Assembly (NCBI GenBank): GCA_020161015.1
Contig: JAIUOT010000014.1
Coordinates: 124,001 to 188,000 of the forward strand
From: Actinomycetota bacterium
Lineage (GTDB): Bacteria; Actinomycetota; Actinomycetes; Propionibacteriales; Propionibacteriaceae
Direction of reading: 5' to 3'
DNA: 64,000 nucleotides
Positions within the stretch are counted from its first letter, which is position 1. Each line of letters opens with the position of its first letter. The notes beneath the pieces were generated by a model, which saw only the letters and a list, made by a program, of their open reading frames with translations, was not told the origin of the DNA and made no database searches. Position numbers and translations under genes: made by a program. This document shows positions 1 to 64,000 of this stretch, one piece after another.

Positions 1-239
1 TCACGCAGGGCGCCGGCCGCGGAGCGCCACAGCGCCCACATCGCGAGCCCGAGCACCACGTCGACGGTGACCACGCCGGCAGCGGTGTGGGTCCACGGGG
101 TGAGCACGCCGAGCACCGGCAGGTAGTAGGGCAGGTCGGGAGCCATGCTGCCCGCCGCCAGCGCGGCGAAGGGGAGCGCGCCGCCGCCGACCCGCCGCAG
201 CGGCAGGACCGCAGCCACGTGGCTGGGCGTGAACGACAT
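1..239 (-). CDS. DUF4184 family membrane protein (partial, N-terminus only)
   Basis: The first 79 residues read without a stop from an ATG at 239 and run off the window start. The N-terminus MSFTPSHVAAVLPLRR, followed by a stretch containing GSMAPDLPYYLPVLG, is the signature opening of DUF4184 proteins. These are small integral membrane proteins of unknown role, related in pattern to membrane-bound metal-dependent hydrolases (YdjM-like). A hydrophobic segment (VVTVDVVLGLAMWALW) follows. The C-terminal part lies outside the window, so length and any catalytic residues cannot be judged. The family call is from motif recall. Confidence 0.7.
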   Translation of the reverse strand, partial: MSFTPSHVAAVLPLRRVGGGALPFAALAAGSMAPDLPYYLPVLGVLTPWTHTAAGVVTVDVVLGLAMWALWRSAAGALR

Positions 240-272
240 GCCCAGAGGATAGGTCGCCTCCTCGACCCCGCC

Positions 273-442
273 TCACCGCGGGTTTCGGCGCGCACGGACG
301 GCACGGTCGGTCGCCCGTCCTTCTCACCGCGGGTTTCGACGCGCAAAACCCCGTCTGGAGCGCCCTTTTCCGCGCCGAAACCCGCGGTGAGCGCGGCCGG
401 CGTGCGGGACGGGCGCTGCCGCGCGCCGAAAGCCGCGGTTGG
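273..442. repeat. Four dispersed direct/inverted copies of a CACCGCGGGTTTCG element
   Basis: The gap between the DUF4184 gene and the next gene holds two direct copies (273-293 and 324-344) of TCACCGCGGGTTTCGRCGCGC. An inverted copy at 372-390 reads GCGCCGAAACCCGCGGTGA. A degenerate inverted copy lies at 421-442, next to the stop of the AbiEi-like gene. The direct and inverted copies can fold into a large hairpin (324-344 with 372-390). It may act as a terminator or be a small dispersed repeat family; no coding sequence is seen here. Confidence 0.6.
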
Positions 443-1423
443 TCACCGGGCGAGGGCGCGGTCGACGCGGGCGACCACCTCCCAGGGCCGGAACATGATC
501 TCCTCGGCGAGCCAGCGCACGACCTGGAAGCCGAGGTCGCGGAACACCTGCTCCCGCTGCTTCTCGCGCACGTACGCCCGTGGGTCGGCGTACTTCACCG
601 CGCCGTCGCACTCGCCGATCACCCCGTGGGCGCGCCACAGGCAGTCGGGGAAGAACAACCCGGCGGGCGTGCGGACGGGCGCCTGGTACTCCGGTCGCGG
701 CAGGCCGGCCAGCGCGAAGTGGCCGGCCGACAGCGACTCCGCCGCCGACTCCCGGCAGGGCTCGGCGAGGGCGATCGACGCGGCGAGCGACGTGCGGCGC
801 CGGGACCCGGCAACCTCGCGGAGGTGCTCGCGCGCCGCGTCCGCCAGGTGCGGGTTCGTGTAGTCCTGGCGGCGCACCTGCGCCACGAAGCCCGCGCAGA
901 GCAGGCGGGCGGCGGCGTCGAACAGCACCAGCGCCTCCGGCAGGCCGAGGCCGTCGGCGAGGTCGACGGCGGTGCGGGCGGGGCTGGTGACCGGGGTGCC
1001 GTCCGCACCGGTGATCACCTGGCCCGGCGGAAGGCGGGCCGTGTGGTGCTCCCCGACGGCCCGCACCGCGCGGACGCCGGTGCCCGACGGCAGCGTGATC
1101 GCCACGGGGAGGTCCTCCCACGGCCGGCCGGGGGCCGGCATCCCCCAGGCCAGGGCCGCCGACTGGTGGCTGAGCACGCCGGACGGGTTGGCCGCCACCT
1201 CGGCCCGCGCCCGCAGCAGGTGCCGGGCGGCGGGGTCGTCGGGCCAGGACGCGCGCGCCAGGTAGACGCCGCGGCGCAGCCGCACGAGATCGCCGTGCGA
1301 CACCGCCGTGGTGATCATGCGCTTCGTCACCCCCGTGTCGAGCAGTGCTGCGGCGGTGGTGGGACGGCTCGGACGGAGCCAGGGAGTGGGTGCGGGCACA
1401 TCCTGATCCTCCGGTCGACGCAC
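443..1423 (-). CDS. AbiEi-like antitoxin-domain / DUF559 endonuclease-fold protein
   Basis: A 326-residue protein. The N-terminal third (residues about 20-60) has the winged-helix AbiEi-like pattern, including a VSHGDLVRLRRGVYL segment. The C-terminal part carries a DUF559/Vsr-like stretch, FFPDCLWRAHGVIGECDGAVKY followed by REKQREQVFRDLGFQVVRW. Such proteins are common and often multicopy in actinobacteria and are usually annotated as type IV toxin-antitoxin AbiEi family or endonuclease-domain proteins. No partner toxin gene is adjacent, so a working toxin-antitoxin pair is not supported. A GTG at residue 9 is an alternative start. Function is inferred from fold pattern only. Confidence 0.6.
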   Translation of the reverse strand: MRRPEDQDVPAPTPWLRPSRPTTAAALLDTGVTKRMITTAVSHGDLVRLRRGVYLARASWPDDPAARHLLRARAEVAANPSGVLSHQSAALAWGMPAPGRPWEDLPVAITLPSGTGVRAVRAVGEHHTARLPPGQVITGADGTPVTSPARTAVDLADGLGLPEALVLFDAAARLLCAGFVAQVRRQDYTNPHLADAAREHLREVAGSRRRTSLAASIALAEPCRESAAESLSAGHFALAGLPRPEYQAPVRTPAGLFFPDCLWRAHGVIGECDGAVKYADPRAYVREKQREQVFRDLGFQVVRWLAEEIMFRPWEVVARVDRALAR

Positions 1424-1526
1424 CCCGCCGCGGTCACACGCGCCCCCGGCCTGTGGACGACGCGCCCGGCCGCGCGAGCCTGTGGACGGCGCCCCCGGCC
1501 GGGAAGGGACGGCGTGCCCCGGCGGT

Positions 1527-1532
1527 TATGCT
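1527..1532 (+). promoter_or_regulatory. -10 box (TATGCT) for a leaderless transcript
   Basis: TATGCT ends 6 nt before the GTG at 1539, the spacing expected when transcription starts at the start codon. No Shine-Dalgarno sequence fits in between. Confidence 0.45.
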
Positions 1533-1538
1533 GCACAG

Positions 1539-1652
1539 GTGCTGACCCCGCTCTCTGTGACAGGTGTGGTGGTGTTCACCGCCTGCCTGGTGCTGGTCGT
1601 CCTCGCCGGGCTCGGCATCGTCGCGCTGGTGCGCGGCAGAAGAGGGGAGTGA
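1539..1652 (+). CDS. Small single-pass membrane protein, 37 aa
   Basis: An open frame starting at GTG 1539 encodes 37 residues: a hydrophobic segment (VVVFTACLVLVVLAGLGIVAL) followed by a basic tail RGRRGE. Its stop (1650-1652) ends one base before the ATG of the nitrobindin-like gene. A -10 box sits 6 nt upstream, so the gene may be leaderless. The tight junction suggests translational coupling into the nitrobindin-ygfZ operon. Function is unknown. It resembles the many one-helix proteins that head actinobacterial operons. It could also be only a leader for the next gene. Confidence 0.5.
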   Translation: MLTPLSVTGVVVFTACLVLVVLAGLGIVALVRGRRGE

Positions 1653-1653
1653 G

Positions 1654-2151
1654 ATGGCTTTCGAGATTCCGTCCGACCTGAACCCGGCCCTGGTCGGCGT
1701 CGCGTGGCTGCGCGGACGCTGGGAGGGCACCGGCTACCGCCAGTGGCCCGGCCTGGAGAAGCACAGCTACGCGCTCCAGGTGGACTTCGCCGACAACGGC
1801 GAGGACTACCTGCACTACCTGTGCCAGGCGTTCGAGGTGGACGAGGCGGGCGCGCCGACGAAGCCGCTGTTCATGGAGACCGGCTTCTGGCGCCCGCTGG
1901 CCGACGGCACGGTCGACGTCGTGATGTGCTCGCCGGACGGCTTCGTCGAGATCTGGTTCGGCAAGCTCCAGCCGGGCCGTCTCGACCTGGTGACCGACGC
2001 GGTCGCACGCACCCGGGACGCCAAGGTGGCCTATACCGCGGGCCGGCGCCTGTACGGCAACGTCGAGGGACGCCTGCTGTTCTCCTTCGACCGCGCGACC
2101 GAGGACCACGAGCTGCAGCCCTACCTGTGGGCGCAGCTCGAACGCCGGTGA
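1654..2151 (+). CDS. Nitrobindin-like / FABP-family (DUF1794) beta-barrel protein
   Basis: 165 residues, the usual size of bacterial nitrobindins, which are ten-stranded barrels that bind ferric heme and isomerise peroxynitrite. The hallmark GxWxGxG region is present (GRWEGTGYRQWPG), followed by the ETGFWRP and FGKLQPG barrel motifs. Near the C-terminus, where the family has its proximal heme histidine about eight residues from the end, this protein reads LQPYLWAQLERR, with Tyr157 at the expected position. It may therefore bind heme differently or not at all. ATG 1654 is chosen over upstream in-frame codons because it directly follows the small membrane ORF and is preceded by AGAGGGGAG. It overlaps ygfZ by 4 bases. 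Confidence 0.8.
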   Translation: MAFEIPSDLNPALVGVAWLRGRWEGTGYRQWPGLEKHSYALQVDFADNGEDYLHYLCQAFEVDEAGAPTKPLFMETGFWRPLADGTVDVVMCSPDGFVEIWFGKLQPGRLDLVTDAVARTRDAKVAYTAGRRLYGNVEGRLLFSFDRATEDHELQPYLWAQLERR

Positions 2152-3083
2152 CCGTCCGGGTCCCCGAGGGCGTGGACGCCGGTGCCGTCTGGCACTACGG
2201 CGACCCCCTCCGGGAGCAGAAGGCGCTCGAGGCCGGCCGCGCGGGGGTGGACCTGTCCCACCGGCCCTTGTTCACGGTCGGCGGTGCGGACCGGCTGCGC
2301 TGGCTGAACGACATCACCAGCCAGGATTTCGCCTCGCTCGCGCCCGGCACGCCGACGGTCGCCTACATCCTCGACGCCCAGGGCCACCTGACCCATGTGT
2401 TCGGGGCCGTGGACGACGGCGCCACCCTGTGGTGCCACACCGAGCCGGGTCGCCGGGACGCGCTGGTGGCCTGGCTGCGCCGGATGATCTTCGCCGCCCG
2501 GGTCGAGGTGGCCGAGCTCGGCGCGGACCACGCGCTCGTGCTTCCCCCGGGATCGACGACCGGGCCGGTGATCGTGCCGGCGGCGGAGGTCGAGGCCGTG
2601 CTCGGCGACACGCGCGCCGGTACCTGGGCGATGGAGGCCGTCCGGATCGCGTCCGGCACGCCACGGATCTTCCTCGACACCGACGAGCGGACGATCCCCA
2701 ACGAGCTCGCGAATCCCTCCGGCGACCTGCTGGGGCTGGCCGTGCACCTGCGCAAGGGCTGCTACCCGGGCCAGGAGACGGTCGCGCGGGTCTTCAACCT
2801 CGGCCGGCCGCCGCGCCGGCTGGCCCTGCTGCACCTGGACGGCAGCGCGGAGCGGCTGCCGACGCTCGGGGCCGACGTCCTGCTCGAGGGTCGCCCGGTG
2901 GGCCGGATGGGCACCTCCGAGCGCCACCACGAGCTGGGCCCGGTGGGCCTCGCGCTGCTGAAGCGGACGGTCCCGGTCGACGCCGCGCTGGAGGTGGACG
3001 GGGTGGCGGCGTCCCAGGAGGCGCTGGTCGACCCGGAGTCCGGGCTGCACTGGCGCCCGGAGCCGGGACTGGGCAGGGCCTGA
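2148..3083 (+). CDS. ygfZ: YgfZ/GcvT-type folate-binding protein
   Basis: 311 residues with the YgfZ signature KGCYPGQE in RKGCYPGQETVARV. YgfZ/IBA57-type proteins bind folate and help maintain or repair certain iron-sulfur enzymes. The N-terminal GcvT-like fold (HRPLFTVGGADRLRWLNDITSQD) and C-terminal barrel are both present. The GTG start at 2148 overlaps the stop of the nitrobindin-like gene in a GTGA junction, indicating translational coupling. The following hydrolase starts one base after the stop, so these genes form one operon. The pairing of an FABP-like protein with YgfZ recurs in actinobacteria. Confidence 0.85.
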   Translation: MTVRVPEGVDAGAVWHYGDPLREQKALEAGRAGVDLSHRPLFTVGGADRLRWLNDITSQDFASLAPGTPTVAYILDAQGHLTHVFGAVDDGATLWCHTEPGRRDALVAWLRRMIFAARVEVAELGADHALVLPPGSTTGPVIVPAAEVEAVLGDTRAGTWAMEAVRIASGTPRIFLDTDERTIPNELANPSGDLLGLAVHLRKGCYPGQETVARVFNLGRPPRRLALLHLDGSAERLPTLGADVLLEGRPVGRMGTSERHHELGPVGLALLKRTVPVDAALEVDGVAASQEALVDPESGLHWRPEPGLGRA

Positions 3084-3084
3084 C

Positions 3085-3858
3085 GTGCGGCGCGTCCTCG
3101 CCTGGGTCGGCATCGTGGTCGCCGTGGCGCTCGCCTTCGGCGTGGGCTCCGCGTGGCCGGTGATCGTCCGGCCGCCGCTCGTGCTGGGCCAGGACGCCGT
3201 CACCGACGCCGCGTCGGCGGGTGTCACCCCGGTGCTGGAGACCGTGGGCGGTGGCCGGGTGATCGACGTCCCGCCCCCCACGGGCACCTCGCGCAAGGAC
3301 GTGCTGGTGGTCCTGTACCCCGGGGGACTGGTGCGTCCCCAGGCCTACGAGTGGCTGGCCAGGGCGCTGGCCGTGCGCGGGTACGAGACGGTGATCCCCG
3401 AGTTCTCCTTCGACCTGGCCGTCACCGATCCCGGGCGTGCGACGGCGCTCATCGCGCACTACGGGCAGGGCCGGAAGGTGGTGCTCGCCGGCCACTCCCT
3501 CGGCGGGGCGATGGCCGCCCAGTACCTCGCGGACGAGCAGCGGGCGGGACGGCGTCCGGCCGCGGGACTGGTGCTGATGGCGGCCTACCCGCCCGACGGT
3601 GCCGACCTCAGCGGATCGGGCCTGGCGGCGCTCAGCCTGCGGGCGGGCAACGACGGGGTGGCCGATGCCGCGGACGTCGCGGGCGGACTCGCCCGGCTCC
3701 CCGCGGGCACGCCGCTGGTGGACGTCCAGGGCGCTGTGCACAGCTTCTTCGGCCGCTACGGCCCGCAGGCCGGCGACGGCGTGCCGGGCGTCAGCAGGGC
3801 GCAGGCGGAACAGCAGGTCGTCGACGCGGTCGCCGGCTTCCTGGGCGGGTTGTCCTAG
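3085..3858 (+). CDS. Membrane-anchored alpha/beta hydrolase
   Basis: 257 residues starting at a GTG one base after the ygfZ stop. An N-terminal hydrophobic helix (VLAWVGIVVAVALAFGVGSAW) should anchor or export it. The catalytic part has the nucleophile elbow GHSLGG with Ser138, an oxyanion-type YPGG segment and a late His in GAVHSFFGRYG. This matches the alpha/beta hydrolase family now called YdeN/dienelactone-hydrolase-like. Substrate is unknown. Its stop overlaps the convergent YceH-methyltransferase gene by 4 bases, leaving no room for a conventional terminator. Confidence 0.7.
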   Translation: MRRVLAWVGIVVAVALAFGVGSAWPVIVRPPLVLGQDAVTDAASAGVTPVLETVGGGRVIDVPPPTGTSRKDVLVVLYPGGLVRPQAYEWLARALAVRGYETVIPEFSFDLAVTDPGRATALIAHYGQGRKVVLAGHSLGGAMAAQYLADEQRAGRRPAAGLVLMAAYPPDGADLSGSGLAALSLRAGNDGVADAADVAGGLARLPAGTPLVDVQGAVHSFFGRYGPQAGDGVPGVSRAQAEQQVVDAVAGFLGGLS

Positions 3859-5054
3859 GCCGGGCGACGCGCGAGCACGTACAGGCGAGTGGTCTGGGCC
3901 TCGTCCGGGTAGGGCGAGCGGACGTACCACTCCGCCACCTCGAGGCCGGCCTCGCCGACGGCAGCGAGCACCTGGTCGCGGTCGTGGGTGACGACGTCGA
4001 GGTCGACCTCGACCCCGCACAGGGTGTCGGCGTGCACGATGCCCTCGCCCAGGTGGAGCGCGAGCGCGAGCGTGCCGCCGGGACGCAGGGTGGCGGCCAC
4101 GCCGGCCATCGTCGGCGCCAGTTCGGACGGAGCCAGGTGCACGAAGGCGTACCAGGCGACGACGGCCCCCCACGCCGCCGCGTTGCGGGGGCGGAGTAGC
4201 TGGTGGAACCGGCCGACGGCCACGTCGAGGTCGGGGAAGTTGGCGCGCGCCTGCTCGACCATGGACGCGGATCCGTCCAGGCCGTGCACCTCGATGCCGG
4301 TGTCGGCGAGGAACGCCATGATCTGGCCGGGTCCGCAGCCCAGGTCCATCACCGGGCCGTCGGCCTCGGCCGCGATCCGCTCCAGGATCCAGACGTCGAA
4401 CGGCTTGCCGACCAGCTCGTCGATGAGCGCCTCGGAGTAGGCCGCTGCCGCGGCGTCGTAGGCGGCGAGGACGGCCGCGTCCCGCGCCGCCGCCCCACCG
4501 GCGAGGACGGCCTCGCGGTCGGCGGGGGCGTCTGCGGCCGGCGCGCCGGCGGCCACCGGGCCCAGCAGGTGCACCCAGCGCCGGTCCTGCTGGCCGCGCT
4601 GCAGCGGCAGTTCGCGCACCAGGGGCGGCGAGGCCGCCGCCAGCCGGGTCAGGCAGGCCGCGACGGCGTCCTTGTCGGCGAAGGGGTGGAGGCGTTCGCT
4701 GCGCGTCCTCAGCTCCCCGGGCGACTGCGGTCCCCGCAGCAGCAGGACGGTGAGCAGCGCCCGCTCGTCGTCGGCCAGGGCGAGCTCGGCGTCGAGCAGC
4801 TGGTGGTACTTCAGCGTCCGCGAGCCCTTCTCGGCCCAGACCACACGCACCAGCCGCCGGTCCCGCAGCCCCTTGAGGGCATCGGTGAGCGTCTTCTCGT
4901 CGTAGTCGGTGACCGGTTCGCGGCTGGAGGTCTGGTTGCAGGCCGTGCGCAGCGCGTTCAGGGTGAGCGGGTAGCTCGCAGGGACGGTGTGCTGCTTCTC
5001 GAGCAGGCTGCCGAGGATGCGCTGGTCGGTGGCGTCGAGCACCGGAAGGGACAT
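3855..5054 (-). CDS. YceH (DUF480)-SAM methyltransferase fusion protein
   Basis: 399 residues. Residues about 1-165 match DUF480/YceH, a two-winged-helix protein: the opening VLDATDQRILGSLLEKQHTVPASYPLTLNAL is highly typical. Residues about 200-399 form a class I SAM-dependent methyltransferase with motif I VMDLGCGPGQIMAFL and HGLDGSASMVEQAR for motif II. A free-standing YceH normally has only about 200-220 residues, so the methyltransferase is an added domain. Neither substrate nor DNA target is known. The start is supported by a leaderless-type -10 box 6 nt upstream. Confidence 0.75.
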   Translation of the reverse strand: MSLPVLDATDQRILGSLLEKQHTVPASYPLTLNALRTACNQTSSREPVTDYDEKTLTDALKGLRDRRLVRVVWAEKGSRTLKYHQLLDAELALADDERALLTVLLLRGPQSPGELRTRSERLHPFADKDAVAACLTRLAAASPPLVRELPLQRGQQDRRWVHLLGPVAAGAPAADAPADREAVLAGGAAARDAAVLAAYDAAAAAYSEALIDELVGKPFDVWILERIAAEADGPVMDLGCGPGQIMAFLADTGIEVHGLDGSASMVEQARANFPDLDVAVGRFHQLLRPRNAAAWGAVVAWYAFVHLAPSELAPTMAGVAATLRPGGTLALALHLGEGIVHADTLCGVEVDLDVVTHDRDQVLAAVGEAGLEVAEWYVRSPYPDEAQTTRLYVLARRPA

Positions 5055-5060
5055 GGCAGC

Positions 5061-5066
5061 AGGCTA
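5061..5066 (-). promoter_or_regulatory. -10 box (TAGCCT) for leaderless YceH-methyltransferase mRNA
   Basis: On the minus strand TAGCCT is followed by 6 nt (GCTGCC) and then the ATG at 5054, consistent with a leaderless transcript. Confidence 0.45.
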
Positions 5067-5239
5067 GCCAGCCCGGCGGCGTGCGTCGCCGGCCGTGGGC
5101 ACCGTTGGGTTCAGGACTCCGGATCGGGTATGCCGTCCCGCTGGTCATGCGCGCTCCCGGTGGCCTGCCGCCGCCCAGAGTCCAGGGCGGTGCCGCCGGT
5201 GTGGCGGGAGCGGACGCCGTGTCCGTACAGACCCGGTGC

Positions 5240-7102
<1,863 letters not shown>

Positions 7103-7171
7103 GCCGGACTCCGGATCTTCAGGGAACCAGCCAAGCCTACCGGACGCCGCTTCGCGCGCCCCCGGCGGGGG

Positions 7172-8704
7172 CTACCGCAGGTCGCCGTCGTCGTGCGGGG
7201 CGTGGCCCTCCTCCATCGCGGCGAGCATGTCGGGACGGATGCCGACGCCGGTGGCGAGCCGGGAGTGGCTGCGGGAGTAGAGGAAGTAGATGAGGAAGCC
7301 GATCACCAGCCAGATCAGGAACCTCAGCCACGTCTCCACAGAGAGGTTGAGCATCAGGTAGCCGCAGATCACCGCGGAGAGGATCGGCAGCCACGGGGAC
7401 AGCGGCACCTTGAACGACCGGGGGAGGTCGGGACGCTTCCTGCGCAGCACCACGATCCCGATCGAGACCAGGACGAACGCCGACAGCGTGCCGATGTTCA
7501 CCATCTCCTCGAGGACGCCGACCGGGGTGAAGCCGGCCACGACCGCGACCACGCCGGTGACGATCGCGGTGATCAGCCACGGGGTGCGGTACTTCGGGTG
7601 CACCTTCGCCAGGCCCATCGGCAGCAGCGCGTCGCGGCACATCGCGAAGATGAGACGGGTCGCGCCGATCATCAGCGTGAGGACGACCGTGGTGAGGCCC
7701 GCGACCGCGCCGGCGGAGATCAGGGTGGCCATCCAGGCCTGGCCGTGGAACGCGAAGGCGTTGGCCAGGGCAGCGCTCGGGTCGAGCTGGTCGTAGGGCA
7801 CCATCCCCGTCACGACGAGGGCAACCGCGCAGTACAGCACCGTGCAGATCGCCAGGGACGCGATGATGCCGATCGGCAGGTCGCGCTGCGGGTTCTTGGT
7901 CTCCTCCGCCGTGGTCGCCACGACGTCGAAGCCGATGTAGGCGAAGAACACCAGGGCCGCGCCCGCAAGGACGCCGCCCACGCCGAACGTGGACGGGACC
8001 GCGCCGGTGACGAACTGGAGCAGCGGCTGCGTCCACACCTCTGCACCCGTGCCGGAGGCCGTCGGCGTCGCCGGCGGGATGAACGGGGTGTAGTTCGCGG
8101 GGTTGATGAAGCCGATGCCGGCGAAGATCACGAACAAGACGATGAACAGCTTCAGCCCGACCAGGGCCAGGTTGACCCGCAGCGACTCCTTGATGCCGAT
8201 CGTCACCAGGAAGCCGAGCACGATCACCAGCAGGATCGCCGGCAGGTCCACGACGCCGCCGTAGCTGATGGCCTCGGGCAGCGTGATGCCCAGCTTGCCC
8301 AGGAACGCGCCGAGGTAGGCGCTCCACCCCTGGGCCACGACGGACGCCCCGAGGAACATCTCCAGGATCAGGTCCCAGCCGATGATCCAGGCGAAGATCT
8401 CGCCCAGCGAGGCGTAGGAGAACGTGTAGGCCGAGCCCGACACCGGCACGGTGGAGGCGAACTCCGCGTAGCACATGGCCGCCAGCGCGCAGCAGATCGC
8501 CGCGATCACGAAGCTGATCACGATGGACGGGCCGGCCACGTTGTGGGCGGCCCGGCCGGTCAGGGTGAAGATGCCCGCGCCGATGACGACGCCGACGCCG
8601 AAGACCGTCAGGTCGAGGGCGCTCAGCGACTTCTTCAGCTGGTACTCGGGCTCGTCGGTGTCGGCGATCGACTGCTCGATCGACTTGGTGCGCAGCAGGC
8701 TCAT
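7172..8704 (-). CDS. APC-superfamily amino acid permease (cationic amino acid transporter type)
   Basis: 510 residues with about 12-14 hydrophobic segments. The APC consensus lies in TM1 (LDLTVFGVGVVIGAGIFTLTG) and the family region IGFDVVATTAEETKNPQRDLPIGI is intact. This arrangement is typical of the CAT/YfnA group importing basic or aromatic amino acids by proton symport. ATG 8704 is preferred over an in-frame ATG 17 codons upstream, because AGAAGGA lies just before it and the protein then begins at a normal cytosolic tail (MSLLRTKSIEQSI). Substrate specificity cannot be read from the sequence. Confidence 0.88.
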   Translation of the reverse strand: MSLLRTKSIEQSIADTDEPEYQLKKSLSALDLTVFGVGVVIGAGIFTLTGRAAHNVAGPSIVISFVIAAICCALAAMCYAEFASTVPVSGSAYTFSYASLGEIFAWIIGWDLILEMFLGASVVAQGWSAYLGAFLGKLGITLPEAISYGGVVDLPAILLVIVLGFLVTIGIKESLRVNLALVGLKLFIVLFVIFAGIGFINPANYTPFIPPATPTASGTGAEVWTQPLLQFVTGAVPSTFGVGGVLAGAALVFFAYIGFDVVATTAEETKNPQRDLPIGIIASLAICTVLYCAVALVVTGMVPYDQLDPSAALANAFAFHGQAWMATLISAGAVAGLTTVVLTLMIGATRLIFAMCRDALLPMGLAKVHPKYRTPWLITAIVTGVVAVVAGFTPVGVLEEMVNIGTLSAFVLVSIGIVVLRRKRPDLPRSFKVPLSPWLPILSAVICGYLMLNLSVETWLRFLIWLVIGFLIYFLYSRSHSRLATGVGIRPDMLAAMEEGHAPHDDGDLR

Positions 8705-8876
8705 GGGGTCCTTCTCACGGGGTACCGGGGCCGCCTCCTCGCGGCCCACGTGCAACCTGAGGAACTTATGCCCGTCTCTCGAATGGCGGTCGCCGTGGTC
8801 ACCATTCGGTCGTCGCCACGGCGAACCCGCGCTGCTAGCCTCGTCGCGTCACACTCCGACAAGCAGGGAGGCCGAC

Positions 8877-9548
8877 GTGGGTTTCCTCGACTTCTGGGGA
8901 GCGGTCGGCCATGCCCTGTGGGGGGTCTTCACGCTCGACCGCTCGACGGCGGAGTGGTTCGCCGCCCATCCGGCGAACGGCCAGATCGCGCTCACCATTG
9001 CCCTTCTCGCCGGGATCTCGATGCTCCTGGGCGACTCGGCCGTGCTGTTCTTCAACCGCGTGCGCGGGATCCGGTTCGCGGTCTCGCTGCTGCTCAACGG
9101 GCTGGGCATGATCGCCCTCTACCTGGTGCAGGCCATCGTGCTGACTGTCGTCGGAGACTGGATCGTCGGCCATCCCCCCGTCGCGCCGTTCGTGATCCGC
9201 GGGATGCTGTTGTCCACCGCCCCGATGGTGTTCGGCGTCCTGGCCCTCGTCCCGTACTTCGGGCCGGCGATCGCCCGCTTCCTCCAGGCGTGGTCGGTGG
9301 TGGCACTGTGGGTGATCGTGCAGGTGCTGTACGACACCGGCCTGTGGCGCGCGCTCGTGGTCACGCTGCTGGCATGGGGGTCCATGCAGCTGATGTCCTG
9401 GGCCCTGGCGAGACCGGTCGCCTACCTCGGCAGCCGGATCTTCCGTCTGGTGAGTGGGCACCCCGTGATGCTCACCGGCCGCGACCTGCTCTCCGGCCAC
9501 CCGTTCCTGCCGGTCGAGGAGCACCCCGCGAAGGGAGGGCGGGGCTGA
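8877..9548 (+). CDS. Polytopic membrane protein of unknown function
   Basis: 223 residues beginning at GTG 8877, preceded by GGGAGG; a TAGCCT box lies about 40 nt upstream. At least five hydrophobic helices are visible (for example IALTIALLAGISMLLGDSAV and MVFGVLALVPYFGPAIARFL), with a layout reminiscent of Yip1-like proteins. I do not recognise a specific family. Its stop overlaps the ATG of the following hydrolase by one base (TGATG), so the two are translationally coupled and probably work together at the membrane. Confidence 0.6.
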   Translation: MGFLDFWGAVGHALWGVFTLDRSTAEWFAAHPANGQIALTIALLAGISMLLGDSAVLFFNRVRGIRFAVSLLLNGLGMIALYLVQAIVLTVVGDWIVGHPPVAPFVIRGMLLSTAPMVFGVLALVPYFGPAIARFLQAWSVVALWVIVQVLYDTGLWRALVVTLLAWGSMQLMSWALARPVAYLGSRIFRLVSGHPVMLTGRDLLSGHPFLPVEEHPAKGGRG

Positions 9549-10504
9549 TGCTCACGATCCTGCTGGTCGGGCTCCTCGTCTTCGTCCTCCTCGCGCTCAC
9601 CGTGGCGCCCCTGGAGGCGCTGGGCTGGTGGTCGAAACGTGGTGCGGAGGAGGCGGCGCAGACCGTCCAGCAGATCCTGGTGGACGACGACGGCGACGAC
9701 ACTCCGGAGCCGTTCGACCACTACATCGTCTACCTCTCCGGCATCGGTGCGATCGACGGCCACTCCATCCCGCCAGAGGAACTCCCGCTGGTGGAGGCGC
9801 TGGAGGCGCTGCCGAACACCGCCGTCATCCGCGACGTCTTCCCCTACTCGGTGACGAACAAGGGGCTCACCGGCCAGCGGGCCCTCAGCTGGCTGTGGAG
9901 CCGGATCGAGAAGGCCCGGCTGAAGAAGCCGGAAGCCCTCGCCGGCATGCTCGTCAACGCCCGCAACGCGATGCAACTGTTCGTCAGCGCCGACCGGCGC
10001 TACGGCCCGGCGTACAACCTCGGCACCGCCCGCGAGGTGGTGGAGGCGCTGCGCAGGAAGGGCTACCAGCTGGACGGCGGCAAGCCCGTCACGCTCATCG
10101 GCTGGAGCGGCGGCGCGCAGATCTCCATCGGGGCGGCCTGGTACCTCGGGATGGGGAAGATCCCCGTCCGGGTGGTGTCCATCGGGGGGATGATGTCCGA
10201 CGACCCGGGCCTGGAGCGGGTCGACCACCTGTGGCACCTGCGCGGCACCAAGGACGTGTTCGAGAAGCTCGGCGGGGTGATGTTCGCCGGACGGTGGCCG
10301 CGCGCGGCCTTCTCCCCGTGGACCGACGCCCTCAAGGAGGGCCGGATCGACATCATCGACCTCGGCCCGATGCACCACAACGGCAAGGCCCACTACTACG
10401 ACCCGAACGTCATCGGCCCCGACGGGCGCAGCTACCTGCAGGTGACCATCGACGCCGTGGTCGCCGTCCTCACCGACCGGCCCGTGGACACCATCCCGGG
10501 CTGA
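9548..10504 (+). CDS. Membrane-anchored alpha/beta-hydrolase-fold protein
   Basis: 318 residues. A single N-terminal hydrophobic helix (MLTILLVGLLVFVLLALTVAPL) precedes a soluble domain. The domain holds a nucleophile-elbow motif GWSGGAQ, the strand DHYIVYLSGIGAIDG and a late His-rich segment GPMHHNGKAHYYDP. These suggest a serine hydrolase or lipase-like fold. The gene is coupled to the upstream polytopic protein, so the pair may act on lipid or cell-envelope substrates. That is inference, and no characterised homologue is recognised. Confidence 0.55.
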   Translation: MLTILLVGLLVFVLLALTVAPLEALGWWSKRGAEEAAQTVQQILVDDDGDDTPEPFDHYIVYLSGIGAIDGHSIPPEELPLVEALEALPNTAVIRDVFPYSVTNKGLTGQRALSWLWSRIEKARLKKPEALAGMLVNARNAMQLFVSADRRYGPAYNLGTAREVVEALRRKGYQLDGGKPVTLIGWSGGAQISIGAAWYLGMGKIPVRVVSIGGMMSDDPGLERVDHLWHLRGTKDVFEKLGGVMFAGRWPRAAFSPWTDALKEGRIDIIDLGPMHHNGKAHYYDPNVIGPDGRSYLQVTIDAVVAVLTDRPVDTIPG

Positions 10505-10593
10505 CCGCCGTCTCGGACGCCGTGGCCGCGGTCAGGGCCCGAACCCGGGGCGATTCAGGGCATGCCCGGCATGGTCCGTCGCGGCCCGCTGAA

Positions 10594-10599
10594 TAGGCT
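10594..10599 (+). promoter_or_regulatory. -10 box (TAGGCT) for leaderless GTPase mRNA
   Basis: TAGGCT ends 6 nt upstream of the GTG start at 10606, and no Shine-Dalgarno sequence is present. Confidence 0.5.
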
Positions 10600-10605
10600 G
10601 GCCCG

Positions 10606-11727
10606 GTGACGCAATGGTTCACCGAGAGCTTCCGGGCAGAGTTCGCCAAGCAGGAGGCCGAACTCGGCCGGGTCAACATCGCCGTGTTCGGCAAGACCGG
10701 CGTCGGCAAGTCGACGCTGGTGAACGCCATCTTCGGCGAGCCGGTCGCGGTGACCGGCATCGGCGCCCCAGTGACGAACGGTTCGCACCTCTACCTCGAC
10801 AAGCGCGGCTCGCTGGGGGTCATCGACACCCGCGGGCTCGAGCTCGGACGCGACGACGACAAGATCATCGGCGAACTCACCAAGGCGGTGAACCAGAGCC
10901 GCGGCAAGCCGATCGACGAGCAGATCCACGTCGCCTGGTACTGCCTGCGGGGCATGGACCGCCGCTTCGAGGACTTCGAGGAGCGGTTCATCCGCACCCT
11001 GGACTCCCTCGGGCTCCCGGTCGTGGTGGTGCTCACCCAGGTGCCGATGCGCGACGGCGTCTACCACCCGGACGCCATCGAGCTGGCCCGCCAGCTCGAA
11101 GCCCGAGGCCTCCCCATCGTCGACGGCCGCCCGTACCTGACCTACGCGATGAGGGACCAGTTCACCGGTCAGCCGCCCTACGGCTTGATGGAGGTCCTCG
11201 GTGCCACCTTTCGCCGCGCTCCGGAGGCGGTCCAGGGAGCCCTCGTCGCGGCCCAGGCGATCGATGTTCAGCTCAAGGCGAGCCAGTCGAACAAGGCCAT
11301 CGCCGCAGCCGTGACCGCCGCTGCCGCGGCCGCCGCCGTCCCGATCCCGTTCTCGTCGGCGGCCATGCTGGTGCCGATCCAGTTGTCGATGATGGCCCGG
11401 ATCGCCCAGTTGCACGGCCTCGGCCTGGACAAGTCGGCGCTGCTGGCGATCGCGTCCACCTCGGTGGCCACCTCAGCCGGACGGGCGGCCGCCGCCGGCC
11501 TGCTGAAGTTCATCCCCGGCGCGGGCAGCGTGGTCGGCGGCGTGATCAACGCCTCGGTCGCCTCCTCGTTCACGCTGGCCATGGGACAGGCGTGGGTGGT
11601 GGTGTGCCAGCGGGCATTCACGAAGTCGCTGCCGACCCTCGACGGCAAGCTCGACGCCTCCGCCGTCGGCCGGCTGTTCGAGTCCGAGCTCGCGAAGCGG
11701 ATGCCGCGCATCCGCCACAAGGACTGA
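10606..11727 (+). CDS. YcjX/EngA-like P-loop GTPase with C-terminal hydrophobic (DUF697-like) region
   Basis: 373 residues. The P-loop GKTGVGKST is at 29-37 and a G3-like DTRG motif follows. The usual NKxD specificity motif is replaced by a TQVP sequence after the VVVVL strand, so nucleotide specificity is uncertain. The C-terminal half is Ala-rich and hydrophobic (residues about 220-330), resembling the DUF697 region of membrane-associated GTPases such as Era/YcjF relatives. The gene is monocistronic and probably leaderless. A role at the membrane or in stress is plausible but not shown. Confidence 0.65.
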   Translation: MTQWFTESFRAEFAKQEAELGRVNIAVFGKTGVGKSTLVNAIFGEPVAVTGIGAPVTNGSHLYLDKRGSLGVIDTRGLELGRDDDKIIGELTKAVNQSRGKPIDEQIHVAWYCLRGMDRRFEDFEERFIRTLDSLGLPVVVVLTQVPMRDGVYHPDAIELARQLEARGLPIVDGRPYLTYAMRDQFTGQPPYGLMEVLGATFRRAPEAVQGALVAAQAIDVQLKASQSNKAIAAAVTAAAAAAAVPIPFSSAAMLVPIQLSMMARIAQLHGLGLDKSALLAIASTSVATSAGRAAAAGLLKFIPGAGSVVGGVINASVASSFTLAMGQAWVVVCQRAFTKSLPTLDGKLDASAVGRLFESELAKRMPRIRHKD

Positions 11728-11772
11728 GGCCGCGACCCGGGGCGGACGCGTGGTATCGGCATCCGGCGGAGC

Positions 11773-14127
11773 TCAGGGGCGGGTGACGGGCTCCGTGGGC
11801 AGCGAGGTGCGACGAGAGGTGTAATACCCGGGCCTGGTCGCGGTCACCAGAACCCTGATCGTCTTGCCCAGGTCAGACGTCGTTGGGGAGTAGGTGGGTG
11901 CAGTCGCCCTCCGGATCGCCGACGAGCCCCGGAACCACTGGAAGGCGAGTGTCACCGGCGTCGGTCCCCAGGCCCCCGCCTCCGCCGTGAGGGTGTGGGA
12001 CACGGCCGCCTGCCCGGTCACCGTTGGCACGACCGGCAGGAGGAGGGCCTTGCGGACACGGACCGACGTCGAGTAGGTCGTCACCCTGCCGCAGCCGGGC
12101 TTCGTGCCGGTCACGCGCACCCGCAGGTCGTCGCCCACGTCGCCGGGCTGCACCGTGTAGGTGGACGCCGTCCGTCCCGGGATGCTGCGGCCGTTGCGCT
12201 GCCACTGGTAGCTGAACACCACGGCGTCGTCCCAAGTCTGGGGGTCGGCCGTCAGCACGGAGTCGGTGATCGCCGTCCCGTTGATGCGTGGCCGCGGGTG
12301 GTCGCGGATGTAGCCGGTGAGAACGGTGACGGCGGCCGAGCACCGACGCTTGGCCTCGTATCCGTCGAGGTGGGCAACGACGCAGACCGAGAGCTGGTGC
12401 TTCCGGTCGGCCGCCGACGGTGTGTACCAGTCCGGTTGTTCCGGGTGGTCGCGCGCCACGAGCGTCCCGTCGATGTACCACTCGTAGCTGTACTGCCCGG
12501 AAGGCACAGCGGGCGTCCACCCGCTCACTCTCGCGTTCACGCCGATGCCCACCATCGGCGCGTGAGTCATGGTTGGCGCGTAGGTGCGGGTGAAGGCGTG
12601 GTCGGGCCCGGCGTGCTGCGTCACTGTGCCCGAGAACTCTGTGTTCTGGCTGGACGGGACGGCGAAGGTGAGCTGGTAGGTCCCGGGTTCGGGGTAGGTC
12701 ACCAGGCCGGCGTCGCAGGTCACGCCCGGATGGCTGGTGGAGGCGCACACGCTCTCGCCGTCACGGCCGCGGAGCCCGAGAGGGGCGGCCACCCCGATCC
12801 GGGCGTCCTGGCTGGCAGCGACCTTCTGGAAGCCCGCGAGGAGCCGCGCAGTGCTGGAGCCGAGGGAACTGATGTCGGCGATCCGGTTGTCCCGCACGTC
12901 GATGCTGGCCAGCCCGCTCAGGACGGCCAGGTCGGAGATGTCGCTGATCCCGTTCGACTCCAGCGACAGCGAGCGAAGGGACGTCATGCCGCGGAGCGGC
13001 CCGACGTCGGACGCGCCGGTGCCCGAGGCCGCAAGCGAGGTGAGGGGGAGGCCGGCGATCGGTGCGAGGGAGCCCACCGGGTTCTGGCTGACCTCGAGGC
13101 GGACGAGGTGCCGGAGTCCCGCCAGGGGGCCGAGGTCTCGGATGTCGTTGCGCGAGAGCTGGAGGTCGGCCAGGTCAGAAGCGCTCGACAGCGCAGCGAT
13201 GTCGGTGATGGCATTGGCCTCGGCGTACAGCGTTTCCAGTTCGGGCTTGTCGGCCAGCGCGGAGATGTCGTGCAGCGAATTGCGCGCCAGGTATGCCTTC
13301 GCGAGATGGTTGAGGGGCGCCAGAGCCGAGATGTCACTGAGTGCGCCGTTGGGCCCCGACGATGGGCCCGCGGCGTAGATGTTCGTGAGCCCGGCCGCCA
13401 CCTCCAGGCCCGCCAGGTTCTTGAGGCGGGGGGTGTCAAGGGTGATGGCACGAAGCGTCACCGGGATGCCCACACCATCGAGGGTCGCCACCTGGGAGTC
13501 GCTGACCGAGAGCGCCTCGAGCGAGAGGCGTGACAGCGCCCGGTAGTCGGTGGCAGAGGTGTTCCCGATCGCCAGGCTCTTGAGCCCGGCCAGCTTCGCA
13601 AGGTCCTCGGGATGTGCGAGGTCTGTGCCCTGCACCTCGAGGTGTTGCAGCGAGGGCAGGCCCTCCAGGGGCGCCGTCGTCGTGATCGGGTTGTCCGCGA
13701 GTCGCAGGCGTTCGAGCTTCGTCAGGCCCGCAAGGGGGCCGAGGTCGGTGACCCGGTTGCCGGACAGGTGCAGCAGCGTCAGCCGCGTGAGACCCTGCAG
13801 CGGGTGGAGGTCGGAGATCGCTCCAGGCTTGAGGTAGAGGACGTCGAGGGAGGTTAGGGACTCCACCCCGGTGAGGTCGTTCGCTGCCGGAAGGCTGCTG
13901 TAGCCGCAGTTGAGGGACGTCAGGCCCGCCAGCTGTGAGGCGGTGAACGACGCTTCCGCATCCGCGTGCAGGTGCAGCGCGATGCAGGCGCGCAGGCCGG
14001 GATCCGGGATGTCGACCAGTTCCTCGGCACGTGCAGTCGCCGTCCCGCTCAGTGCGATCGTCCCGGCAAGGACTCCGGCGGCGAGGATGCGGGCAGCGTG
14101 GCGGATCCTCCGCGGGTTGGGGGGCAC
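11773..14127 (-). CDS. Secreted internalin-like leucine-rich-repeat protein
   Basis: 784 residues from GTG 14127. This start is chosen because a TATGCT box lies 6 nt upstream and the protein then opens directly with a signal peptide (basic PRRIRHAAR, hydrophobic core, ATARA cleavage near residue 34). About 15 repeats of roughly 22 residues with the pattern LxxLxxLxLxxNxIxDIxxL fill residues 60-440. The C-terminal part holds Ig-like tandem units recognisable from YQWQRNG and FQWFRG segments. There is no LPxTG motif or clear membrane anchor, so it is probably secreted or loosely surface-bound. A role in adhesion or protein binding is inferred. An ATG 30 codons upstream would give an implausible hydrophilic extension. 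Confidence 0.8.
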   Translation of the reverse strand: MPPNPRRIRHAARILAAGVLAGTIALSGTATARAEELVDIPDPGLRACIALHLHADAEASFTASQLAGLTSLNCGYSSLPAANDLTGVESLTSLDVLYLKPGAISDLHPLQGLTRLTLLHLSGNRVTDLGPLAGLTKLERLRLADNPITTTAPLEGLPSLQHLEVQGTDLAHPEDLAKLAGLKSLAIGNTSATDYRALSRLSLEALSVSDSQVATLDGVGIPVTLRAITLDTPRLKNLAGLEVAAGLTNIYAAGPSSGPNGALSDISALAPLNHLAKAYLARNSLHDISALADKPELETLYAEANAITDIAALSSASDLADLQLSRNDIRDLGPLAGLRHLVRLEVSQNPVGSLAPIAGLPLTSLAASGTGASDVGPLRGMTSLRSLSLESNGISDISDLAVLSGLASIDVRDNRIADISSLGSSTARLLAGFQKVAASQDARIGVAAPLGLRGRDGESVCASTSHPGVTCDAGLVTYPEPGTYQLTFAVPSSQNTEFSGTVTQHAGPDHAFTRTYAPTMTHAPMVGIGVNARVSGWTPAVPSGQYSYEWYIDGTLVARDHPEQPDWYTPSAADRKHQLSVCVVAHLDGYEAKRRCSAAVTVLTGYIRDHPRPRINGTAITDSVLTADPQTWDDAVVFSYQWQRNGRSIPGRTASTYTVQPGDVGDDLRVRVTGTKPGCGRVTTYSTSVRVRKALLLPVVPTVTGQAAVSHTLTAEAGAWGPTPVTLAFQWFRGSSAIRRATAPTYSPTTSDLGKTIRVLVTATRPGYYTSRRTSLPTEPVTRP

Positions 14128-14133
14128 AGTCGG

Positions 14134-14139
14134 AGCATA
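14134..14139 (-). promoter_or_regulatory. -10 box (TATGCT) for leaderless LRR mRNA
   Basis: On the minus strand TATGCT is followed by 6 nt and then the GTG at 14127. This decides the start of the LRR protein. The 155-nt gap from here to 14294 also carries the divergent transcarboxylase promoter. Confidence 0.5.
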
Positions 14140-14294
14140 GGAAGAACCCGTCCCGCCCGCGCCGGAAGTTGCGATCTCGTACAACCTCGTCCGGCCCGAG
14201 CACCATTTCTCACACATGAGACGACGCGTCTCACGCCTGTCCCGAATCGGCCGGATACGACGAGGCGTAGTAGTGGGTCTGAGAGGATTGCACC

Positions 14295-15791
14295 ATGAGT
14301 CAGCGAACCATTGGTGTGACCGAGCTCGCCCTCCGCGACGCCCACCAGAGCCTCATGGCGACCCGCATGGCCCTCGAAGACATGGTCGAGGCGTGCGAGG
14401 ACATCGACCAGGCGGGCTACTGGAGCGTCGAGTGCTGGGGCGGCGCTACCTACGATGCCTGTATCCGATTCCTCAACGAGGATCCCTGGGTGCGTCTGCG
14501 GACCTTCCGCGAACTGATGCCCAACTCCCGTCTCCAGATGCTGCTGCGCGGCCAGAACCTGCTCGGCTACCGCCACTACGAGGACGAAGTGGTGGAGCGG
14601 TTCGTGGACAAGTCCGCCGAGAACGGCATGGACGTGTTCCGCGTCTTCGACGCGCTGAACGACCCGCGCAACATGGCCCACGCGATGCAGGCGGTCAAGA
14701 AGACCGGCAAGCACGCCCAGGGCACCATCTGCTACACCATCTCCCCGCTGCACACCGTCGAGGGCTACGTGCACCTGGCCGGCCAGCTGCTCGACATGGG
14801 TGCCGAGTCGCTCGCGCTGAAGGACATGGCTGCGCTGCTGCAGCCGCAGCCCGCCTACGACATCATCCGCGGCATCAAGGAGACCTACGGCGAGGACGTG
14901 CAGGTCAACGTCCACTGCCACGCGACCACCGGCGTGACCCTCGTCTCGCTGATGAAGGCGATCGAGGCCGGCGCGGACGTCGTCGACACCGCGATCAGCT
15001 CGATGTCGCTCGGCCCGGGCCACAACCCGACCGAGTCCCTCGTCGCCATGCTCGAGGGCACCCCGTACACCACGGACCTCGACCCGGAGCGCCTGCTGCG
15101 GATCCGCGACCACTTCACCAAGATCCGCCCGAAGTACGCGGAGTTCGAGTCGGCCACCCTGGTGGACACCGACATCTTCTCCAGCCAGATCCCCGGCGGC
15201 ATGCTCTCGAACATGGAGAGCCAGCTGAAGGCCCAGGGTGCCGGCGACCGCATCAAGGAGGTCATGGCGGAGGTGCCGCTGGTCAAGGCGGACGCCGGCC
15301 ACCCGCCGCTGGTCACCCCGTCCAGCCAGATCGTGGGCACGCAGGCCGTGTTCAACGTCCTGATGGGCAAGTACAAGGTGATGACCGGCGAGTTCGCCGA
15401 CCTGATGCTCGGCTACTACGGCGAGTGCATCGGCGAGCGCAACCCCGAGGTCGTGGCGATCGCCCAGGCGCAGGCCAAGAAGGACCCGATCACGGTCCGT
15501 CCGGCCGACCTGATCCCGCCGGAGTGGAGCAAGCTCGTCGAGGACGCGTCCAAGCTCGACGGCTTCGACGGCACCGACGAGGACGTCCTCACCTACGCCA
15601 TGTTCCCGGGTGTCGCCCCGGGCTTCTTCAGCGCGCGTGACGACGGCCCGACGAACGTCGGCAAGTCGGCCGAGCAGCTGAAGGCCGAGGCGGACGCCGC
15701 CAGTGGCGCTGCCAACGCCGTCCGCGGTCCGATCAAGTACAAGGTTTCCTTCGGCGGGCGCGAGCACAGCGTCCAGGTCGAGATGGCGTGA
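14295..15791 (+). CDS. Methylmalonyl-CoA carboxytransferase 5S subunit
   Basis: 498 residues, very close to the Propionibacterium 5S subunit (505). It is the pyruvate-carboxylating half of transcarboxylase (EC 2.1.3.1): it passes CO2 from carboxybiotin to pyruvate, giving oxaloacetate without ATP. The cobalt/metal site is intact: Asp15 in LRDAH, the carbamylated-type Lys176 in ALKDMA, and His207/His209 in VHCHATTG. The ATG has GAGAGGA upstream. It heads an operon with the 12S, small and 1.3S genes, so all parts of the complex are made together for the Wood-Werkman propionate cycle. Confidence 0.96.
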   Translation: MSQRTIGVTELALRDAHQSLMATRMALEDMVEACEDIDQAGYWSVECWGGATYDACIRFLNEDPWVRLRTFRELMPNSRLQMLLRGQNLLGYRHYEDEVVERFVDKSAENGMDVFRVFDALNDPRNMAHAMQAVKKTGKHAQGTICYTISPLHTVEGYVHLAGQLLDMGAESLALKDMAALLQPQPAYDIIRGIKETYGEDVQVNVHCHATTGVTLVSLMKAIEAGADVVDTAISSMSLGPGHNPTESLVAMLEGTPYTTDLDPERLLRIRDHFTKIRPKYAEFESATLVDTDIFSSQIPGGMLSNMESQLKAQGAGDRIKEVMAEVPLVKADAGHPPLVTPSSQIVGTQAVFNVLMGKYKVMTGEFADLMLGYYGECIGERNPEVVAIAQAQAKKDPITVRPADLIPPEWSKLVEDASKLDGFDGTDEDVLTYAMFPGVAPGFFSARDDGPTNVGKSAEQLKAEADAASGAANAVRGPIKYKVSFGGREHSVQVEMA

Positions 15792-15802
15792 GGTGAGTTG
15801 AG

Positions 15803-17362
15803 ATGAGCAAGAAGCCAGTACCGATGAAGAAGCGGGTCGAGGACCTGCTCGAGGCCCGGCTCACCGCCCGCGCCGGCGGTGGCGAGGCCCGCCTGCAGAA
15901 GCAGCGCGACGCCGGCAAGATGACCGCCAGGGAGCGGATCGACGCGCTGATCGATCCGGACAGCTTCCAGGAGATCGGCCTGTTCCGGAAGAACCGCACC
16001 GTCACCTTCGGGATGGACACCGCGGTCATGCCGGCCGACGGCGTCGTCACGGGCACCGGCTCGGTCCTCGGACGCCCGGTGCACATCGCCAGCCAGGACT
16101 TCACCGTCATGGGTGGGTCCGCGGGCGAGACGCACTCCAAGAAGGTCGTAGAGATGATGAACGCGGCGCTGGAGACCGGCACCCCGTTCGTCTTCATCAA
16201 CGACTCGGGCGGCGCGCGCGTCCAGGAGGGGATCGACTCCCTGTCCGGCTACGGCCAGGTGTTCTACGCCAACGTGCTGCTGTCCGGCGTGGTGCCGCAG
16301 ATCTCGATCATCGCCGGCCCGTGCGCCGGCGGCGCGGCCTACTCCCCGGCGCTGACCGACTTCGTCATCCAGACCCGCAAGGCCCACATGTTCATCACCG
16401 GGCCGAGCGTCATCAAGCAGGTCACCGGTGAGGAGGTGGACTCCGACCGCCTCGGCGGTGCGGACGCCCACATGTCCGTCTCCGGCGTCAACCACTTCGT
16501 TGCCGACGACGACGAGCAGGCGATCCTGATCGCGAAGAAGCTGCTCAGCTTCCTGCCGCAGAACAACAACGAGGAGCCGCCGCTCGTCGACGGCGACTAC
16601 AGCGTCGACTACGACCCGTCCCTGCACGACATCGTGCCGGTGGACGGCAAGCAGGGCTACGACGTGCGCGAGGTCATCGCCAAGGTGGTCGACTACGGCG
16701 ACTTCCTCGAGGTGCAGGCCGGCTACGCGGCGAACATCGTGGTGGGCTTCGCCCACATCAACGGTCGCAGCGTCGGCATCGTCGCGAACCAGCCGAACGT
16801 GATGGCGGGCGTGCTCGACATCAACTCCTCGGACAAGGGCAGCAAGTTCGTCCGGTTCTGCAACGCCTTCAACATCCCGATCGTGACCTTCGTCGACGTC
16901 CCCGGCTACATGCCCGGCGTCGCCCAGGAGCACGGCGGCATCATCCGCCACGGCGCGAAGATGCTGTACGCGTACTCCGCGGCCACCGTGCCGAAGATCA
17001 CCGTCGTCCTGCGCAAGGCCTACGGCGGTGCGTACATCGCCATGTCCTGCAAGGACCTGGGTGCGGACAAGGTGTTCGCCTGGCCGACGGCGGAGATCGC
17101 GGTCATGGGTGCCGAGGGTGCCGCGGAGATCGTCTTCCGCAAGGAGATCGCTGCCGCCGAGGACCCCGTCGCCAAGCGGGCCGAGCTGGTGGAGGAGTAC
17201 CGCAGCACGTTCTCGACGCCGTTCGTCGCGGCCGCGCGTGGCCTGGTGGACGACATCATCGATCCGGGTGACACCCGTCGGAAGGTGGCCATGGCCCTGG
17301 AGCTGCTGGCCACCAAGCGCGAGCTGCGTCCGGCGAAGAAGCACGGCCTCGGGCCGGTGTGA
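15803..17362 (+). CDS. mmdA: Methylmalonyl-CoA carboxytransferase 12S subunit
   Basis: 519 residues of the carboxyltransferase (crotonase-fold) family. It transfers the carboxyl group from methylmalonyl-CoA to biotin, releasing propionyl-CoA. Both CoA-binding oxyanion regions are visible: NDSGGARVQEGIDSLSGYG near residue 135 and GGIIRHGAKMLYAYSAATVPK near 380, followed by RKAYGGAYIAM. It starts 11 nt after the 5S gene with a GGTGAG Shine-Dalgarno sequence. It is homologous to the alpha subunit of methylmalonyl-CoA decarboxylase, but the adjacent 5S gene identifies it as transcarboxylase. Confidence 0.95.
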   Translation: MSKKPVPMKKRVEDLLEARLTARAGGGEARLQKQRDAGKMTARERIDALIDPDSFQEIGLFRKNRTVTFGMDTAVMPADGVVTGTGSVLGRPVHIASQDFTVMGGSAGETHSKKVVEMMNAALETGTPFVFINDSGGARVQEGIDSLSGYGQVFYANVLLSGVVPQISIIAGPCAGGAAYSPALTDFVIQTRKAHMFITGPSVIKQVTGEEVDSDRLGGADAHMSVSGVNHFVADDDEQAILIAKKLLSFLPQNNNEEPPLVDGDYSVDYDPSLHDIVPVDGKQGYDVREVIAKVVDYGDFLEVQAGYAANIVVGFAHINGRSVGIVANQPNVMAGVLDINSSDKGSKFVRFCNAFNIPIVTFVDVPGYMPGVAQEHGGIIRHGAKMLYAYSAATVPKITVVLRKAYGGAYIAMSCKDLGADKVFAWPTAEIAVMGAEGAAEIVFRKEIAAAEDPVAKRAELVEEYRSTFSTPFVAAARGLVDDIIDPGDTRRKVAMALELLATKRELRPAKKHGLGPV

Positions 17363-17367
17363 TCGCC

Positions 17368-17625
17368 ATGTCCACCAACGAGGAACTGCTGGAGCTCGTC
17401 AAGTCGCTCAGTGAGCGGGTCGAGGGGCTCGAGGTCAAGATCAAGTCGCTCGAGGTGCACACCAAGGACGTCCCCGAGGACACCATGGTGGCCATCGCCG
17501 CCGCGGTCGCCGCGTACCTCGGCCACCGCGCCCGGCGTCGCCAGCGGCGCTTCGCCACGGGTCGCAACTGGGCGTCGAACACGCGTCGCTCCCAGCACAC
17601 CCACCACCCGCTGTACACGCGCTGA
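17368..17625 (+). CDS. Small transcarboxylase-operon protein (delta/epsilon-subunit-like)
   Basis: 85 residues. The N-terminal half is a heptad-patterned helix ([22 protein letters not shown]). It is followed by [18 protein letters not shown], a motif also seen in small accessory subunits of biotin-dependent (de)carboxylases, and a basic tail RARRRQRRF. The gene sits between 12S and 1.3S, so it probably helps assemble or stabilise the complex. A GTG at 17359 overlapping the 12S stop (GTGA) is an alternative coupled start that adds three residues. The precise role is not known to me. Confidence 0.75.
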
Positions 17626-17639
17626 GTAAGGAAAGACCA

Positions 17640-18002
17640 ATGAAACTGAAGGTGACTGTCAACGGCGTCGCGTACGACATCGACGTCGAGGTCGAGGAGC
17701 AGGAGACTCCCTCACTGGGCGCGATCGTGATCGGCGGGTCGTCCCACGGGCCGGTCGCGCCGACCACCGCGTCGGTGCAGGCGTCCTCGGCGAACGCCGT
17801 GGTCGCGCCGCTGGCCGGCACGGTGGCCCGGGTCCTGGTCGAGGAGGGCCAGGAGATCGAGGCCGGCGAGGTGCTGTGCGTGCTCGAGGCCATGAAGATG
17901 GAGACCGAGATCACCGCGCCGAAGGCCGGGATCGTGGCCCGCATCCTGGTCGAGAAGGGCACCGCGGTCCAGGCCGGCGTCGCGCTCGTCGAGCTCGACT
18001 GA
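17640..18002 (+). CDS. Transcarboxylase 1.3S biotin carboxyl carrier subunit
   Basis: 120 residues, against 123 in the well-studied Propionibacterium protein. The biotinylation motif EAMKM has the target Lys86. The N-terminus [16 protein letters not shown], which in the known enzyme holds 12S and 5S together, is conserved. An Ala/Pro-rich linker (residues 30-55) joins it to the biotinyl domain. GAAAGACCA-type spacing upstream gives a modest Shine-Dalgarno sequence. It is the last gene of the operon, followed by a strong hairpin at 18015-18054. Confidence 0.96.
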
Positions 18003-18014
18003 CCTTTTCGCACA

Positions 18015-18054
18015 GCACAGGTGGCCCGTCCCGTCAGGGGCGGGCCACCTGTGC
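18015..18054 (+). terminator. Intrinsic terminator of the transcarboxylase operon
   Basis: GCACAGGTGGCCCG (18015-18028) pairs perfectly with 18041-18054, with extra CCC/GGG pairs inside. No long U-tract follows, as is common in high-GC actinobacteria. Confidence 0.8.
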
Positions 18055-18120
18055 GTCCCGGGCCGGGCGGGTCCGCCCCTGACGGCGAGCACTGCCCTCG
18101 GCATTCCGGGTGGCGCTGGG

Positions 18121-18126
18121 TAGGGT
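18121..18126 (+). promoter_or_regulatory. -10 box (TAGGGT) for leaderless dehydrogenase mRNA
   Basis: TAGGGT lies 7 nt before ATG 18134. It supports that start over an in-frame GTG at 18110, which would lie upstream of the box. Confidence 0.45.
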
Positions 18127-18133
18127 GCCCGGC

Positions 18134-19054
18134 ATGGCACGGATCGCGTTCATCGGCCTCGGGCGCATGGGCCGCGGGATGGTCGGACGGCTGGTGGCCG
18201 CCGGGCACGACGTGGTGGTGGCCAACCGGACACAGTCCCGCGCGTCCGCTCTCGTCGCCGGGGGCGCGCGGTCCGCGGAGAACCCGGCGTCGGCCGTCGA
18301 GGGCGTGGACGCCGTGTTCGCGATGGTCAGCGACGACGAGGCGTCCCGGGAGGTCTGGCAGGGGACCCAGGGTGTCCTGGCCGGCCGGCCGGCACGAGGG
18401 GCTCTCGCGATCGAGTGCTCGACGTTGTCGTCCGACCGGGTGGCGGAGCTCTCCGGTGCGACGGTCGCTGCGGGGCTGCGGTACCTCGACTGTCCGGTCA
18501 CGGGGCTGCCGGACATGGCCGCCGCGGGCACGCTGACGCTCCTGGTCGGAGGTGCGACCGAGGACCTGGACGCGGCGCGTCCGCTGCTGGCACCACTTGC
18601 CGAGCGGATACTGCACTTCGGTTCCGTCGGCTCAGGAACGGCGTACAAGCTGATCGTGAACCTCATCGGCGCGGTCCAGATCGCCGGGGTCGCCGAGGGC
18701 CTGGTCATCGCGGAACGTGCCGGCCTCGACCTCGGGCAGGTGATGGACGCCCTGGCGGGCGGCCAGGCGGCCAGCCCGCAGGTCGTGCGCAACGGCCTGC
18801 GCATGGTGGCGGCCGACCACGACCGCGAGGTCTCCTTCCCGGGCCGCCTGCGGCACAAGGACACCGCCTACGCGCTGCAGCTGGCGCAGCTGCTCGACGT
18901 GGGCGCGCCTCTGGGCCACGTCGCCCTCGAGGGCCTCGAGGCGCTGCTGGCGTCCGGCCTGGGCGAGCAGAACGAGAGTGCGGTCATCGAGATCGCCCGC
19001 CAGCGCGTCCCGAGGGCCCGGCCCGAGGTGCCTCCGCAGGGCATTCAGCGGTAG
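18134..19054 (+). CDS. NAD(P)-dependent beta-hydroxyacid dehydrogenase (3-hydroxyisobutyrate dehydrogenase family)
   Basis: 306 residues. The N-terminal dinucleotide-binding motif is IAFIGLGRMGRGMVGRL. The family substrate-binding segment is present as LDCPVTGLPDMAAAGTLTLLVGG, and the catalytic Lys lies in GSGTAYKLIVNLIG. Related enzymes oxidise 3-hydroxyisobutyrate or reduce tartronate semialdehyde or succinic semialdehyde, and substrate cannot be assigned here. It follows the transcarboxylase terminator with its own promoter. Its end overlaps the convergent SDR gene by 10 bases. Confidence 0.85.
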   Translation: MARIAFIGLGRMGRGMVGRLVAAGHDVVVANRTQSRASALVAGGARSAENPASAVEGVDAVFAMVSDDEASREVWQGTQGVLAGRPARGALAIECSTLSSDRVAELSGATVAAGLRYLDCPVTGLPDMAAAGTLTLLVGGATEDLDAARPLLAPLAERILHFGSVGSGTAYKLIVNLIGAVQIAGVAEGLVIAERAGLDLGQVMDALAGGQAASPQVVRNGLRMVAADHDREVSFPGRLRHKDTAYALQLAQLLDVGAPLGHVALEGLEALLASGLGEQNESAVIEIARQRVPRARPEVPPQGIQR

Positions 19055-19791
19055 GTGCCGCGGAACACCTTGTGCTGGGCGGGCTGGGCGACCGGACGGA
19101 TCGTCAGCCGGTCGATGTTGACGTGGGCGGGGCGGGTGGCCATCCAGGTGATCGCCTCGGCGACGTCCTCCGCGGTCAGGGGCCCCGGGACGCCGGCGTA
19201 GACCGCGTCCGCGCGGGACTGGTCACCGCCGTAGCGCGTGAGCGAGAACTCCTCGGTGTGCACCATCCCGGGGCAGATCTCGGTGATCCGCACCGGCTGG
19301 TCCCAGAACTCCAGGCGCAGGGCCCCGGCGATCATCCGCTCGGCAGCCTTGGCCCCGCAGTAGCCGGCGCCGCCCTCGTACGGGCCGTCGGCGGCCACGG
19401 AGGTGACGAACACGATCGCGCCGCGGGCCGCGACCAGCGCCGGCAGCAGGCCCCGGGTCACCTTCTCCGTGCCGATCACGTTGACCTGGTACATCCGCTG
19501 CCAGGCGTCGACGTCCGCCTCGGCGACCGGCTCCTGGCCGAGCGCCCCGCCGGCGTTGTTCACCAGCACGTCGAGCCGGGGGCCGGCCGCCTCGACGAGC
19601 GCGGCGACGCCGTCGTCGGTGGTGATGTCGCAGGCGAGCGCGCGCCCACCGATCTCATCGGCCAGCGCCTGCACGCGATCGGCCCTGCGGGCCGCGCAGA
19701 CCACCTCGAACCCCTCCGCGGCGAGCTGTCTCGCCGTGGCCGCCCCGATGCCGCTGCTCGCCCCGGTCACCACTGCACGTCCTCGTCCCAT
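19045..19791 (-). CDS. SDR-family oxidoreductase (YdfG-like)
   Basis: 248 residues. The Rossmann glycine motif TGASSGIG is near residue 10, NNAG near residue 88, and the catalytic Tyr-Lys pair is GYCGAK. The segment TEICPGMVHTEEFSLTRYGGD is typical of the YdfG group of NADP-dependent 3-hydroxy-acid/serine dehydrogenases. The start is ATG 19791. It is transcribed divergently from gpmA with only 66 nt between the starts. Physiological substrate unknown. Confidence 0.85.
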   Translation of the reverse strand: MGRGRAVVTGASSGIGAATARQLAAEGFEVVCAARRADRVQALADEIGGRALACDITTDDGVAALVEAAGPRLDVLVNNAGGALGQEPVAEADVDAWQRMYQVNVIGTEKVTRGLLPALVAARGAIVFVTSVAADGPYEGGAGYCGAKAAERMIAGALRLEFWDQPVRITEICPGMVHTEEFSLTRYGGDQSRADAVYAGVPGPLTAEDVAEAITWMATRPAHVNIDRLTIRPVAQPAQHKVFRGTYR

Positions 19792-19845
19792 GGGCGCGAT
19801 TCTGCCAGCCTCGAAGACCGGCGGATCGGCGCGGCCGAGGGCCGA

Positions 19846-19851
19846 TAGGCT
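19846..19851 (+). promoter_or_regulatory. -10 box (TAGGCT) for leaderless gpmA mRNA
   Basis: TAGGCT lies 6 nt upstream of ATG 19858 with no Shine-Dalgarno sequence between. Confidence 0.5.
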
Positions 19852-19857
19852 CAGACC

Positions 19858-20607
19858 ATGACTGCAACGCTGATCCTGCTCCGCCACGGCGAGAGTGAGT
19901 GGAACGCCAAGAACCTGTTCACCGGGTGGGTGGACGTCGACATCAACGAGAAGGGCGTCGGCGAGGCGAAGCGCGGCGCCGAGCTGCTCAAGGCCGAGGG
20001 GCTGCTGCCCGATGTCGTGCACACGTCGGTGCTGCGCCGGGCCATCCACACCGCGTACCTCGCCCTCGACGGGTGCGACCGCCACTGGATCCCCGTGAAG
20101 CGCTCCTGGCGGCTCAACGAGCGCCACTACGGCGCCCTCCAGGGCAAGGACAAGGCCCAGACGCTGGCGGCCTACGGCGAGGAGCAGTTCATGCTCTGGC
20201 GTCGTTCGTACGACACGCCGCCGCCGGCGATCGCCGCCGACGACGAGTTCTCGCAGTACGCCGACCCGCGCTACGCAGACCTCCCGTCCGAGGCCCGGCC
20301 GCTCACCGAGTGCCTGGCCGACGTCGTCGTCCGGATGCTGCCGTACTGGTACGACGCGATCGTGCCAGACCTGCGCCTGGGCAAGGTCACCATCGTGGTC
20401 GCGCACGGGAACTCGCTGCGTGCACTGGTCAAGCACCTCGACGGGATCAGCGACGCCGACATCGCGGGCCTCAACATCCCGACCGGCATCCCGCTGGTGT
20501 ACGAGCTCGACGACGACCTGCGTCCGACCGTCCCCGGTGGCCGCTACCTCGACCCCGAGGCCGCCGCCGCCGCAATCGAAGCCGTCAAGAACCAAGGCAA
20601 GAAGTAA
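19858..20607 (+). CDS. gpmA: 2,3-bisphosphoglycerate-dependent phosphoglycerate mutase
   Basis: 249 residues, standard for the cofactor-dependent mutase that interconverts 3- and 2-phosphoglycerate in glycolysis. The phosphohistidine motif [10 protein letters not shown] puts His10 at the active site. [28 protein letters not shown] and the second histidine motif [14 protein letters not shown] are intact. In many actinobacteria gpmA lies beside senX3-regX3, as here, with phoU between them on the other strand. A strong hairpin follows at 20629-20666. Confidence 0.95.
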
Positions 20608-20628
20608 CCCCCTCCGCCCTCACGCAAA

Positions 20629-20666
20629 GTGGACCGAAACCGCCGAGGACGGCGGTTTCGGTCCAC
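20629..20666. terminator. Bidirectional hairpin between convergent gpmA and phoU
   Basis: A perfect 16-bp stem, GTGGACCGAAACCGCC (20629-20644) with 20651-20666, and a 6-nt loop GAGGAC. It sits exactly between two convergent genes and can terminate both. The stem sequence resembles the repeat elements elsewhere in the window. Confidence 0.75.
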
Positions 20667-20692
20667 GTTGCTGAACGGGAGGGTGGCGGCGA

Positions 20693-21358
20693 TCAGGCGA
20701 CGGGCCAGTTCTCGCCTTCGGGCAGCAGGCCGGTGACCACGTAGATCACGCGGGAGGCCATCAGTACGGCGTGGTCGGCGATCCGCTCGTAGTAGCGGCC
20801 CAGCAGGGCCACGTCCACTGCGGCCTCGACGCCGTAGGACCACTCGCTGCCGAGCATCACCCGGAACTGGCTGCGGCGCAGCTCGTCCATCTCCTCGTCG
20901 CTGTCGGCGAGCTTGCCGGCATCGTGGGCGTTGCGCTCGCGCAGCGAGCGGCCGGCCGTCGAGACCATGTCCTCCGCGACCCGCGCCATCAGGGTGAAGT
21001 TGGGCACCAGGCCGTCGGGGACGGCGTGCTCGGGGTAGCGCAGGCGGGCGATCTTCGCCACGTGCGCGGCCAGGTCGCCCATCCGCGCCAGGTCGGCGAC
21101 CATGCGCATCGCGGCGACCACCGTCCGCAACTCGCCGGCGACGGGGGCCTGGCGGGCCAGCAGCGAGAAGCACCGGGCCTCGAGCTCGTCGTGGGTACGG
21201 TCGATCGCCGCGTCCTGGCTGATCACCCGCTCGGCGGTGGCGAGGTCGGCCTCGAGCAGGGCCTTGGTGGCGTCGCGGACGGCCACCTGCACCGCCTCGC
21301 TCATCCCGACCAGGTCGGTGACCACACTCTGCAAGCTCTCGTGGTAGTTGTCGCGCAT
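20693..21358 (-). CDS. phoU: Phosphate-signalling protein PhoU
   Basis: 221 residues with two PhoU three-helix bundles. The first opens at YHESLQSVVTDLVGMSEAVQVAV, and the metal-binding type motifs RMVADLARMGDLAAHVAKIA and YYERIADHAVLMA are intact. PhoU damps PhoR/SenX3 signalling and phosphate uptake by Pst when phosphate is abundant. The start at ATG 21358 is preceded by GAAGAAGCAGG. It is divergent from senX3-regX3 across a 189-nt promoter region, supporting a shared phosphate-control role. Confidence 0.93.
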   Translation of the reverse strand: MRDNYHESLQSVVTDLVGMSEAVQVAVRDATKALLEADLATAERVISQDAAIDRTHDELEARCFSLLARQAPVAGELRTVVAAMRMVADLARMGDLAAHVAKIARLRYPEHAVPDGLVPNFTLMARVAEDMVSTAGRSLRERNAHDAGKLADSDEEMDELRRSQFRVMLGSEWSYGVEAAVDVALLGRYYERIADHAVLMASRVIYVVTGLLPEGENWPVA

Positions 21359-21456
21359 CCTGCTTCTTCCGTCTCCGGCGCCGCTGTTGGCGCAATTGTC
21401 CCTCCGAAAGGCTAGACAGGTGGCCGGTGCCCGGATCGGCACCGTCGGGAACGGGA

Positions 21457-21474
21457 GGTGAACAGTCGGTGAAT
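21457..21474. promoter_or_regulatory. PHO-box-like direct repeat (RegX3/PhoP site)
   Basis: GGTGAAC (21457-21463) and GGTGAAT (21468-21474) form a direct repeat with an 11-base period. Read on the other strand this is GTTCACC-type, matching the actinobacterial PHO box bound by PhoP/RegX3. It lies between phoU and senX3, so autoregulation is likely. Confidence 0.55.
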
Positions 21475-21534
21475 CTTCGCCGAAGCCGGCCCCGGACGGC
21501 CGGGATTCGGCGTTCGGGGCCCCGGAAGCCTGTC

Positions 21535-21540
21535 TAGACT
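21535..21540 (+). promoter_or_regulatory. -10 box (TAGACT) for leaderless senX3-regX3 mRNA
   Basis: TAGACT lies 7 nt before ATG 21548, consistent with leaderless transcription. Confidence 0.5.
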
Positions 21541-21547
21541 CCGGAAC

Positions 21548-22669
21548 ATGACGCCCATCGCTCTGGCCCTGCTGGGCCTGGTGCTGGGCGCCGGGCTCGG
21601 AGCCCTGGCCGTGTGGCTGGGCGTGCGCCGCGCAGCCTCCCGGACGGCCAGCCAGGTGATCGCCCGCCAGCAGCTCGGGGAGATCCTCGGCCCGCTCACC
21701 GCCGCCGTCGTCGTGGTCAGCGCGGACGACACCGTGCTCGCCGCGTCCACCTTCGCGAAGGCCTGCGGGCTGGCCCGCGGGTCGTCCCTGGGCCCGTCCG
21801 TCGTGGTGGAGGCGCTGGCCCGCGCCCGCCAGGCCCAGCGCGCGGAGGGCCTCGACCTCCGGCTCCCCGCAGGCCCGGCCAGCCCGGCCGTGCAGCTGGA
21901 GGTGCGCGTGGTGCCGCTGAGCAACGGTGCGGCCGTCGTCGTCGGCGAGGACCGCTCGGCCGACCTGCGCTTCAGCGAGACCCGGCGGGACTTCGTGGCC
22001 AACATCACCCACGAACTGAAGACCCCGATCGGCGCCATCACACTGCTCGCCGAGGCGGCCGACGCCGCAGCGGATGACCCGGACGCCGTGCACAGCTTCC
22101 TCGGCAAGCTCTCCAAGGAGGCCCGCCGGCTCAACGAGCTGGTGTCGCAGATCATCGCGCTGTCCCGGCTCCAGGCCGAGGACCCGCTGCTCGCGGCCCG
22201 CACCGTGGACGTGACCGCCATCATCGATGCCGCGGTGGCCCGCTGCCGCGAGATCGCCCACGCGGGGGGTATCAGCCTCTCGGTGGCCGCGGAGCCCGGC
22301 CTGTCGGTGATCGGGGACGCGGAGGAGCTGGAGACGGCGGTGACGAACCTCGTGCAGAACGCTGTCGCCTACTCCGAGCCCGGCGCACGGGTGGCGGTGA
22401 GCAGCGTGGCCACGGACGGACGGGTCGAGATCCGCGTGTCCGACAACGGCATCGGAATCTCCGAGGCCGACCAGAAGCGCATCTTCGAGCGGTTCTACCG
22501 CGTGGACGCCGGCCGGAGCCGCGCCAGCGGTGGCACCGGGCTGGGGCTGTCCATCGTGAAGCACGTCGCCCACGCCCACGGGGGCGAGGTGACGGTGTGG
22601 AGCCGGCTCGGCCACGGATCGACGTTCACCCTCAGGCTGCCCGCCAGCCAGGAAGGAGCCCCGGCGTGA
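21548..22669 (+). CDS. senX3: Phosphate-responsive sensor histidine kinase SenX3/PhoR
   Basis: 373 residues. An N-terminal membrane helix (ALALLGLVLGAGLGALAVWLG) is followed by a PAS-like sensor region (residues about 45-135). The dimerisation domain holds the phospho-acceptor His155 in NITHELKTP. The ATPase domain is complete, with N box NLVQNAVAYSEPG, G1 DNGIGI, F box FERFYRVD and G2 GGTGLGLSIV. With RegX3 it controls the phosphate-starvation response, under PhoU. The stop overlaps the regX3 start by 4 bases. Confidence 0.93.
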   Translation: MTPIALALLGLVLGAGLGALAVWLGVRRAASRTASQVIARQQLGEILGPLTAAVVVVSADDTVLAASTFAKACGLARGSSLGPSVVVEALARARQAQRAEGLDLRLPAGPASPAVQLEVRVVPLSNGAAVVVGEDRSADLRFSETRRDFVANITHELKTPIGAITLLAEAADAAADDPDAVHSFLGKLSKEARRLNELVSQIIALSRLQAEDPLLAARTVDVTAIIDAAVARCREIAHAGGISLSVAAEPGLSVIGDAEELETAVTNLVQNAVAYSEPGARVAVSSVATDGRVEIRVSDNGIGISEADQKRIFERFYRVDAGRSRASGGTGLGLSIVKHVAHAHGGEVTVWSRLGHGSTFTLRLPASQEGAPA

Positions 22670-23343
22670 CCAGGGTGCTGATCATCGAGGACGAGGAGAC
22701 CTACCGGGAGACCCTGGGCTTCCTCCTGCAGAAGGAGGGGTTCGAGGTCGCCCTCGCCGCCGACGGCATCGCGGGCCTGGCCACCTACGACCGGCAGGGT
22801 GCCGACATCGTGCTGCTCGACCTGATGATGCCGGGGCTGAGCGGCACCGAGGTGTGCCGGCAGCTGCGGGCCCGCGGCAGCGTGCCGATCATCATGGTGA
22901 CAGCGCGCGACACCGAGATCGACAAGGTGGTGGGCCTGGAGCTCGGCGCGGACGACTACGTCACCAAGCCGTTCAGCCATCGCGAGCTGGTGGCCAGGAT
23001 CCGGGCGGTGCTGCGGCGCGGCCAGGAGGTGGAGCTGATCAGCGACGTGGTCGAGGCGGGCGGCGTCCGGATGGACGTCGAGCGGCACGAGACCACCGTG
23101 CGTGGCACGCCGGTGCAGCTGGCGCTGAAGGAGTTCGAGCTCCTTGAGCTGCTGCTGCGCAACGCCGGACGGGTGCTCACGCGCGGCCAGCTGATCGACC
23201 GCGTCTGGGGCCCCGACTACGTGGGCGACACCAAGACGCTGGACGTCCACGTGAAGCGCCTGCGCGCCAAGCTCGAGGCCGACCCGGCCAACCCCGAGCT
23301 CCTGCTCACCGTCCGCGGTCTGGGCTACAAGTTCAACACGTGA
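22666..23343 (+). CDS. regX3: Phosphate response regulator RegX3/PhoP (OmpR family)
   Basis: 225 residues from GTG 22666, which overlaps the senX3 stop and is preceded by GGAAGGAG. The receiver domain has Asp52 in VLLDLMMPG and Lys101 in TKPFSH. The C-terminal winged helix (KEFELLELLLRNAGRVLTRGQLIDRVWG, then TLDVHVKRLRAKLE) is complete. Expected targets are Pst phosphate transport and phosphatase genes, and it probably recognises the GTTCACC-type repeat upstream of senX3. Confidence 0.93.
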   Translation: MTRVLIIEDEETYRETLGFLLQKEGFEVALAADGIAGLATYDRQGADIVLLDLMMPGLSGTEVCRQLRARGSVPIIMVTARDTEIDKVVGLELGADDYVTKPFSHRELVARIRAVLRRGQEVELISDVVEAGGVRMDVERHETTVRGTPVQLALKEFELLELLLRNAGRVLTRGQLIDRVWGPDYVGDTKTLDVHVKRLRAKLEADPANPELLLTVRGLGYKFNT

Positions 23344-23446
23344 GGGCCGCCGAGCGGACGGGGCAAGGCGGGTGAGCACGGTTTCGGCCACGTCCCGGAC
23401 GCGTCTCGCGCGACCGCGGCCGGGACGTCGCGGTTGCGTCGCCGAC

Positions 23447-23452
23447 TAGGGT
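23447..23452 (+). promoter_or_regulatory. -10 box (TAGGGT) for leaderless prs mRNA
   Basis: TAGGGT lies 8 nt before GTG 23461. It supports that start over an in-frame codon at 23434 that would lie upstream of the box. Confidence 0.4.
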
Positions 23453-23460
23453 GCTCCCTT

Positions 23461-24414
23461 GTGACCGACATCACCGTGTTCACTGGCCACGCCCACCGTT
23501 CGTTCGCGGAGGACATGTGCCGGATCCTTGGGGTCGAGCTGGCGCCGTCACGGCTGTCGCGATTCTCCAACGACTGCCTGCAGGTGCAGCTGCGCGCCAA
23601 CTGCCGCCAGCGCGACGTCTACATCGTGCAGCCACTGGTGCCTCCCACCCAGGAGAACCTGATGGAGCTGCTGATGATGGTGGACGCCGCGCGCGGCGCG
23701 TCGGCCGCGCACGTCACGGTGGTGATGCCGCACTACGCGTACGCACGCTCGGACAAGAAGGACGCCCCGCGGATCAGCATCGGCGGACGCCTGGTGGCCG
23801 ACCTGATCCACACCGCGGGGGCGAACCGCGTCCTGACGATGGCGCTGCACGCGCAACAGGTGCACGGCTTCTTCTCGATGCCGGTGGACCACCTCACCGC
23901 CCTCCCCGTGCTCGCCCGCCACTTCCGCACCCGTGACCTCAGCAAGACCGTGGTGGTCTCGCCGGACTTCGGCAACGCGAAGGAGGCCAACCAGTTCGCC
24001 CGGATGCTGGGCGTCGGCATGGCCGCCGGCTCCAAGCGTCGCCAGGCCGACGACAAGGTGGTCATCGACGCGATCGTCGGCAAGGTGGGCGGCAAGGACG
24101 TGATCATCCTCGACGACGAGATCGCCACCGCCGGCTCGGTGGTGGAGCTGATCGACACCGTGCGTCGCTACCACGTGAACTCGATCTCCATCGCCACCAC
24201 GCACGGCCTGTTCACGGGCAAGGCCGTCGAGCGGCTGAACGCCCAGGAGGACATCGTCGAGATCGTCGCGACCGACACCGTGCCGCCGCCCGAGGGCCTG
24301 GAGCGGCTGACGACCGTCTCGGTGGCCCCGCTGTTCGCCGAGGCCGTGCGCCGCATCAACTGCGGCGAGAGCGTCTCCGGGCTCTTCTCCGACGAGGACA
24401 CCTACGGGGAGTAG
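23461..24414 (+). CDS. prs: Ribose-phosphate pyrophosphokinase
   Basis: 317 residues. It makes PRPP from ribose 5-phosphate and ATP for nucleotide, histidine and tryptophan synthesis. The PRPP-binding loop is VIILDDEIATAGS, and the flexible catalytic region MPHYAYARSDKKDAPRISIGGRL and MALHAQQVHGFF match class I enzymes. The N-terminus TVFTGHAHRSFAEDMCRILG is typical. It stands alone with its own promoter and a hairpin terminator downstream. Whether the genome has a second prs elsewhere cannot be seen. Confidence 0.93.
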   Translation: MTDITVFTGHAHRSFAEDMCRILGVELAPSRLSRFSNDCLQVQLRANCRQRDVYIVQPLVPPTQENLMELLMMVDAARGASAAHVTVVMPHYAYARSDKKDAPRISIGGRLVADLIHTAGANRVLTMALHAQQVHGFFSMPVDHLTALPVLARHFRTRDLSKTVVVSPDFGNAKEANQFARMLGVGMAAGSKRRQADDKVVIDAIVGKVGGKDVIILDDEIATAGSVVELIDTVRRYHVNSISIATTHGLFTGKAVERLNAQEDIVEIVATDTVPPPEGLERLTTVSVAPLFAEAVRRINCGESVSGLFSDEDTYGE

Positions 24415-24432
24415 TCCCTCCTGCGGTCTCCA

Positions 24433-24460
24433 GGGCCGGTCGCCGATGGGCGACCGGCCC
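24433..24460 (+). terminator. Rho-independent terminator after prs
   Basis: GGGCCGGTCGCC (24433-24444) pairs with 24449-24460 across a GATG loop, followed by TTTCGT. Confidence 0.85.
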
Positions 24461-24512
24461 TTTCGTATCCCATGATCCCAACCATTCCCACGGGGATGAT
24501 CGAGCCTGGCTC

Positions 24513-24555
24513 TTGACAACCACAAGCAAAACCAGATAAAACAAGACATATCAAC
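24513..24555 (+). promoter_or_regulatory. fruRKA promoter and AT-rich FruR operator region
   Basis: TTGACA (24513-24518) and GATAAA (24535-24540) are spaced 16 nt. The stretch between and after them is strikingly AT-rich, with repeated CAAGCAAAA, CCAGATAAAACA and CAAGACAT, in otherwise GC-rich DNA. Such A/C-rich repeats are usual binding sites for DeoR-type fructose regulators, so autoregulation by the adjacent FruR is likely. Confidence 0.6.
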
Positions 24556-24580
24556 ATCGGCGTTGCGCCAGGAGGACCGG

Positions 24581-25351
24581 ATGTACGCAGAGGAACGGCA
24601 CCGCACCATCGTGAACCTGGCCCTGCGCTACGACCGGGTCTCGGTCGCCGACCTCGCCTCACGGTTCGACGTCACCACCGAGACGATCCGCCGCGACCTC
24701 GACGCCCTCGACAAGCGCGGGATCCTGCGCCGGGTGCACGGCGGTGCGGTCGTGGCGGAGAACGTGGCGCTCGTCGAGACCGCGCTGACCGAGCGGGAGC
24801 CCGCCTTCGTCGCCCAGAAGACCCGGATCGCAGAGGTGGCGCTGGAGTACCTGCCGCCGGCGGGTTCCACGGTGATCTTCGACGCAGGCACGACGATCGC
24901 CCGCCTCGCCGCCACCATCCCCCCCGGCGCGGTGAGCACCGTGGTGACGAACTCCGTCCCCGTCGCCGCCCAGCTCGCGGCCGGCAACGGCGGCACCCAG
25001 GTGCACCTGCTCGGCGGCCGCGTCCGCGGGATCACCCAGGCGACCGTCGGCGGCGAGGCGGTGGCCGCTCTCGGCCGCCTGCGCTGCGACGTGGCCTTCG
25101 TCGGCACCAACGGCGTCAGCGCCCGCCACGGTTTCTCGACCCCCGACCCCGACGAGGCGGCGGTCAAGGAGGCGATGGTCGCCGCGGCGCGGCGGGTCAT
25201 CGTGCTCGCGGACAGTTCCAAGATCGGCGTCGAGCTGCTGGTCACCTTCGCCCCCCTCTCCGCCGTCGACGTGCTGATCACGGACGCCGGCATCTCGCCC
25301 CACGATCGCGCCGAGCTCGCCGGCGCGGGAATCGAGGTCGTGATCGCATGA
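24581..25351 (+). CDS. fruR: DeoR-family fructose operon regulator
   Basis: 256 residues from ATG 24581, preceded by AGGAGG. The DeoR helix-turn-helix (VSVADLASRFDVTTETIRRDLDALDKRGILRRVHGGAV) is at residues about 18-55. The C-terminal sugar-phosphate sensor domain has the DAGTT and GTNGVS segments; the effector is probably fructose 1-phosphate. It is the first gene of the fruR-fruK-fruA operon and overlaps fruK by 4 bases (ATGA). Confidence 0.88.
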   Translation: MYAEERHRTIVNLALRYDRVSVADLASRFDVTTETIRRDLDALDKRGILRRVHGGAVVAENVALVETALTEREPAFVAQKTRIAEVALEYLPPAGSTVIFDAGTTIARLAATIPPGAVSTVVTNSVPVAAQLAAGNGGTQVHLLGGRVRGITQATVGGEAVAALGRLRCDVAFVGTNGVSARHGFSTPDPDEAAVKEAMVAAARRVIVLADSSKIGVELLVTFAPLSAVDVLITDAGISPHDRAELAGAGIEVVIA

Positions 25352-26307
25352 TCGTCACGCTCACCGCCAACCCCTCCATCGACCGCACCGCGACGCTCGA
25401 GCGGCCCCTGACCCGGGGCGACGTGCACCGGGTCACCTCGGTCACCGTCGAGCCGGGCGGCAAGGGCATCAACGTCGCCCGCGTCGCGCACTACGCCGGG
25501 CACCCCGTCCGCGCCATCCTGCCGGCCGGGCCCAGCGACCCGATCCTCCAGGGCCTGGACGCGCTGCGGGTGCCCTACCGGATCGTCCCCCTCCTCGAGG
25601 CCGTGCGCACCAACCTCACCCTCACCGAGCCGGACGGCACCACCACCAAGATCAACGAGCCCGGCCCCAGCCTGGACGCCGACACCGTCGAGCGGCTCGC
25701 GCACCTGCTGGTGCTCGAGTCCGAGCGGGCCGACTGGGTGGTGCTGTCGGGCTCCCTGCCGCCCGGCGTCCCCGCCGACTGGTACGCGGGCCTGGTGCGT
25801 GCGCTGCGTCCCTGGGGCTGCAAGATCGCCGTCGACACCTCGGACGCGCCGCTGCTGGCCCTCGCCGACCAGTTCCCGCCCGCCGCGCCCGACCTGCTCA
25901 AGCCCAACTCCGAGGAACTCGCCCAGCTGACCGGCGCCGATCCGGAGACCCTGGAGGCCGCGGCCGCCGCGGGTGACCCGAGCGCGTGCGTCGACGCCGC
26001 ACGCTCCCTGGTCGCGCGGGGAGTCGGCGCGGTCATGGCGACCCTCGGCGCTGCCGGGGCCGTCCTCGTGACGGCGGACGGTGCCTGGCACGCCGCCCCG
26101 CCGCCGATCACCCTGCGCAGCACCGTCGGTGCCGGCGACTCCTCCGTGGCGGGCTACGTGCTCGCCGAGACCAGGGGGCTGAACGCCCCCGACCGCCTCC
26201 GGCTGGCCGTCGCCTACGGCTCCGCCGCCGCCTCCCTGGCCGGGACGGCCCTGCCGCATCCCGAACAACTGAATACCGCCGCTGTCACGATCACCGACGT
26301 CGGCTGA
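25348..26307 (+). CDS. fruK: 1-phosphofructokinase
   Basis: 319 residues of the PfkB family. The opening VTLTANPSIDRT, the sugar-binding GGKGINVARV and the catalytic anion-hole segment STVGAGDSSVAGYV near the C-terminus are typical. It phosphorylates fructose 1-phosphate, made by FruA, to fructose 1,6-bisphosphate. It is translationally coupled to fruR and lies 43 nt before fruA. Confidence 0.92.
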   Translation: MIVTLTANPSIDRTATLERPLTRGDVHRVTSVTVEPGGKGINVARVAHYAGHPVRAILPAGPSDPILQGLDALRVPYRIVPLLEAVRTNLTLTEPDGTTTKINEPGPSLDADTVERLAHLLVLESERADWVVLSGSLPPGVPADWYAGLVRALRPWGCKIAVDTSDAPLLALADQFPPAAPDLLKPNSEELAQLTGADPETLEAAAAAGDPSACVDAARSLVARGVGAVMATLGAAGAVLVTADGAWHAAPPPITLRSTVGAGDSSVAGYVLAETRGLNAPDRLRLAVAYGSAAASLAGTALPHPEQLNTAAVTITDVG

Positions 26308-26350
26308 CCGTCCGCCCACCGCACCCACACCCGCACAGAAGAGGAACACC

Positions 26351-28411
26351 GTGTCCGAACCGCTCATCACTCCCGATCTCGTCCTTCTGGACGTCGATCT
26401 GGGCAGCAACAAGACCGAAGTCATCAAGAACATGGCCGCGCTCGTGGCGAGGTCCGGACGTGCCGACGAGGCGGGGCTGGCCGCCGACGCCCTGGCGCGG
26501 GAGGAGAAGGCGGTCACCGGCCTCGGTGGCGGCATCGCCATTCCGCACTGCCGCTCGGCAGCGGTCAACACCAACACCCTCGCCTTCGCCCGGCTGAGCC
26601 CGAAGGTCGACTTCGGCGCGGCCGACGGCCCCGCGGACGTGGCGTTCATGATCGCCGCGTCCGAGGGTTCCGACGACGCCCACCTCACGCTGCTGGCCAT
26701 GCTGGCCCGCTCCCTGATGCGGGCGGAGTTCCTCGAGGGCCTGCGCAGCGCGAAGACCCCCGCCGAGATCGTCGCCCTGGTGAACGAGGCCACCGCGGGG
26801 GAGACCCCGCCGGCCCCGGCCACGGCTCCGGCCGCCGCCGCCGCTCCGGTCGAGGCCGCGGGGGCGAAGAAGCTGATCGTCGCCGTCACCTCCTGCCCGA
26901 CCGGCATCGCACACACCTTCATGGCCGCCGACGGCCTCGAGCAGGCCGGACGCAAGGCCGGCATCGAGCTGGTCGTCGAGCCGCAGGGCTCGGGCAAGGT
27001 CGAGTGGCTCGACCAGTCCACGATCTCCCGCGCGGACGCGGCGATCTTCGCCGCCGACGTTCCGGTGCGCGAGCGCGCCCGGTTCGCCGGCCTCCCGGTG
27101 ATCGAGGCCAGCGTCAAGCGGGCCATCAACGAGCCCGACAAGCTGGTCGCGGAGGCCCTGTCCGCCGCGTCCGACCCGCGGGCCGTCCGCGTGGCCGGTG
27201 ACGTCGCCGGGCGCGACACCGCGGCCAAGATGGCCGCCGCCAGCCAGAAGGGCTGGGGCGAGCGCATCCGCGTCGCGCTGATGACCGGCGTGTCCTACAT
27301 GATCCCGTTCGTCGCCGCCGGCGGCCTGCTGATCGCCCTCGGCTTCCTGTTCGGCGGCTTCGACATCGTGATGAAGCCGGCCACCGTCGCCGGCACGGAC
27401 GTGCGCACCTGCGCCGACCTGGTCTGGGCGTCGGCCGACACCTGCGCCGCGGGCGCCAGCACGATCGGCCAGCTCGCCATGCAGGCCGGGTGGGCCGCAG
27501 GGTCGAACTACCTCGGCTTCATCCTGTTCTCCATCGGTGCCGCGGCCTTCGGCTTCCTGCTCCCGGCCCTGTCCGGCTACATCGGCTACGCCCTCGCCGG
27601 CCGTCCGGGCATCGCGCCCGGGTTCGTCGGTGGCGCCATCGCCGGCACCGTCGGCGCCGGCTTCCTCGGTGCGCTGATCACCGGCCTCCTCGCCGGCCTG
27701 CTGGCCATGTGGATCTCCGACTTCAAGGCGCCGCGCTGGCTCGCCGGCCTGATGCCGGTGGTGATCATCCCGCTGGTGGTCACCACGATCGTGGGCTCGC
27801 TGATGTACTTCGTCCTCGGCCAGCCCCTGAAGCTGGTCACCGACTCGCTCCAGGCGTCGCTGAACGGCATGTCCACCGGCTCGGCCGTGGTGCTCGGCAT
27901 CGTGCTCGGCCTGATGATGTGCTTCGACCTCGGCGGCCCGGTCAACAAGGCGGCCTACCTGTTCGCGACCACCAACCTCGCGGTCACCAACCCGGCCTCG
28001 CTGAAGGTCATGGCCGCGGTGATGGCCGCCGGAATGGTGCCCCCGATCGCGATGGCGCTGGCCACGGTGGTGCGGAAGAACCAGTTCACCGAGGCCGAGC
28101 GCGAGAACGGCCGTGCGGCCTGGCTGCTGGGTGCGTCGTTCATCTCCGAGGGTGCGATCCCGTTCGCCGCGGCCGACCCGCTGCGGGTGATCCCGTCGAT
28201 GATGCTCGGCGGCGCGGTGACCGGTGCCCTGAGCATGGCGCTCGGCGTGACCACCAAGGCTCCCCACGGCGGTGTGTTCGTGTTCTTCGCGATCGACAAC
28301 TTCTTCCTCTTCCTGCTGACAATCGTGATCGGTGCGGTTGTCGGGGCCGCGGCAGTGCTCGCGCTCAAGCAGTTCTGGCCGGCAAAGGTCGTCGAGGAGA
28401 TCACCGCCTGA
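26351..28411 (+). CDS. fruA: Fructose PTS permease, fused EIIABC
   Basis: 686 residues with three PTS domains in order. IIA (residues about 1-150) has phospho-His66 in GGGIAIPHCRS. IIB (about 170-270) has phospho-Cys182 in VTSCPTGIAHTFMAA. IIC (about 300-680) has about ten membrane helices and the signature SEGAIPFAAADPLRVIP. An Ala/Pro linker joins IIA and IIB. It imports fructose as fructose 1-phosphate. The GTG start has AGAAGAGGA upstream. EI and HPr genes are not in the window. Confidence 0.94.
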   Translation: MSEPLITPDLVLLDVDLGSNKTEVIKNMAALVARSGRADEAGLAADALAREEKAVTGLGGGIAIPHCRSAAVNTNTLAFARLSPKVDFGAADGPADVAFMIAASEGSDDAHLTLLAMLARSLMRAEFLEGLRSAKTPAEIVALVNEATAGETPPAPATAPAAAAAPVEAAGAKKLIVAVTSCPTGIAHTFMAADGLEQAGRKAGIELVVEPQGSGKVEWLDQSTISRADAAIFAADVPVRERARFAGLPVIEASVKRAINEPDKLVAEALSAASDPRAVRVAGDVAGRDTAAKMAAASQKGWGERIRVALMTGVSYMIPFVAAGGLLIALGFLFGGFDIVMKPATVAGTDVRTCADLVWASADTCAAGASTIGQLAMQAGWAAGSNYLGFILFSIGAAAFGFLLPALSGYIGYALAGRPGIAPGFVGGAIAGTVGAGFLGALITGLLAGLLAMWISDFKAPRWLAGLMPVVIIPLVVTTIVGSLMYFVLGQPLKLVTDSLQASLNGMSTGSAVVLGIVLGLMMCFDLGGPVNKAAYLFATTNLAVTNPASLKVMAAVMAAGMVPPIAMALATVVRKNQFTEAERENGRAAWLLGASFISEGAIPFAAADPLRVIPSMMLGGAVTGALSMALGVTTKAPHGGVFVFFAIDNFFLFLLTIVIGAVVGAAAVLALKQFWPAKVVEEITA

Positions 28412-28426
28412 CACACCTGAGGACGC

Positions 28427-28454
28427 GGGCCCGCCGGAGCATTCCGGCGGGCCC
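28427..28454 (+). terminator. Terminator of the fru operon
   Basis: GGGCCCGCCGG (28427-28437) pairs with 28444-28454 across a 6-nt loop, followed by GTTGTTCG. Confidence 0.8.
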
Positions 28455-28621
28455 GTTGTTCGCGTCCGTCCGGAGGGCCGGTCGGTGGCGTGGGCACCGA
28501 TGTGGGTCTGGCAAGGAGCGCTGTCCCGAACGGCTTGTGAGATACACAGATCCGACGCACTGTCAACCCCCAAAACCGCCTCTGGCTAGGAGAGACGTTC
28601 CGGTTGTCGGGGCCATTGTGC

Positions 28622-28627
28622 TAGACT
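28622..28627 (+). promoter_or_regulatory. -10 box (TAGACT) for carD
   Basis: TAGACT lies 30 nt upstream of ATG 28658, giving a leader of about 24 nt. No convincing -35 is seen, which fits a promoter relying on CarD/RbpA-type stabilisation. Confidence 0.4.
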
Positions 28628-28657
28628 GGGAAGTCGGGAAAGGTGGTCAAAGCTGAA

Positions 28658-29143
28658 ATGACGTTCACAATCGGTGAAACTGTGGTCTACCCCAATCATG
28701 GCGCGGCAGTCATCGAGGCCCTGGAAACCAGAACGATCAAAGGCGAGGACAAGCTCTATCTGGTTCTGCGCATCGTCGGTCAGAACGACCTGGTGGTGCG
28801 CGTGCCGGCCTGCAACCTCGACCTGGTCGGGGTCCGGGATGTCGTCGACGCTGACGGGCTGGAGCGGGTCTTCACCGTCCTGCGTGCACCGCACGCCGAG
28901 GAGCCGACCAACTGGTCCCGCCGGTACAAGGCGAACCTCGAGAAGCTGCACTCCGGCAACGTGCTGAAGGTGGCCGAGGTCGTCCGCGACCTGTGGCGCC
29001 GCGAGCGCGAGCGCGGTCTCTCCGCCGGGGAGAAGCGCATGCTGGCCAAGGCCCGGCAGATCCTCGTCTCCGAACTCGCGCTGGCCGAGAAGGTCGCCGA
29101 GGACCGCGCAGAGGTGCTGCTGGACGAGGTGCTGGCTTCCTGA
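28658..29143 (+). CDS. carD: CarD-family RNA-polymerase-binding transcription regulator
   Basis: 161 residues, the usual CarD size. The RNA-polymerase-interacting Tudor-like domain opens [28 protein letters not shown], and the helical DNA-binding region ([32 protein letters not shown]) follows. CarD stabilises open complexes, especially at rRNA promoters. ATG 28658 gives the conserved N-terminus; a GTG at 28643 is an alternative. In most actinobacteria ispD follows directly. Here a HAD gene and an 11-kb catabolic cluster separate them. Confidence 0.93.
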
Positions 29144-29156
29144 GCCCTCGCCGTCG

Positions 29157-29873
29157 GTGATCGAACCCCTGCCCGCTGCTGCCGCTGACGCGGCGACAGC
29201 GGGCTTCGGCGTCTCCCGGGCGGTGATCTTCGACCTCGACGGGGTGCTGGCCGACAGCGAGCCCGTCCACCTGGCCGCCGAGCAGGCGATGCTCGCCGAG
29301 CACGGCCACGAGCTCAGCAAGGCCGCCAAGCAGCGTTTCGTCGGCCTGGCGAACGCCGAGATCATGCAGGGCCTGAAGGACCTCTTCGGCATCGACGCCA
29401 CGATCGACGACCTCGCCGAGGCCAAGGCGCGCCACCAGCGCGTCCTCATCGCCGACATGGACGGCTTCCCTGCGACCGGAGAACTCGTCCGCCGGCTCGC
29501 CGGCGCAGGCATCCCGATCGCGGTCGCGTCCGGCTCGACGCCGGAGAACATCGACGCCTCCCTGGAGGCCGTCGGGCTCGCGGACTGCTTCACCATCCGC
29601 GTGAGCGCGGAAGAGGTTCCCCGCGGCAAGCCGGCGCCCGACGTGTTCCTTGAGGCGGCGCGCCGCCTGGGCGTCCCCCCGGAGCGCTGCGTGGTCGTCG
29701 AGGACGCCGTCCCCGGCCTGCGGGCCGCCCTGGCCGCCGGCATGCGGTGCGTGGCCATCCCCACGATCACCGACCCGCTCGACCCGGAGTTCGCCCGCGC
29801 GCACCTGCTCTTCCCCGGCGGGATGGCCACGGCCGACGCCGGGCGCATCCTCGCCTTCATCCTCGCGGCCTGA
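29157..29873 (+). CDS. HAD-superfamily phosphatase (beta-phosphoglucomutase-like)
   Basis: 238 residues. HAD motif I is VIFDLDGVLADSEP (residues about 22-35), motif II lies in PIAVASGSTPEN, motif III is RGKPAPDVF and motif IV is VVVEDAVPGLRAA. The cap is of the helical C1 type, as in sugar-phosphate phosphatases and beta-phosphoglucomutase. The GTG at 29157 lies 14 nt after carD, so the two may be cotranscribed. It might act on a sugar phosphate from the cluster that follows, but substrate is not determined. Confidence 0.8.
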   Translation: MIEPLPAAAADAATAGFGVSRAVIFDLDGVLADSEPVHLAAEQAMLAEHGHELSKAAKQRFVGLANAEIMQGLKDLFGIDATIDDLAEAKARHQRVLIADMDGFPATGELVRRLAGAGIPIAVASGSTPENIDASLEAVGLADCFTIRVSAEEVPRGKPAPDVFLEAARRLGVPPERCVVVEDAVPGLRAALAAGMRCVAIPTITDPLDPEFARAHLLFPGGMATADAGRILAFILAA

Positions 29874-29944
29874 GGCCTCGCAGCTCCCCCGGGAGCCCCG
29901 CGCGTTCAGGGGCCCGCACCTTCTCCTCGATTTCGGCGATCCTC

Positions 29945-29973
29945 TTGCCATGCCCCGCGCGGTGTGCCAGACT
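29945..29973 (+). promoter_or_regulatory. Probable promoter of the srl-type PTS operon
   Basis: TTGCCA (29945-29950) and CAGACT (29968-29973) are spaced 17 nt. Transcription would start near 29980, just before the operator-like repeats at 29983-30020. Confidence 0.4.
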
Positions 29974-29982
29974 CCTCATCGC

Positions 29983-30020
29983 GTGCACATATTCCCGCAT
30001 TCATGTGCACCGATGTGCAA
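29983..30020. promoter_or_regulatory. Operator of the srl-type operon (TGCAC-N4-GTGCA)
   Basis: TGCAC-CGAT-GTGCA at 30006-30019 has the same architecture as two sites at 37217 and 37317. In addition GTGCACAT (29983-29990) is the exact reverse complement of ATGTGCAC (30003-30010), making a second overlapping dyad. The site lies downstream of the predicted promoter, so a bound SorC-type regulator could repress. The regulator assignment is inferred. Confidence 0.65.
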
Positions 30021-30043
30021 ACACCAGTACAAAGGAGTTACTG

Positions 30044-30124
30044 ATGGTTTCGTTCCTGCTCGCGGCATCGAGCCCGAGCTTCGTTGCGTCCGCGGCGGCG
30101 CTGAGCCTGGGGGGTGAGCGGTAG
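30044..30124 (+). CDS. 26-aa small ORF preceding srlA
   Basis: ATG 30044 follows a textbook AAAGGAG (30031-30037). The ORF encodes 26 mostly hydrophobic residues (MVSFLLAASSPSFVASAAAL, then SLGGER). Its TAG overlaps the GTG start of srlA by one base (TAGTG), and srlA has no other good ribosome-binding site. It therefore either feeds ribosomes into srlA or encodes a small membrane peptide. The strong ribosome-binding site and the exact junction argue that it is translated. No family is recognised. Confidence 0.6.
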   Translation: MVSFLLAASSPSFVASAAALSLGGER

Positions 30125-30726
30125 TGGATCAGATCGCATGGTTCGCCGAGCATTTCATCGGATTGTTCAATGAGTCGGCGAAGAGCCTGCTCGGCCTGAT
30201 CACCGGCATCCTGCCGACCCTGTTGGTGCTGCTGACCGCCATGTACGCGATCACCACCTGGATCGGTGAGGAGCGCGTGACGCGTGCGGTGAAGTGGGCC
30301 GGCAAGTACTCCGTGACCCGTTACACGATCATGCCGATCATCGCGGTGATCATCCTGACCAACCCGATGGCCTACACCTTCGGCCGGTTCCTCCCGGAGA
30401 AGTACAAGCCCGCGTTCTACGACGCCGCGGTGTCCTTCGTCCACCCGGTGACGGCCTTCTTCCCGCACGCCAATGCCGGTGAGCTCTTCGTCTGGACCGG
30501 CGTCTCCGCCGGCGTGCTGAAGATCGCCCCCGAGTCCTACGCCCGCCTCGCGGTGCTGTACTTCCTCGTCGGCATCATCGTCATCCTCATGCGCGGCATC
30601 CTCACGCAGTGGATCACGCGCCTGCTCATCAACCGTGGTGGCCACCAGGAGACCTTCAAGCGCTTCGACGAGATGTACGAGGCCGGCCAGATCCAGGGTG
30701 CCAAGACCGAGGGGAGCGTGCTGTGA
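30124..30726 (+). CDS. srlA: Glucitol/sorbitol-type PTS EIIC component
   Basis: 200 residues (SrlA of E. coli has 187). The segments TGILPTLLVLLTAMYAITTWIGEERV and YTIMPIIAVIILTNPMAYTFGRFLPEKYKPAFYDA are diagnostic for the Gut family IIC half. About four to five membrane helices are seen. It forms the translocation channel together with the membrane part of SrlE. The GTG start overlaps the preceding small ORF, and the end overlaps srlE. The real substrate may be a polyol other than sorbitol, because no SrlD is present. Confidence 0.9.
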   Translation: MDQIAWFAEHFIGLFNESAKSLLGLITGILPTLLVLLTAMYAITTWIGEERVTRAVKWAGKYSVTRYTIMPIIAVIILTNPMAYTFGRFLPEKYKPAFYDAAVSFVHPVTAFFPHANAGELFVWTGVSAGVLKIAPESYARLAVLYFLVGIIVILMRGILTQWITRLLINRGGHQETFKRFDEMYEAGQIQGAKTEGSVL

Positions 30727-31727
30727 GCTACCAGGCTGTCAAGATCGTCAAGGGCCGCGGCGGCTGGGGCAGTGGCCTCACCCTCAAGCCCACGGAGACG
30801 AAGAACGTCGTGCTCTCGGTCACCGGCGGCGGGATCCATCCCGTGGCCGCCCGGATCGCGGAGCTCAGTGGCGCGGAGGCCGTGGACGGCTTCGTGAACA
30901 ACATCGCCGACGACCGCGTGCTCTGCGCCGTCATCAACTGCGGTGGCACCGCCCGCATCGGGGTCTACCCGAAGAAGCGGATCCCCACGGTCGACATCTA
31001 CCCGGGTGAGCCGGGTGGCCCGCTGGCCCAGTTCATCACCGACGACATCTTCGTCTCCGCGGTGACGCCGAACGAGGTCAGCCTCGCCGAGGCCGGCGCC
31101 GTTGCGATCGGCCACGAGCCGGCCGGCGGGATCACCGCCGCGGCCGCGACGGCAGCTGTCGAGCAGGGGATGGCGCCCAAGGCGGCCGTCCAGGCCACCG
31201 GCTTCATGGGCTTCGTGGTGAAGTTCGGGAACGCGATCGGCTACCTGATCAACACCCTGCTGTCCTCGGGTCGCCAGGCGGTCAAGCTGACGCTGAACAC
31301 GATCATCCCCTTCATGGCGTACGTGTCGCTGCTCATCGGCATCGTCACCTACACCGGCCTGTCGCAGTGGATCGCGAACGCGGTCACCCCGCTGGCGGGC
31401 AACGTGTTCGGCCTGATCCTGCTCGGCGTGATCGTCGGCCTGCCGTTCCTGTCGCCGATCCTCGGCCCCGGTGCCGCGATCGCCCAGGTGATCGGCGTGC
31501 TCATGGGCACCCAGATCGCGGCCGGGTCACTGCCGGTGCAGTACTCGCTGCCGACGCTCTTCGCGATCAACGGCCAGGTCGGCTGTGACTTCGTCCCCGT
31601 CGGCCTGTCCCTGGGCGAGTCGGAACCCGAGACGGTGGCCGTGGGCGTGCCCGCGGTGCTGTTCTCCCGGCAGATCACCTCGCCGGTCGCGGTGATCATC
31701 GCCTACTTCGCCTCCTTCCTCATCTAG
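30723..31727 (+). CDS. srlE: Glucitol/sorbitol-type PTS EIIB-IIC2 component
   Basis: 334 residues. The N-terminal IIB part has the phosphorylatable Cys73 in AVINCGGTARIGVYPKKRIPTVDIYP, and the C-terminal half has membrane helices with GLPFLSPILGPGAAIAQVIG and the signature INGQVGCDFVPVGLSLGE. It phosphorylates the incoming polyol during transport. The GTG start overlaps the srlA stop (GTGA). A strong hairpin lies in the 65-nt gap before srlB. Confidence 0.92.
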   Translation: MSYQAVKIVKGRGGWGSGLTLKPTETKNVVLSVTGGGIHPVAARIAELSGAEAVDGFVNNIADDRVLCAVINCGGTARIGVYPKKRIPTVDIYPGEPGGPLAQFITDDIFVSAVTPNEVSLAEAGAVAIGHEPAGGITAAAATAAVEQGMAPKAAVQATGFMGFVVKFGNAIGYLINTLLSSGRQAVKLTLNTIIPFMAYVSLLIGIVTYTGLSQWIANAVTPLAGNVFGLILLGVIVGLPFLSPILGPGAAIAQVIGVLMGTQIAAGSLPVQYSLPTLFAINGQVGCDFVPVGLSLGESEPETVAVGVPAVLFSRQITSPVAVIIAYFASFLI

Positions 31728-31736
31728 CCCGCCCTT

Positions 31737-31772
31737 GGTGCCCTGGCGGGTTCCCCCGCCCGCCAGGGCACC
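31737..31772 (+). terminator. Intercistronic hairpin between srlE and srlB
   Basis: GGTGCCCTGGCGGG (31737-31750) pairs perfectly with 31759-31772 across an 8-nt loop. No U-tract follows. Because srlB continues the operon, this may be a partial terminator or an mRNA-stability element. Confidence 0.65.
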
Positions 31773-31792
31773 GCACGAAAGGACCCGACTCC

Positions 31793-32170
31793 ATGACCCA
31801 GGTCGTCTGGCAATCCTCCGTCGTCCTCATCGGCAAGGACGCCCAGGAACTCTTCGAAGCCGGAGTGTTCATCTTCTTCGCCCAGCCCGTCCCCGATGCG
31901 CTCGCCGAGGTCAGCCTGATCCACACCGGGCCCGACGCAGAGTTCCAGCCCATCGAGCCCGGCGACGAGCTGTGGATCGGTGACAGCCGGGTCGTGATCG
32001 AGGAGGTGGGCTCGATGGCCAACGACAACTTCCGCCAGCTGGGCCACATCGTCATCTACCTCAACGTCGGCGACCAGGAGCTCCTGCCAGGGGCCGTGAA
32101 GGCATCCGGCGACATCCCGGTGCCCGCCGTCGGCGACACCCTCACCATCCATCGCACCACGGAGGCCTGA
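31793..32170 (+). CDS. srlB: Glucitol/sorbitol-type PTS EIIA component
   Basis: 125 residues (E. coli SrlB has 123). His44 in SLIHTGPDAEF aligns with the phospho-histidine of SrlB. The conserved GDELWIGDSRVVIEEVGSMANDNFRQLGHIVIYLN core is present. It carries phosphate from HPr to SrlE. ATG 31793 follows GAAAGGA. It is part of the srlA-srlE-srlB-gutM-oxidoreductase operon. Confidence 0.9.
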   Translation: MTQVVWQSSVVLIGKDAQELFEAGVFIFFAQPVPDALAEVSLIHTGPDAEFQPIEPGDELWIGDSRVVIEEVGSMANDNFRQLGHIVIYLNVGDQELLPGAVKASGDIPVPAVGDTLTIHRTTEA

Positions 32171-32173
32171 ACC

Positions 32174-32617
32174 ATGGGCTGGCAATTCGCTGCGATCCTG
32201 ATCGGCGCGCTCCTGGCGAGCATCGCCTTGTCGCTGTGGCAGCACAGCAGGTACATGAAGGTCGTCAACGAGATGGCCCGCGCGAACGCCGGCCGCCGGC
32301 TCCGGCTGGTCAGTGGCCGCGCCAAGGGGCGCCTGCGCGGCGCCGTCGTCGTCCTGCTGGTGGACCCCGCGGCCGGTGAGGTCGTGGAGGCCCGCGCCAT
32401 GGTCGGCTCCACCATCTTCGCCCGGCTGCGCCCCGCGCCCGAGCTGGCCGGACCGGTCAGCGACGTGGTCGCACGCGCCGGCGACGACAAGCAGTTGCGG
32501 GCCGCCGTCGAGAGCGCGCTCGGCATGCTTCCCGAGCGTTCCGGCGAGGCCCGGGCGCCCCAGACCTCCCCGGCGGGCCGCATCCGGATCCCGCGGGCCC
32601 AGAGCAGTACCCACTGA
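32174..32617 (+). CDS. gutM: GutM-family glucitol operon activator-like protein
   Basis: 147 residues. An N-terminal membrane helix (FAAILIGALLASIALSLWQ) is followed by GRAKGRLRGAVVVLLVDPAAGEVVEARAMVGSTIFARLRP, the core of the GutM/SrlM family. E. coli GutM activates glucitol genes together with the repressor SrlR. No SrlR is present here, so it may work with a SorC regulator. It lacks a recognisable DNA-binding domain and is membrane-anchored, so a direct DNA-binding role is doubtful. Confidence 0.8.
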   Translation: MGWQFAAILIGALLASIALSLWQHSRYMKVVNEMARANAGRRLRLVSGRAKGRLRGAVVVLLVDPAAGEVVEARAMVGSTIFARLRPAPELAGPVSDVVARAGDDKQLRAAVESALGMLPERSGEARAPQTSPAGRIRIPRAQSSTH

Positions 32618-32641
32618 AAGAGATATCGAGAGGAAGATGAG

Positions 32642-33937
32642 ATGAGTTACACCCAGCGGCTCCTCGAGCGGCAGGAGAAGGTCGGGCACCCGGTTCGCGT
32701 CGGTGTCGTCGGTGCCGGGCAGATGGGCAGCGGCCTGATCGCGCAGATCGAGCGGGCCAGGGGCATGCAGGTCGCCGCCGTCGCCGACATCGCCGTCGAG
32801 CGTGGGGTGGAGGCGCTCACCAAGGCCGGACGGACCGACGTCGTCGTCGAGACCGACCTGGCCAGGGCCGCAGAGCTCGTCGCCGCGGGTACTCCCGTCG
32901 TGATCAACGACGGCCTGCTGATGCCCAAGCTGCCCGTCGACATCGTCCTCGAGGTCTCCGGTGTTCCCGAGATCGCCGCCCAGATCGCCTACGCCTCGCT
33001 CCTGGGCAAGAAGGACGTCGCCCTGATGACGGTGGAGGCGGACGTGACCGTCGGCCTGCTGCTGTCGAGCGTGGCCAACGCCGGGAACCAGGTGTACACG
33101 ATCTGCCGCGGTGACGAGCCGGTGGAGTGCCTGAAGCTCGTCGAGTACGCCGAGGACCTCGGCCTCACCGTCGTGGCCGCAGGCAAGGGCAAGAACAACC
33201 CCAACCGCCCCACCGACGTCCCCGAGGACGTCATGGAGGAGGCGAAGGCCAAGAACATGAACCCCCGCATGCTGTGCGAGTTCACCGACGGCACCAAGAC
33301 CCAGCTGGAGATGTGCGCGCTGTCGAACGCCACCGGCATCCCGGTCGACGTCGCGAGCATGCACGGCCCGTCCTGCACCATCGACGAACTGGCGACCAAG
33401 CTGATCCCGGTCGCCGACGGCGGCATCCTGAACCGCACGCCCGCGGTGGAGTACACCGTCGAGGGCGACGTGGCTCCCGGCATCTTCGTCGTGGTCCGCT
33501 CCGAGGACCCCGTGGTCACCCACGAGCTCGACTACCTGAAGTTCGGCACCGGCCCGTACTACGCGGTGTACCGCCCCCACCACCTGGCCTCCATCGAGGC
33601 GCACTTGTCGATCAGCGAGGCCGTGCTCGACCGTCGCGCCGACTTCCAGACCAAGACCTGGCGCTCGGAGGTGACCGCCAAGACCAAGTTCCCGCTGAAG
33701 GCCGGCATCACCCTCGAGGGCATGGGCGGCCACCACGTCCGCGGCTGGACGGTGGACGCGGAGGAGGCCCGCAGCCTCAACGCCATCCCGATCGGCCTGG
33801 TCGCCGGCTGCCGCCTCACGCGTGACCTCCCCGCCGACGCGATCCTCACCTACGACGACGTCGAGATCGACGAGACCCGTCCGCTGGTCGCCATGCGGCG
33901 CCTGCAGGACGCGCTGATCGCCTCGCACGTGATCTGA
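32642..33937 (+). CDS. NAD(P)-dependent oxidoreductase with Rossmann and SAF-type domains
   Basis: 431 residues. The Rossmann motif VGVVGAGQMGSGLIAQI is at residues 20-36, and a homoserine-dehydrogenase-like middle (VNDGLLMPKLPVDIVLEVSGVPEIAAQ-type region) follows. The C-terminus (EARSLNAIPIGLVAGCRLTRDLPADAILTYDDVEI) is SAF-like. Members are often annotated as homoserine dehydrogenase or FlgA-like but lie in carbohydrate clusters. Here it replaces SrlD as the only dehydrogenase of the PTS operon, so it may oxidise or rearrange the imported polyol phosphate. Its exact reaction is unknown to me. Shine-Dalgarno GAGAGGAAG precedes ATG 32642. Confidence 0.7.
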   Translation: MSYTQRLLERQEKVGHPVRVGVVGAGQMGSGLIAQIERARGMQVAAVADIAVERGVEALTKAGRTDVVVETDLARAAELVAAGTPVVINDGLLMPKLPVDIVLEVSGVPEIAAQIAYASLLGKKDVALMTVEADVTVGLLLSSVANAGNQVYTICRGDEPVECLKLVEYAEDLGLTVVAAGKGKNNPNRPTDVPEDVMEEAKAKNMNPRMLCEFTDGTKTQLEMCALSNATGIPVDVASMHGPSCTIDELATKLIPVADGGILNRTPAVEYTVEGDVAPGIFVVVRSEDPVVTHELDYLKFGTGPYYAVYRPHHLASIEAHLSISEAVLDRRADFQTKTWRSEVTAKTKFPLKAGITLEGMGGHHVRGWTVDAEEARSLNAIPIGLVAGCRLTRDLPADAILTYDDVEIDETRPLVAMRRLQDALIASHVI

Positions 33938-33951
33938 GCCGGGGCGAAGAC

Positions 33952-34021
33952 GTCGCCTGCCCGTCGCGCGAGCGAGGGAGCGGACAGGCGACCGGGGCCC
34001 TCCCCGGGGGGAGGGCCCCGG
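33952..34021 (+). terminator. Double hairpin terminator of the srl-type operon
   Basis: GTCGCCTG (33952-33959) pairs with 33985-33992. Immediately after, GGGGCCCTCCCC (33994-34005) pairs with 34008-34019 and is followed by GGCTTTCCC. It separates the PTS operon from the SorC gene. Confidence 0.75.
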
Positions 34022-34120
34022 CTTTCCCAGCCGCCACCGGGGCCGGCGGCTATCCTTTTCCGCAGCGGGCGGGCCCGGGGCCCCGGCAGGAGCAGCCCGC
34101 CTGAGGAGGAGGACCACACC

Positions 34121-35083
34121 ATGCCCGCCCCCCGACCCCAGGACGTCCTGGTGCGGGCTGCACGGCTGTACTACCTCCAGGACAAGTCACAGGGCGAGGT
34201 CGCCAAGGAACTCGGCCTCTCCCGCTCCAGCATCTCCCGCATCCTCGCCGCCGCACGCGAGCAGGGTGTGGTCGAGGTGCGGATCCACGACCCGAGCGCG
34301 CTGGCCCGCGTCCCCGAGCTCGGGGACGCGCTCTGCCAGGCGTTCGCCATCACCTCGGCCGTGGTCGTCCCGCGCCGTCGGGGCGAGTCGCCGGTGGACG
34401 TGGTCGGCCAGGCGGCCGCCCGGCTCTTCGAGGAGCGCGTCACCGGCCTGTCCTCCGTGGCACTGAGCTGGGGCAACACCGTCGACCGGTTCGTTGAGCA
34501 CGTCGAGCTCGAGCCGATCAGCCGCGGGCTGGTGATCTGCCCGCTGGTCGGCGGTCTCCCGTCGGACGCGGGACCGGCCGGCAACACCTCGCTGGAGGTG
34601 CTGGCCGGCAAGTGCGGGGCGAAGTCCTACCGCTTCGAGTCGCCGGCCGTGGTCGAGTCGCGCCAGACCTGGGCCGCGATGAACCACGAGTCGACCATCG
34701 TCCGGGCCATCGAGCGGGCCGCGGAGGTGGAGGTCGCGTTCGTCGGCATCGGCTCCTACGGCGTCCACAACTCCCGGCGCGTCGTGCAGGCCATGCAGCT
34801 GTCGGAGGAGGAGGCGGCGCAGCTCGCCGGCCAGGCACCGGCCGGGGACATCTGCGGCCGCTACTACGACCTCCAGGGCAGGCCGGTCGGGCTTCCGACC
34901 TCCGAGCGGGTGATCGGCATCACGCTCGACCAGCTGCGCGGCGTCCCCGAGGTGATCGGCCTCGCCGGCGGCGTGGAGAAGGCGCCCGGCGTGATCGGTG
35001 CCCTGCGCACCGGCGCGCTCGACAGCGTGGTCGTCGACGAGGACCTGGCGCGCGCCGTGCTGAACCTCGCCGGCGCGGAGTGA
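34121..35083 (+). CDS. SorC/DeoR-type sugar-binding transcriptional regulator (first copy)
   Basis: 320 residues. The N-terminal helix-turn-helix RAARLYYLQDKSQGEVAKELGLSRSSISRILAAAREQGVVEVRIHDP is typical of the SorC family. The C-terminal effector domain has SVALSWGNTV and FVGIGSYG, where a phosphorylated sugar normally binds. Good ribosome-binding site GAGGAGGA. It lies directly after the PTS operon and tail-to-tail with the YjbQ-aldolase-TIM operon. It is the likely reader of the TGCAY-N4-RTGCA sites; DNA target inferred. Confidence 0.88.
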   Translation: MPAPRPQDVLVRAARLYYLQDKSQGEVAKELGLSRSSISRILAAAREQGVVEVRIHDPSALARVPELGDALCQAFAITSAVVVPRRRGESPVDVVGQAAARLFEERVTGLSSVALSWGNTVDRFVEHVELEPISRGLVICPLVGGLPSDAGPAGNTSLEVLAGKCGAKSYRFESPAVVESRQTWAAMNHESTIVRAIERAAEVEVAFVGIGSYGVHNSRRVVQAMQLSEEEAAQLAGQAPAGDICGRYYDLQGRPVGLPTSERVIGITLDQLRGVPEVIGLAGGVEKAPGVIGALRTGALDSVVVDEDLARAVLNLAGAE

Positions 35084-35089
35084 TGCGGG

Positions 35090-35620
35090 CTACTCGCCCA
35101 TCACCACGATCTGGCAACGCCGCGGACGCGGCCGGGTGCGGTCGAAATCGACGAAGTACACATACCCTGTGACGCCGACGGCGAGCGCGCCGTCGGCGAC
35201 GGCGAACACCTGGCTGGAGCCGAGCAGCGTCGCCTTCAGGTGCGCCTCGGCATTCAGCAGCTGCGTCCTGTCGCCACCGGGGAGGTAGGCCTCCGCGTCC
35301 GGCCAGGAGGCCACGTCCGCGTAGTGCTCGGGGCCGGGGTAGCGGTACTCACCCGCCGGCGGCACCGCTGTCTGGTCCGGGAAGAGGGTGGCCAGGGCGT
35401 CGTCGAGGTCTGCCTGCAGGAACTCCCTGCCGTCGGCCAGCCGGTCGTGCACGTACTCCTCGAAGAACACCGCGCACGTGGTGTGCGGCGAGATCACCGT
35501 GCAGGTGCCGGTGGTGATGCCGCTCGCGGCGACGGCCGACCTCACCGCGGGGGTGACGTCGAGGTAGGTGGGCGTCCCGCCGTGGGACATCAGGGAGACG
35601 GTCTCGAGGTGGACGGTCAT
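35090..35620 (-). CDS. YjbQ/UPF0047 family protein
   Basis: 176 residues. The family motifs SPHTTCAVFFEEYVHDR and NAEAHLKATLLGSSQ are intact, as is the late GYVYFVDFDRTRPR. YjbQ proteins have secondary thiamine-phosphate synthase activity in vitro, but they recur in carbohydrate catabolic operons, where a different role is likely. Here it is the last gene of an operon with the class II aldolase and TIM-like gene, lying only 16 nt after the aldolase stop. Exact function uncertain. Confidence 0.8.
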   Translation of the reverse strand: MTVHLETVSLMSHGGTPTYLDVTPAVRSAVAASGITTGTCTVISPHTTCAVFFEEYVHDRLADGREFLQADLDDALATLFPDQTAVPPAGEYRYPGPEHYADVASWPDAEAYLPGGDRTQLLNAEAHLKATLLGSSQVFAVADGALAVGVTGYVYFVDFDRTRPRPRRCQIVVMGE

Positions 35621-35636
35621 CGGGTGCTCCTCGGGA

Positions 35637-36485
35637 TCAGGCCTGGCCGGCCAGCGTGCGGATGAACCTCGCCACGTCGGCCTCGACGGCGCGGGTGGAG
35701 GCGGCGGCGACCTTCGGGAACAGGATCGTCGCGGGATCGGACGCCGCCTCGCGGGCGGCGTCGAGGGCGACCTTGGCCGCATAGGTGTAGTAGTTGATCT
35801 TGCGGACGCCGTGGGCGATGCAGGCGCGGTACTCCTGCGCGGTGAGCCCGGACCCGCCGTGCATCACCAACGGGACGCCGGTCGCGTCGCAGAGCCGGTC
35901 GATGAGCGGGTAGTTGATCTCCGGCTCGCGGTGGTACACCCCGTGCACGGTGCCGAAGGACGCGGCCAGCGCGGTCACGCCGGTGCGGGCCACGAACTCG
36001 CGGGCCTGCGCGGGATCGGTGTAGAGGTCGGCGTCGGCGACGCCCTGGGAGGGGTCGCCGTTCTCGTTGCCAGTCATCACGCCGAGCTCGCCCTCGACCC
36101 CGACGCCGCGCTCCCGCGCCAGCGCCACGACGGCGGCGGTGCGGGCGACGTTCTCCTCGAAGGGCAGCAGGGAGCCGTCGATCATGGCGGAGTTGAAGCC
36201 CACCTCCAGGCCGCGGGCGATGTAGTCGATGTCCTCGCCGTGGTCGATGTGCAGCACGAAGGGTGCCTCGCTGCGCGCGGCCAGCGCGACCATCGCGGGG
36301 CCGATGTCCTCGATGGACATCACGTTCTCGTGCACCTGCGCGTGCTGGAGGATGACCGGCACCCCGGTGGCCTCCGCGGCGTCGATCGTCGCCACCAGGC
36401 CCTCGAAGAAGGGGGTGTTCACCGCCGCGATGGCGATGCCGTGCGTGCGTGCGTAGTCGAGGGCCTCGCCCAAGCCGATGATCAT
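35637..36485 (-). CDS. Class II (zinc) ketose-bisphosphate-type aldolase
   Basis: 282 residues. Metal ligands are visible as His82 in HIDHGED, His181 in GTVHGVYH and His209 in MHGGSGL. Asp81 is the usual catalytic acid/base. The phosphate-binding C-terminal motif is KINYYTY instead of the common NIDTD, suggesting an unusual substrate. The ATG at 36485 has TAGGAG upstream. It probably cleaves the phosphorylated ketose made from the imported polyol, giving DHAP and an aldehyde or a related pair. Substrate is inferred from context only. Confidence 0.82.
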   Translation of the reverse strand: MIIGLGEALDYARTHGIAIAAVNTPFFEGLVATIDAAEATGVPVILQHAQVHENVMSIEDIGPAMVALAARSEAPFVLHIDHGEDIDYIARGLEVGFNSAMIDGSLLPFEENVARTAAVVALARERGVGVEGELGVMTGNENGDPSQGVADADLYTDPAQAREFVARTGVTALAASFGTVHGVYHREPEINYPLIDRLCDATGVPLVMHGGSGLTAQEYRACIAHGVRKINYYTYAAKVALDAAREAASDPATILFPKVAAASTRAVEADVARFIRTLAGQA

Positions 36486-36493
36486 GTGCGCTC

Positions 36494-37198
36494 CTACCGG
36501 TTGCCGCGGGTTGCCTGGAAGCCCTTGAGGGCGGTGAACATGTCCTCGAGCACCACGCGCCAGTCCGGGGCGGCGATGATGCCGCTGGTCCCGCCGGAGC
36601 CGTCCGCGCCCTGCTCGAGCACGCGGGTGATGTCGGCGCCGGAGGTGACGCCGGCGGCCTGGATCACGAGGATCGAGGGGTCGATCTGCTTCACCGCGCG
36701 GGTGGTTCGTGCGATGTAGTCGCCGGTGTCCATCGATCCCGTGCCGATGTTGGCGGTCGGCTCGCAGATCATCACCTTCGGCTCGAGCTGGGCGACGGCC
36801 CGGCACTGGCGCTCGGAATCGGCGCACACGATGGTCATCAGGCCCAGCTCGTCCGCGCGGCGCATGGTCGCGTCCAGCTCGGCGAGGGTCATCGGGTGCT
36901 CGGCGTGGTTCAGCACGACCGCCGACGCGCCGGCCTCGGCCAGCGCCTCGGGCAGGGTGTGGCCCATGCCCCGGCCCGGGGTGATCGGGTCCATGTGCTG
37001 GGCCGTCACGGTGAGGTGGGTCGTGCGACGCGCGATCTCGACCAGGTAGGCGTGCTGCGAGGTGAAGATCACGTCGATGTCGAACTGGCCGGCGAGTTCG
37101 TCGGTGAGCAGGGCGAGGCGCAGGGTATCGGCGCCGCCGAGGTAGGCCTTGGGGTTGACGATCAGGAACGGGGTCCGCAGTTTCGGTGCGGTGAGCAT
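36494..37198 (-). CDS. Triosephosphate-isomerase-like protein (archaeal/tetrose type)
   Basis: 234 residues, shorter than standard bacterial TIM (about 250). The catalytic triad is recognisable: Lys17 in VNPKAYLGG, His98 in VVLNHAEHP and Glu146 in ICEPTANIGTG. The pattern GMGHTLPEALAEAGASAVVLNHAEHP follows archaeal TIM rather than the housekeeping enzyme. Similar paralogues isomerise erythrulose phosphates in erythritol and threitol pathways. It is first in the operon, 8 nt before the aldolase, and a TGCAC-N4-GTGCA site lies 19 nt upstream of its start. Confidence 0.8.
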   Translation of the reverse strand: MLTAPKLRTPFLIVNPKAYLGGADTLRLALLTDELAGQFDIDVIFTSQHAYLVEIARRTTHLTVTAQHMDPITPGRGMGHTLPEALAEAGASAVVLNHAEHPMTLAELDATMRRADELGLMTIVCADSERQCRAVAQLEPKVMICEPTANIGTGSMDTGDYIARTTRAVKQIDPSILVIQAAGVTSGADITRVLEQGADGSGGTSGIIAAPDWRVVLEDMFTALKGFQATRGNR

Positions 37199-37216
37199 GG
37201 CGCCCTCTCCTCAATC

Positions 37217-37230
37217 TGCACAATGGTGCA
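37217..37230. promoter_or_regulatory. Operator-like dyad TGCAC-N4-GTGCA upstream of the TIM-aldolase operon
   Basis: TGCAC-AATG-GTGCA begins 19 nt upstream of the TIM-like start codon (37198). It lies between an AT-rich promoter region and the GAGGAGAG ribosome-binding site. It matches the sites at 30006 and 37317. Confidence 0.6.
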
Positions 37231-37316
37231 TTAAAGTGTGAACGAATGTGCGTATTAAGTATGTCAGGCGGATGGGCGGGTTGGCAACGCATCTCACCGC
37301 CGATCTGGGCTCATCG

Positions 37317-37330
37317 TGCATGAATATGCA
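37317..37330. promoter_or_regulatory. Operator-like dyad TGCAT-N4-ATGCA upstream of the E1a gene
   Basis: TGCAT-GAAT-ATGCA lies 41 nt upstream of the predicted -10 box of the dehydrogenase operon and is followed by AAACA, as is the 30006 site (AAACAC). An upstream position suits activation. Confidence 0.6.
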
Positions 37331-37370
37331 AACATGGCCCTGAAGTGTGGTAGTTCTTGCGCGATCAACG

Positions 37371-37376
37371 TACGAT
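37371..37376 (+). promoter_or_regulatory. -10 box (TACGAT) for leaderless E1a mRNA
   Basis: TACGAT ends 7 nt before ATG 37384. No good -35 is seen, consistent with activator dependence. Confidence 0.45.
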
Positions 37377-37383
37377 GACACGC

Positions 37384-38382
37384 ATGACTGTGGCGTCAGA
37401 GACAACGCGGGCCACCGCCGTCCTCACCGACATGTGGCGGATCCGGCTCTTCGAGGAGGCCGTCGAGGACCTCTACGGAAGGGGCATGATGCACGGCACC
37501 ATGCACCTGTCGATCGGGCAGGAGGCGGTGCCGGTGGGCGCGAGCCTGTGCCTCGAGGACGGGGACGTGATCACCTGCACGCACCGCGGTCACGGCCACA
37601 CCATCGCCCGGGGTGCCGACCTCGGCCGCATGATGGCCGAGCTGCTCGGCCGTGAGAACGGCTACTGCAAGGGCCGCGGCGGCTCCATGCACATCGCCGA
37701 CGTGGCGACCGGGAACCTGGGCGCCAACGGCATCGTCGCGGGCGGCCTGCCGATCGCGGCCGGCGCCGCGCTGTCGCAGAAGATGCGCGGTACCGACCGG
37801 GTGACGCTGTGCGTCCACGGCGACGGTGCGGTCGGCGAGGGCGCCTGGCACGAGGCCATGGTGCTGGCGTCCATGTGGGACCTTCCGGTGGTGTTCCTGT
37901 GCGAGAACAACCAGTACGGCATGTCGCTGCCCAGCCTGGCCGCCTACCGGGTGGAGAAGCTCAGCGACAAGGCCGCCGGCTACGGGATGCCGGGCGAGAC
38001 GGTCGACGGCAACGACGTGGACGCTGTGGCCGCTGCGGTCGGCCGCGCCGTGGAGCGCGCGCGGGCCGGGCAGGGCCCCAGCTTCGTCGACGCGGTGACC
38101 TACCGCTGGCGCGGGCACTCCAAGTCGGACAAGAACCTCTATCGCAGCAAGGACGAGATCGCCGAGTGGCGGGACAAGGACCCCATCGCGCGCTACTCGG
38201 GCCAGGTGCTCGAGGCGGGCGTCCTCACGGCCGCAGACCTCGACGCGATCCAGGCCGCCGTCCGCCAGGAGATCAGGGACGCGGTCGTGTTCGGCACCAG
38301 GGGCGCCGAGCCGACCGTCGAGTCGATGCTGGCCGGCGTGTACGCGCCGGTCGACGAGCAGGGTGCGGAGGACCGGGCATGA
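37384..38382 (+). CDS. 2-oxoacid (pyruvate/acetoin-type) dehydrogenase E1 alpha subunit
   Basis: 332 residues. The thiamine-diphosphate motif runs from [14 protein letters not shown] to NN in [12 protein letters not shown]. The heterotetrameric-E1 features [10 protein letters not shown] and the phosphorylation-loop-like [20 protein letters not shown] are present. Size and style suit pyruvate, acetoin or 2-oxobutyrate dehydrogenases. ATG 37384 is chosen because the -10 box lies 7 nt upstream; codons at 37357 or 37375 would lie upstream of or inside it. It overlaps the E1b gene (ATGA). Confidence 0.88.
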
Positions 38383-39371
38383 GCGAGATGCGCACGATGA
38401 CGTACGCGGAGGCCGTCCGCGAGGCGATGGCGATCGCGATGGAGGCCGACGAGCGCGTCTTCCTGATGGGTGAGGACGTCGGGATCTACGGCGGCGCCTT
38501 CGGCGTCGAGAACGACCTCTACGAGCGCTTCGGCACCGAGCGGGTGCGCGACACGACGATCTCGGAGCTGGGCATCGTCGGCATGGGCGTCGGCGCGGCG
38601 CTCACCGGCATGCGTCCCATCGTCGAGATCCAGTTCTCCGACTTCACCGCCCAGGCGATGGACCAGATCGTCAACCAGGCGGCCAAGATCCACTTCATGG
38701 TCGGCGGGCAGGCCAGTGTCCCGCTGGTGATCCGCGCGCCCGGGGGCTCGGGCACCGGTGCCGCCGCCCAGCACAGCCAGTCGCTGGAGGCCTGGTTCGC
38801 GCACGTCCCCGGCCTGAAGGTCGTGATGCCGTCCAACGCCACGGACGCCGGCGCGCTGCTGCTGGCCGCGCTGGAGGACCCCAACCCGGTGATCGTGCTG
38901 GAGCACAAGCTGCTCTACAAGCAGAGCTTCGCGGTGCCGGCGACGTTCCCCAAGGCGCGCCTGGGCGAGGGACGCATCGAGCGCGAGGGCAGCGACCTGA
39001 CCATCGTGGCCACCTCCGTCGAGGTGCAGCGCTCGCTCGAGGCCGCCGAGCAACTGGCCGCCCAGGGCATCAGCGCGGAGGTGATCGACCCGCGGACGAT
39101 CCGTCCGCTGGACACCGAGCTGATCCTGTCGTCGGTGGAGAAGACCGGACGGGTGCTGCTGGTGCAGGAAGCCGTGAAGTTCGGCGGGTTCATGTCGGAG
39201 GTGTCGGCCACGATCACCGAGTCGCGCGCGTTCGGTGCCCTCCAGGCGCCCGTGCGGCGCCTCTGCGGCCTCGACACCCCGATCCCGTACAACCCCAAGC
39301 TGGAGCGGGCCAGCGTGCCGCAGGTGGACGACATCGTGCGCGAGGCCGCCGCGCTCGTGCGGGAGTGGTGA
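38379..39371 (+). CDS. 2-oxoacid dehydrogenase E1 beta subunit
   Basis: 330 residues. The N-terminal PYR domain ([33 protein letters not shown]) contributes the TPP-activating Glu, and GARF-type [22 protein letters not shown] is well conserved. The C-terminal transketolase domain ([15 protein letters not shown]) is intact. It is coupled to the E1a gene by a 4-base overlap, and the E2 gene follows after 3 nt. Confidence 0.9.
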
Positions 39372-39374
39372 CCC

Positions 39375-40628
39375 ATGCCCAGGGTTCCGCTGAACATGCC
39401 GAAGATGTCGATGACGATGGAGTTCGGCACCGTCGTGGAGTGGCTCGCCGAGGTCGGCGGGACGGTGAAGAACGGTGACGCGATCGTCGTCGTGACCACG
39501 GACAAGGTGGACATGGAGGTCGAGGCGACCTTCGACGGCGTCCTGGAGGAGATCGTGGCGCCCGAGGGCGCGCAGATCCCGGTCGGACAGCCGATGGCCT
39601 ACCTGCAGACCGAGGCCGAGGACCTGCTGGGCGACCTCTTCGACGCCCCCGCGGCGCCGCCGACCGAGGCGCCCGCCGTCCCCGCCGCGCCAGGTCCGGA
39701 GGTGGAGGCCGCGTCGCCCGCCGGCGGATCGGCCGACGTCCGCGCCGTCCCGCTGGCCCGCCGGATCGCCGCGGAGGCGCACATCGACCTGCGCCAGGTG
39801 GCGCCGACCGGGCCCGCGCGCACCATCCGCGCCCGTGATGTCCGCGAGGCGATCGAGCGCGCTCAGCAGCCCGCGGCCGCGCCGTCCGTCCCCGCCGTCC
39901 CGGCCCCCGTCACGCGGGTCGCCCCGGTGGCGACCGCTCCGGTGGTGCCCGCCGGCGGCGCGCTGCTCGGCGACGACCGCACCCGACGCATCCGCGTGGC
40001 CACGGCCAACGTGATGGCGGCGAGCGCTGCCGTGCCCCAGTTCACGGTCTTCCGGGCCCTCGACCTCGGGCGGCTGGCCCGCGCACGGGAGGTCTCGCTG
40101 AAGGGCGTCAGCTGGACGTCCATCCTGGTGCGTGCCTACGCGCTGGTGCTGCGAGAGTTCCCGCAGCTCAACGGCTTCTGGGTGGGCAACGGCGTGCAGG
40201 CCAACCAGGCGGTGGGCGTCGCGCTGGCCGTGGACACCCCGCGGGGCCTGCTGGCCCCCGTCCTGGCCGACCCCGACCGGGTCACGCTGCGCGAGTTGGA
40301 CCGGCGCATCCGCGAGATCGCGGAGGCCATCAAGCGGGGGGAGACCGACCCCGCCCTGTTCTCCGGGGGGACAGGGACCGTCTCCAACCTCGGCGGAATG
40401 GGGATCGACCGCTTCAACGCCCTGCTCACCCCGCCGCAGGCCACCGCACTGTCGCTCGGCGCCGTCGGGCGGCGCCCGGTCGTCGACGCCGACGGGGAGC
40501 TCGCGGTCCAGATGGCGTGCGAGGCGGGCCTCACCGTCGACCACCGTGTCGCCGACGGCGCGGACGCGGCGCGGGCACTGGACGCGATGCAGGCCTTCCT
40601 CGCCGATCCCTTGCTGCTCCTGGCGTAG
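39375..40628 (+). CDS. 2-oxoacid dehydrogenase E2 (dihydrolipoamide acyltransferase)
   Basis: 417 residues. One lipoyl domain has Lys44 in TTDKVDME. A Pro/Ala linker leads to the peripheral-subunit-binding domain (AVPLARRIAAEAHIDLRQVAPTGPA, residues about 125-155), followed by a second linker. The catalytic acyltransferase domain has the HRxxDG-type motif DHRVADG with His390 and Asp394. No E3 gene is nearby, so a shared lipoamide dehydrogenase must serve. It completes a small E1a-E1b-E2 operon that probably converts a product of the upstream pathway to an acyl-CoA. Confidence 0.9.
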   Translation: MPRVPLNMPKMSMTMEFGTVVEWLAEVGGTVKNGDAIVVVTTDKVDMEVEATFDGVLEEIVAPEGAQIPVGQPMAYLQTEAEDLLGDLFDAPAAPPTEAPAVPAAPGPEVEAASPAGGSADVRAVPLARRIAAEAHIDLRQVAPTGPARTIRARDVREAIERAQQPAAAPSVPAVPAPVTRVAPVATAPVVPAGGALLGDDRTRRIRVATANVMAASAAVPQFTVFRALDLGRLARAREVSLKGVSWTSILVRAYALVLREFPQLNGFWVGNGVQANQAVGVALAVDTPRGLLAPVLADPDRVTLRELDRRIREIAEAIKRGETDPALFSGGTGTVSNLGGMGIDRFNALLTPPQATALSLGAVGRRPVVDADGELAVQMACEAGLTVDHRVADGADAARALDAMQAFLADPLLLLA

Positions 40629-40741
40629 CCGTGGCGCGGACCGTGCCGTCGCCCGGCCTTCGCTGCTGCGCCGGGCCCACAGGGGCTCCGGCGGCGGCTA
40701 GGCTGGCTGGCCGGGCCGCGGGAAGGGGGTGAGGGACGCCG

Positions 40742-41737
40742 ATGCCGTCCACCCGTTCGCTCGACGTGCTGATCGCCGCCGCCCGTCTGTACTACGAAGA
40801 AGGACGCTCCCAGCGTGCCGTCGCACAGGCGCTGGGCCTGTCGGAATCCTCGGTGTCGCGGACGCTCGCCGCGGCCCGGGACGCCGGCGTGGTGCGGATC
40901 CTCATCCACGACCCCCGCAACGAGGTCGACCGGGTGCCGCGCCTGGAGGCGCGGCTGAAGCGCGCCTTCGGGCTGACGGCGGCCTGGGTCGGCACCGGGG
41001 CCGTCGGCCTGGAGCCGTCGCAGGTGGTGGCGAAGCTCGGCGCCCAGCTGTTCGCCGACAGCCTATGGTCGATGCGCAGGGTCGGCCTCAGCTGGGGCAC
41101 GACGATCGGCCTGCTGGTCGAGGCGATCCAGCCGCGGAGCGCGTCCCCCGACCTCGAGCTCCTGCCCCTGGTCGGTGGCATGTCCGCCCTCGACACCGCG
41201 CCGTCGGGCACCACCGCACTGTCGATGCTGGGGCAGAAGCTCGGCGTCCGCGCCCGGCGGATCGACGCGCCGGCGATCGTGGAGTCCCCGGAGACCTGCG
41301 CGGCGATCCTGCGCGAGTCCAGCGTGCGCCACGCGCTCGACCTGGCCACCACCGTGGACACCGCCTGGGCCGGCATCGGGTGTGTCGGCGTCCCCGGCGG
41401 CAGCAGCGAGCAGCTGCTCGCCGCCATGCACCTGGCGCCCGAGGAGGTGCAGCACGTCCGCGACGCCGATCCGGCGGGCGACTTCTGCGGGCGATTCCTC
41501 GACGACCGGGGCATGCCGCTGCGCGGGCCCACGGCCAGCCGCGTGATCGGGGTCGACTTCGACGACCTGCGCCGGATCCCGACCGTGGTGGGCCTGGCCG
41601 GTGGCGTCGGCAAGGCGCGCGGGGTGCTCGCCGCCCTGCGCTCCGGGGTGATCGACATCGCCGTGCTGGACGCGGAACTCGCCGTCGAGGTGCTCCACCG
41701 CCACGCCGGGGAGGGCCGCACCGCGCGCGCCCGCTGA
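40742..41737 (+). CDS. SorC-family transcriptional regulator (second copy)
   Basis: 331 residues, similar in layout to the regulator at 34121. Helix-turn-helix AAARLYYEEGRSQRAVAQALGLSESSVSRTLAAARDAGVVRILIHDP and effector domain (RRVGLSWGTTIG, WAGIGCVG, VVGLAGGVGKARGVLAALRSG) are complete. A TAGGCT box lies about 40 nt upstream with GAAGGGGG as ribosome-binding site. It closes the dehydrogenase operon region. Two SorC paralogues flanking one gene set suggest separate control of uptake and dehydrogenase, or competition at shared sites. Confidence 0.87.
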   Translation: MPSTRSLDVLIAAARLYYEEGRSQRAVAQALGLSESSVSRTLAAARDAGVVRILIHDPRNEVDRVPRLEARLKRAFGLTAAWVGTGAVGLEPSQVVAKLGAQLFADSLWSMRRVGLSWGTTIGLLVEAIQPRSASPDLELLPLVGGMSALDTAPSGTTALSMLGQKLGVRARRIDAPAIVESPETCAAILRESSVRHALDLATTVDTAWAGIGCVGVPGGSSEQLLAAMHLAPEEVQHVRDADPAGDFCGRFLDDRGMPLRGPTASRVIGVDFDDLRRIPTVVGLAGGVGKARGVLAALRSGVIDIAVLDAELAVEVLHRHAGEGRTARAR

Positions 41738-41800
41738 CCCGGCGAGCGCACGTCCTCCCACGAGTGCGCCGGAGCGCCCGGCTGCGCACGGCCCGGCGCC

Positions 41801-41806
41801 TATACT
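41801..41806 (+). promoter_or_regulatory. -10 box (TATACT) for leaderless ispD-ispF mRNA
   Basis: TATACT, close to the consensus, ends 7 nt before GTG 41814. Confidence 0.55.
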
Positions 41807-41813
41807 GCGATGC

Positions 41814-42575
41814 GTGTCCGAACCTGTGGTGGCCGTCGTCGTCGCCGCCGGCCTCGGCCGCCGCTTCGGCGGCACCAAGCCCAAGCCCACCCTGCGAATC
41901 CTCGGCCGCGCCGTGGTCGCGATGGCCGTCGAGGGCCTGGCCGCCGGCGGCTGCACCGATGCGGTCGTGGTGATCAACGGCAAGATCTCCCACCTGTTCA
42001 GGGCAGCACTGGTCGGCTCGCCGATCCCGGTGATCACCACCCCGGGCGGTGACACCCGCCAGCAGTCCGTCGCCAAGGGACTCGAGGTGGTCCGCAACGA
42101 CCCGCGGCTGTCGACGGCGAAGGTCATCCTCGTGCACGACGCGGTGCGCCCGATGATGCCCGCCTACGTGATCGAGAACGTGATCGACGCCGTGCGCAAC
42201 GGTGCGGTCGCCGTGGCGCCGGCCGTGCCGGTGACCGACAGCATCCGGCTGGTCGAGGACGGCGACGAGGGCGCGAACGCCGCGTTCGACCGGTCCCGGC
42301 TGAGGGCGATCCAGACACCCCAGGGCTTCGACCTCCAGGTACTGCTGGACAGCCACGACAAGATGGCCGCCCAGGCGATGGACTTCACCGACGACGTGAC
42401 CTGCTGCGAGCGCAACGGCCACAGCGTCACCCTCGTCCAGGGCTCGCGGATGGGCATGAAGATCACCGAGCCGGCCGACCTCACTGTCGCGCGTGCGCTG
42501 TGGCGGGTCCGGGCCAGTCTCGGGCACCACTCCGGACGCCGGTTCTGGCGGCAGTGGCGGCAGGAGCGCCCGTGA
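41814..42575 (+). CDS. ispD: 2-C-methyl-D-erythritol 4-phosphate cytidylyltransferase
   Basis: 253 residues. It activates methylerythritol phosphate with CTP in non-mevalonate isoprenoid synthesis. The nucleotide-binding motif [17 protein letters not shown], the HDAVRPM motif ([13 protein letters not shown]) and VTDSIR are present. A late basic tail ([16 protein letters not shown]) is slightly longer than usual. It overlaps ispF by 4 bases. It now has its own promoter, whereas in relatives it usually follows carD. Confidence 0.93.
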
Positions 42576-43042
42576 CCCGGGTGGGGATCGGCACCGACGT
42601 CCACGCCTTCGCACCCGGCGTGCCGATGTGGGTGGCCGGCCTGCACTTCCCGGACGAGCCCGCCGGCCTCGCGGGCCACTCCGACGGCGACGTCGCCGCG
42701 CACGCCGCGTGCGACGCGCTGCTGTCGGCGTCCGGCCTGGGCGACATGGGCAGCAACTTCGGCACCAGCGAGCCCGAGTGGGCGGGTGCGAGCGGTGTCG
42801 CGTTCCTGGCCGAGACCGCGTCCCGGGTGCGCGCGGCCGGCTTCCGCATCGGCAACGTGGCCATCCAGGTGATCGGGAACCGTCCCCGGCTCGCGGCTCG
42901 GCGCGCCGAGGCCGAGGCTGTCCTCTCGGCCGCTCTCGGCGCGCCCGTGAGCGTGTCCGGGACGACCACGGACGGGCTCGGCCTCACCGGCCGCGGCGAG
43001 GGTCTCGCCGCTGTCGCGACGGCCCTGGTCAGCGCGGACTGA
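42572..43042 (+). CDS. ispF: 2-C-methyl-D-erythritol 2,4-cyclodiphosphate synthase
   Basis: 156 residues, standard length. The zinc ligands Asp9, His11 (GTDVHAF) and His44 ([15 protein letters not shown]) are present. The C-terminal [17 protein letters not shown] motif is intact. It is translationally coupled to ispD (GTGA) and catalyses the next-but-one step of the same pathway. It is convergent with the metallopeptidase gene with only 18 nt between. Confidence 0.94.
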
Positions 43043-43060
43043 CCGGCCCCACGGCCCCGC

Positions 43061-44302
43061 TCAGCGGACTGACGTCGCCGGTGCGGTGTAGGTGTTGCAC
43101 TTGCCGACCAGCGTGTTGTCCTGGCCGACGGTGAACCAGGCCTTGCGGGAGCGCCCCAGGCCGTGGTCGCCCTGGATGTTCGCCTGGTTGCTCAGGACGT
43201 CGTCGCCGAGGTTGTAGAACACGTCGCGCAGGTTGGACAGGTCACCCCCCGACAAACCCGACGACGGCCCGACGGCAGAGGTGAACGTGCCGGCCAGGCA
43301 GTCGGCCTGCACCTCGAGGCGGCGGGAGAAGACCTTGGCCTCCGACGTCGACGCCTTCTGCTCGAACGCCATCGACGAGATCAGGATGCCGGTGCGCGCC
43401 TGGATGGTGTGGCCGAACTCGTGGGCGAGGATCGACTCGACCACGAACGGGGCCTTCTGCTGCTCGCGCGGGAAGATCTTCCACAGCGGCTTGGCGTAGT
43501 AGATGCGCTGGTCGGCCGCGCAGTAGACGGCGTTGACCTCGTCGAGGTTGCCGCAGCCGGTCGTGATCGGCTCGGTGTACACCGTGACCGGCGGACGGGG
43601 CAGCTGGAAGCCGGCCGACTCGAGCGGACCGGACCACACCCGCCACAGGCAGGCGGTGAGCTCGTTCAGGTGCGTGGTCAGGTCGGCCGCCGACGCGGTC
43701 GTGATGTCGATCCGCGGCACCGCGCAGTCGGTGGGCACCGGTGCGATCTGCTCGTACACCGGGTTGCTCACCAGCCAGGTCTCGGCCTCCTCGTAGGTGG
43801 TGGGCTGCGGGAGTTCGGGCGGGTTGGTGTCCGGGGCGGGCACCGGGGTGGTGTTCTGCGGCACCGGCGCGGTCGTCTGGTTCACGTCCGGGCCGGCGAC
43901 GCCCGGGTCGGCGTTCAGGTACTGCATCAGCGAGATCGCGAAGAACGCGATTCCGACCACCAGCACCAGGCCGAGGACGAGTCCGCGCAGCGGGCTCTTC
44001 TTCTGCGGGGGGCCGGGCGGGTAGGGCCGCCCGGGCTGCGGGAAGGTCCCGGGCGGCCCGTACGGGGGCTGCCCGAACTGCGCCTGTGCCGGGTAGGCCG
44101 GCTGCGGGGCGGGCGCCTGCTGCGGGTAGGGCGCGGCGGGACGCGCGGGCTGCCCGCCCGGGTACGGCCCGTAGGCGGGCGCCGGCGGGCCGTAGGGCTG
44201 CTGCGGGCCCCACGCCTGCGCTGGGCGGTTCCAGTTCTGCTGCGTCGGCCACTGCTGGCCACCCTGGGGAGGCTGCCCCTGGGTCCCCCATTGCTGCGTC
44301 AC
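43061..44302 (-). CDS. Membrane-anchored neutral zinc metallopeptidase (YpfJ/KPN_02809-like)
   Basis: 413 residues from GTG 44302. The N-terminal 100 residues form a cytosolic tail rich in Pro, Gln, Gly and Tyr, followed by one membrane helix (residues about 106-126) and a Pro/Thr linker. The extracellular domain has the zinc motif HEFGH (His294, Glu295, His298) within ESILAHEFGHTIQ and the conserved LEVQADCLAGTF. Substrates are unknown. The start is supported by a leaderless -10 box 7 nt upstream; an ATG 35 codons earlier would place the box inside the gene. Confidence 0.82.
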   Translation of the reverse strand: MTQQWGTQGQPPQGGQQWPTQQNWNRPAQAWGPQQPYGPPAPAYGPYPGGQPARPAAPYPQQAPAPQPAYPAQAQFGQPPYGPPGTFPQPGRPYPPGPPQKKSPLRGLVLGLVLVVGIAFFAISLMQYLNADPGVAGPDVNQTTAPVPQNTTPVPAPDTNPPELPQPTTYEEAETWLVSNPVYEQIAPVPTDCAVPRIDITTASAADLTTHLNELTACLWRVWSGPLESAGFQLPRPPVTVYTEPITTGCGNLDEVNAVYCAADQRIYYAKPLWKIFPREQQKAPFVVESILAHEFGHTIQARTGILISSMAFEQKASTSEAKVFSRRLEVQADCLAGTFTSAVGPSSGLSGGDLSNLRDVFYNLGDDVLSNQANIQGDHGLGRSRKAWFTVGQDNTLVGKCNTYTAPATSVR

Positions 44303-44309
44303 GCGAGGA

Positions 44310-44315
44310 AGCCTA
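44310..44315 (-). promoter_or_regulatory. -10 box (TAGGCT) for leaderless metallopeptidase mRNA
   Basis: On the minus strand TAGGCT is followed by 7 nt and GTG 44302. It fixes the likely start of the metallopeptidase. Confidence 0.5.
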
Positions 44316-44410
44316 ACCGCTGGATTCCCCCCAGCGGCAGGGTGGATCCGCGTCGTCGCGGCGTCCGCGCAGGCAATTCTTCGCTGCGGACGCGGGCTCG
44401 CGGGCACGGC

Positions 44411-44416
44411 TAGCCT
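44411..44416 (+). promoter_or_regulatory. -10 box (TAGCCT) upstream of the DGPF-sigma operon
   Basis: TAGCCT ends 6 nt before a GTG at 44423, giving either a leaderless small ORF or a leader of about 100 nt for the DGPF gene. Confidence 0.45.
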
Positions 44417-44422
44417 GCTCGG

Positions 44423-44530
44423 GTGCCCTGCGACGCCGCCCGCCGCAGCGATGTCGAGAACCGCGCCCCGGCTCCGACCAGTGGGCGAGGTGGCGGACGG
44501 AGCCGCCCGGAGAGAAGGGAATCCCGATGA
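44423..44530 (+). CDS. Candidate 35-aa leaderless upstream ORF coupled to the DGPF gene
   Basis: GTG 44423 sits 6 nt after a TAGCCT -10 box and opens a 35-residue frame rich in Arg, Pro and Ser. Its TGA (44528-44530) overlaps the ATG of the DGPF gene (44527) in an ATGA junction. This exact arrangement suggests a coupled leader peptide. However the peptide is unremarkable and the DGPF gene has its own AGAAGG ribosome-binding site, so it may be coincidental. Confidence 0.35.
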   Translation: MPCDAARRSDVENRAPAPTSGRGGGRSRPERRESR

Positions 44531-44904
44531 AGTACATGGTCCTCATCCACCACAACCGCGGCGCGCGTGAGCAGTTCGCGGCGATGCCGGCCGAGGTGCA
44601 GGCACAGGGCATGGCCGCGTACGCCCGGCTCAACGAGGAACTCCGGGAGAACGGGGAGTGGGTGGCGGCGGAGGCGCTCGCCGACGACGCGACCTCTGTG
44701 GTCGTGACCACCAGGGACGGCGCCCCGGTGCGCACAGACGGGCCGTTCGCCGAGGCGAAGGAGATGCTGGCCGGCTTCTACCTCGTCGACGTCGAGAGCC
44801 AGGAGCGGGCGCTGGAGATCGCGGCACGGATCCCCGAGGCACAGGCCGGCTCGGGGTACGTCGAGGTGCGGCCGGTGCTGGTCTACGACCTCGCCGGGGC
44901 GTGA
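44527..44904 (+). CDS. YCII/DGPF-domain protein (ECF42 partner)
   Basis: 125 residues with the name-giving DGPF motif at 71-74 (VRTDGPFAEAKEMLAGFYLVD). Such small alpha/beta-barrel proteins are encoded next to ECF42 sigma factors and are typically both cotranscribed with them and controlled by them. Ribosome-binding site AGAAGG. The stop overlaps the sigma factor start by 4 bases. Biochemical function unknown. Confidence 0.88.
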   Translation: MKYMVLIHHNRGAREQFAAMPAEVQAQGMAAYARLNEELRENGEWVAAEALADDATSVVVTTRDGAPVRTDGPFAEAKEMLAGFYLVDVESQERALEIAARIPEAQAGSGYVEVRPVLVYDLAGA

Positions 44905-46170
44905 GCGCGGACGCCGACGACGTCGAGGGCCTGCTGCGCCGGCTGGCGCCCCGGGCCCTCGGCATCCTCGTGCGCCGGCGGGGCGACTTCTCCACCGCAG
45001 AGGATGCGGTCCAGGAGGCGCTGATCGCCGCGGCGACCGGCTGGCCGTCCCGCGGACGGCCCCGCGAACCGCTGGCGTGGCTGGTGACGGCGGCGGACCG
45101 GCGCCTCGTCGACGTCTGGCGCAGCGAGCACTCGCGGCGGCGGAGGGAGGCGGTCGCCGCCGCGGAGCCCGTCCCCCCTGCCGAGGAGGCCGTCGACGAC
45201 TCCCTCGAGCTGTTCCTGCTGTGCTGCCACCCGGCGCTCACCCGCGCATCGCAGGTGGCGCTCACCCTGCGGGCGGTCGGCGGGCTGACGACGGCGGAGA
45301 TCGCGCGCGCGTTCCTGGTGCCCGAGGCGACGATCGCCCAGCGGATCAGCCGGGCGAAGGCCGGCATCCGCGCCGCCGGCGCGCGCTTCGAGCGGCCCGG
45401 CGACGCCGAGCTCCCGGCCAGGGTGGCCGCTGTCGCGGAGGTGCTCTACCTCGTGTTCACCGAGGGCCACACCGCCAGCGCCGGGCCGTCGCTGGTGCGG
45501 GTGGACCTCACGGCCGAGGCGATCCGGCTGGCCCGCCTGCTGCGCGCGCGGGTGGACGCGGAGGAGGCGCTGCGTCCCCCTGCGCGGCGAGGCGGCCGGC
45601 CTGCTGGCGCTGATGCTGCTCACCGACGCGCGGCGCCGCGCCCGCGTCGACGCCGCCGGACGGCTGGTTCCCCTCGCGCTGCAGGACCGGTCGGCCTGGG
45701 ACGCCGCACTGATCGCGGAGGGCGTCGCCCTGCTCACGCGGTCGCTGGCGACCGAGCGTCTCGGGACGTATCAGCTCCAGGCGGCGATCGCCGCCGTGCA
45801 CGCGGAGGCGCCGAGCGTCGAGGACACCGACTGGAGGGAAGTCCTTGCCCTCTACGACCTCCTCGCCGTCCTCGCCCCCGGACCGATGGTGTCGCTCAAC
45901 CGCTGCGTCGCCGTGGCGATGGTGGAGGGGCCGGCCGAAGGGCTGCGCGCGCTCGATGCTGCCGCGGCCGACCCCCACCTTGCCGGCCACCATCGGGTGC
46001 ATGCTGTGCGCGCAGAACTGCTGGAGCGGGTGGGGGAACGCGGGCCGGCGCGGGAGGAGTACCGCCGGGCGGCCCGGGGCACGCGGAGCGAGCCGGAGCG
46101 GCGCCACCTCGAGGCGCGGGCGGCCGGGCTCGGCCCCGACCCGTCCAGCGCGCGGGCAGGCGTGGGCTGA
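44901..46170 (+). pseudogene. ECF42-type RNA polymerase sigma factor, frameshifted
   Basis: The frame from GTG 44901 gives sigma region 2 (GDFSTAEDAVQEALIAAATGWP) and region 4 (VALTLRAVGGLTTAEIARAFLVPEATIAQRISRAKAGIRAAG). It continues into a DUF6596-like extension to about residue 225. The rest of the family's TPR-like C-terminus (GLLALMLLTDARRRARVDAAGRLVPL through the end) continues in another frame that stops at 46170. Removing one C from the CCCCC run at 45576-45580 joins both into a normal protein of about 422 residues. The C-terminal extension is needed for ECF42 function, so the gene is inactive unless this is a sequencing error or a programmed shift. Confidence 0.75.
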
Positions 46171-46234
46171 ACCCTGTGGCGCCGCGGCGTCTCGGCACTA
46201 CTCTGTTGCCACCTTGGACGAAGGGGGATCGGGC

Positions 46235-47920
46235 ATGGCGAGGACGGGACTGCGTCGACTGGTGGCGATCATGGCCACCGCGATGGCGCTGCTGGCGTGG
46301 GCTGCGCCGCCGGCCAGTGCGGCCGAGTCGGTCGCCACCTTCACCGCGAAGGCCACGATCAACGCCGACGGCTCGATGGCCGTCACGAGCTCGATCACCT
46401 TCGCCGACGCCGCGCCGGCCACCTTCCAGCAGGTCTTCGACACCGCCACCCGGACGGCCGACGACCTGGAGTACCGCTTCACGCTCTCCGACATCACCGT
46501 CACCAGCGGTGGCAAGGACCTGGGCGCGAGCGTCACCGGCGGCCCGTCCACCACCACGGTGTCCGTCCCCACGGCCGGCCTCACCGAACCGCTCCAGATC
46601 GCCTACACCGTGCGTGGCGCGGCGCTGTCGACCCCCGGCGACACCGTCACCGTGAGCTGGCCGCTGGTCCAGGGCCTGAGCATGCCGGTCGCCGTGTTCG
46701 ATGCCGAGGTGACCGTCCCGGCGCTGTTCACCGGCATCGACTGCGCCGCCGGCGACCCGGCGGCCCCCGGCGTGTGCACCTACTACAGCGGCGGCACGCA
46801 CGACACGCCCAACCCGGTCTTCCACCACGAGGCGCTGCCGGCCGGGCAGGTCGTCGTCCCCACCGTCCGGTTCCCTGCGGGTGCGGTCGCCGCGAACCAG
46901 GACGTCCACCAGGTCTGGTCGCTCGACCGGGCCTTCTCCGCTGCGCCGCTGCCGCTCGGGATCGCGGCGGGACTGCTGCTCCTTGGCGGGCTCGCGTTGT
47001 GGGCGGCCCACCGCCGGATCGGGCGCGACGCGATCGTCGGTGAGGAGCCGACGCTGGTCGCGGCGTTCCACCCGGTCGGCCCCGGAGAGAGCGAGTTCCG
47101 GGTGCAGGACGGCATCCGTCCCGGAGAGGTGGGCACGCTGGCCGACGAGCGGGTCGACCCGGTGGACGTGACCGCGACCCTGCTCGACCTCGCCGTCCGT
47201 GGCCACCTGCGGATCACCGAGCTCCCCAAGGCGTCCCCGCACGCCCCGACCGACTGGACGTTCGCCCGCCTCCAGAGCAGCGACCCGCTGCTCGCCTACG
47301 AGCACACCCTGCTGGACGCGGTCGCACCCGTGCAGGGCGATCCGGTGCAGGTGTCGAATCTGGCCGGTAGCGTCGGCGCGGTCATCGGCACGGTGCAGTC
47401 CGAGCTCTACGACGAGGTCGTGAGCCGGGGCTGGTTCGCCGGACGCCCGGACGCCACCCGCAACCGCTGGGCCCGGCTGGGCTGGATCGGGCTGGCGCTG
47501 GCGGTGGTCGTGACCGTGGCACTGGCCGCCTTCACGTCCTTCGGCCTGACGGGCCTTGCGCTGATCGCGCTCATGCTCGGCGTCGTGCTGGTGGCGCAGG
47601 AGATGCCCGCCCGGACGGCGAAGGGCACCGGCGTCCTGCGCGGCCTCGACGTGCTGCGGGGCAGCCTGCTGACCCAGCCCGTGGACACCCTGCCGACCGG
47701 CCAGGGCTACGTCCAGCTGTCGTCCCTGCTGCCGTACGCGATCGTCCTCGGCGGCAAGGACCGCTGGCTCCAGGCGGTCGCCGACGCCGACGACGACGAC
47801 ACGCCCGATTCCACCGACCTCTCCTGGTACCACGGGCCGGACGGCTGGCGGCTGGCCGACCTGCCCGCCTCGCTGGCGAACTTCGTGACCACGGTCCAGG
47901 GGACGCTCTTCAGCCGCTGA
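46235..47920 (+). CDS. DUF2207 family predicted membrane protein
   Basis: 561 residues. A signal peptide (RRLVAIMATAMALLAWAAPPASA) precedes an extracytoplasmic beta-rich domain whose opening ATFTAKATINADGSMAVTSSITF is typical of DUF2207. Membrane helices follow at about residues 245-265 (LPLGIAAGLLLLGGLALWAA) and 420-465, with a cytosolic domain between and after. Family function is unknown. Ribosome-binding site GAAGGGGG. It follows the sigma gene by 64 nt with a possible TACTCT -10 box of its own. Confidence 0.8.
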   Translation: MARTGLRRLVAIMATAMALLAWAAPPASAAESVATFTAKATINADGSMAVTSSITFADAAPATFQQVFDTATRTADDLEYRFTLSDITVTSGGKDLGASVTGGPSTTTVSVPTAGLTEPLQIAYTVRGAALSTPGDTVTVSWPLVQGLSMPVAVFDAEVTVPALFTGIDCAAGDPAAPGVCTYYSGGTHDTPNPVFHHEALPAGQVVVPTVRFPAGAVAANQDVHQVWSLDRAFSAAPLPLGIAAGLLLLGGLALWAAHRRIGRDAIVGEEPTLVAAFHPVGPGESEFRVQDGIRPGEVGTLADERVDPVDVTATLLDLAVRGHLRITELPKASPHAPTDWTFARLQSSDPLLAYEHTLLDAVAPVQGDPVQVSNLAGSVGAVIGTVQSELYDEVVSRGWFAGRPDATRNRWARLGWIGLALAVVVTVALAAFTSFGLTGLALIALMLGVVLVAQEMPARTAKGTGVLRGLDVLRGSLLTQPVDTLPTGQGYVQLSSLLPYAIVLGGKDRWLQAVADADDDDTPDSTDLSWYHGPDGWRLADLPASLANFVTTVQGTLFSR

Positions 47921-47947
47921 GGGCGCGAGGACCGACAGGACGGACGC

Positions 47948-48913
47948 ATGCTGCGCTTCGCGACTCTGGGCACGAGCTGGATCACCACGCAGTTCGCCGA
48001 GGCGGTGGCCCGGGTCCCCGGGGTCGAGGTGGCCGTGGCCTGCTCGCGCGACGCCGAGCGGGCCGCGCGGTTCGCCAGGGTGATCGGTGCCCGCTCCTCG
48101 TCCGGCGACCTGCCCGCCCTGCTCGCCTCGGGTGCGGTGGACGCCGTCTACGTCGGAACGCCGAACAGCCTCCACCTCGCGCAGGCGACCGACGCCGTCC
48201 GGGCCGGGCTGCACGTGCTGGTGGAGAAGCCGGCCACGCTGCGCGCCGCGGACTTCGCCACGCTGGTGGCCGAGGCGGACGCGGCGGGCGTGGTGGTGCT
48301 CGAGGGCATGCGCAGCGCGTACGACCCGGGGACGGCCGCCGTCCGTGCCCTGCTGCCCCGGCTCGGCACCCTGCGGCTGGCGTCGCTGCGGTACTGCCAG
48401 CGGTCGTCGCGCTACGACCTCGTGCTGGCGGGGGAGCGGGTGAACATCTTCGACCCGGCCCTGGGCGGCGGAGCGCTCAACGACCTCGGCGTGTACTGCG
48501 TGAGCGCCCTCGTCGACCTCCTCGGGGAGCCCGCCTCCGTCCTGGCGGCGTCCGTCCCGATCGGCGGGGGTGGCGACGGTGCAGGGACGGCGCTCGCGTC
48601 CTACCCCGGGCTGGTCGCCGCGCTCACGTGGTCGAAGATCACCGCGTCCGACGTGCCGAGCGAGCTGCAGGGTGAGCAGGGCACGCTCGTCATCGACCAC
48701 CTGCCCGCGCCCCGCCGGCTCGAACTGCGGCTGCTGGACGGCACCACGGAGGTCGTGGACGTCGACGCGCCCCCGTTCACCCTGGAGTACGAGGTCGAGC
48801 GCTTCGCGCGGTTGTGCCGTGGCGAGGACTCCCCGGCGGCAGATCACGCGCGCACGCTGGCCGCGCTGCGCACCATGGACGCCATCCGCGCCGCCTCCGT
48901 CCCGGCCCGTTGA
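47948..48913 (+). CDS. Gfo/Idh/MocA-family oxidoreductase
   Basis: 321 residues. N-terminal NAD(P)-binding Rossmann fold (FATLGTSWITTQFAEA) and the family EKP motif in HVLVEKPATLRAADF. The substrate-domain motif NIFDPALGGGALNDLGVYCVSAL is typical of glucose-fructose oxidoreductase/inositol dehydrogenase relatives. The first glycine-rich turn is GTSWIT rather than GxGxxG-like. Sugar substrate unknown. It lies 27 nt after the DUF2207 gene. Confidence 0.85.
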   Translation: MLRFATLGTSWITTQFAEAVARVPGVEVAVACSRDAERAARFARVIGARSSSGDLPALLASGAVDAVYVGTPNSLHLAQATDAVRAGLHVLVEKPATLRAADFATLVAEADAAGVVVLEGMRSAYDPGTAAVRALLPRLGTLRLASLRYCQRSSRYDLVLAGERVNIFDPALGGGALNDLGVYCVSALVDLLGEPASVLAASVPIGGGGDGAGTALASYPGLVAALTWSKITASDVPSELQGEQGTLVIDHLPAPRRLELRLLDGTTEVVDVDAPPFTLEYEVERFARLCRGEDSPAADHARTLAALRTMDAIRAASVPAR

Positions 48914-49005
48914 GCGCGCGACGGCCCCGGCCGGGACGTGCCGGGAACAGTCGCCGCCCACGCGGTGGTTGAGCAGGCAGCGGGGGACGAGCGGAAGGAG
49001 CGGGC

Positions 49006-49986
49006 ATGAGCAACGTCGAGGCCAGGTCGGAGGTCGTCGACTGCATCGTCGGCGGCGACCACGACCCCGAGCACGTGCAGCTGATCGAACCCAAGGACGT
49101 CACCCTCGGCGACGCCGACGCCCTCAGGGTGCGCCGCACGCTGCCGTCGCTGCGCCGCTCGTTCGTCGGCGCCTGGTGCTTCGTCGACCACTACGGACCG
49201 GAGCGCGGGGTGTGCATGGACGTGCCGCCGCACCCGCACACCGGGCTGCAGACGGTGAGCTGGCTGTTCGAGGGCGAGATCGAACACCGCGACTCCGGCG
49301 GCGTCCACTCGATGGTGCGTCCGGGCGAGGTGAACCTGATGACCTCCGGGTACGGGATCGCGCATTCCGAGGTGTCCACGCCCGGGCGGGACCTGCTGCA
49401 CGGCGTCCAGCTGTGGGTGGTGCTGCCGGAGGCGAGCTCGGACCTGGTGCGGGAGTTCCAGCACCACGTGCCCGAGGTGTGGGACGCCGAGGGCGTCCGC
49501 GCGCGGCTGCTCGTGGGACGGCTGGAGGACGCGGTGTCGCCGGTGCGCACCGAGACGCCGCTGCTGGGCGCGGAGGTCGTCCTCGCGCCGGGGACCACCT
49601 GGGAGCTGGCGGTCGACCCCGGCTTCGAGCACGGCGTCCTCGTCGACACCGGGCACGTGGACGTCGACGGCGTACGGCTCGACAGCACCGTCCTCGGGGT
49701 CAGGGACGCCGGGCAGGACTCGCTGCGCCTGTCCAACCCCACCGACGCGCCGGCGCGCATCATGCTGCTCGGCGGCGAGCCGTTCGAGGAGGGCGTGGTG
49801 ATGTGGTGGAACTTCATCGGCCGCAGCCACGACGACATCGTCCGCCTCCGCGAGGAGTGGAATGCCGCCCCCGACGACCGGTTCGGTCGCGTACCCGGCT
49901 ACCGTGGCCCCGTCCCGCGCCTGGAGGCGCCGCCGCTCCCGTCCGGCCTCACCCTGAAGCGGCGCTTCCGCCGAGGCCGCCAGTAG
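49006..49986 (+). CDS. Pirin family protein
   Basis: 326 residues with two cupin domains. The pirin signature is clear: HPHTGLQTVSWLFEGEIEHRDSGG and RPGEVNLMTSGYGIAHSEVS hold the metal-binding His and Glu residues. Bacterial pirins have been linked to quercetin dioxygenase activity or to modulating pyruvate dehydrogenase. No neighbour clarifies the role here. The ATG follows GGAAGGAG. It is convergent with glyA, separated by the repeat and palindrome region. Confidence 0.9.
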   Translation: MSNVEARSEVVDCIVGGDHDPEHVQLIEPKDVTLGDADALRVRRTLPSLRRSFVGAWCFVDHYGPERGVCMDVPPHPHTGLQTVSWLFEGEIEHRDSGGVHSMVRPGEVNLMTSGYGIAHSEVSTPGRDLLHGVQLWVVLPEASSDLVREFQHHVPEVWDAEGVRARLLVGRLEDAVSPVRTETPLLGAEVVLAPGTTWELAVDPGFEHGVLVDTGHVDVDGVRLDSTVLGVRDAGQDSLRLSNPTDAPARIMLLGGEPFEEGVVMWWNFIGRSHDDIVRLREEWNAAPDDRFGRVPGYRGPVPRLEAPPLPSGLTLKRRFRRGRQ

Positions 49987-50038
49987 CCGCGGGCTCCCTC
50001 CGCGCCCGCCCCCAACCTCCGCGCCCCGCCTCCGCCCG

Positions 50039-50095
50039 CCCCCCACACCCGCGCTCGCCCCCCACACCCACGCTCGCCCCCCACACCCACGCTCG
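50039..50095. repeat. Three tandem 19-bp repeats
   Basis: Three consecutive 19-bp units at 50039-50057, 50058-50076 and 50077-50095 read CCCCCCACACCCACGCTCG, the first with one change (G for A). They lie directly before the perfect palindrome. A degenerate C-rich stretch upstream (50000-50038) may be decayed copies. Confidence 0.85.
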
Positions 50096-50098
50096 CCC

Positions 50099-50148
50099 CC
50101 GAATGCAACTCTTGCCGCCGGAATTCCGGCGGCAAGAGTTGCATTCGG
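50099..50148. repeat. Perfect 50-bp palindrome between convergent pirin and glyA genes
   Basis: The two 25-base arms are exact reverse complements with no spacer, meeting at GAATTC (50121-50126). The arm begins CCGAATGCAACTCTTGCCGC. It lies between two converging genes, so a bidirectional terminator is likely. The complete absence of mismatches and loop is unusual. Confidence 0.9.
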
Positions 50149-50189
50149 CAGCGCGAACGGAGCGGGGGAGGGCCGGGCGGGCGGGTGGG

Positions 50190-51629
50190 CTAGAGCTCCA
50201 GGCCGGGGTAGAGCGGGTTCGCGTCCAGGAGTTCCGCGGCGGCGGCGCGCGTCCGCTCGGCGATGCCGTCGGCGAGCAGGTACTTGGCCTTGCCGGGGGT
50301 GCCGGCGGCGGTGGCCACCGGGGTGGTGGCCCTCAGGACGCCGGTGATCAGCTCGGCGACCGCGTCGAACTCCGCGGCGCCGAAGCCGCGCGAGGTCAGC
50401 GCGGGCGTGCCGATCCGGACGCCGCTGGTGTACCAGGCGCCGTTGGGGTCGCGGGGGACGGAGTTGCGGTTGGTGACGATGCCCGCGTCCAGCAGCGCCG
50501 ACTCGGCCTGGCGGCCGGTGAGGCCGAACGACCCGACGTCCAGGAGCACGAGGTGGTTGTCCGTGCCGCCGGTGACGAGGTCCACGCCCCGCTTCCTCAG
50601 GCCCTCGGCGAGGGTCTTGGCGTTGTCGGCCACGGCCTGGGCGTAGGCCTGGAAGGCGGGCTGGCGGGCCTCGGCCAGGGCGACCGCCTTGGCCGCCATC
50701 ACGTGGCCGAGCGGGCCGCCGAGCACCATCGGGCAGCCGCGGTCGACGCTGGGCGCGTACTCCGCCGTGGCGAGGACGAGGCCGCCGCGCGGGCCGCGCA
50801 GCGACTTGTGGGTGGTGGTGGCCACCACGTCGGCGTACGGGATCGGGTTCTCCTCGCCGGTGAACACCTTGCCTGCCACGAGCCCCGCGAAGTGCGCCAT
50901 GTCGACGAACAGGGTCGCGCCCACCTCGTCCGCGATGTCGCGCATCTTCGCGAAGTTCACCCGGCGCGGGTAGGCGGAGTACCCGGCCACCAGGATCAGC
51001 GGCTTGAACTCGCGGGCGTCCGCGCGGAGCTTGTCGTAGTCGATCAGGCCGGTCTCGGGGTGCGTGCCGTAGGAGAGCTGGCGGAACATCTTGCCGGAGA
51101 TGTTGTGGCGGAAGCCGTGCGTGAGGTGGCCGCCGGCGTCGAGTGCCATGCCCATCACGCGCTGGGCGTTGAACGTGGCGCGCAGCGCCTCCCAGTCCTC
51201 CTCGGAGAGGTCGTTGACGGTCTTGGCGCCGAGCCGCTCCAGGGTGGGGTTCTCCACCCGGTGGGCGAGGATCGACCAGTAGGCCACCAGGTTGGCGTCG
51301 ATGCCGGAGTGCGGCTGCGCGTAGGCGTACTCGGCGCCGAACAGCTCACGGGCGTGCTCTGCGGCGACCGCCTCGACGGTGTCGACGTTCTGGCAGCCGG
51401 CGTAGAAGCGGTGGCCGATCGTGCCCTCGGCGTACTTGTCGCTCAGCCAGGTGCCCATCGTCATCAGCACCGGGAGCGAGGCGTAGTTCTCGCTGGCGAT
51501 CAGCTTCAGGGACGCGCGCTGGTCGCGCAGCTCGGCGCGGGTGGCCGCGGCGATGCGCGGCTCGACCTGCTCGATCACGCCGAGGGCCTGGCTGTAGATG
51601 GACGACGCGGTGCTGGCGAGATCGGACAC
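50190..51629 (-). CDS. glyA: Serine hydroxymethyltransferase, long form
   Basis: 479 residues, about 50-60 more than typical SHMT (around 420). The PLP lysine is Lys275 in [33 protein letters not shown] and [13 protein letters not shown] are conserved. Extra sequence of about 40 residues is inserted at roughly 121-160 (starting [15 protein letters not shown]), between the PHSGIDANL strand and GGHLTHG. Long SHMTs of this kind occur in some actinobacteria and chlamydiae. It interconverts serine and glycine, loading tetrahydrofolate with one-carbon units. Confidence 0.92.
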
Positions 51630-51845
51630 GGGCGGACTCCTGGGATCGACGATCGACGGCCCACTCTATTCGACCGGGGGCGCCGCGGCCCGCCGTGCCC
51701 GCGGCCCGACCCGGGCCGCCCTCGGCTCCGGATGGGTAAACGTCCGGTACCCGGCGGGTCGTCCGCGCGCCTGTGCAAGCCGCTGCGTGCGGCCGCGTGG
51801 CGGGGCACACTGGGGAGGTTCGTGGTTCGACCAGAAGGGGAGACG

Positions 51846-52388
51846 ATGACCGACCTGACCGGCAAGAAGGTGGCGTTCGTGCTGAAGCGCGGCGTGGAGC
51901 AGCCGGAACTCACCGAGCCGTGGGCGACCCTCGCCAGCGCGGGCGCCGAGCCGGTGCTGGTCTCGGAGGAGCACGGCACGATCACCGCGTTGATCGGTGA
52001 CTGGGACCGCGGCGACGACTTCGACGTCGACCTCACCCTCGACGAGGCCGACCCCGCGGACTTCGACGCCCTGGTGCTGCCTGGCGGCACCCTGAACTCC
52101 GACAAGATCCGCACCAACCCGAAGGCGATCGCCTTCGTGAAGGCCTTCATGGACGCCGGCAAGCCGGTGGCGTCCATCTGCCACGGCCCGTGGATCCTGA
52201 TCGAGGCGGGCGTGGTGGCGGGACGCACGATCACGTCCACCACGCGGATCTCCACCGACCTGAAGAACGCCGGGGCCCACTGGGTCGACCAGGAGGTCGT
52301 CGTGGACGGCAACCTGCTGTCCAGCCGCAGCCCGCGCGACCTGCCGGCCTTCAACGCCGCGCTGGTCGAGGCCGTCGCCCGCGGCTGA
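51846..52388 (+). CDS. DJ-1/PfpI family (type 1 glutamine-amidotransferase-like) protein
   Basis: 180 residues. The nucleophile-elbow Cys lies in ASICHGPWILIEAG, and the partner Glu is expected near VEQPELTEPW at the N-terminus. It matches the PfpI/YhbO group, which includes proteins with protease, glyoxalase or deglycase activity under stress. Ribosome-binding site AGAAGGGGAG. It is divergent from glyA across a 216-nt gap in which I see no other gene. Confidence 0.88.
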   Translation: MTDLTGKKVAFVLKRGVEQPELTEPWATLASAGAEPVLVSEEHGTITALIGDWDRGDDFDVDLTLDEADPADFDALVLPGGTLNSDKIRTNPKAIAFVKAFMDAGKPVASICHGPWILIEAGVVAGRTITSTTRISTDLKNAGAHWVDQEVVVDGNLLSSRSPRDLPAFNAALVEAVARG

Positions 52389-52427
52389 CCGGGACGGGCC
52401 CGGCCCCCGCGGCCGGGCCGACCGCCC

Positions 52428-54353
52428 CTACCGGACGGTGAAGCTCGTCCTCGACGAGCCCTCGACCACGCCCGGGCCGGTCCAGCCGAACGACCGCGAG
52501 GTGGAGCCCTTCTTCAGCTTGTAGCGCAGGCTCGCGACCACGGCGTCGTCGGAGACGTACTCGTCCAGCAGGGCGACCAGATCGTCGAAGTCGGAGGCCT
52601 CGATCCCGCTGCCGTCCTCCTCGACGTCCCAGCTGGTGCACAGGGTGAAGCCGTCGGCGTCGGTCTCGCACACGTCCCCGGGCCGGTTGACCGCGGCCAC
52701 CGTGAACGACCCGCTCCGGCGCGCCTTCGACGACAGCGTGAACGTCACCGGGTCGCCGTGGGTGGTGCCGGTGGCGCGCCCGTTCGTCTTCACGGTGTAT
52801 GTGGGGCGAACCGTGTAGGTGCTGCCGTGCTTCAGCCTGGTGCCCGCCGGTGACCTCCAGGTGCCGGCTGCGTCGCGGAGCTGGATGCCGGACGGCGCGT
52901 AGGTGATCGCGTCGTCGTCGAGCAGCGTCAGGGTGACCTGGACGCCGGTGATGGCCACCTCCTCGAACGCGTTGTCGACGATCGCCCACGCGTCCTCCGC
53001 GGGCGGCGTGCCGATCTCGTCGAGGAACCACGAGGAGTCCGCCACCACCTGGGAGTTGGTGAAGCTCCCGCTGCTGCCGTCCGCGCGCCGGTAGGCGATG
53101 GTCCAGCTCAGCCGTCCGGTGCCGGCGCCGTACTGGTCGAGCTGCTCCATCGCCGCGGTGCCGACGAGGTAGGCGACGGCCGACGGCGTGAGCTCCTGGG
53201 AGGCCAGGTCGCCGCTGTAGGTGGCCAGCGGGGTGCCGGACGGGCCCTGCACGGCCACCTCGATGCCGAAGGCCTCGACGTCGCCGGTGGTACCGCGGAT
53301 CCCGACGAAGCGGTCCTGGGTGATCATGCCGAGCGGGGCGCCGAACTGGGAGACCTGCTTGTAGGAGCCCTCGGAGCCGGTGCTGTCGGGCACGATCAGG
53401 GCCGTCGAGGCGTTCGCCATCAGCATCGAGGTCCTGCCGGTGTAGTCCATCGGGTGGCCGAAGGCCCACACGGTGTCGCCGCAGACGGCGGTCACCGTCC
53501 CGACGGCACCGGCGAGCAGGTCGCCGCTGCTGTACAGCGCAGCCACCGTTCCGCCGGCGACCAGGTCCTCGGGCACGGCGGACGCCGAGACGGCCGGGGC
53601 GGGGAGGAACCCGCCGCTGCGCAGGAACGCCGCCGACCTCGCGGTGCGCGGCGTGCGGGCGAGGGTGCGATTGGCGAAGGCGTTCTGCCGGGCGCCGGCG
53701 GTCCCGGCGACCTTCACCGTCCGGATCGGCGAGAAGCTCGTGCCGGTCAGGCTCGCGCCGGCCGCGGCGGTGCCGGCGGCGGACACCTTCAGCCCGGTGC
53801 TCGTCGTCCTGATCGTGGACGCCGTGCCGACGGCCGTGGTGCCGATCGTCCGCATGTACTCGGCCGGGGTGACGCCGGCGATCGGGAGGTTGTCGGCGTT
53901 GAGGCTGTAGGAGACCGCCCCGATCAGCCGCCCGTCGCCGTCGTAGACCGGCGACCCGGACATGCCGGCCCAGATGCCGGCGGGCTTCAGCCCGTCCGTG
54001 CCGTCGATGACCGGGCTGCTCAGCCGGAAGAGCAGGAGGTCCTTGTCCTTGCCCAGTGCGTTGTCGATGAAGCCGACGTAGGTGCCGGTGAACGCGTCCG
54101 GGGTGGTGCCGTGGGTGACGGAGAGCCCGGTGACCGGCGTTCCCGCGGCGAAGGCCTCCACCTCGGCCACCGGGGCGTACGGCTGGCTGCCGTCGGCGCA
54201 GAAGGACGGGGACGCGGCCCTGGCCGGCGTCACGCCGGTCGCGCCGATCCCGACGGTGAGCGCGGCGGCGGCCGCGACCGCGAGGAGCCGGCGGGGTCCG
54301 CGCGACGGGGTGCCCGTCGACGGTGGGCGGGTGTCGAGGATTCTGCTGGTCAC
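52428..54353 (-). CDS. Secreted SpoIVB-like (peptidase S55 domain) protein
   Basis: 641 residues from GTG 54353, with GAAGGGA upstream. A signal peptide (RRLLAVAAAAALTVGIGATGVTPARA, cleavage near residue 46) is clear. The S55-type serine motif is GMSGSPVYDGDGRLIGAVSY (Ser132/Ser134), and a GHP motif (TVWAFGHPMDYTG) lies near residue 305. In Bacillus SpoIVB the GH motif precedes GMSGSP; here the order is reversed, as I recall for non-sporulation S55-domain proteins. The C-terminal third looks like beta-rich cell-surface domains. Substrate unknown. Confidence 0.75.
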   Translation of the reverse strand: MTSRILDTRPPSTGTPSRGPRRLLAVAAAAALTVGIGATGVTPARAASPSFCADGSQPYAPVAEVEAFAAGTPVTGLSVTHGTTPDAFTGTYVGFIDNALGKDKDLLLFRLSSPVIDGTDGLKPAGIWAGMSGSPVYDGDGRLIGAVSYSLNADNLPIAGVTPAEYMRTIGTTAVGTASTIRTTSTGLKVSAAGTAAAGASLTGTSFSPIRTVKVAGTAGARQNAFANRTLARTPRTARSAAFLRSGGFLPAPAVSASAVPEDLVAGGTVAALYSSGDLLAGAVGTVTAVCGDTVWAFGHPMDYTGRTSMLMANASTALIVPDSTGSEGSYKQVSQFGAPLGMITQDRFVGIRGTTGDVEAFGIEVAVQGPSGTPLATYSGDLASQELTPSAVAYLVGTAAMEQLDQYGAGTGRLSWTIAYRRADGSSGSFTNSQVVADSSWFLDEIGTPPAEDAWAIVDNAFEEVAITGVQVTLTLLDDDAITYAPSGIQLRDAAGTWRSPAGTRLKHGSTYTVRPTYTVKTNGRATGTTHGDPVTFTLSSKARRSGSFTVAAVNRPGDVCETDADGFTLCTSWDVEEDGSGIEASDFDDLVALLDEYVSDDAVVASLRYKLKKGSTSRSFGWTGPGVVEGSSRTSFTVR

Positions 54354-54499
54354 AACGGGTCCCTTCGCGGTCGCCGCGGGTGCGGCTCCCGGGCGACCAT
54401 GCCATGACCGCCGGGCGCGCCGGGGGGATCTCGCACACCTTCGTGCACCCGCGAGCAGTTTGTTATCCGCTCCTCAGGTGCCCCTCAGGGAGGCGGGCG

Positions 54500-55477
54500 T
54501 CACGCCCGGGAGCGGGACACCTCGTAGAGCGCGATCGCCGTCGCGACGGAGGCGTTGAGCGACTCCACCGCGGACTGGATCGGGATCGTCACCAGCACGT
54601 CGCAGTTCTCGCGCACCAGCCTCGCCAGGCCCTCGCCCTCGGAGCCGACGACCAGGAGCACGGGCCCGTCGATGCCGGGGAAGCCGGCGATGTCGGTCTC
54701 GGCCTCACCGGCCAGCCCGACCACCGTGAACCCGGCGTCGGCGTAGGCCTTGAGCGTGCGGTTCAGGTTCGTCACCCGCGCCACGGGGACGCGGGCCGCC
54801 GCGCCGGCGGACGTCTTCCACGCCGCGGCCGTCATCTGCGCCGAGCGCCGCTCGGGGATGATCACGCCGTGCGCGCCGAAGGCTGCGGCGCTGCGGATGA
54901 TCGCGCCCAGGTTGCGCGGGTCGGTGATCGAGTCGCAGGCCACCACGAGGCCACCCTCGGGGGCGTCCAGGGCGTCGGCGAGCACGTCCTCCGCGTCCGC
55001 GTACTCGAAGGCGGGCAGCTGGAGGGCGACGCCCTGGTGCACGCCGCCGCCGGTGAGCCGGTCGAGTTCCGGCCGGGTGGCCTGGAGCAGCGGGATGCCG
55101 TGCTCCGCGGCGAAGGCGAGGATGTCCCGCAGCCGGTCGTCGCGCTCGACCCCGTCGGCGACGTAGGCGCGGCGGATGGGCAGGCCGGCCTGGAGCGCCT
55201 CGAGCACCGGGTTGCGCCCGATCACCCAGTCGGCGCCGGCCGTCGCGGTCCCGCCGGCGGACGCCCGCGAGGACGCGCGTCCCTTGGGCTTGGCACCGGT
55301 GGTCTTGCCGGCCTCGTTGGGCCCGCGCTTGCGGTAGGCCTTGTGGTAGGGCCGGTCCTCGGCTCGCGGCGTGGGGCCTTTGCCCTCCAGGCCACGGCGG
55401 ACGCGGCCGCCCGAGCCGGCAGGGGTGGTCTTCCCCTTCTTGCGGACGGCGCCCTTGCGCTGGCTGTTCCCTGGCAT
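54500..55477 (-). CDS. rlmB: 23S rRNA (guanosine-2'-O-)-methyltransferase, TrmH/SpoU family
   Basis: 325 residues. The first 80 are basic and low-complexity (GNSQRKGAVRKKGKTTPAG start). The substrate-binding domain (WVIGRNPVLEALQAG) and SPOUT knot domain (DSITDPRNLGAIIRSAAAFG, VVGSEGEGLARL, PIQSAVESLNASVATAIALYE) follow. It likely methylates the 23S rRNA peptidyl-transferase region (Gm2251 equivalent). The gene follows cysS by 7 nt as an operon, the usual actinobacterial order. Confidence 0.9.
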   Translation of the reverse strand: MPGNSQRKGAVRKKGKTTPAGSGGRVRRGLEGKGPTPRAEDRPYHKAYRKRGPNEAGKTTGAKPKGRASSRASAGGTATAGADWVIGRNPVLEALQAGLPIRRAYVADGVERDDRLRDILAFAAEHGIPLLQATRPELDRLTGGGVHQGVALQLPAFEYADAEDVLADALDAPEGGLVVACDSITDPRNLGAIIRSAAAFGAHGVIIPERRSAQMTAAAWKTSAGAAARVPVARVTNLNRTLKAYADAGFTVVGLAGEAETDIAGFPGIDGPVLLVVGSEGEGLARLVRENCDVLVTIPIQSAVESLNASVATAIALYEVSRSRA

Positions 55478-55484
55478 GACGCTC

Positions 55485-56906
55485 CTATTTCTCCAGCGAC
55501 CAGCGGGGGCCGTTGGGGGTGTCCTCGACCTTCAGGCCGATCGTGGCCAGCTGGTCGCGGATCGCGTCCGCTGCCGGCCAGTCCTTGCGTGCGCGCGCCT
55601 GCTGGCGCTGCTCGAGCAGCGCCGCGACGAGACCGTCGACGACCGGCGTCAGGTCCCCGCCCGCCGCGGCCTCCTGAGCCCACTCGGGGGCGTCCGGGTC
55701 GAGTCCGAGCACGCCGAGCATCGCCTTCACCGCGGCGTGGGCGCGGACGGCGGCCGCGGTGTTGCCGGCCTCCAGGGCGACGTTGCCCTCCTTCACGGTG
55801 CCGAACAGCACGGCCATCGCCGCCGAGGTGCCGAGGTCGTCGTCCATGGCTGCGGCGAAGGCCGGGGGGATCGCCTCGGTGGAGGCGGCACCGTCCGGCA
55901 GCGGGGCGTTGGCCCGTGCCCGGTCGAGGAAGGAGTCGATGCGCGCGAGCTGGGCGGCCGCCTCGGCGAGCGACGCGTCGGACAGCTCGATCGCCGAGCG
56001 GTAGTGGGGGCCGGCCAGGTAGAGCCGCACGGCCCGGCCACCCCAGGCCCTGACGGCGGTCATCACGTCGGCGGTGTTGCCCAGCGACTTGCTCATCTTC
56101 TCGCCCGCCTGGGTCACCCAGGCGTTGTGCATCCAGTAGGTCGCGAACGGCCGTCCCGCTGCCCGGGACTGCGCCAGCTCGTTCTCGTGGTGCGGGAACC
56201 GCAGGTCCAGGCCGCCGCCGTGGATGTCGAAGGCGTCCCCGAGGTACTTGCCGGCCATCGCCGAGCACTCCAGGTGCCAGCCGGGGCGGCCGCGTCCCCA
56301 CGGTGTCTCCCAGGCGGCCGTCTCGGGGTCGCCGGCCTTGTGGCCCTTCCACAGCGCGAAGTCGCGCGGGTCGCGCTTCCCGCGGGGGTCCGCGTCCTCC
56401 GCGGGGGCCATCTCGTCGACCTTCATGCCGGACAGCGCGCCGTAGGCGGGCCACGACTTCACGTCGAAGTAGACGTCGCCGGAGGAGTCGTCGGCCACGT
56501 AGGCGTGCCCACGGTCGATGAGCACCCCGATGAGCTCGATCATCTCCGGCACGTGGCCGGTGGCGCGGGGCTCGTAGGTGGGCGGACGGACGCCGAGGGC
56601 GCGGAACGCCTCGTGGAAGGCGCCCTCGAACAGGTAGGCGTGCGCCCACCACGGGCGACCGGCCTCCGCCGACTTGATCAGGATCTTGTCGTCGATGTCG
56701 GTGACGTTGGTGACCATCGTCACGCGGTGCCCGGAGGCCTCGAGCCAGCGCCGCAGGACGTCGAAGTTGACCTCCTTGCGGATGTGGCCAAGGTGTGGGG
56801 CGGACTGCACGGTGGGCCCACAGCAGTAGATCGACACCACGCCGGGCTGCAACGGCTGGAAGTCGACCACTTTGCGCTGGGCGCTGTCGTACAGGCGGAA
56901 GCTCAC
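55485..56906 (-). CDS. cysS: Cysteinyl-tRNA synthetase
   Basis: 473 residues from GTG 56906. Class I signatures are present as PHLGHIR (HIGH-type, in [21 protein letters not shown]) and KMSKSLGN. Zinc ligands are expected at the Cys in [16 protein letters not shown] and [10 protein letters not shown]. The start follows a leaderless -10 box by 6 nt, which rejects an upstream in-frame ATG within the DUF4032 gene. It forms an operon with rlmB. Confidence 0.94.
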
Positions 56907-56912
56907 CGCGGA

Positions 56913-56918
56913 AGTGTA
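56913..56918 (-). promoter_or_regulatory. -10 box (TACACT) for leaderless cysS-rlmB mRNA
   Basis: On the minus strand TACACT is followed by 6 nt and GTG 56906. It lies in the 34-nt gap after the DUF4032 gene. Confidence 0.5.
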
Positions 56919-56940
56919 CCGAGTGGGCGCAGCCGGACGG

Positions 56941-58332
56941 TCAGCGCTTGCGTGCGCGCAGCGCGTCGATGTCCAGGAAGCCGGGCGGGGAGGCGGGCTC
57001 GTCGTCCTCGGCGGTCTCCCAGGGGTCTTCCGGCATCGGGCCCTCGTCGTCCACGAAGCCCTGGGACGGGTCGTAGGGGTTGGCCAGCTGGCGCTCGTCC
57101 CCGCCGACCCGTGTCGCGTCGGTGAGGTCCTCGTCCGGCAGGGCACGCAGGACGTCGGCGATGTAGCCCCAGGTCGCCTCCAGCAGCGGCACCTCGCGGT
57201 TCTCCCGCTGCGAGGCGTACCAGCGGTAGTCGAGCACCTCGTGGTAGATCTGCGCGGCCTCGCGCTTGCCCCGCAGCTCCGGCGGCACGGCCGTGACCAC
57301 CGGCTGGAAGCACTCGGTCAGCCACTGGTGGGCGACCACCGGCTCGTCGACCGAGCCCTGGCTGGTGCGCACCCGGAACGTGTCCAGGTCGTTCAGGAGC
57401 CGGCGGGCCTGGTGCTCCTCGACGTCCAGGCCGGTCAGGCGCAGCAGGCGCCGGGTGTGGTGGCCGGCGTCCACGACCTTCGGCTGGATGCGGATGCTGG
57501 AGCCGTCCGGGGAGGTCTCGATCGACAGTTCCGCCACGTCGAAGCCGAGAGCGTTCAGCCGGCGCACGCGGTTCTCGATCCGGAAGACCTCCTGCTCGGA
57601 GAACTCCTCCGCCCCGGTGAGCTCCGCCCACAGCTCCCGGTAGCGGGTGATGATCGACTCCACCAGCTTCAGCGGGTCGAGCGACTCGTCCAGCATCCGG
57701 CCGGCCTCGAGATCGCTGAACTCCCCGTAGAGGTTGGTGATCGCGATGGTCAGGTCGTGCTCGCGCTGGCCGTCGGTGAGGGTCTCGTGCATCTCCGCGG
57801 TCTCCGCGTCGACCAGATAGGCGGCGAACTCGTTCGCGTCCCGCCGGAACAGGATGTTCGACAGCGAGACGTCGCCCCACAGGAAGCCGACCAGGTGCAG
57901 GCGGGCCAGCAGGACGACCATGGCGTCCAGGAGCCGGCCGACGGTCTCGGGGCGGACGCCCTGGGCGAACAGCGAGCGGTAGGGCAGCGAGAACTGGAGG
58001 TGCCGGGTGATCAGCACGGGGTCGAGCGGCTCGCCGTCGAGCCCGACGCGTCCGGTGACCACCGCGAGCGGCTCCACCGCGGGGGTGTCGGTGCGGTGCA
58101 GGTCGGTGAGCGTGCGGTACTCGTGGATGGCCAGGCTCTCGATGACCTCCTTGGCCGCGTACACCGAGTTGCCGACCTTGATGAACCGCACGACGTGGCG
58201 GGAGATGCCGCGCGGCAGGGCCACCAGGTAGTCGGTCGGCCACTCCGCGAGCGGCAGTTCCCACGGCAGCGGGATCAGCCGTGAGTCCGGGCGCGAGGAG
58301 AGGAACCGGGGCACCCGTCTTTTGTACACCAT
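56941..58332 (-). CDS. DUF4032 protein with lipopolysaccharide-kinase-like fold
   Basis: 463 residues. The N-terminal half is protein-kinase-like: [10 protein letters not shown] may hold the ATP-binding Lys, [18 protein letters not shown] resembles the catalytic loop with Asp and Asn, and [11 protein letters not shown] replaces DFG. The C-terminal region (residues about 230-380) corresponds to DUF4032. Its substrate is unknown. The gene is widely conserved in actinobacteria and lies upstream of cysS in the same direction. Confidence 0.78.
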
Positions 58333-58384
58333 GGCGGTGAATGCCCGGGGCGGGGTGGACGGTCACCGTCCCGGAACGGCGAAA

Positions 58385-58410
58385 GGCCGGCCGGGTCTCC
58401 CCGGCCGGCC
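58385..58410 (-). terminator. Terminator after the MsiK-type ATPase gene
   Basis: GGCCGGCCGGG (58385-58395) pairs with 58400-58410 across TCTC. On the minus strand it is followed by TTTC, as expected for the upstream ATPase gene. Confidence 0.8.
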
Positions 58411-58424
58411 TCCCGACGTGCTGA

Positions 58425-59522
<1,098 letters not shown>

Positions 59523-59691
59523 GCCAAATACACCTTTCCACGGGCAGGTACGTGCCCGACGATCCGTAGTGGAAGAAGCGCCGCGGGTGCGGCAGGGTCA
59601 TCTTCGCACGAAGTCGGTGGAAGCTGCCAGCGTCCCGAACCGGGCCCGGACGGCCGCGAACGTCGTCTCCGGACCGCCGGTGGTGCTCGGG

Positions 59692-59697
59692 TACGCT
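59692..59697 (+). promoter_or_regulatory. -10 box (TACGCT) for leaderless DedA-type mRNA
   Basis: TACGCT ends 6 nt before GTG 59704 and supports that start. Confidence 0.45.
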
Positions 59698-59703
59698 CGC
59701 GGG

Positions 59704-60441
59704 GTGAGCGATGCCCAGAGCGAGGACGCCCGGCCCGACCCCTCCGCCGGCCCGCAGGAGGGTGCCGCTCGCGAGTGGTGGGATGACCCGGCGCTGCCGT
59801 GGCGCCACCAGCCCACGCGGGCCGACATCGCGTGCTTCTCCTGGCTCGGCGTCGCCGCCGTGTACGGCCTGGTCATGTCGTTCCTGAGGCCCACGCTGCT
59901 GGCTTTCGGGCCGCACGTCCTCGCGTCCCTCGGCTCGTGGTCGGGCATGGTGCTGATCGGTGCCAGGGCTGCGGTCGGCGACCCGTGGTGGCCGCTGGTG
60001 TGGTTCATCGGCACGTTCGGCCTGATCAAGTTCGACTGGATCTACTGGTGGGCCGGGCGGCTGTGGGGACGCAACCTGATCGAGGTCTGGTCCGGCCGCT
60101 CCGAGCGGGCCCGCAGGATCAACGACCGCGCCGAGCGCTTCGCCCGGAAGTACGACGTGCTGGCGCTGGCGGTCTCGATGGTGCCCTTCGTGCCCGGCCG
60201 CGCCGTCATCGTCGCCGTCCTCGGCGAGGCGGGCACGAGCCTGACCAAGTTCCTCTCGGTCTCGCTGGTGTCCTCGGTCGTGGTCAACGGGGCGTGCCTC
60301 GCCGTCGGGTACTGGATCGGCGAGCCGGCCGTCGCCGTGATGGACGCCTACGGCAAGTACCTCACGTGGGTGTCGGTGGCGATCCTGGTCGCGATCATCG
60401 CCCAGCAGTGGTGGAAGCAGCGGACGCGCGCCGCGGCCTGA
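59704..60441 (+). CDS. DedA-family (SNARE-associated/VTT) membrane protein
   Basis: 245 residues from GTG 59704. An acidic cytosolic tail of about 40 residues precedes the VTT-domain core, including FDWIYWWAGRLWGRNLIE and the functionally important motif FVPGRAVIVAVLGEAG with its conserved Arg. About four to five membrane helices are seen. DedA proteins act in undecaprenyl-phosphate or phospholipid flipping and membrane homeostasis. It is divergent from msiK. Confidence 0.82.
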   Translation: MSDAQSEDARPDPSAGPQEGAAREWWDDPALPWRHQPTRADIACFSWLGVAAVYGLVMSFLRPTLLAFGPHVLASLGSWSGMVLIGARAAVGDPWWPLVWFIGTFGLIKFDWIYWWAGRLWGRNLIEVWSGRSERARRINDRAERFARKYDVLALAVSMVPFVPGRAVIVAVLGEAGTSLTKFLSVSLVSSVVVNGACLAVGYWIGEPAVAVMDAYGKYLTWVSVAILVAIIAQQWWKQRTRAAA

Positions 60442-60474
60442 GCGGGCGTCGCGGTCGCGCGGACCGGGCCTGCG

Positions 60475-60547
60475 AGCCTCCGACCGGATTCGAACCGGTG
60501 ACCGTCCGCTTACAAGGCGGGTGCTCTGCCAGCTGAGCTACGGAGGC
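60475..60547 (-). tRNA. tRNA-Thr (anticodon TGT)
   Basis: On the minus strand the cloverleaf folds fully. The acceptor GCCTCCG pairs with CGGAGGC, the D-arm is GCTC/GAGC, the T-arm is ACCGG/CCGGT with loop TTCGAAT, and the anticodon loop CTTGTAA has TGT at 60512-60514. One C-A mismatch closes the anticodon stem. CCA is not encoded. Confidence 0.93.
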
Positions 60548-60608
60548 CAGGGCCGGGCCCGGCGCACCATTGTGCCAGCACGGCGGGTCGCCGTGGCGGG
60601 GACGGTGC

Positions 60609-61136
60609 TCAGGTGCCGGGCGGGCCGAGCACCACGTCGGCGAGCTCCCACGGCCGGTCGGCCCGCCAGTGGTCGGCCTCCTGGGCCGCCCACTCGTCCC
60701 AGTGGGCGGCGAACACCGCGCCGTCGCGGGCGAGGGCGCGCTGCTTGCGGGTCTGCTCGTCCAGCTCCAGCCACACCGCCAGGCCGGCCAGCGGGCGGCT
60801 GGACGGGGTGAGGGCGCCGCAGCCCTCGACGACAAGGGCCACCCGGGGGTCCAGCGCCCGCCACGGGCCCGGTCGGTCGCCGGCCCAGTCCCAGGTGGTG
60901 AACCCCGTGCCGGTGATGAGGCCGGGGACGGCGGCCGCCGCAGAGGCCAGGCCGTGCCAGCCGGGGTACAGCTCGTCCAGGCCGACGACCTGGACCGGGC
61001 CGGGCCACGTGGCGGCGAGGTCCTGGGCCAGGGTGGTCTTGCCGGAGCCCGCGCCGCCGTCGATCAGCACCACCGGGCGCCGGCCGGAGGCCACCAGGCC
61101 CGCGACAGCGTCGTCCAGGAACGGCCGGTCGGGCAC
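60609..61136 (-). CDS. Uridine-kinase-like P-loop nucleoside-triphosphate-binding protein
   Basis: 175 residues. Walker A is LIDGGAGSGKTTLAQ near residue 25. DELYPGWHGLASAAA and the downstream WDWAGDRPGPWRAL and ALVVEGCGAL segments resemble the uridine kinase/phosphoribulokinase-like group common in actinobacteria. Substrate is not known. The GTG start lies one base after the manA stop, so the two are cotranscribed. Confidence 0.72.
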   Translation of the reverse strand: MPDRPFLDDAVAGLVASGRRPVVLIDGGAGSGKTTLAQDLAATWPGPVQVVGLDELYPGWHGLASAAAAVPGLITGTGFTTWDWAGDRPGPWRALDPRVALVVEGCGALTPSSRPLAGLAVWLELDEQTRKQRALARDGAVFAAHWDEWAAQEADHWRADRPWELADVVLGPPGT

Positions 61137-61137
61137 C

Positions 61138-62319
61138 TCAGCGCACGCCGGAGGCGGCGAGGAAGGCGACCGCGTCCCCGCTCAGCGTGGCCTGCTCGTC
61201 CGCGGCGAGGAAGCACGACCCGCCCCGGCCGAGGGGCAGCGTCTCGTCGCGCCCGGCGAGTTCAGCGGTGCCGGAGACCACGAGGAGGATCCGGGCGGAG
61301 CCGACGCCGGGAACCGTGACGGTCGCGGTGCCGGGGGCGATCCGCCACACGTCGAACTCCGGGCACGGGGCCGGGTAGCGGTCGACGCCGGGGGCCACCG
61401 GCTCGGGCCGGGTGACCACGGGGTCGGACGGGGAGAACTCCACCACCTTGACCAGCTCCGTCACGTCCACGTGCTTGGTGGTCAGGCCGCCGCGCACGAC
61501 GTTGTCGGAGTTGGCCATCACCTCGATGCCGGTGCCGCGCAGGTGGGCGTGCATGTGGCCGGCCGGGACGAACAGCGCCTCGCCCGGCTGGAGGGTCACC
61601 CGGTTCATCAGCAGGGCGGCGAGGATGCCGGGGTCGGTCGGGAACACCTCGTCCAGCTCGAGGACGGTCCTTGCGAACTCGCCGAGCTCCCCCTCGTCGT
61701 CCTTGTGCGCCATGGCCGCGGCGCACACCAGCTCGGACAGCTGGGCGCGCTCGCCGTCCAGGCTCAGCACGTCGAGGAACACCTCGGCCAGCGCCGCCGG
61801 CCCCTTGCGCTCGGTCAGGGGGCCGATCACGGACGCGAGTTCTCCGGCCACCCCCAGCCCGGCGAACAGGGACGCGGTGCGACGGGGGTCGCGGAAGCCG
61901 GAGAGGGTGTGGAACTCCTCCAGGGCGATCAGGATCTCCGGCTTGGGCCAGTCGTCCTTGTAGGTGCGCTCGGGGGCGTCGGGGGCGATGCCGGCCTCGT
62001 TCTCGCGGGCGTAGCCCTCCTGTGCCTGCTCCCGGGACGGGTGCACCTGGAGGGAGAGGGCGTGCCGGGCCGAGAGCACCTTCAACAGGTACGGCAGCTG
62101 GTCGCCGAAACTGGTACGGCTGCGGTCCCCGATGAGGGTGGGCCGCTCGCGCAGCAGCGCGTCGAGGGTGGTCCCGTCGAGCCGGGACGGCGCCACGTGG
62201 TGCGCTCCCAGCCAGTACTCGGCGAACGGGCGGCCGTCGGCCGGGACCCCCAGAAGGTTCGGGATCGCGTCGGTGGTTCCCCACGCGTAATGCTGGACAG
62301 TGCCGTGCAGCGACTGCAT
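61138..62319 (-). CDS. manA: Mannose-6-phosphate isomerase, class I
   Basis: 393 residues. The zinc-site pattern includes SLQVHPSREQAQEGY, DWPKPEILIALEEF and FVPAGHMHAHLRGTGIEVMANSDNVVRGGLT. It interconverts mannose 6-phosphate and fructose 6-phosphate, supplying GDP-mannose for glycoconjugates or feeding mannose into glycolysis. It heads a two-gene operon with the P-loop kinase. Confidence 0.93.
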   Translation of the reverse strand: MQSLHGTVQHYAWGTTDAIPNLLGVPADGRPFAEYWLGAHHVAPSRLDGTTLDALLRERPTLIGDRSRTSFGDQLPYLLKVLSARHALSLQVHPSREQAQEGYARENEAGIAPDAPERTYKDDWPKPEILIALEEFHTLSGFRDPRRTASLFAGLGVAGELASVIGPLTERKGPAALAEVFLDVLSLDGERAQLSELVCAAAMAHKDDEGELGEFARTVLELDEVFPTDPGILAALLMNRVTLQPGEALFVPAGHMHAHLRGTGIEVMANSDNVVRGGLTTKHVDVTELVKVVEFSPSDPVVTRPEPVAPGVDRYPAPCPEFDVWRIAPGTATVTVPGVGSARILLVVSGTAELAGRDETLPLGRGGSCFLAADEQATLSGDAVAFLAASGVR

Positions 62320-62428
62320 CGAGCATCCTCACTATTGGACTGCAACTGGTGCCCGCGGGCCGCGATCCAGTCTATGCGCCCCTGCCGCGGACCCGGACGA
62401 ACGAATGACACCGGTGTGGTTCGCGCGC

Positions 62429-62434
62429 TAACCT
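62429..62434 (+). promoter_or_regulatory. -10 box (TAACCT) for leaderless DUF3263 mRNA
   Basis: TAACCT ends 6 nt before ATG 62441. Confidence 0.45.
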
Positions 62435-62440
62435 TGGGCC

Positions 62441-62725
62441 ATGCCCAACCCCATGGTCATCGCCGGATCCACCGTGTCGGAGCAGCAGGCAGCCCTGCTG
62501 GACTTCGAGAAGCAGTGGTGGGCGCTGCCGGGGTCCAAGGAGTCGGAGATCCGCGAGCGGTTCGACATCTCGCCCACCCGGTACTACCAGCTGCTCAATG
62601 CGCTGATCGACACCGAGGAGGCCCTGGCCCACGACCCGCTGCTGGTCAAGCGCCTGCGCCGGCTCCGCGCCACCCGCCAGAAGGAGCGCACCGCGCGCCG
62701 CCTCGGCGTGAACCTGAAGGTCTAG
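62441..62725 (+). CDS. DUF3263 family small protein
   Basis: 94 residues. The core LLDFEKQWWALPGSKESEIRERFDISPTRYYQLLNALID is the DUF3263 signature, an actinobacterial helix-turn-helix-like protein thought to bind DNA. The C-terminus is basic (RLRRLRATRQKERTARR). It has its own leaderless promoter, divergent from manA. Biological role unknown. Confidence 0.85.
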   Translation: MPNPMVIAGSTVSEQQAALLDFEKQWWALPGSKESEIRERFDISPTRYYQLLNALIDTEEALAHDPLLVKRLRRLRATRQKERTARRLGVNLKV

Positions 62726-62729
62726 CGCC

Positions 62730-63212
62730 TCACCGCGTCAGGCGCAGCGCGCGTCCGATCCGCTTCAGCCCGGTGTTGTCCGCCGCGTGCTCGAGGTAGC
62801 CGCCCCTGGCCAGCCCCGCGTTGCGCTCGAACCAGTTGCGCGACCACGCGTCCCCGGTGCGCAGCCACGACCAGCCGGACGCCACCGCATAGCAGGGAAG
62901 GAACGGCAGCCCGAGGAACCACGCGTACTGCGAACTGTGCCGCGCCTCGTGGTCGAAGGTGCCCGGGTGCACGAGCTCCACGCCGGCGAGCAGCCCGCGC
63001 GGCACCAGGATCACATTGCCCACCGTGAAGGCGCCGGCCCGCGGCAACGGCAGCCGGTAGTTCTCCCCGACTACGGTCGCCTGGTTCCCCCAGCGCAGCC
63101 GCGCGCGTCCGGCGAGGGCGACCAGCAGGCCCAGCACGGTGGACAGGTTGAGCAGGTTCCAGCCCGCCCGCACCCAGTGCAGGGGCGTGGTGGCGGGGAC
63201 GGTGGCCGGCAT
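62730..63212 (-). CDS. HExxH-motif protein of unknown function
   Basis: 160 residues from ATG 63212. A hydrophobic N-terminal segment (NLLNLSTVLGLLVALAG) precedes a domain with a zinc-protease-like motif HEARH in TFDHEARHSSQYAWFLG. It ends with RNWFERNAGLARGGYLEHAADN, whose Glu residues might be a third ligand. The layout suggests a small membrane-associated metallopeptidase-like protein. I know of no characterised member, so catalysis is unproven. It is convergent with the DUF3263 gene, with 4 nt between stops. Confidence 0.6.
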   Translation of the reverse strand: MPATVPATTPLHWVRAGWNLLNLSTVLGLLVALAGRARLRWGNQATVVGENYRLPLPRAGAFTVGNVILVPRGLLAGVELVHPGTFDHEARHSSQYAWFLGLPFLPCYAVASGWSWLRTGDAWSRNWFERNAGLARGGYLEHAADNTGLKRIGRALRLTR

Positions 63213-63366
63213 GGCCCCATTGTCGCCGCAGCGCGCGGTGGCGCGCCGGTGCGAGCAGTACCACGCCCGTGGAGGTATCACGGGGGCCGTAGGCCGAGAA
63301 CCGTCCGGCGACGCCGTCCCCCTGCGGCGGCCCAAGCCCTAGGCTGGGCGCCCGAGGGAGGGTGCG

Positions 63367-64000
63367 ATGGACGCGGAGCGGCTCGGCCACGTGCTCGTCG
63401 TCGACGACGAACCTGTCCTGGCGGGCGTGGTGGCGTCCTACCTCGACCGGGCGGGCTTCGACGCGACCATCACCGGTGACGGGCTGGAGGCGGTCGACCT
63501 GGCCCGGCGGATCGACCCGACGGTGGTGATCCTCGACCTCGGGCTGCCGGGCCTGGACGGTGTGGAGGTGTGCCGGCGGATCCGTACCTTCAGCGACTGC
63601 TACATCATCATGCTCACCGCCCGCACCGACGAGGTCGACGTGCTGATCGGACTGTCGGTCGGCGCAGACGACTACGTCACCAAACCGTTCAGTGCCCGCG
63701 AGCTCGTCGCCCGCGTGCAGGCCATGCTGCGCCGTCCGCGCGCCCGTGGGGCAGAGGCCGACCCGGCCCGGCGCTTCGGGGAACTGACCGTCGACGTCGC
63801 CGCGCGCGAGGCGAGCCTCGCCGGTCGGCTGGTCGACCTCACGCCCACCGAGTTCGACCTGCTGGCCGTGCTCACCGAGCGGCCGCGGCTGGCGTTCAGC
63901 CGGCGTCGCCTGATCGAGACGATCTGGGGTGGTGACGCGGAGGCCGGCGACCAGCACCTGGTGGACGTCCACGTGGCCAACCTGCGACGCAAGCTGGGCG
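63367..64000 (+). CDS. OmpR-family response regulator (partial, cut by window end)
   Basis: The first 211 residues are present. The receiver domain has Asp57 in VILDLGLPGLDG and Lys106 in TKPFSAREL. The winged helix (LTPTEFDLLAVLTERPRLAFSRRRLIETIWG, then HLVDVHVANLRRKLG) is cut just before its end. A sensor kinase gene is expected immediately downstream, outside the window. ATG 63367 follows GAGGGAGG, and a TAGGCT box lies about 25 nt upstream. It is a second OmpR-type regulator, distinct from RegX3. Confidence 0.88.
   Translation, partial: MDAERLGHVLVVDDEPVLAGVVASYLDRAGFDATITGDGLEAVDLARRIDPTVVILDLGLPGLDGVEVCRRIRTFSDCYIIMLTARTDEVDVLIGLSVGADDYVTKPFSARELVARVQAMLRRPRARGAEADPARRFGELTVDVAAREASLAGRLVDLTPTEFDLLAVLTERPRLAFSRRRLIETIWGGDAEAGDQHLVDVHVANLRRKLG

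Follow-up and report, generated by a model that had tools for sequence, protein, structure and literature searches.

What does a glucitol-type PTS do when sorbitol-6-phosphate dehydrogenase is not its partner? This question is raised by positions 29945-41737 of the window, the whole 64 kb stretch of DNA analysed here. A sequence-only reading had proposed that this region encodes an undescribed PTS-linked polyol pathway. Every gene named in that reading was found, and no protein encoded between 30124 and 41737 gave a short-chain dehydrogenase match, in agreement with its claim that sorbitol-6-phosphate dehydrogenase is missing. The oxidoreductase beside the PTS belongs to DXR-II (DRL), a family that interconverts 1-deoxyxylulose 5-phosphate (DXP) and 2-C-methylerythritol 4-phosphate (MEP). 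The features identified by computation were the following.

30006-30019, + strand: operator-like palindrome TGCACCGATGTGCA, before the PTS-DRL operon (match to TGCAYNNNNRTGCA)
30124-30726, + strand: glucitol-type PTS EIIC (PF03608, 233 bits; NF049923 above cut-off)
30723-31727, + strand: glucitol-type PTS EIIBC, its GTG start overlapping EIIC (PF03612, PF07663; NF049924 above cut-off)
31793-32170, + strand: glucitol-type PTS EIIA (PF03829, 84.5 bits)
32174-32617, + strand: GutM-like membrane protein (PF06923, 51.8 bits)
32642-33937, + strand: DXR-II-type oxidoreductase (DRL), proposed to convert MEP to DXP (PF21135; 3UPY/3UPL; five substrate-site residues)
34121-35083, + strand: SorC-family regulator 1 (PF04198, 172.8 bits)
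35090-35620, - strand: YjbQ (UPF0047), putative optional exit module (PF01894, 82.1 bits)
35637-36485, - strand: class II aldolase, putative optional exit module (PF01116, 253.7 bits; nearest PDB chain 6ofu, YdjI aldolase)
36494-37198, - strand: archaeal-type TIM paralogue, putative optional exit module (NF003302, 171.6 bits, cut-off 132)
37217-37230, + strand: operator-like palindrome TGCACAATGGTGCA, TIM side (match to TGCAYNNNNRTGCA)
37317-37330, + strand: operator-like palindrome TGCATGAATATGCA, E1a side (match to TGCAYNNNNRTGCA)
37357-38382, + strand: E1 alpha (E1a) of the proposed DXP-cleaving complex; listed TTG start, later ATG possible (PF00676, 284.8 bits)
38379-39371, + strand: E1 beta (E1b) (NF006667, 376 bits)
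39375-40628, + strand: E2, lipoyl acyltransferase (TIGR01349, 238 bits, under its 445 cut-off)
40742-41737, + strand: SorC-family regulator 2 (NF053881, 137.8 bits, and NF011947, 88.7 bits, both below cut-offs; the same two models match regulator 1)

No E3 gene was found in the window's cluster, and several relatives' clusters do carry one. In public records, such genes are named sorbitol PTS, homoserine dehydrogenase or pyruvate dehydrogenase.

The oxidoreductase is of the DXR-II type

The oxidoreductase had been described as a Rossmann/SAF protein, but no SAF domain was matched at E<=0.001. Instead, the DRL_cat domain (PF21135) scored 199.8 bits in a profile search (cut-off 27), and the only strong PDB matches were 3UPY and 3UPL, the Brucella DRL structures (9e-89 to 1e-88). 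Using the substrate-site positions given in PMC3847144, K182, K184, T220, H241 and R311 were aligned with Brucella K191, K193, T229, H250 and R320; judged from this alignment, the substrate-site residues are intact. At four sites singled out in that paper, the window protein does not match DXR-II: it has A at G121, K at E174, Y at F178 and H at Y322. There, G121 is highly conserved, and E174, F178 and Y322 are possible dimer contacts and are not given as catalytic.

A proposed route from methylerythritol to acetyl-CoA

We propose that the cluster probably encodes a catabolic route leading from methylerythritol through MEP and DXP to acetyl-CoA and glyceraldehyde 3-phosphate. The substrate and all reaction directions are what we infer from the genes. 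The glucitol-type PTS would import 2-C-methyl-D-erythritol (ME), phosphorylating it to MEP, and the DXR-II enzyme, working opposite to its isoprenoid role, would convert MEP to DXP with the formation of NAD(P)H. Like acetoin, DXP is an acyloin (CH3-CO-CHOH-R). E1/E2, with an E3 from elsewhere, would then break the C2-C3 bond of DXP and transfer the acetyl group to CoA, the predicted products being acetyl-CoA, glyceraldehyde 3-phosphate and NADH. Because the DXR equilibrium favours MEP formation, the second step would need pulling. As for uptake, Testa is said to have shown in 2004 that the sorbitol PTS transports 2-C-methylerythritol in Salmonella. An oxidoreductase of the DXR-II type indicates a branched five-carbon polyol rather than erythritol, xylitol or arabitol, which were among the compounds suggested before. 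No ME or deoxyxylulose catabolism pathway was described in the titles and abstract openings listed by open-access literature searches, and in this respect the claim of an undescribed pathway stands.

A single palindromic operator would let the SorC regulators control three transcription units. The pattern TGCAYNNNNRTGCA, derived from these same promoters before its frequency was counted, matches three times in 64 kb against 0.12 expected. Each of the three units, PTS-DRL, TIM/aldolase and E1/E2, has one copy at its promoter, and the palindrome is also present upstream of the PTS in three other loci (L009, L010, L011).

The glucitol PTS accompanies DRL genes with the DXR-II signature

The best 80 of 125 confirmed DRL-related loci were compared, 23 with the DXR-II signature and 57 without. 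Among these 80, a glucitol PTS lay beside 18 of the 23 signature loci and beside none of the 57 others (0/57; Fisher 9.5e-14). The gene set recurs in other genera and phyla beyond chance, its hosts including Brachybacterium, Priestia and Sinorhizobium; on co-occurrence, the sequence-only reading was right. Two loci, L014 and L018, are on short contigs (10.3 and 4.7 kb); L138 was scored negative for E1 with its E1 genes beyond the 9 kb cut, and the E1 flag of L084 reflects 28-31% matches about 7 kb away, which are probably unrelated.

The DRL-E1-E2 core is accompanied by different uptake genes: a glucitol PTS, an ABC transporter with a sugar kinase, or an MFS transporter with an FGGY kinase beside a PTS. 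L130, L139 and L140, from three phyla, have a galactitol-type PTS instead and no DRL, as expected if DXP were delivered directly. Some PTS-DRL loci carry other enzymes (an alcohol and a 2-hydroxyacid dehydrogenase, or transaldolase and transketolase); these fall outside the proposed scheme and are not explained by it. In Listeria immobilis, Alkalihalobacillus, Mammaliicoccus and Gilliamella, neither a cluster-type E1b nor the TIM-like protein was detected genome-wide at the thresholds used.

E1/E2 and TIM/aldolase look like alternative exits

E1/E2 occurs without TIM/aldolase in L009, L017 and L131, and TIM/aldolase without E1/E2 in L012, L016 and L023. This separate occurrence suggests that the two modules are alternative ways out for one shared intermediate; the loci with just one module contradict a single linear route running through both E1/E2 and the aldolase. 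The exit through the TIM-like protein, the aldolase and YjbQ, which travels with them in L010, L011, L012, L015, L016, L023, L130 and L159, would be separate and optional, and is the more speculative of the two. The ketone of DXP would perhaps be shifted from C2 to C4, and the resulting 5-deoxypentulose 1-phosphate perhaps cleaved to DHAP and acetaldehyde. The archaeal-type TIM is not the cell's only one, as a second full-length TIM is encoded elsewhere in the genome (304.6 bits), and the TIM-like protein is also present in five genomes in which no DRL was detected (G003, G010, G012, G019, G030). The assignment of the aldolase to class II was confirmed, but its "non-standard phosphate loop" only in part: inspected by eye, it keeps the phosphate motifs GGSG and N-x-x-T and the catalytic Asp/His residues.

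According to the scheme first proposed for this locus, another polyol (erythritol, threitol or a deoxypentitol) would be oxidised by DRL acting as a plain polyol-phosphate dehydrogenase, the TIM-like protein and the aldolase would act in sequence, and E1/E2 would oxidise a later 2-oxoacid. The four departures from DXR-II and the alcohol and 2-hydroxyacid dehydrogenases of L012, L015 and L021 are in its favour, as is the wider DRL family, which, according to PMC3847144, has uncharacterised oxidoreductase branches and four tested members that failed dxr-mutant complementation. We nevertheless consider this scheme unlikely: the five aligned substrate-site residues are those of DXR-II, several loci and genomes have one of the two modules and not the other, which argues against any single linear chain, and no recurring 2-oxoacid-forming enzyme was seen among the recognised genes of the E1/E2 loci. 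E1/E2 probably does not act after the aldolase as a 2-oxoacid dehydrogenase, and a feed into the transcarboxylase cycle is unsupported because the predicted product is acetyl-CoA. What survives of the earlier scheme is an undescribed PTS-linked polyol phosphate pathway with oxidation, isomerisation and a lipoyl dehydrogenase at its end; its substrate class, oxidoreductase type and linear order do not.

The E1/E2 complex is linked to DRL

E1b orthologues of at least 56% were present in 9 of 49 searched genomes, 8 of them with DRL, and all other matches were at most 49%. Signature DRL is carried by 18 of the 49, no more than 8 of which have the E1b orthologue, a point against the scheme; in a ninth, G016, the sequence breaks inside E1a. 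In a plasmid survey (60 of 908 and 60 of 111 records listed), positions were compared for the 34 top-scoring E1b rows. DRL lay within 10 kb in 33 of these best 34, which include several near-identical strains (1 of 12 C. difficile and 1 of 4 Shinella rows were opened, but not Fuscovulum, at 56.9%). Close E1b orthologues, where examined, had either DRL or a galactitol-type PTS as a neighbour. E1b is not a strict DRL marker, as G010, Rhizobium SSA_523 and one C. difficile plasmid have the orthologue without DRL nearby.

In a tree, the 17 linked E1b proteins grouped on a single side of a branch that excludes Thermus acoAB, with moderate support (91/63). A lysine in the E1a active-site loop was found in 16 of 17 linked rows and in none of 26 others (0/26). 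The family-specific E1a residues of the window are H46, T48 and K256, with many of the other rows gapped at H46 and T48; the E1b part of this comparison omitted L084 and L091. The acetoin-type E1a motif HRGHG(H/Q) is present in the window (HRGHGH) and in Thermus acoA (STHRGHGH), the corresponding segment of the genome's own paralogue L095 being SYREHGV; it is visible in 12 of 17 linked rows, and for the remaining rows another segment was compared. An ordinary pyruvate or branched-chain dehydrogenase was rejected, as the genome has other E1 genes (two other E1b matches, 42% and 41%). A mutant E. coli pyruvate dehydrogenase E1 is reported to permit DXP production in vivo.

It is quite improbable, in our judgement, that DRL makes DXP while the substrate of E1/E2 is a different acyloin or a DXP-derived 2-oxoacid, DXP leaving through aldolase, transketolase or transaldolase. 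Transketolase- or transaldolase-type genes do lie beside PTS-DRL in L019, L022, L023 and L144, E1/E2 is absent from some PTS-DRL genomes, and its substrate is a predicted one. Against this, PTS-DRL, one SorC gene and E1/E2 take up all the space between carD and ispD-ispF in L131, where every gap is below 0.4 kb. In the records opened for Rhizobium, Sinorhizobium, Pseudoroseomonas and Aminobacter, E1a comes immediately after DRL. Moreover, loci without DRL retain E1/E2 beside a different PTS, suggesting that it follows what both entries share.

DRL and isoprenoid synthesis

IspG and DXR were searched for in 21 genomes, which cover all 23 signature loci but L018 and L071. IspG was absent from 8 of the 21, four isolates and four MAGs (L016, L019, L022, L029), and all 8 have the PTS-DRL pair; because IspG is missing, isoprenoid synthesis cannot be the purpose of DRL there. 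The window's genome also encodes a canonical DXR, so DRL is not its sole DXR and would be redundant for biosynthesis. The expected contrast is given by L025, L026 and L040, signature loci without a PTS that adjoin ispD/ispF in genomes with IspG and no DXR, where DRL looks biosynthetic. An acidic residue that closes the second strand, usually a sign of NAD, was found in 37 of 37 signature rows, including these three; as the biosynthetic-looking rows share it, it is not diagnostic and is no proof of catabolic direction. PMC3847144 describes DXR-II as redundant with DXR-I in some genomes and, for Finegoldia magna, reports confirmed DXR-II activity with no other MEP or MVA genes found.

Several Propionibacteriaceae loci have carD on one side of the cluster and ispD-ispF on the other. 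This location was rejected as proof of a link to the MEP pathway, and may be a mere insertion point, since G010 keeps the position without DRL. That the PTS brings in ME (or a galactitol-type PTS deoxyxylulose) to supply MEP to ispD/ispF, with DRL as a backup DXR, is very improbable: the carD-ispDF location, an ispD-like gene near PTS-DRL in L031/L032 and the biosynthetic-looking DRL of the three contrast loci would fit, but eight PTS-DRL genomes lack IspG, a DXR is already encoded in the window's genome, salvage gives a dedicated E1/E2 complex nothing to do, and G010 has E1/E2 beside ispDF without DRL.

Implications and comparison with known systems

Returning to the catabolic reading, it also seems likely, though we say so a little less firmly, that one pathway in Actinomycetota, Bacillota and Alphaproteobacteria combines a reversal of the committed step of isoprenoid synthesis with a DXP dehydrogenase (CoA-acetylating), a new lipoyl complex that splits DXP. 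Plants and bacteria make methylerythritol and deoxyxylulose, and the pathway would be a sink for both. If it is real, acyloin-type cleavage of a phosphosugar would be a new enzyme activity, and DXR-II would be catabolic in origin or main use, explaining its redundancy and its presence without the MEP pathway. It would also have a role where isoprenoids need none, a puzzle raised in PMC3847144. Caution would then be needed with sorbitol PTS, homoserine dehydrogenase and pyruvate dehydrogenase labels on such genes, and with assigning DXR-II to isoprenoid synthesis wherever it occurs.

With the glucitol/sorbitol PTS (Srl/Gut), the window shares EIIC, EIIBC, EIIA and GutM, but has DRL in place of sorbitol-6-phosphate dehydrogenase, plus SorC regulators. 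Brucella DRL (3UPL/3UPY; PF21135) has the catalytic domain and the five substrate-site residues in common with the window protein, which differs in having PTS and dehydrogenase-complex genes alongside its own and in its residues A121, K174, Y178 and H322. The acetoin dehydrogenase complex (AcoA/AcoB/AcoC/AcoL) shares the E1a/E1b/E2 architecture, the HRGHGH motif and the proposed acyloin cleavage; the window complex differs in its separate E1b branch, in E1a residues H46, T48 and K256, in its linkage to DRL and PTS, and in its predicted phosphorylated substrate, DXP. The Brucella erythritol pathway (EryA-EryI) uses a TIM-like isomerase on a polyol-derived phosphate, SorC-type regulation and uptake with a kinase; compared by description, the first two are common to the window, which has a PTS for the kinase and, in addition, DRL and E1/E2. 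In phospho-AI-2 degradation (LsrF/LsrG/LsrR), a 1-deoxy five-carbon sugar phosphate yields C2 on CoA and a C3 phosphate. By description, this is the same type of split as proposed here, with other enzymes and another substrate, and LsrR is SorC-type like the window regulators, both of whose genes match NF011947 weakly.

Organization of the cluster and its genome setting

The window comes from a draft genome (3.67 Mb, 65 contigs) in which the cluster is flanked by carD and a HAD gene on one side and by ispD-ispF on the other. The sequence-only reading had described a PTS-linked polyol pathway ending in a 2-oxoacid dehydrogenase, and every gene that it listed was found between these flanks:

glucitol-type PTS EIIC, EIIBC, EIIA and GutM, followed by the oxidoreductase and a SorC regulator
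minus strand, YjbQ, class II aldolase and archaeal-type TIM
E1a, E1b and E2, subunits of a lipoyl dehydrogenase complex, and a second SorC

The general PTS enzyme EI is encoded in the same genome, so the cluster PTS can be energised. The closest named relatives by identity of the oxidoreductase (hereafter DRL) are Micropruina and Acidipropionibacterium (genome scan, best 80 of 125 confirmed loci). The carD/ispD-ispF interval also houses the cluster in the related loci L009, L011, L012, L130 and L131. An ordinary fructose operon (24563-28411; DeoR regulator, 1-phosphofructokinase, fructose PTS) immediately precedes carD, and the reading frames of ispD and ispF overlap (41814-43042). A 26-codon ATG frame at 30044-30124, whose TAG stop overlaps the GTG start of EIIC, might encode a leader peptide or mark another start site for EIIC.

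The palindromic pattern TGCAYNNNNRTGCA occurs three times in the 64 kb against 0.12 expected, a count reached in 0 of 100 shuffles; having been derived from these same promoters, it does not give a blind test of frequency. Its copies are:

30006, upstream of the PTS-DRL operon
37217 and 37317, either side of the divergent TIM/E1a promoter

The PTS is preceded by the same pattern in L009, L010 and L011, and L010 has it in the TIM/E1a gap too; the remaining matches in 162 loci are copies of these stretches or singles in L015, L064, L085 and L139. The palindrome is likely read by the SorC proteins. The copy in L015 (Acidipropionibacterium thoenii, 4385-4398) lies shortly upstream of galactitol-type PTS genes, with a GatB match from 3958 on the minus strand.

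The oxidoreductase belongs by sequence to DXR-II

Judged from its sequence, the cluster oxidoreductase is a DXR-II: it matched the Pfam family DRL_cat with 199.8 bits and the Brucella DRL structures 3UPY and 3UPL at about 1e-88. As described in PMC3847144, T229 and H250 are among the sites that set DXR-II apart from two look-alike groups, the inhibitor is held by K191 and K193, and R320 is a dimer-cavity residue; in complementation, 11 DXR-II proteins were functional and four look-alikes failed. The paper also reports confirmed activity of the Finegoldia magna DXR-II, other MEP/MVA genes not being found there. In our alignment (Brucella numbering) the window DRL keeps all five residues; it has A for G121, and K, Y and H for E174, F178 and Y322, which may be dimer contacts. 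The window's genome also encodes a canonical DXR. DRL_cat was present in 6 of 60 related genomes, five of which carry the T229-H250 signature; the sixth (G022) is without it, and without a PTS in its stretch. The acidic residue ending the second strand of DRL, where Brucella has S-A-R-R, is common to biosynthetic-looking loci too, and the direction of the reaction is thus not readable from the sequence.

Eight loci (L033, L036-L039, L041, L051 and L054; Poribacterial and one Gemmatimonadetes) hold DRL-like proteins with R/A replacing K191/T229 and with H250 and R320 kept, possibly a further DRL subgroup.

Signature DRL genes accompany a glucitol-type PTS

Bacterial genomes were scanned with the DRL alignment, and the best 80 of 125 confirmed loci were kept, 23 of them with both T229 and H250. 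For 18 of these 23 loci a glucitol PTS was found no further than 9 kb away, versus none of the 57 others (Fisher 9.5e-14). Of the five exceptions, three adjoin ispD/ispF and the other two come from short contigs. In its simplest form the unit is composed of SorC, DRL, GutM, EIIC, EIIBC and EIIA, and this form is found in Listeria immobilis, L. farberi, Tetragenococcus, Alkalihalobacillus and Gilliamella. Given this co-occurrence and this minimal unit, the DRL substrate is most likely delivered by the PTS. If that substrate is MEP, the polyol imported would be 2-C-methylerythritol, which in Salmonella is said, after work by Testa, Cornish and Poulter in 2004, to be transported by a sorbitol PTS.

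The PTS-linked DRL is probably not for isoprenoids. In 21 genomes, those of all signature loci except L018 and L071, IspG is present in 13 and absent from eight, and all eight carry PTS-DRL (four isolates, namely Brachybacterium phenoliresistens, two Listeria and Tetragenococcus, and four MAGs); canonical DXR is encoded in seven of the 21. The three DRL genes adjoining ispD/ispF are in genomes with IspG and without DXR, the look expected of a biosynthetic DRL.

The E1/E2 complex belongs with DXR-II

An E1b orthologue (56-100% identity) was found in 9 of 49 genomes, all others giving at most 49%; further E1b copies within the nine share 36-45%. DRL is present in eight of these nine. The converse is weaker, as 8 of the 18 signature-DRL genomes among the 49 have the orthologue; a ninth, G016, has a contig break inside E1a. 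When 72,556 plasmid records were searched with E1b, DRL lay within 10 kb of 33 of the best 34 places (identity at least 59%), and within 3 kb in 32 of these. The plasmid examples examined are mostly from alphaproteobacteria, with E1a directly following DRL.

Plasmid loci combining DRL and E1/E2
Rhizobium N324: SorC, DRL, E1a, E1b, E2, lpdA; divergent ABC transporter and PfkB-type sugar kinase
Sinorhizobium meliloti Rm41: SorC, DRL, E1a, E1b, E2, lpdA, lipA; divergent ABC transporter and sugar kinase
Pseudoroseomonas: DRL and E1/E2 with a glucitol PTS having its own EI
Paracoccus versutus: DRL and E1/E2 with a glucitol PTS and HPr-EI
Aminobacter: DRL and E1/E2
Priestia: glucitol PTS, E1-E3, MFS, DRL, FGGY kinase

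The combination also occurs in Erysipelotrichia, Terrihalobacillus and Brachybacterium. Across these loci DRL and E1/E2 are constant and the uptake system varies.

A candidate DXP-cleaving dehydrogenase

In the proposed pathway, imported methylerythritol would give MEP, DRL would convert this to DXP, and E1/E2 would cleave DXP to acetyl-CoA and glyceraldehyde 3-phosphate. DXP contains the same CH3-CO-CHOH grouping as acetoin. E. coli aceE mutants permit DXP production in vivo (PMC3424233), so for the opposite direction an E1 of this kind is known to work with DXP.

The annotated Thermus acoA shares the HRGHGH motif of the cluster E1a, where the second E1a of the window's genome has YREHGV; HRGHGH is also present in some unlinked E1a (L109, L116, L141). 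The 17 linked E1b rows (E1 near DRL or PTS) fall together on the same side of a single branch (support 91/63; 92% of bootstraps), some closeness being expected since the rows were search-selected; among the outside rows, only L095 shares its genome with a linked row. Family-specific E1a residues include H46, T48 and K256, the last in 16 of 17 linked rows (arginine in the remaining one) versus 0 of 26 others. By alignment, K256 falls inside the loop that carries the catalytic His-Ser in human E1, where basic side chains might bind a phosphate.

E1/E2 loci with a galactitol-type PTS

Three loci have the same E1/E2 and no DRL in the stretch: L130, from the window's own genus (G010, with no DRL found in the whole genome), L139 (Rhizobium SSA_523) and L140 (a C. 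difficile plasmid). In all three, a galactitol-type PTS replaces the glucitol-type, the call resting on a Pfam EIIC-GAT match for L130 and L139 and on similarity to L130 for L140; L015, L017 and L136 have both types. These loci fit the scheme. Read most simply, the galactitol-type PTS would take up a compound yielding DXP directly, perhaps 1-deoxy-D-xylulose, so that DRL would not be needed.

The L140 locus (2265-18583) combines E1/E2/E3 and the PTS with two glycoside hydrolase genes upstream; C. difficile plasmids account for 12 records among the matches listed, one of which was examined. On a Shinella plasmid (L141, 4012-15529), related E1a-E1b genes accompany transaldolase, E2, E3, phosphatase, TIM barrel and triose-phosphate isomerase genes; DRL was sought in this stretch and not found, and the cluster is perhaps a sister acyloin pathway.

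Possible alternative exits

The TIM/aldolase/YjbQ set was found, with or without E1/E2, in eight loci besides the window (L010, L011, L012, L015, L016, L023, L130 and L159). In the last of these, from Tetragenococcus, the set forms an operon of its own flanked by SorC, and PTS-DRL is elsewhere in the genome (L030). The genomes that contain L009, L017, L019, L022, L028 and L131 have no TIM-like protein anywhere. This protein was present in 13 of 49 genomes (E<=1e-10), and is not tied to DRL alone, as five of these (G003, G010, G012, G019 and G030) are without detected DRL. The set seems to offer another way out of the pathway and not a step preceding E1/E2: shifting the ketone twice, followed by aldol cleavage, would take DXP to DHAP and acetaldehyde. 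Any role given to YjbQ in it is a guess. In G019 (L158, 2674-9833), TIM-like and aldolase genes have as neighbours a Dak1-Dak2 kinase, an Aldolase_II-SDR fusion, a cupin and an aldolase of the DeoC/LacD family that resembles LsrF on visual inspection; this grouping hints at a different pathway for a sugar phosphate.

Zinc alcohol dehydrogenase and D-2-hydroxyacid dehydrogenase genes adjoin PTS-DRL in L012, L015 and L021, as do transaldolase/FSA-type and transketolase genes in L023 and L144, which suggests further exits; FSA could split DXP into hydroxyacetone and glycolaldehyde phosphate. Neither the cluster-type E1b nor the TIM-like protein (E<=1e-10) was found in Listeria immobilis, Alkalihalobacillus, Mammaliicoccus or Gilliamella.

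Comparison with known systems

Within open-access full text, we found no described pathway of methylerythritol/deoxyxylulose catabolism. The enzyme families involved are already known. What appears to be new is the pathway itself, together with a catabolic role for DXR-II and the proposed DXP dehydrogenase.
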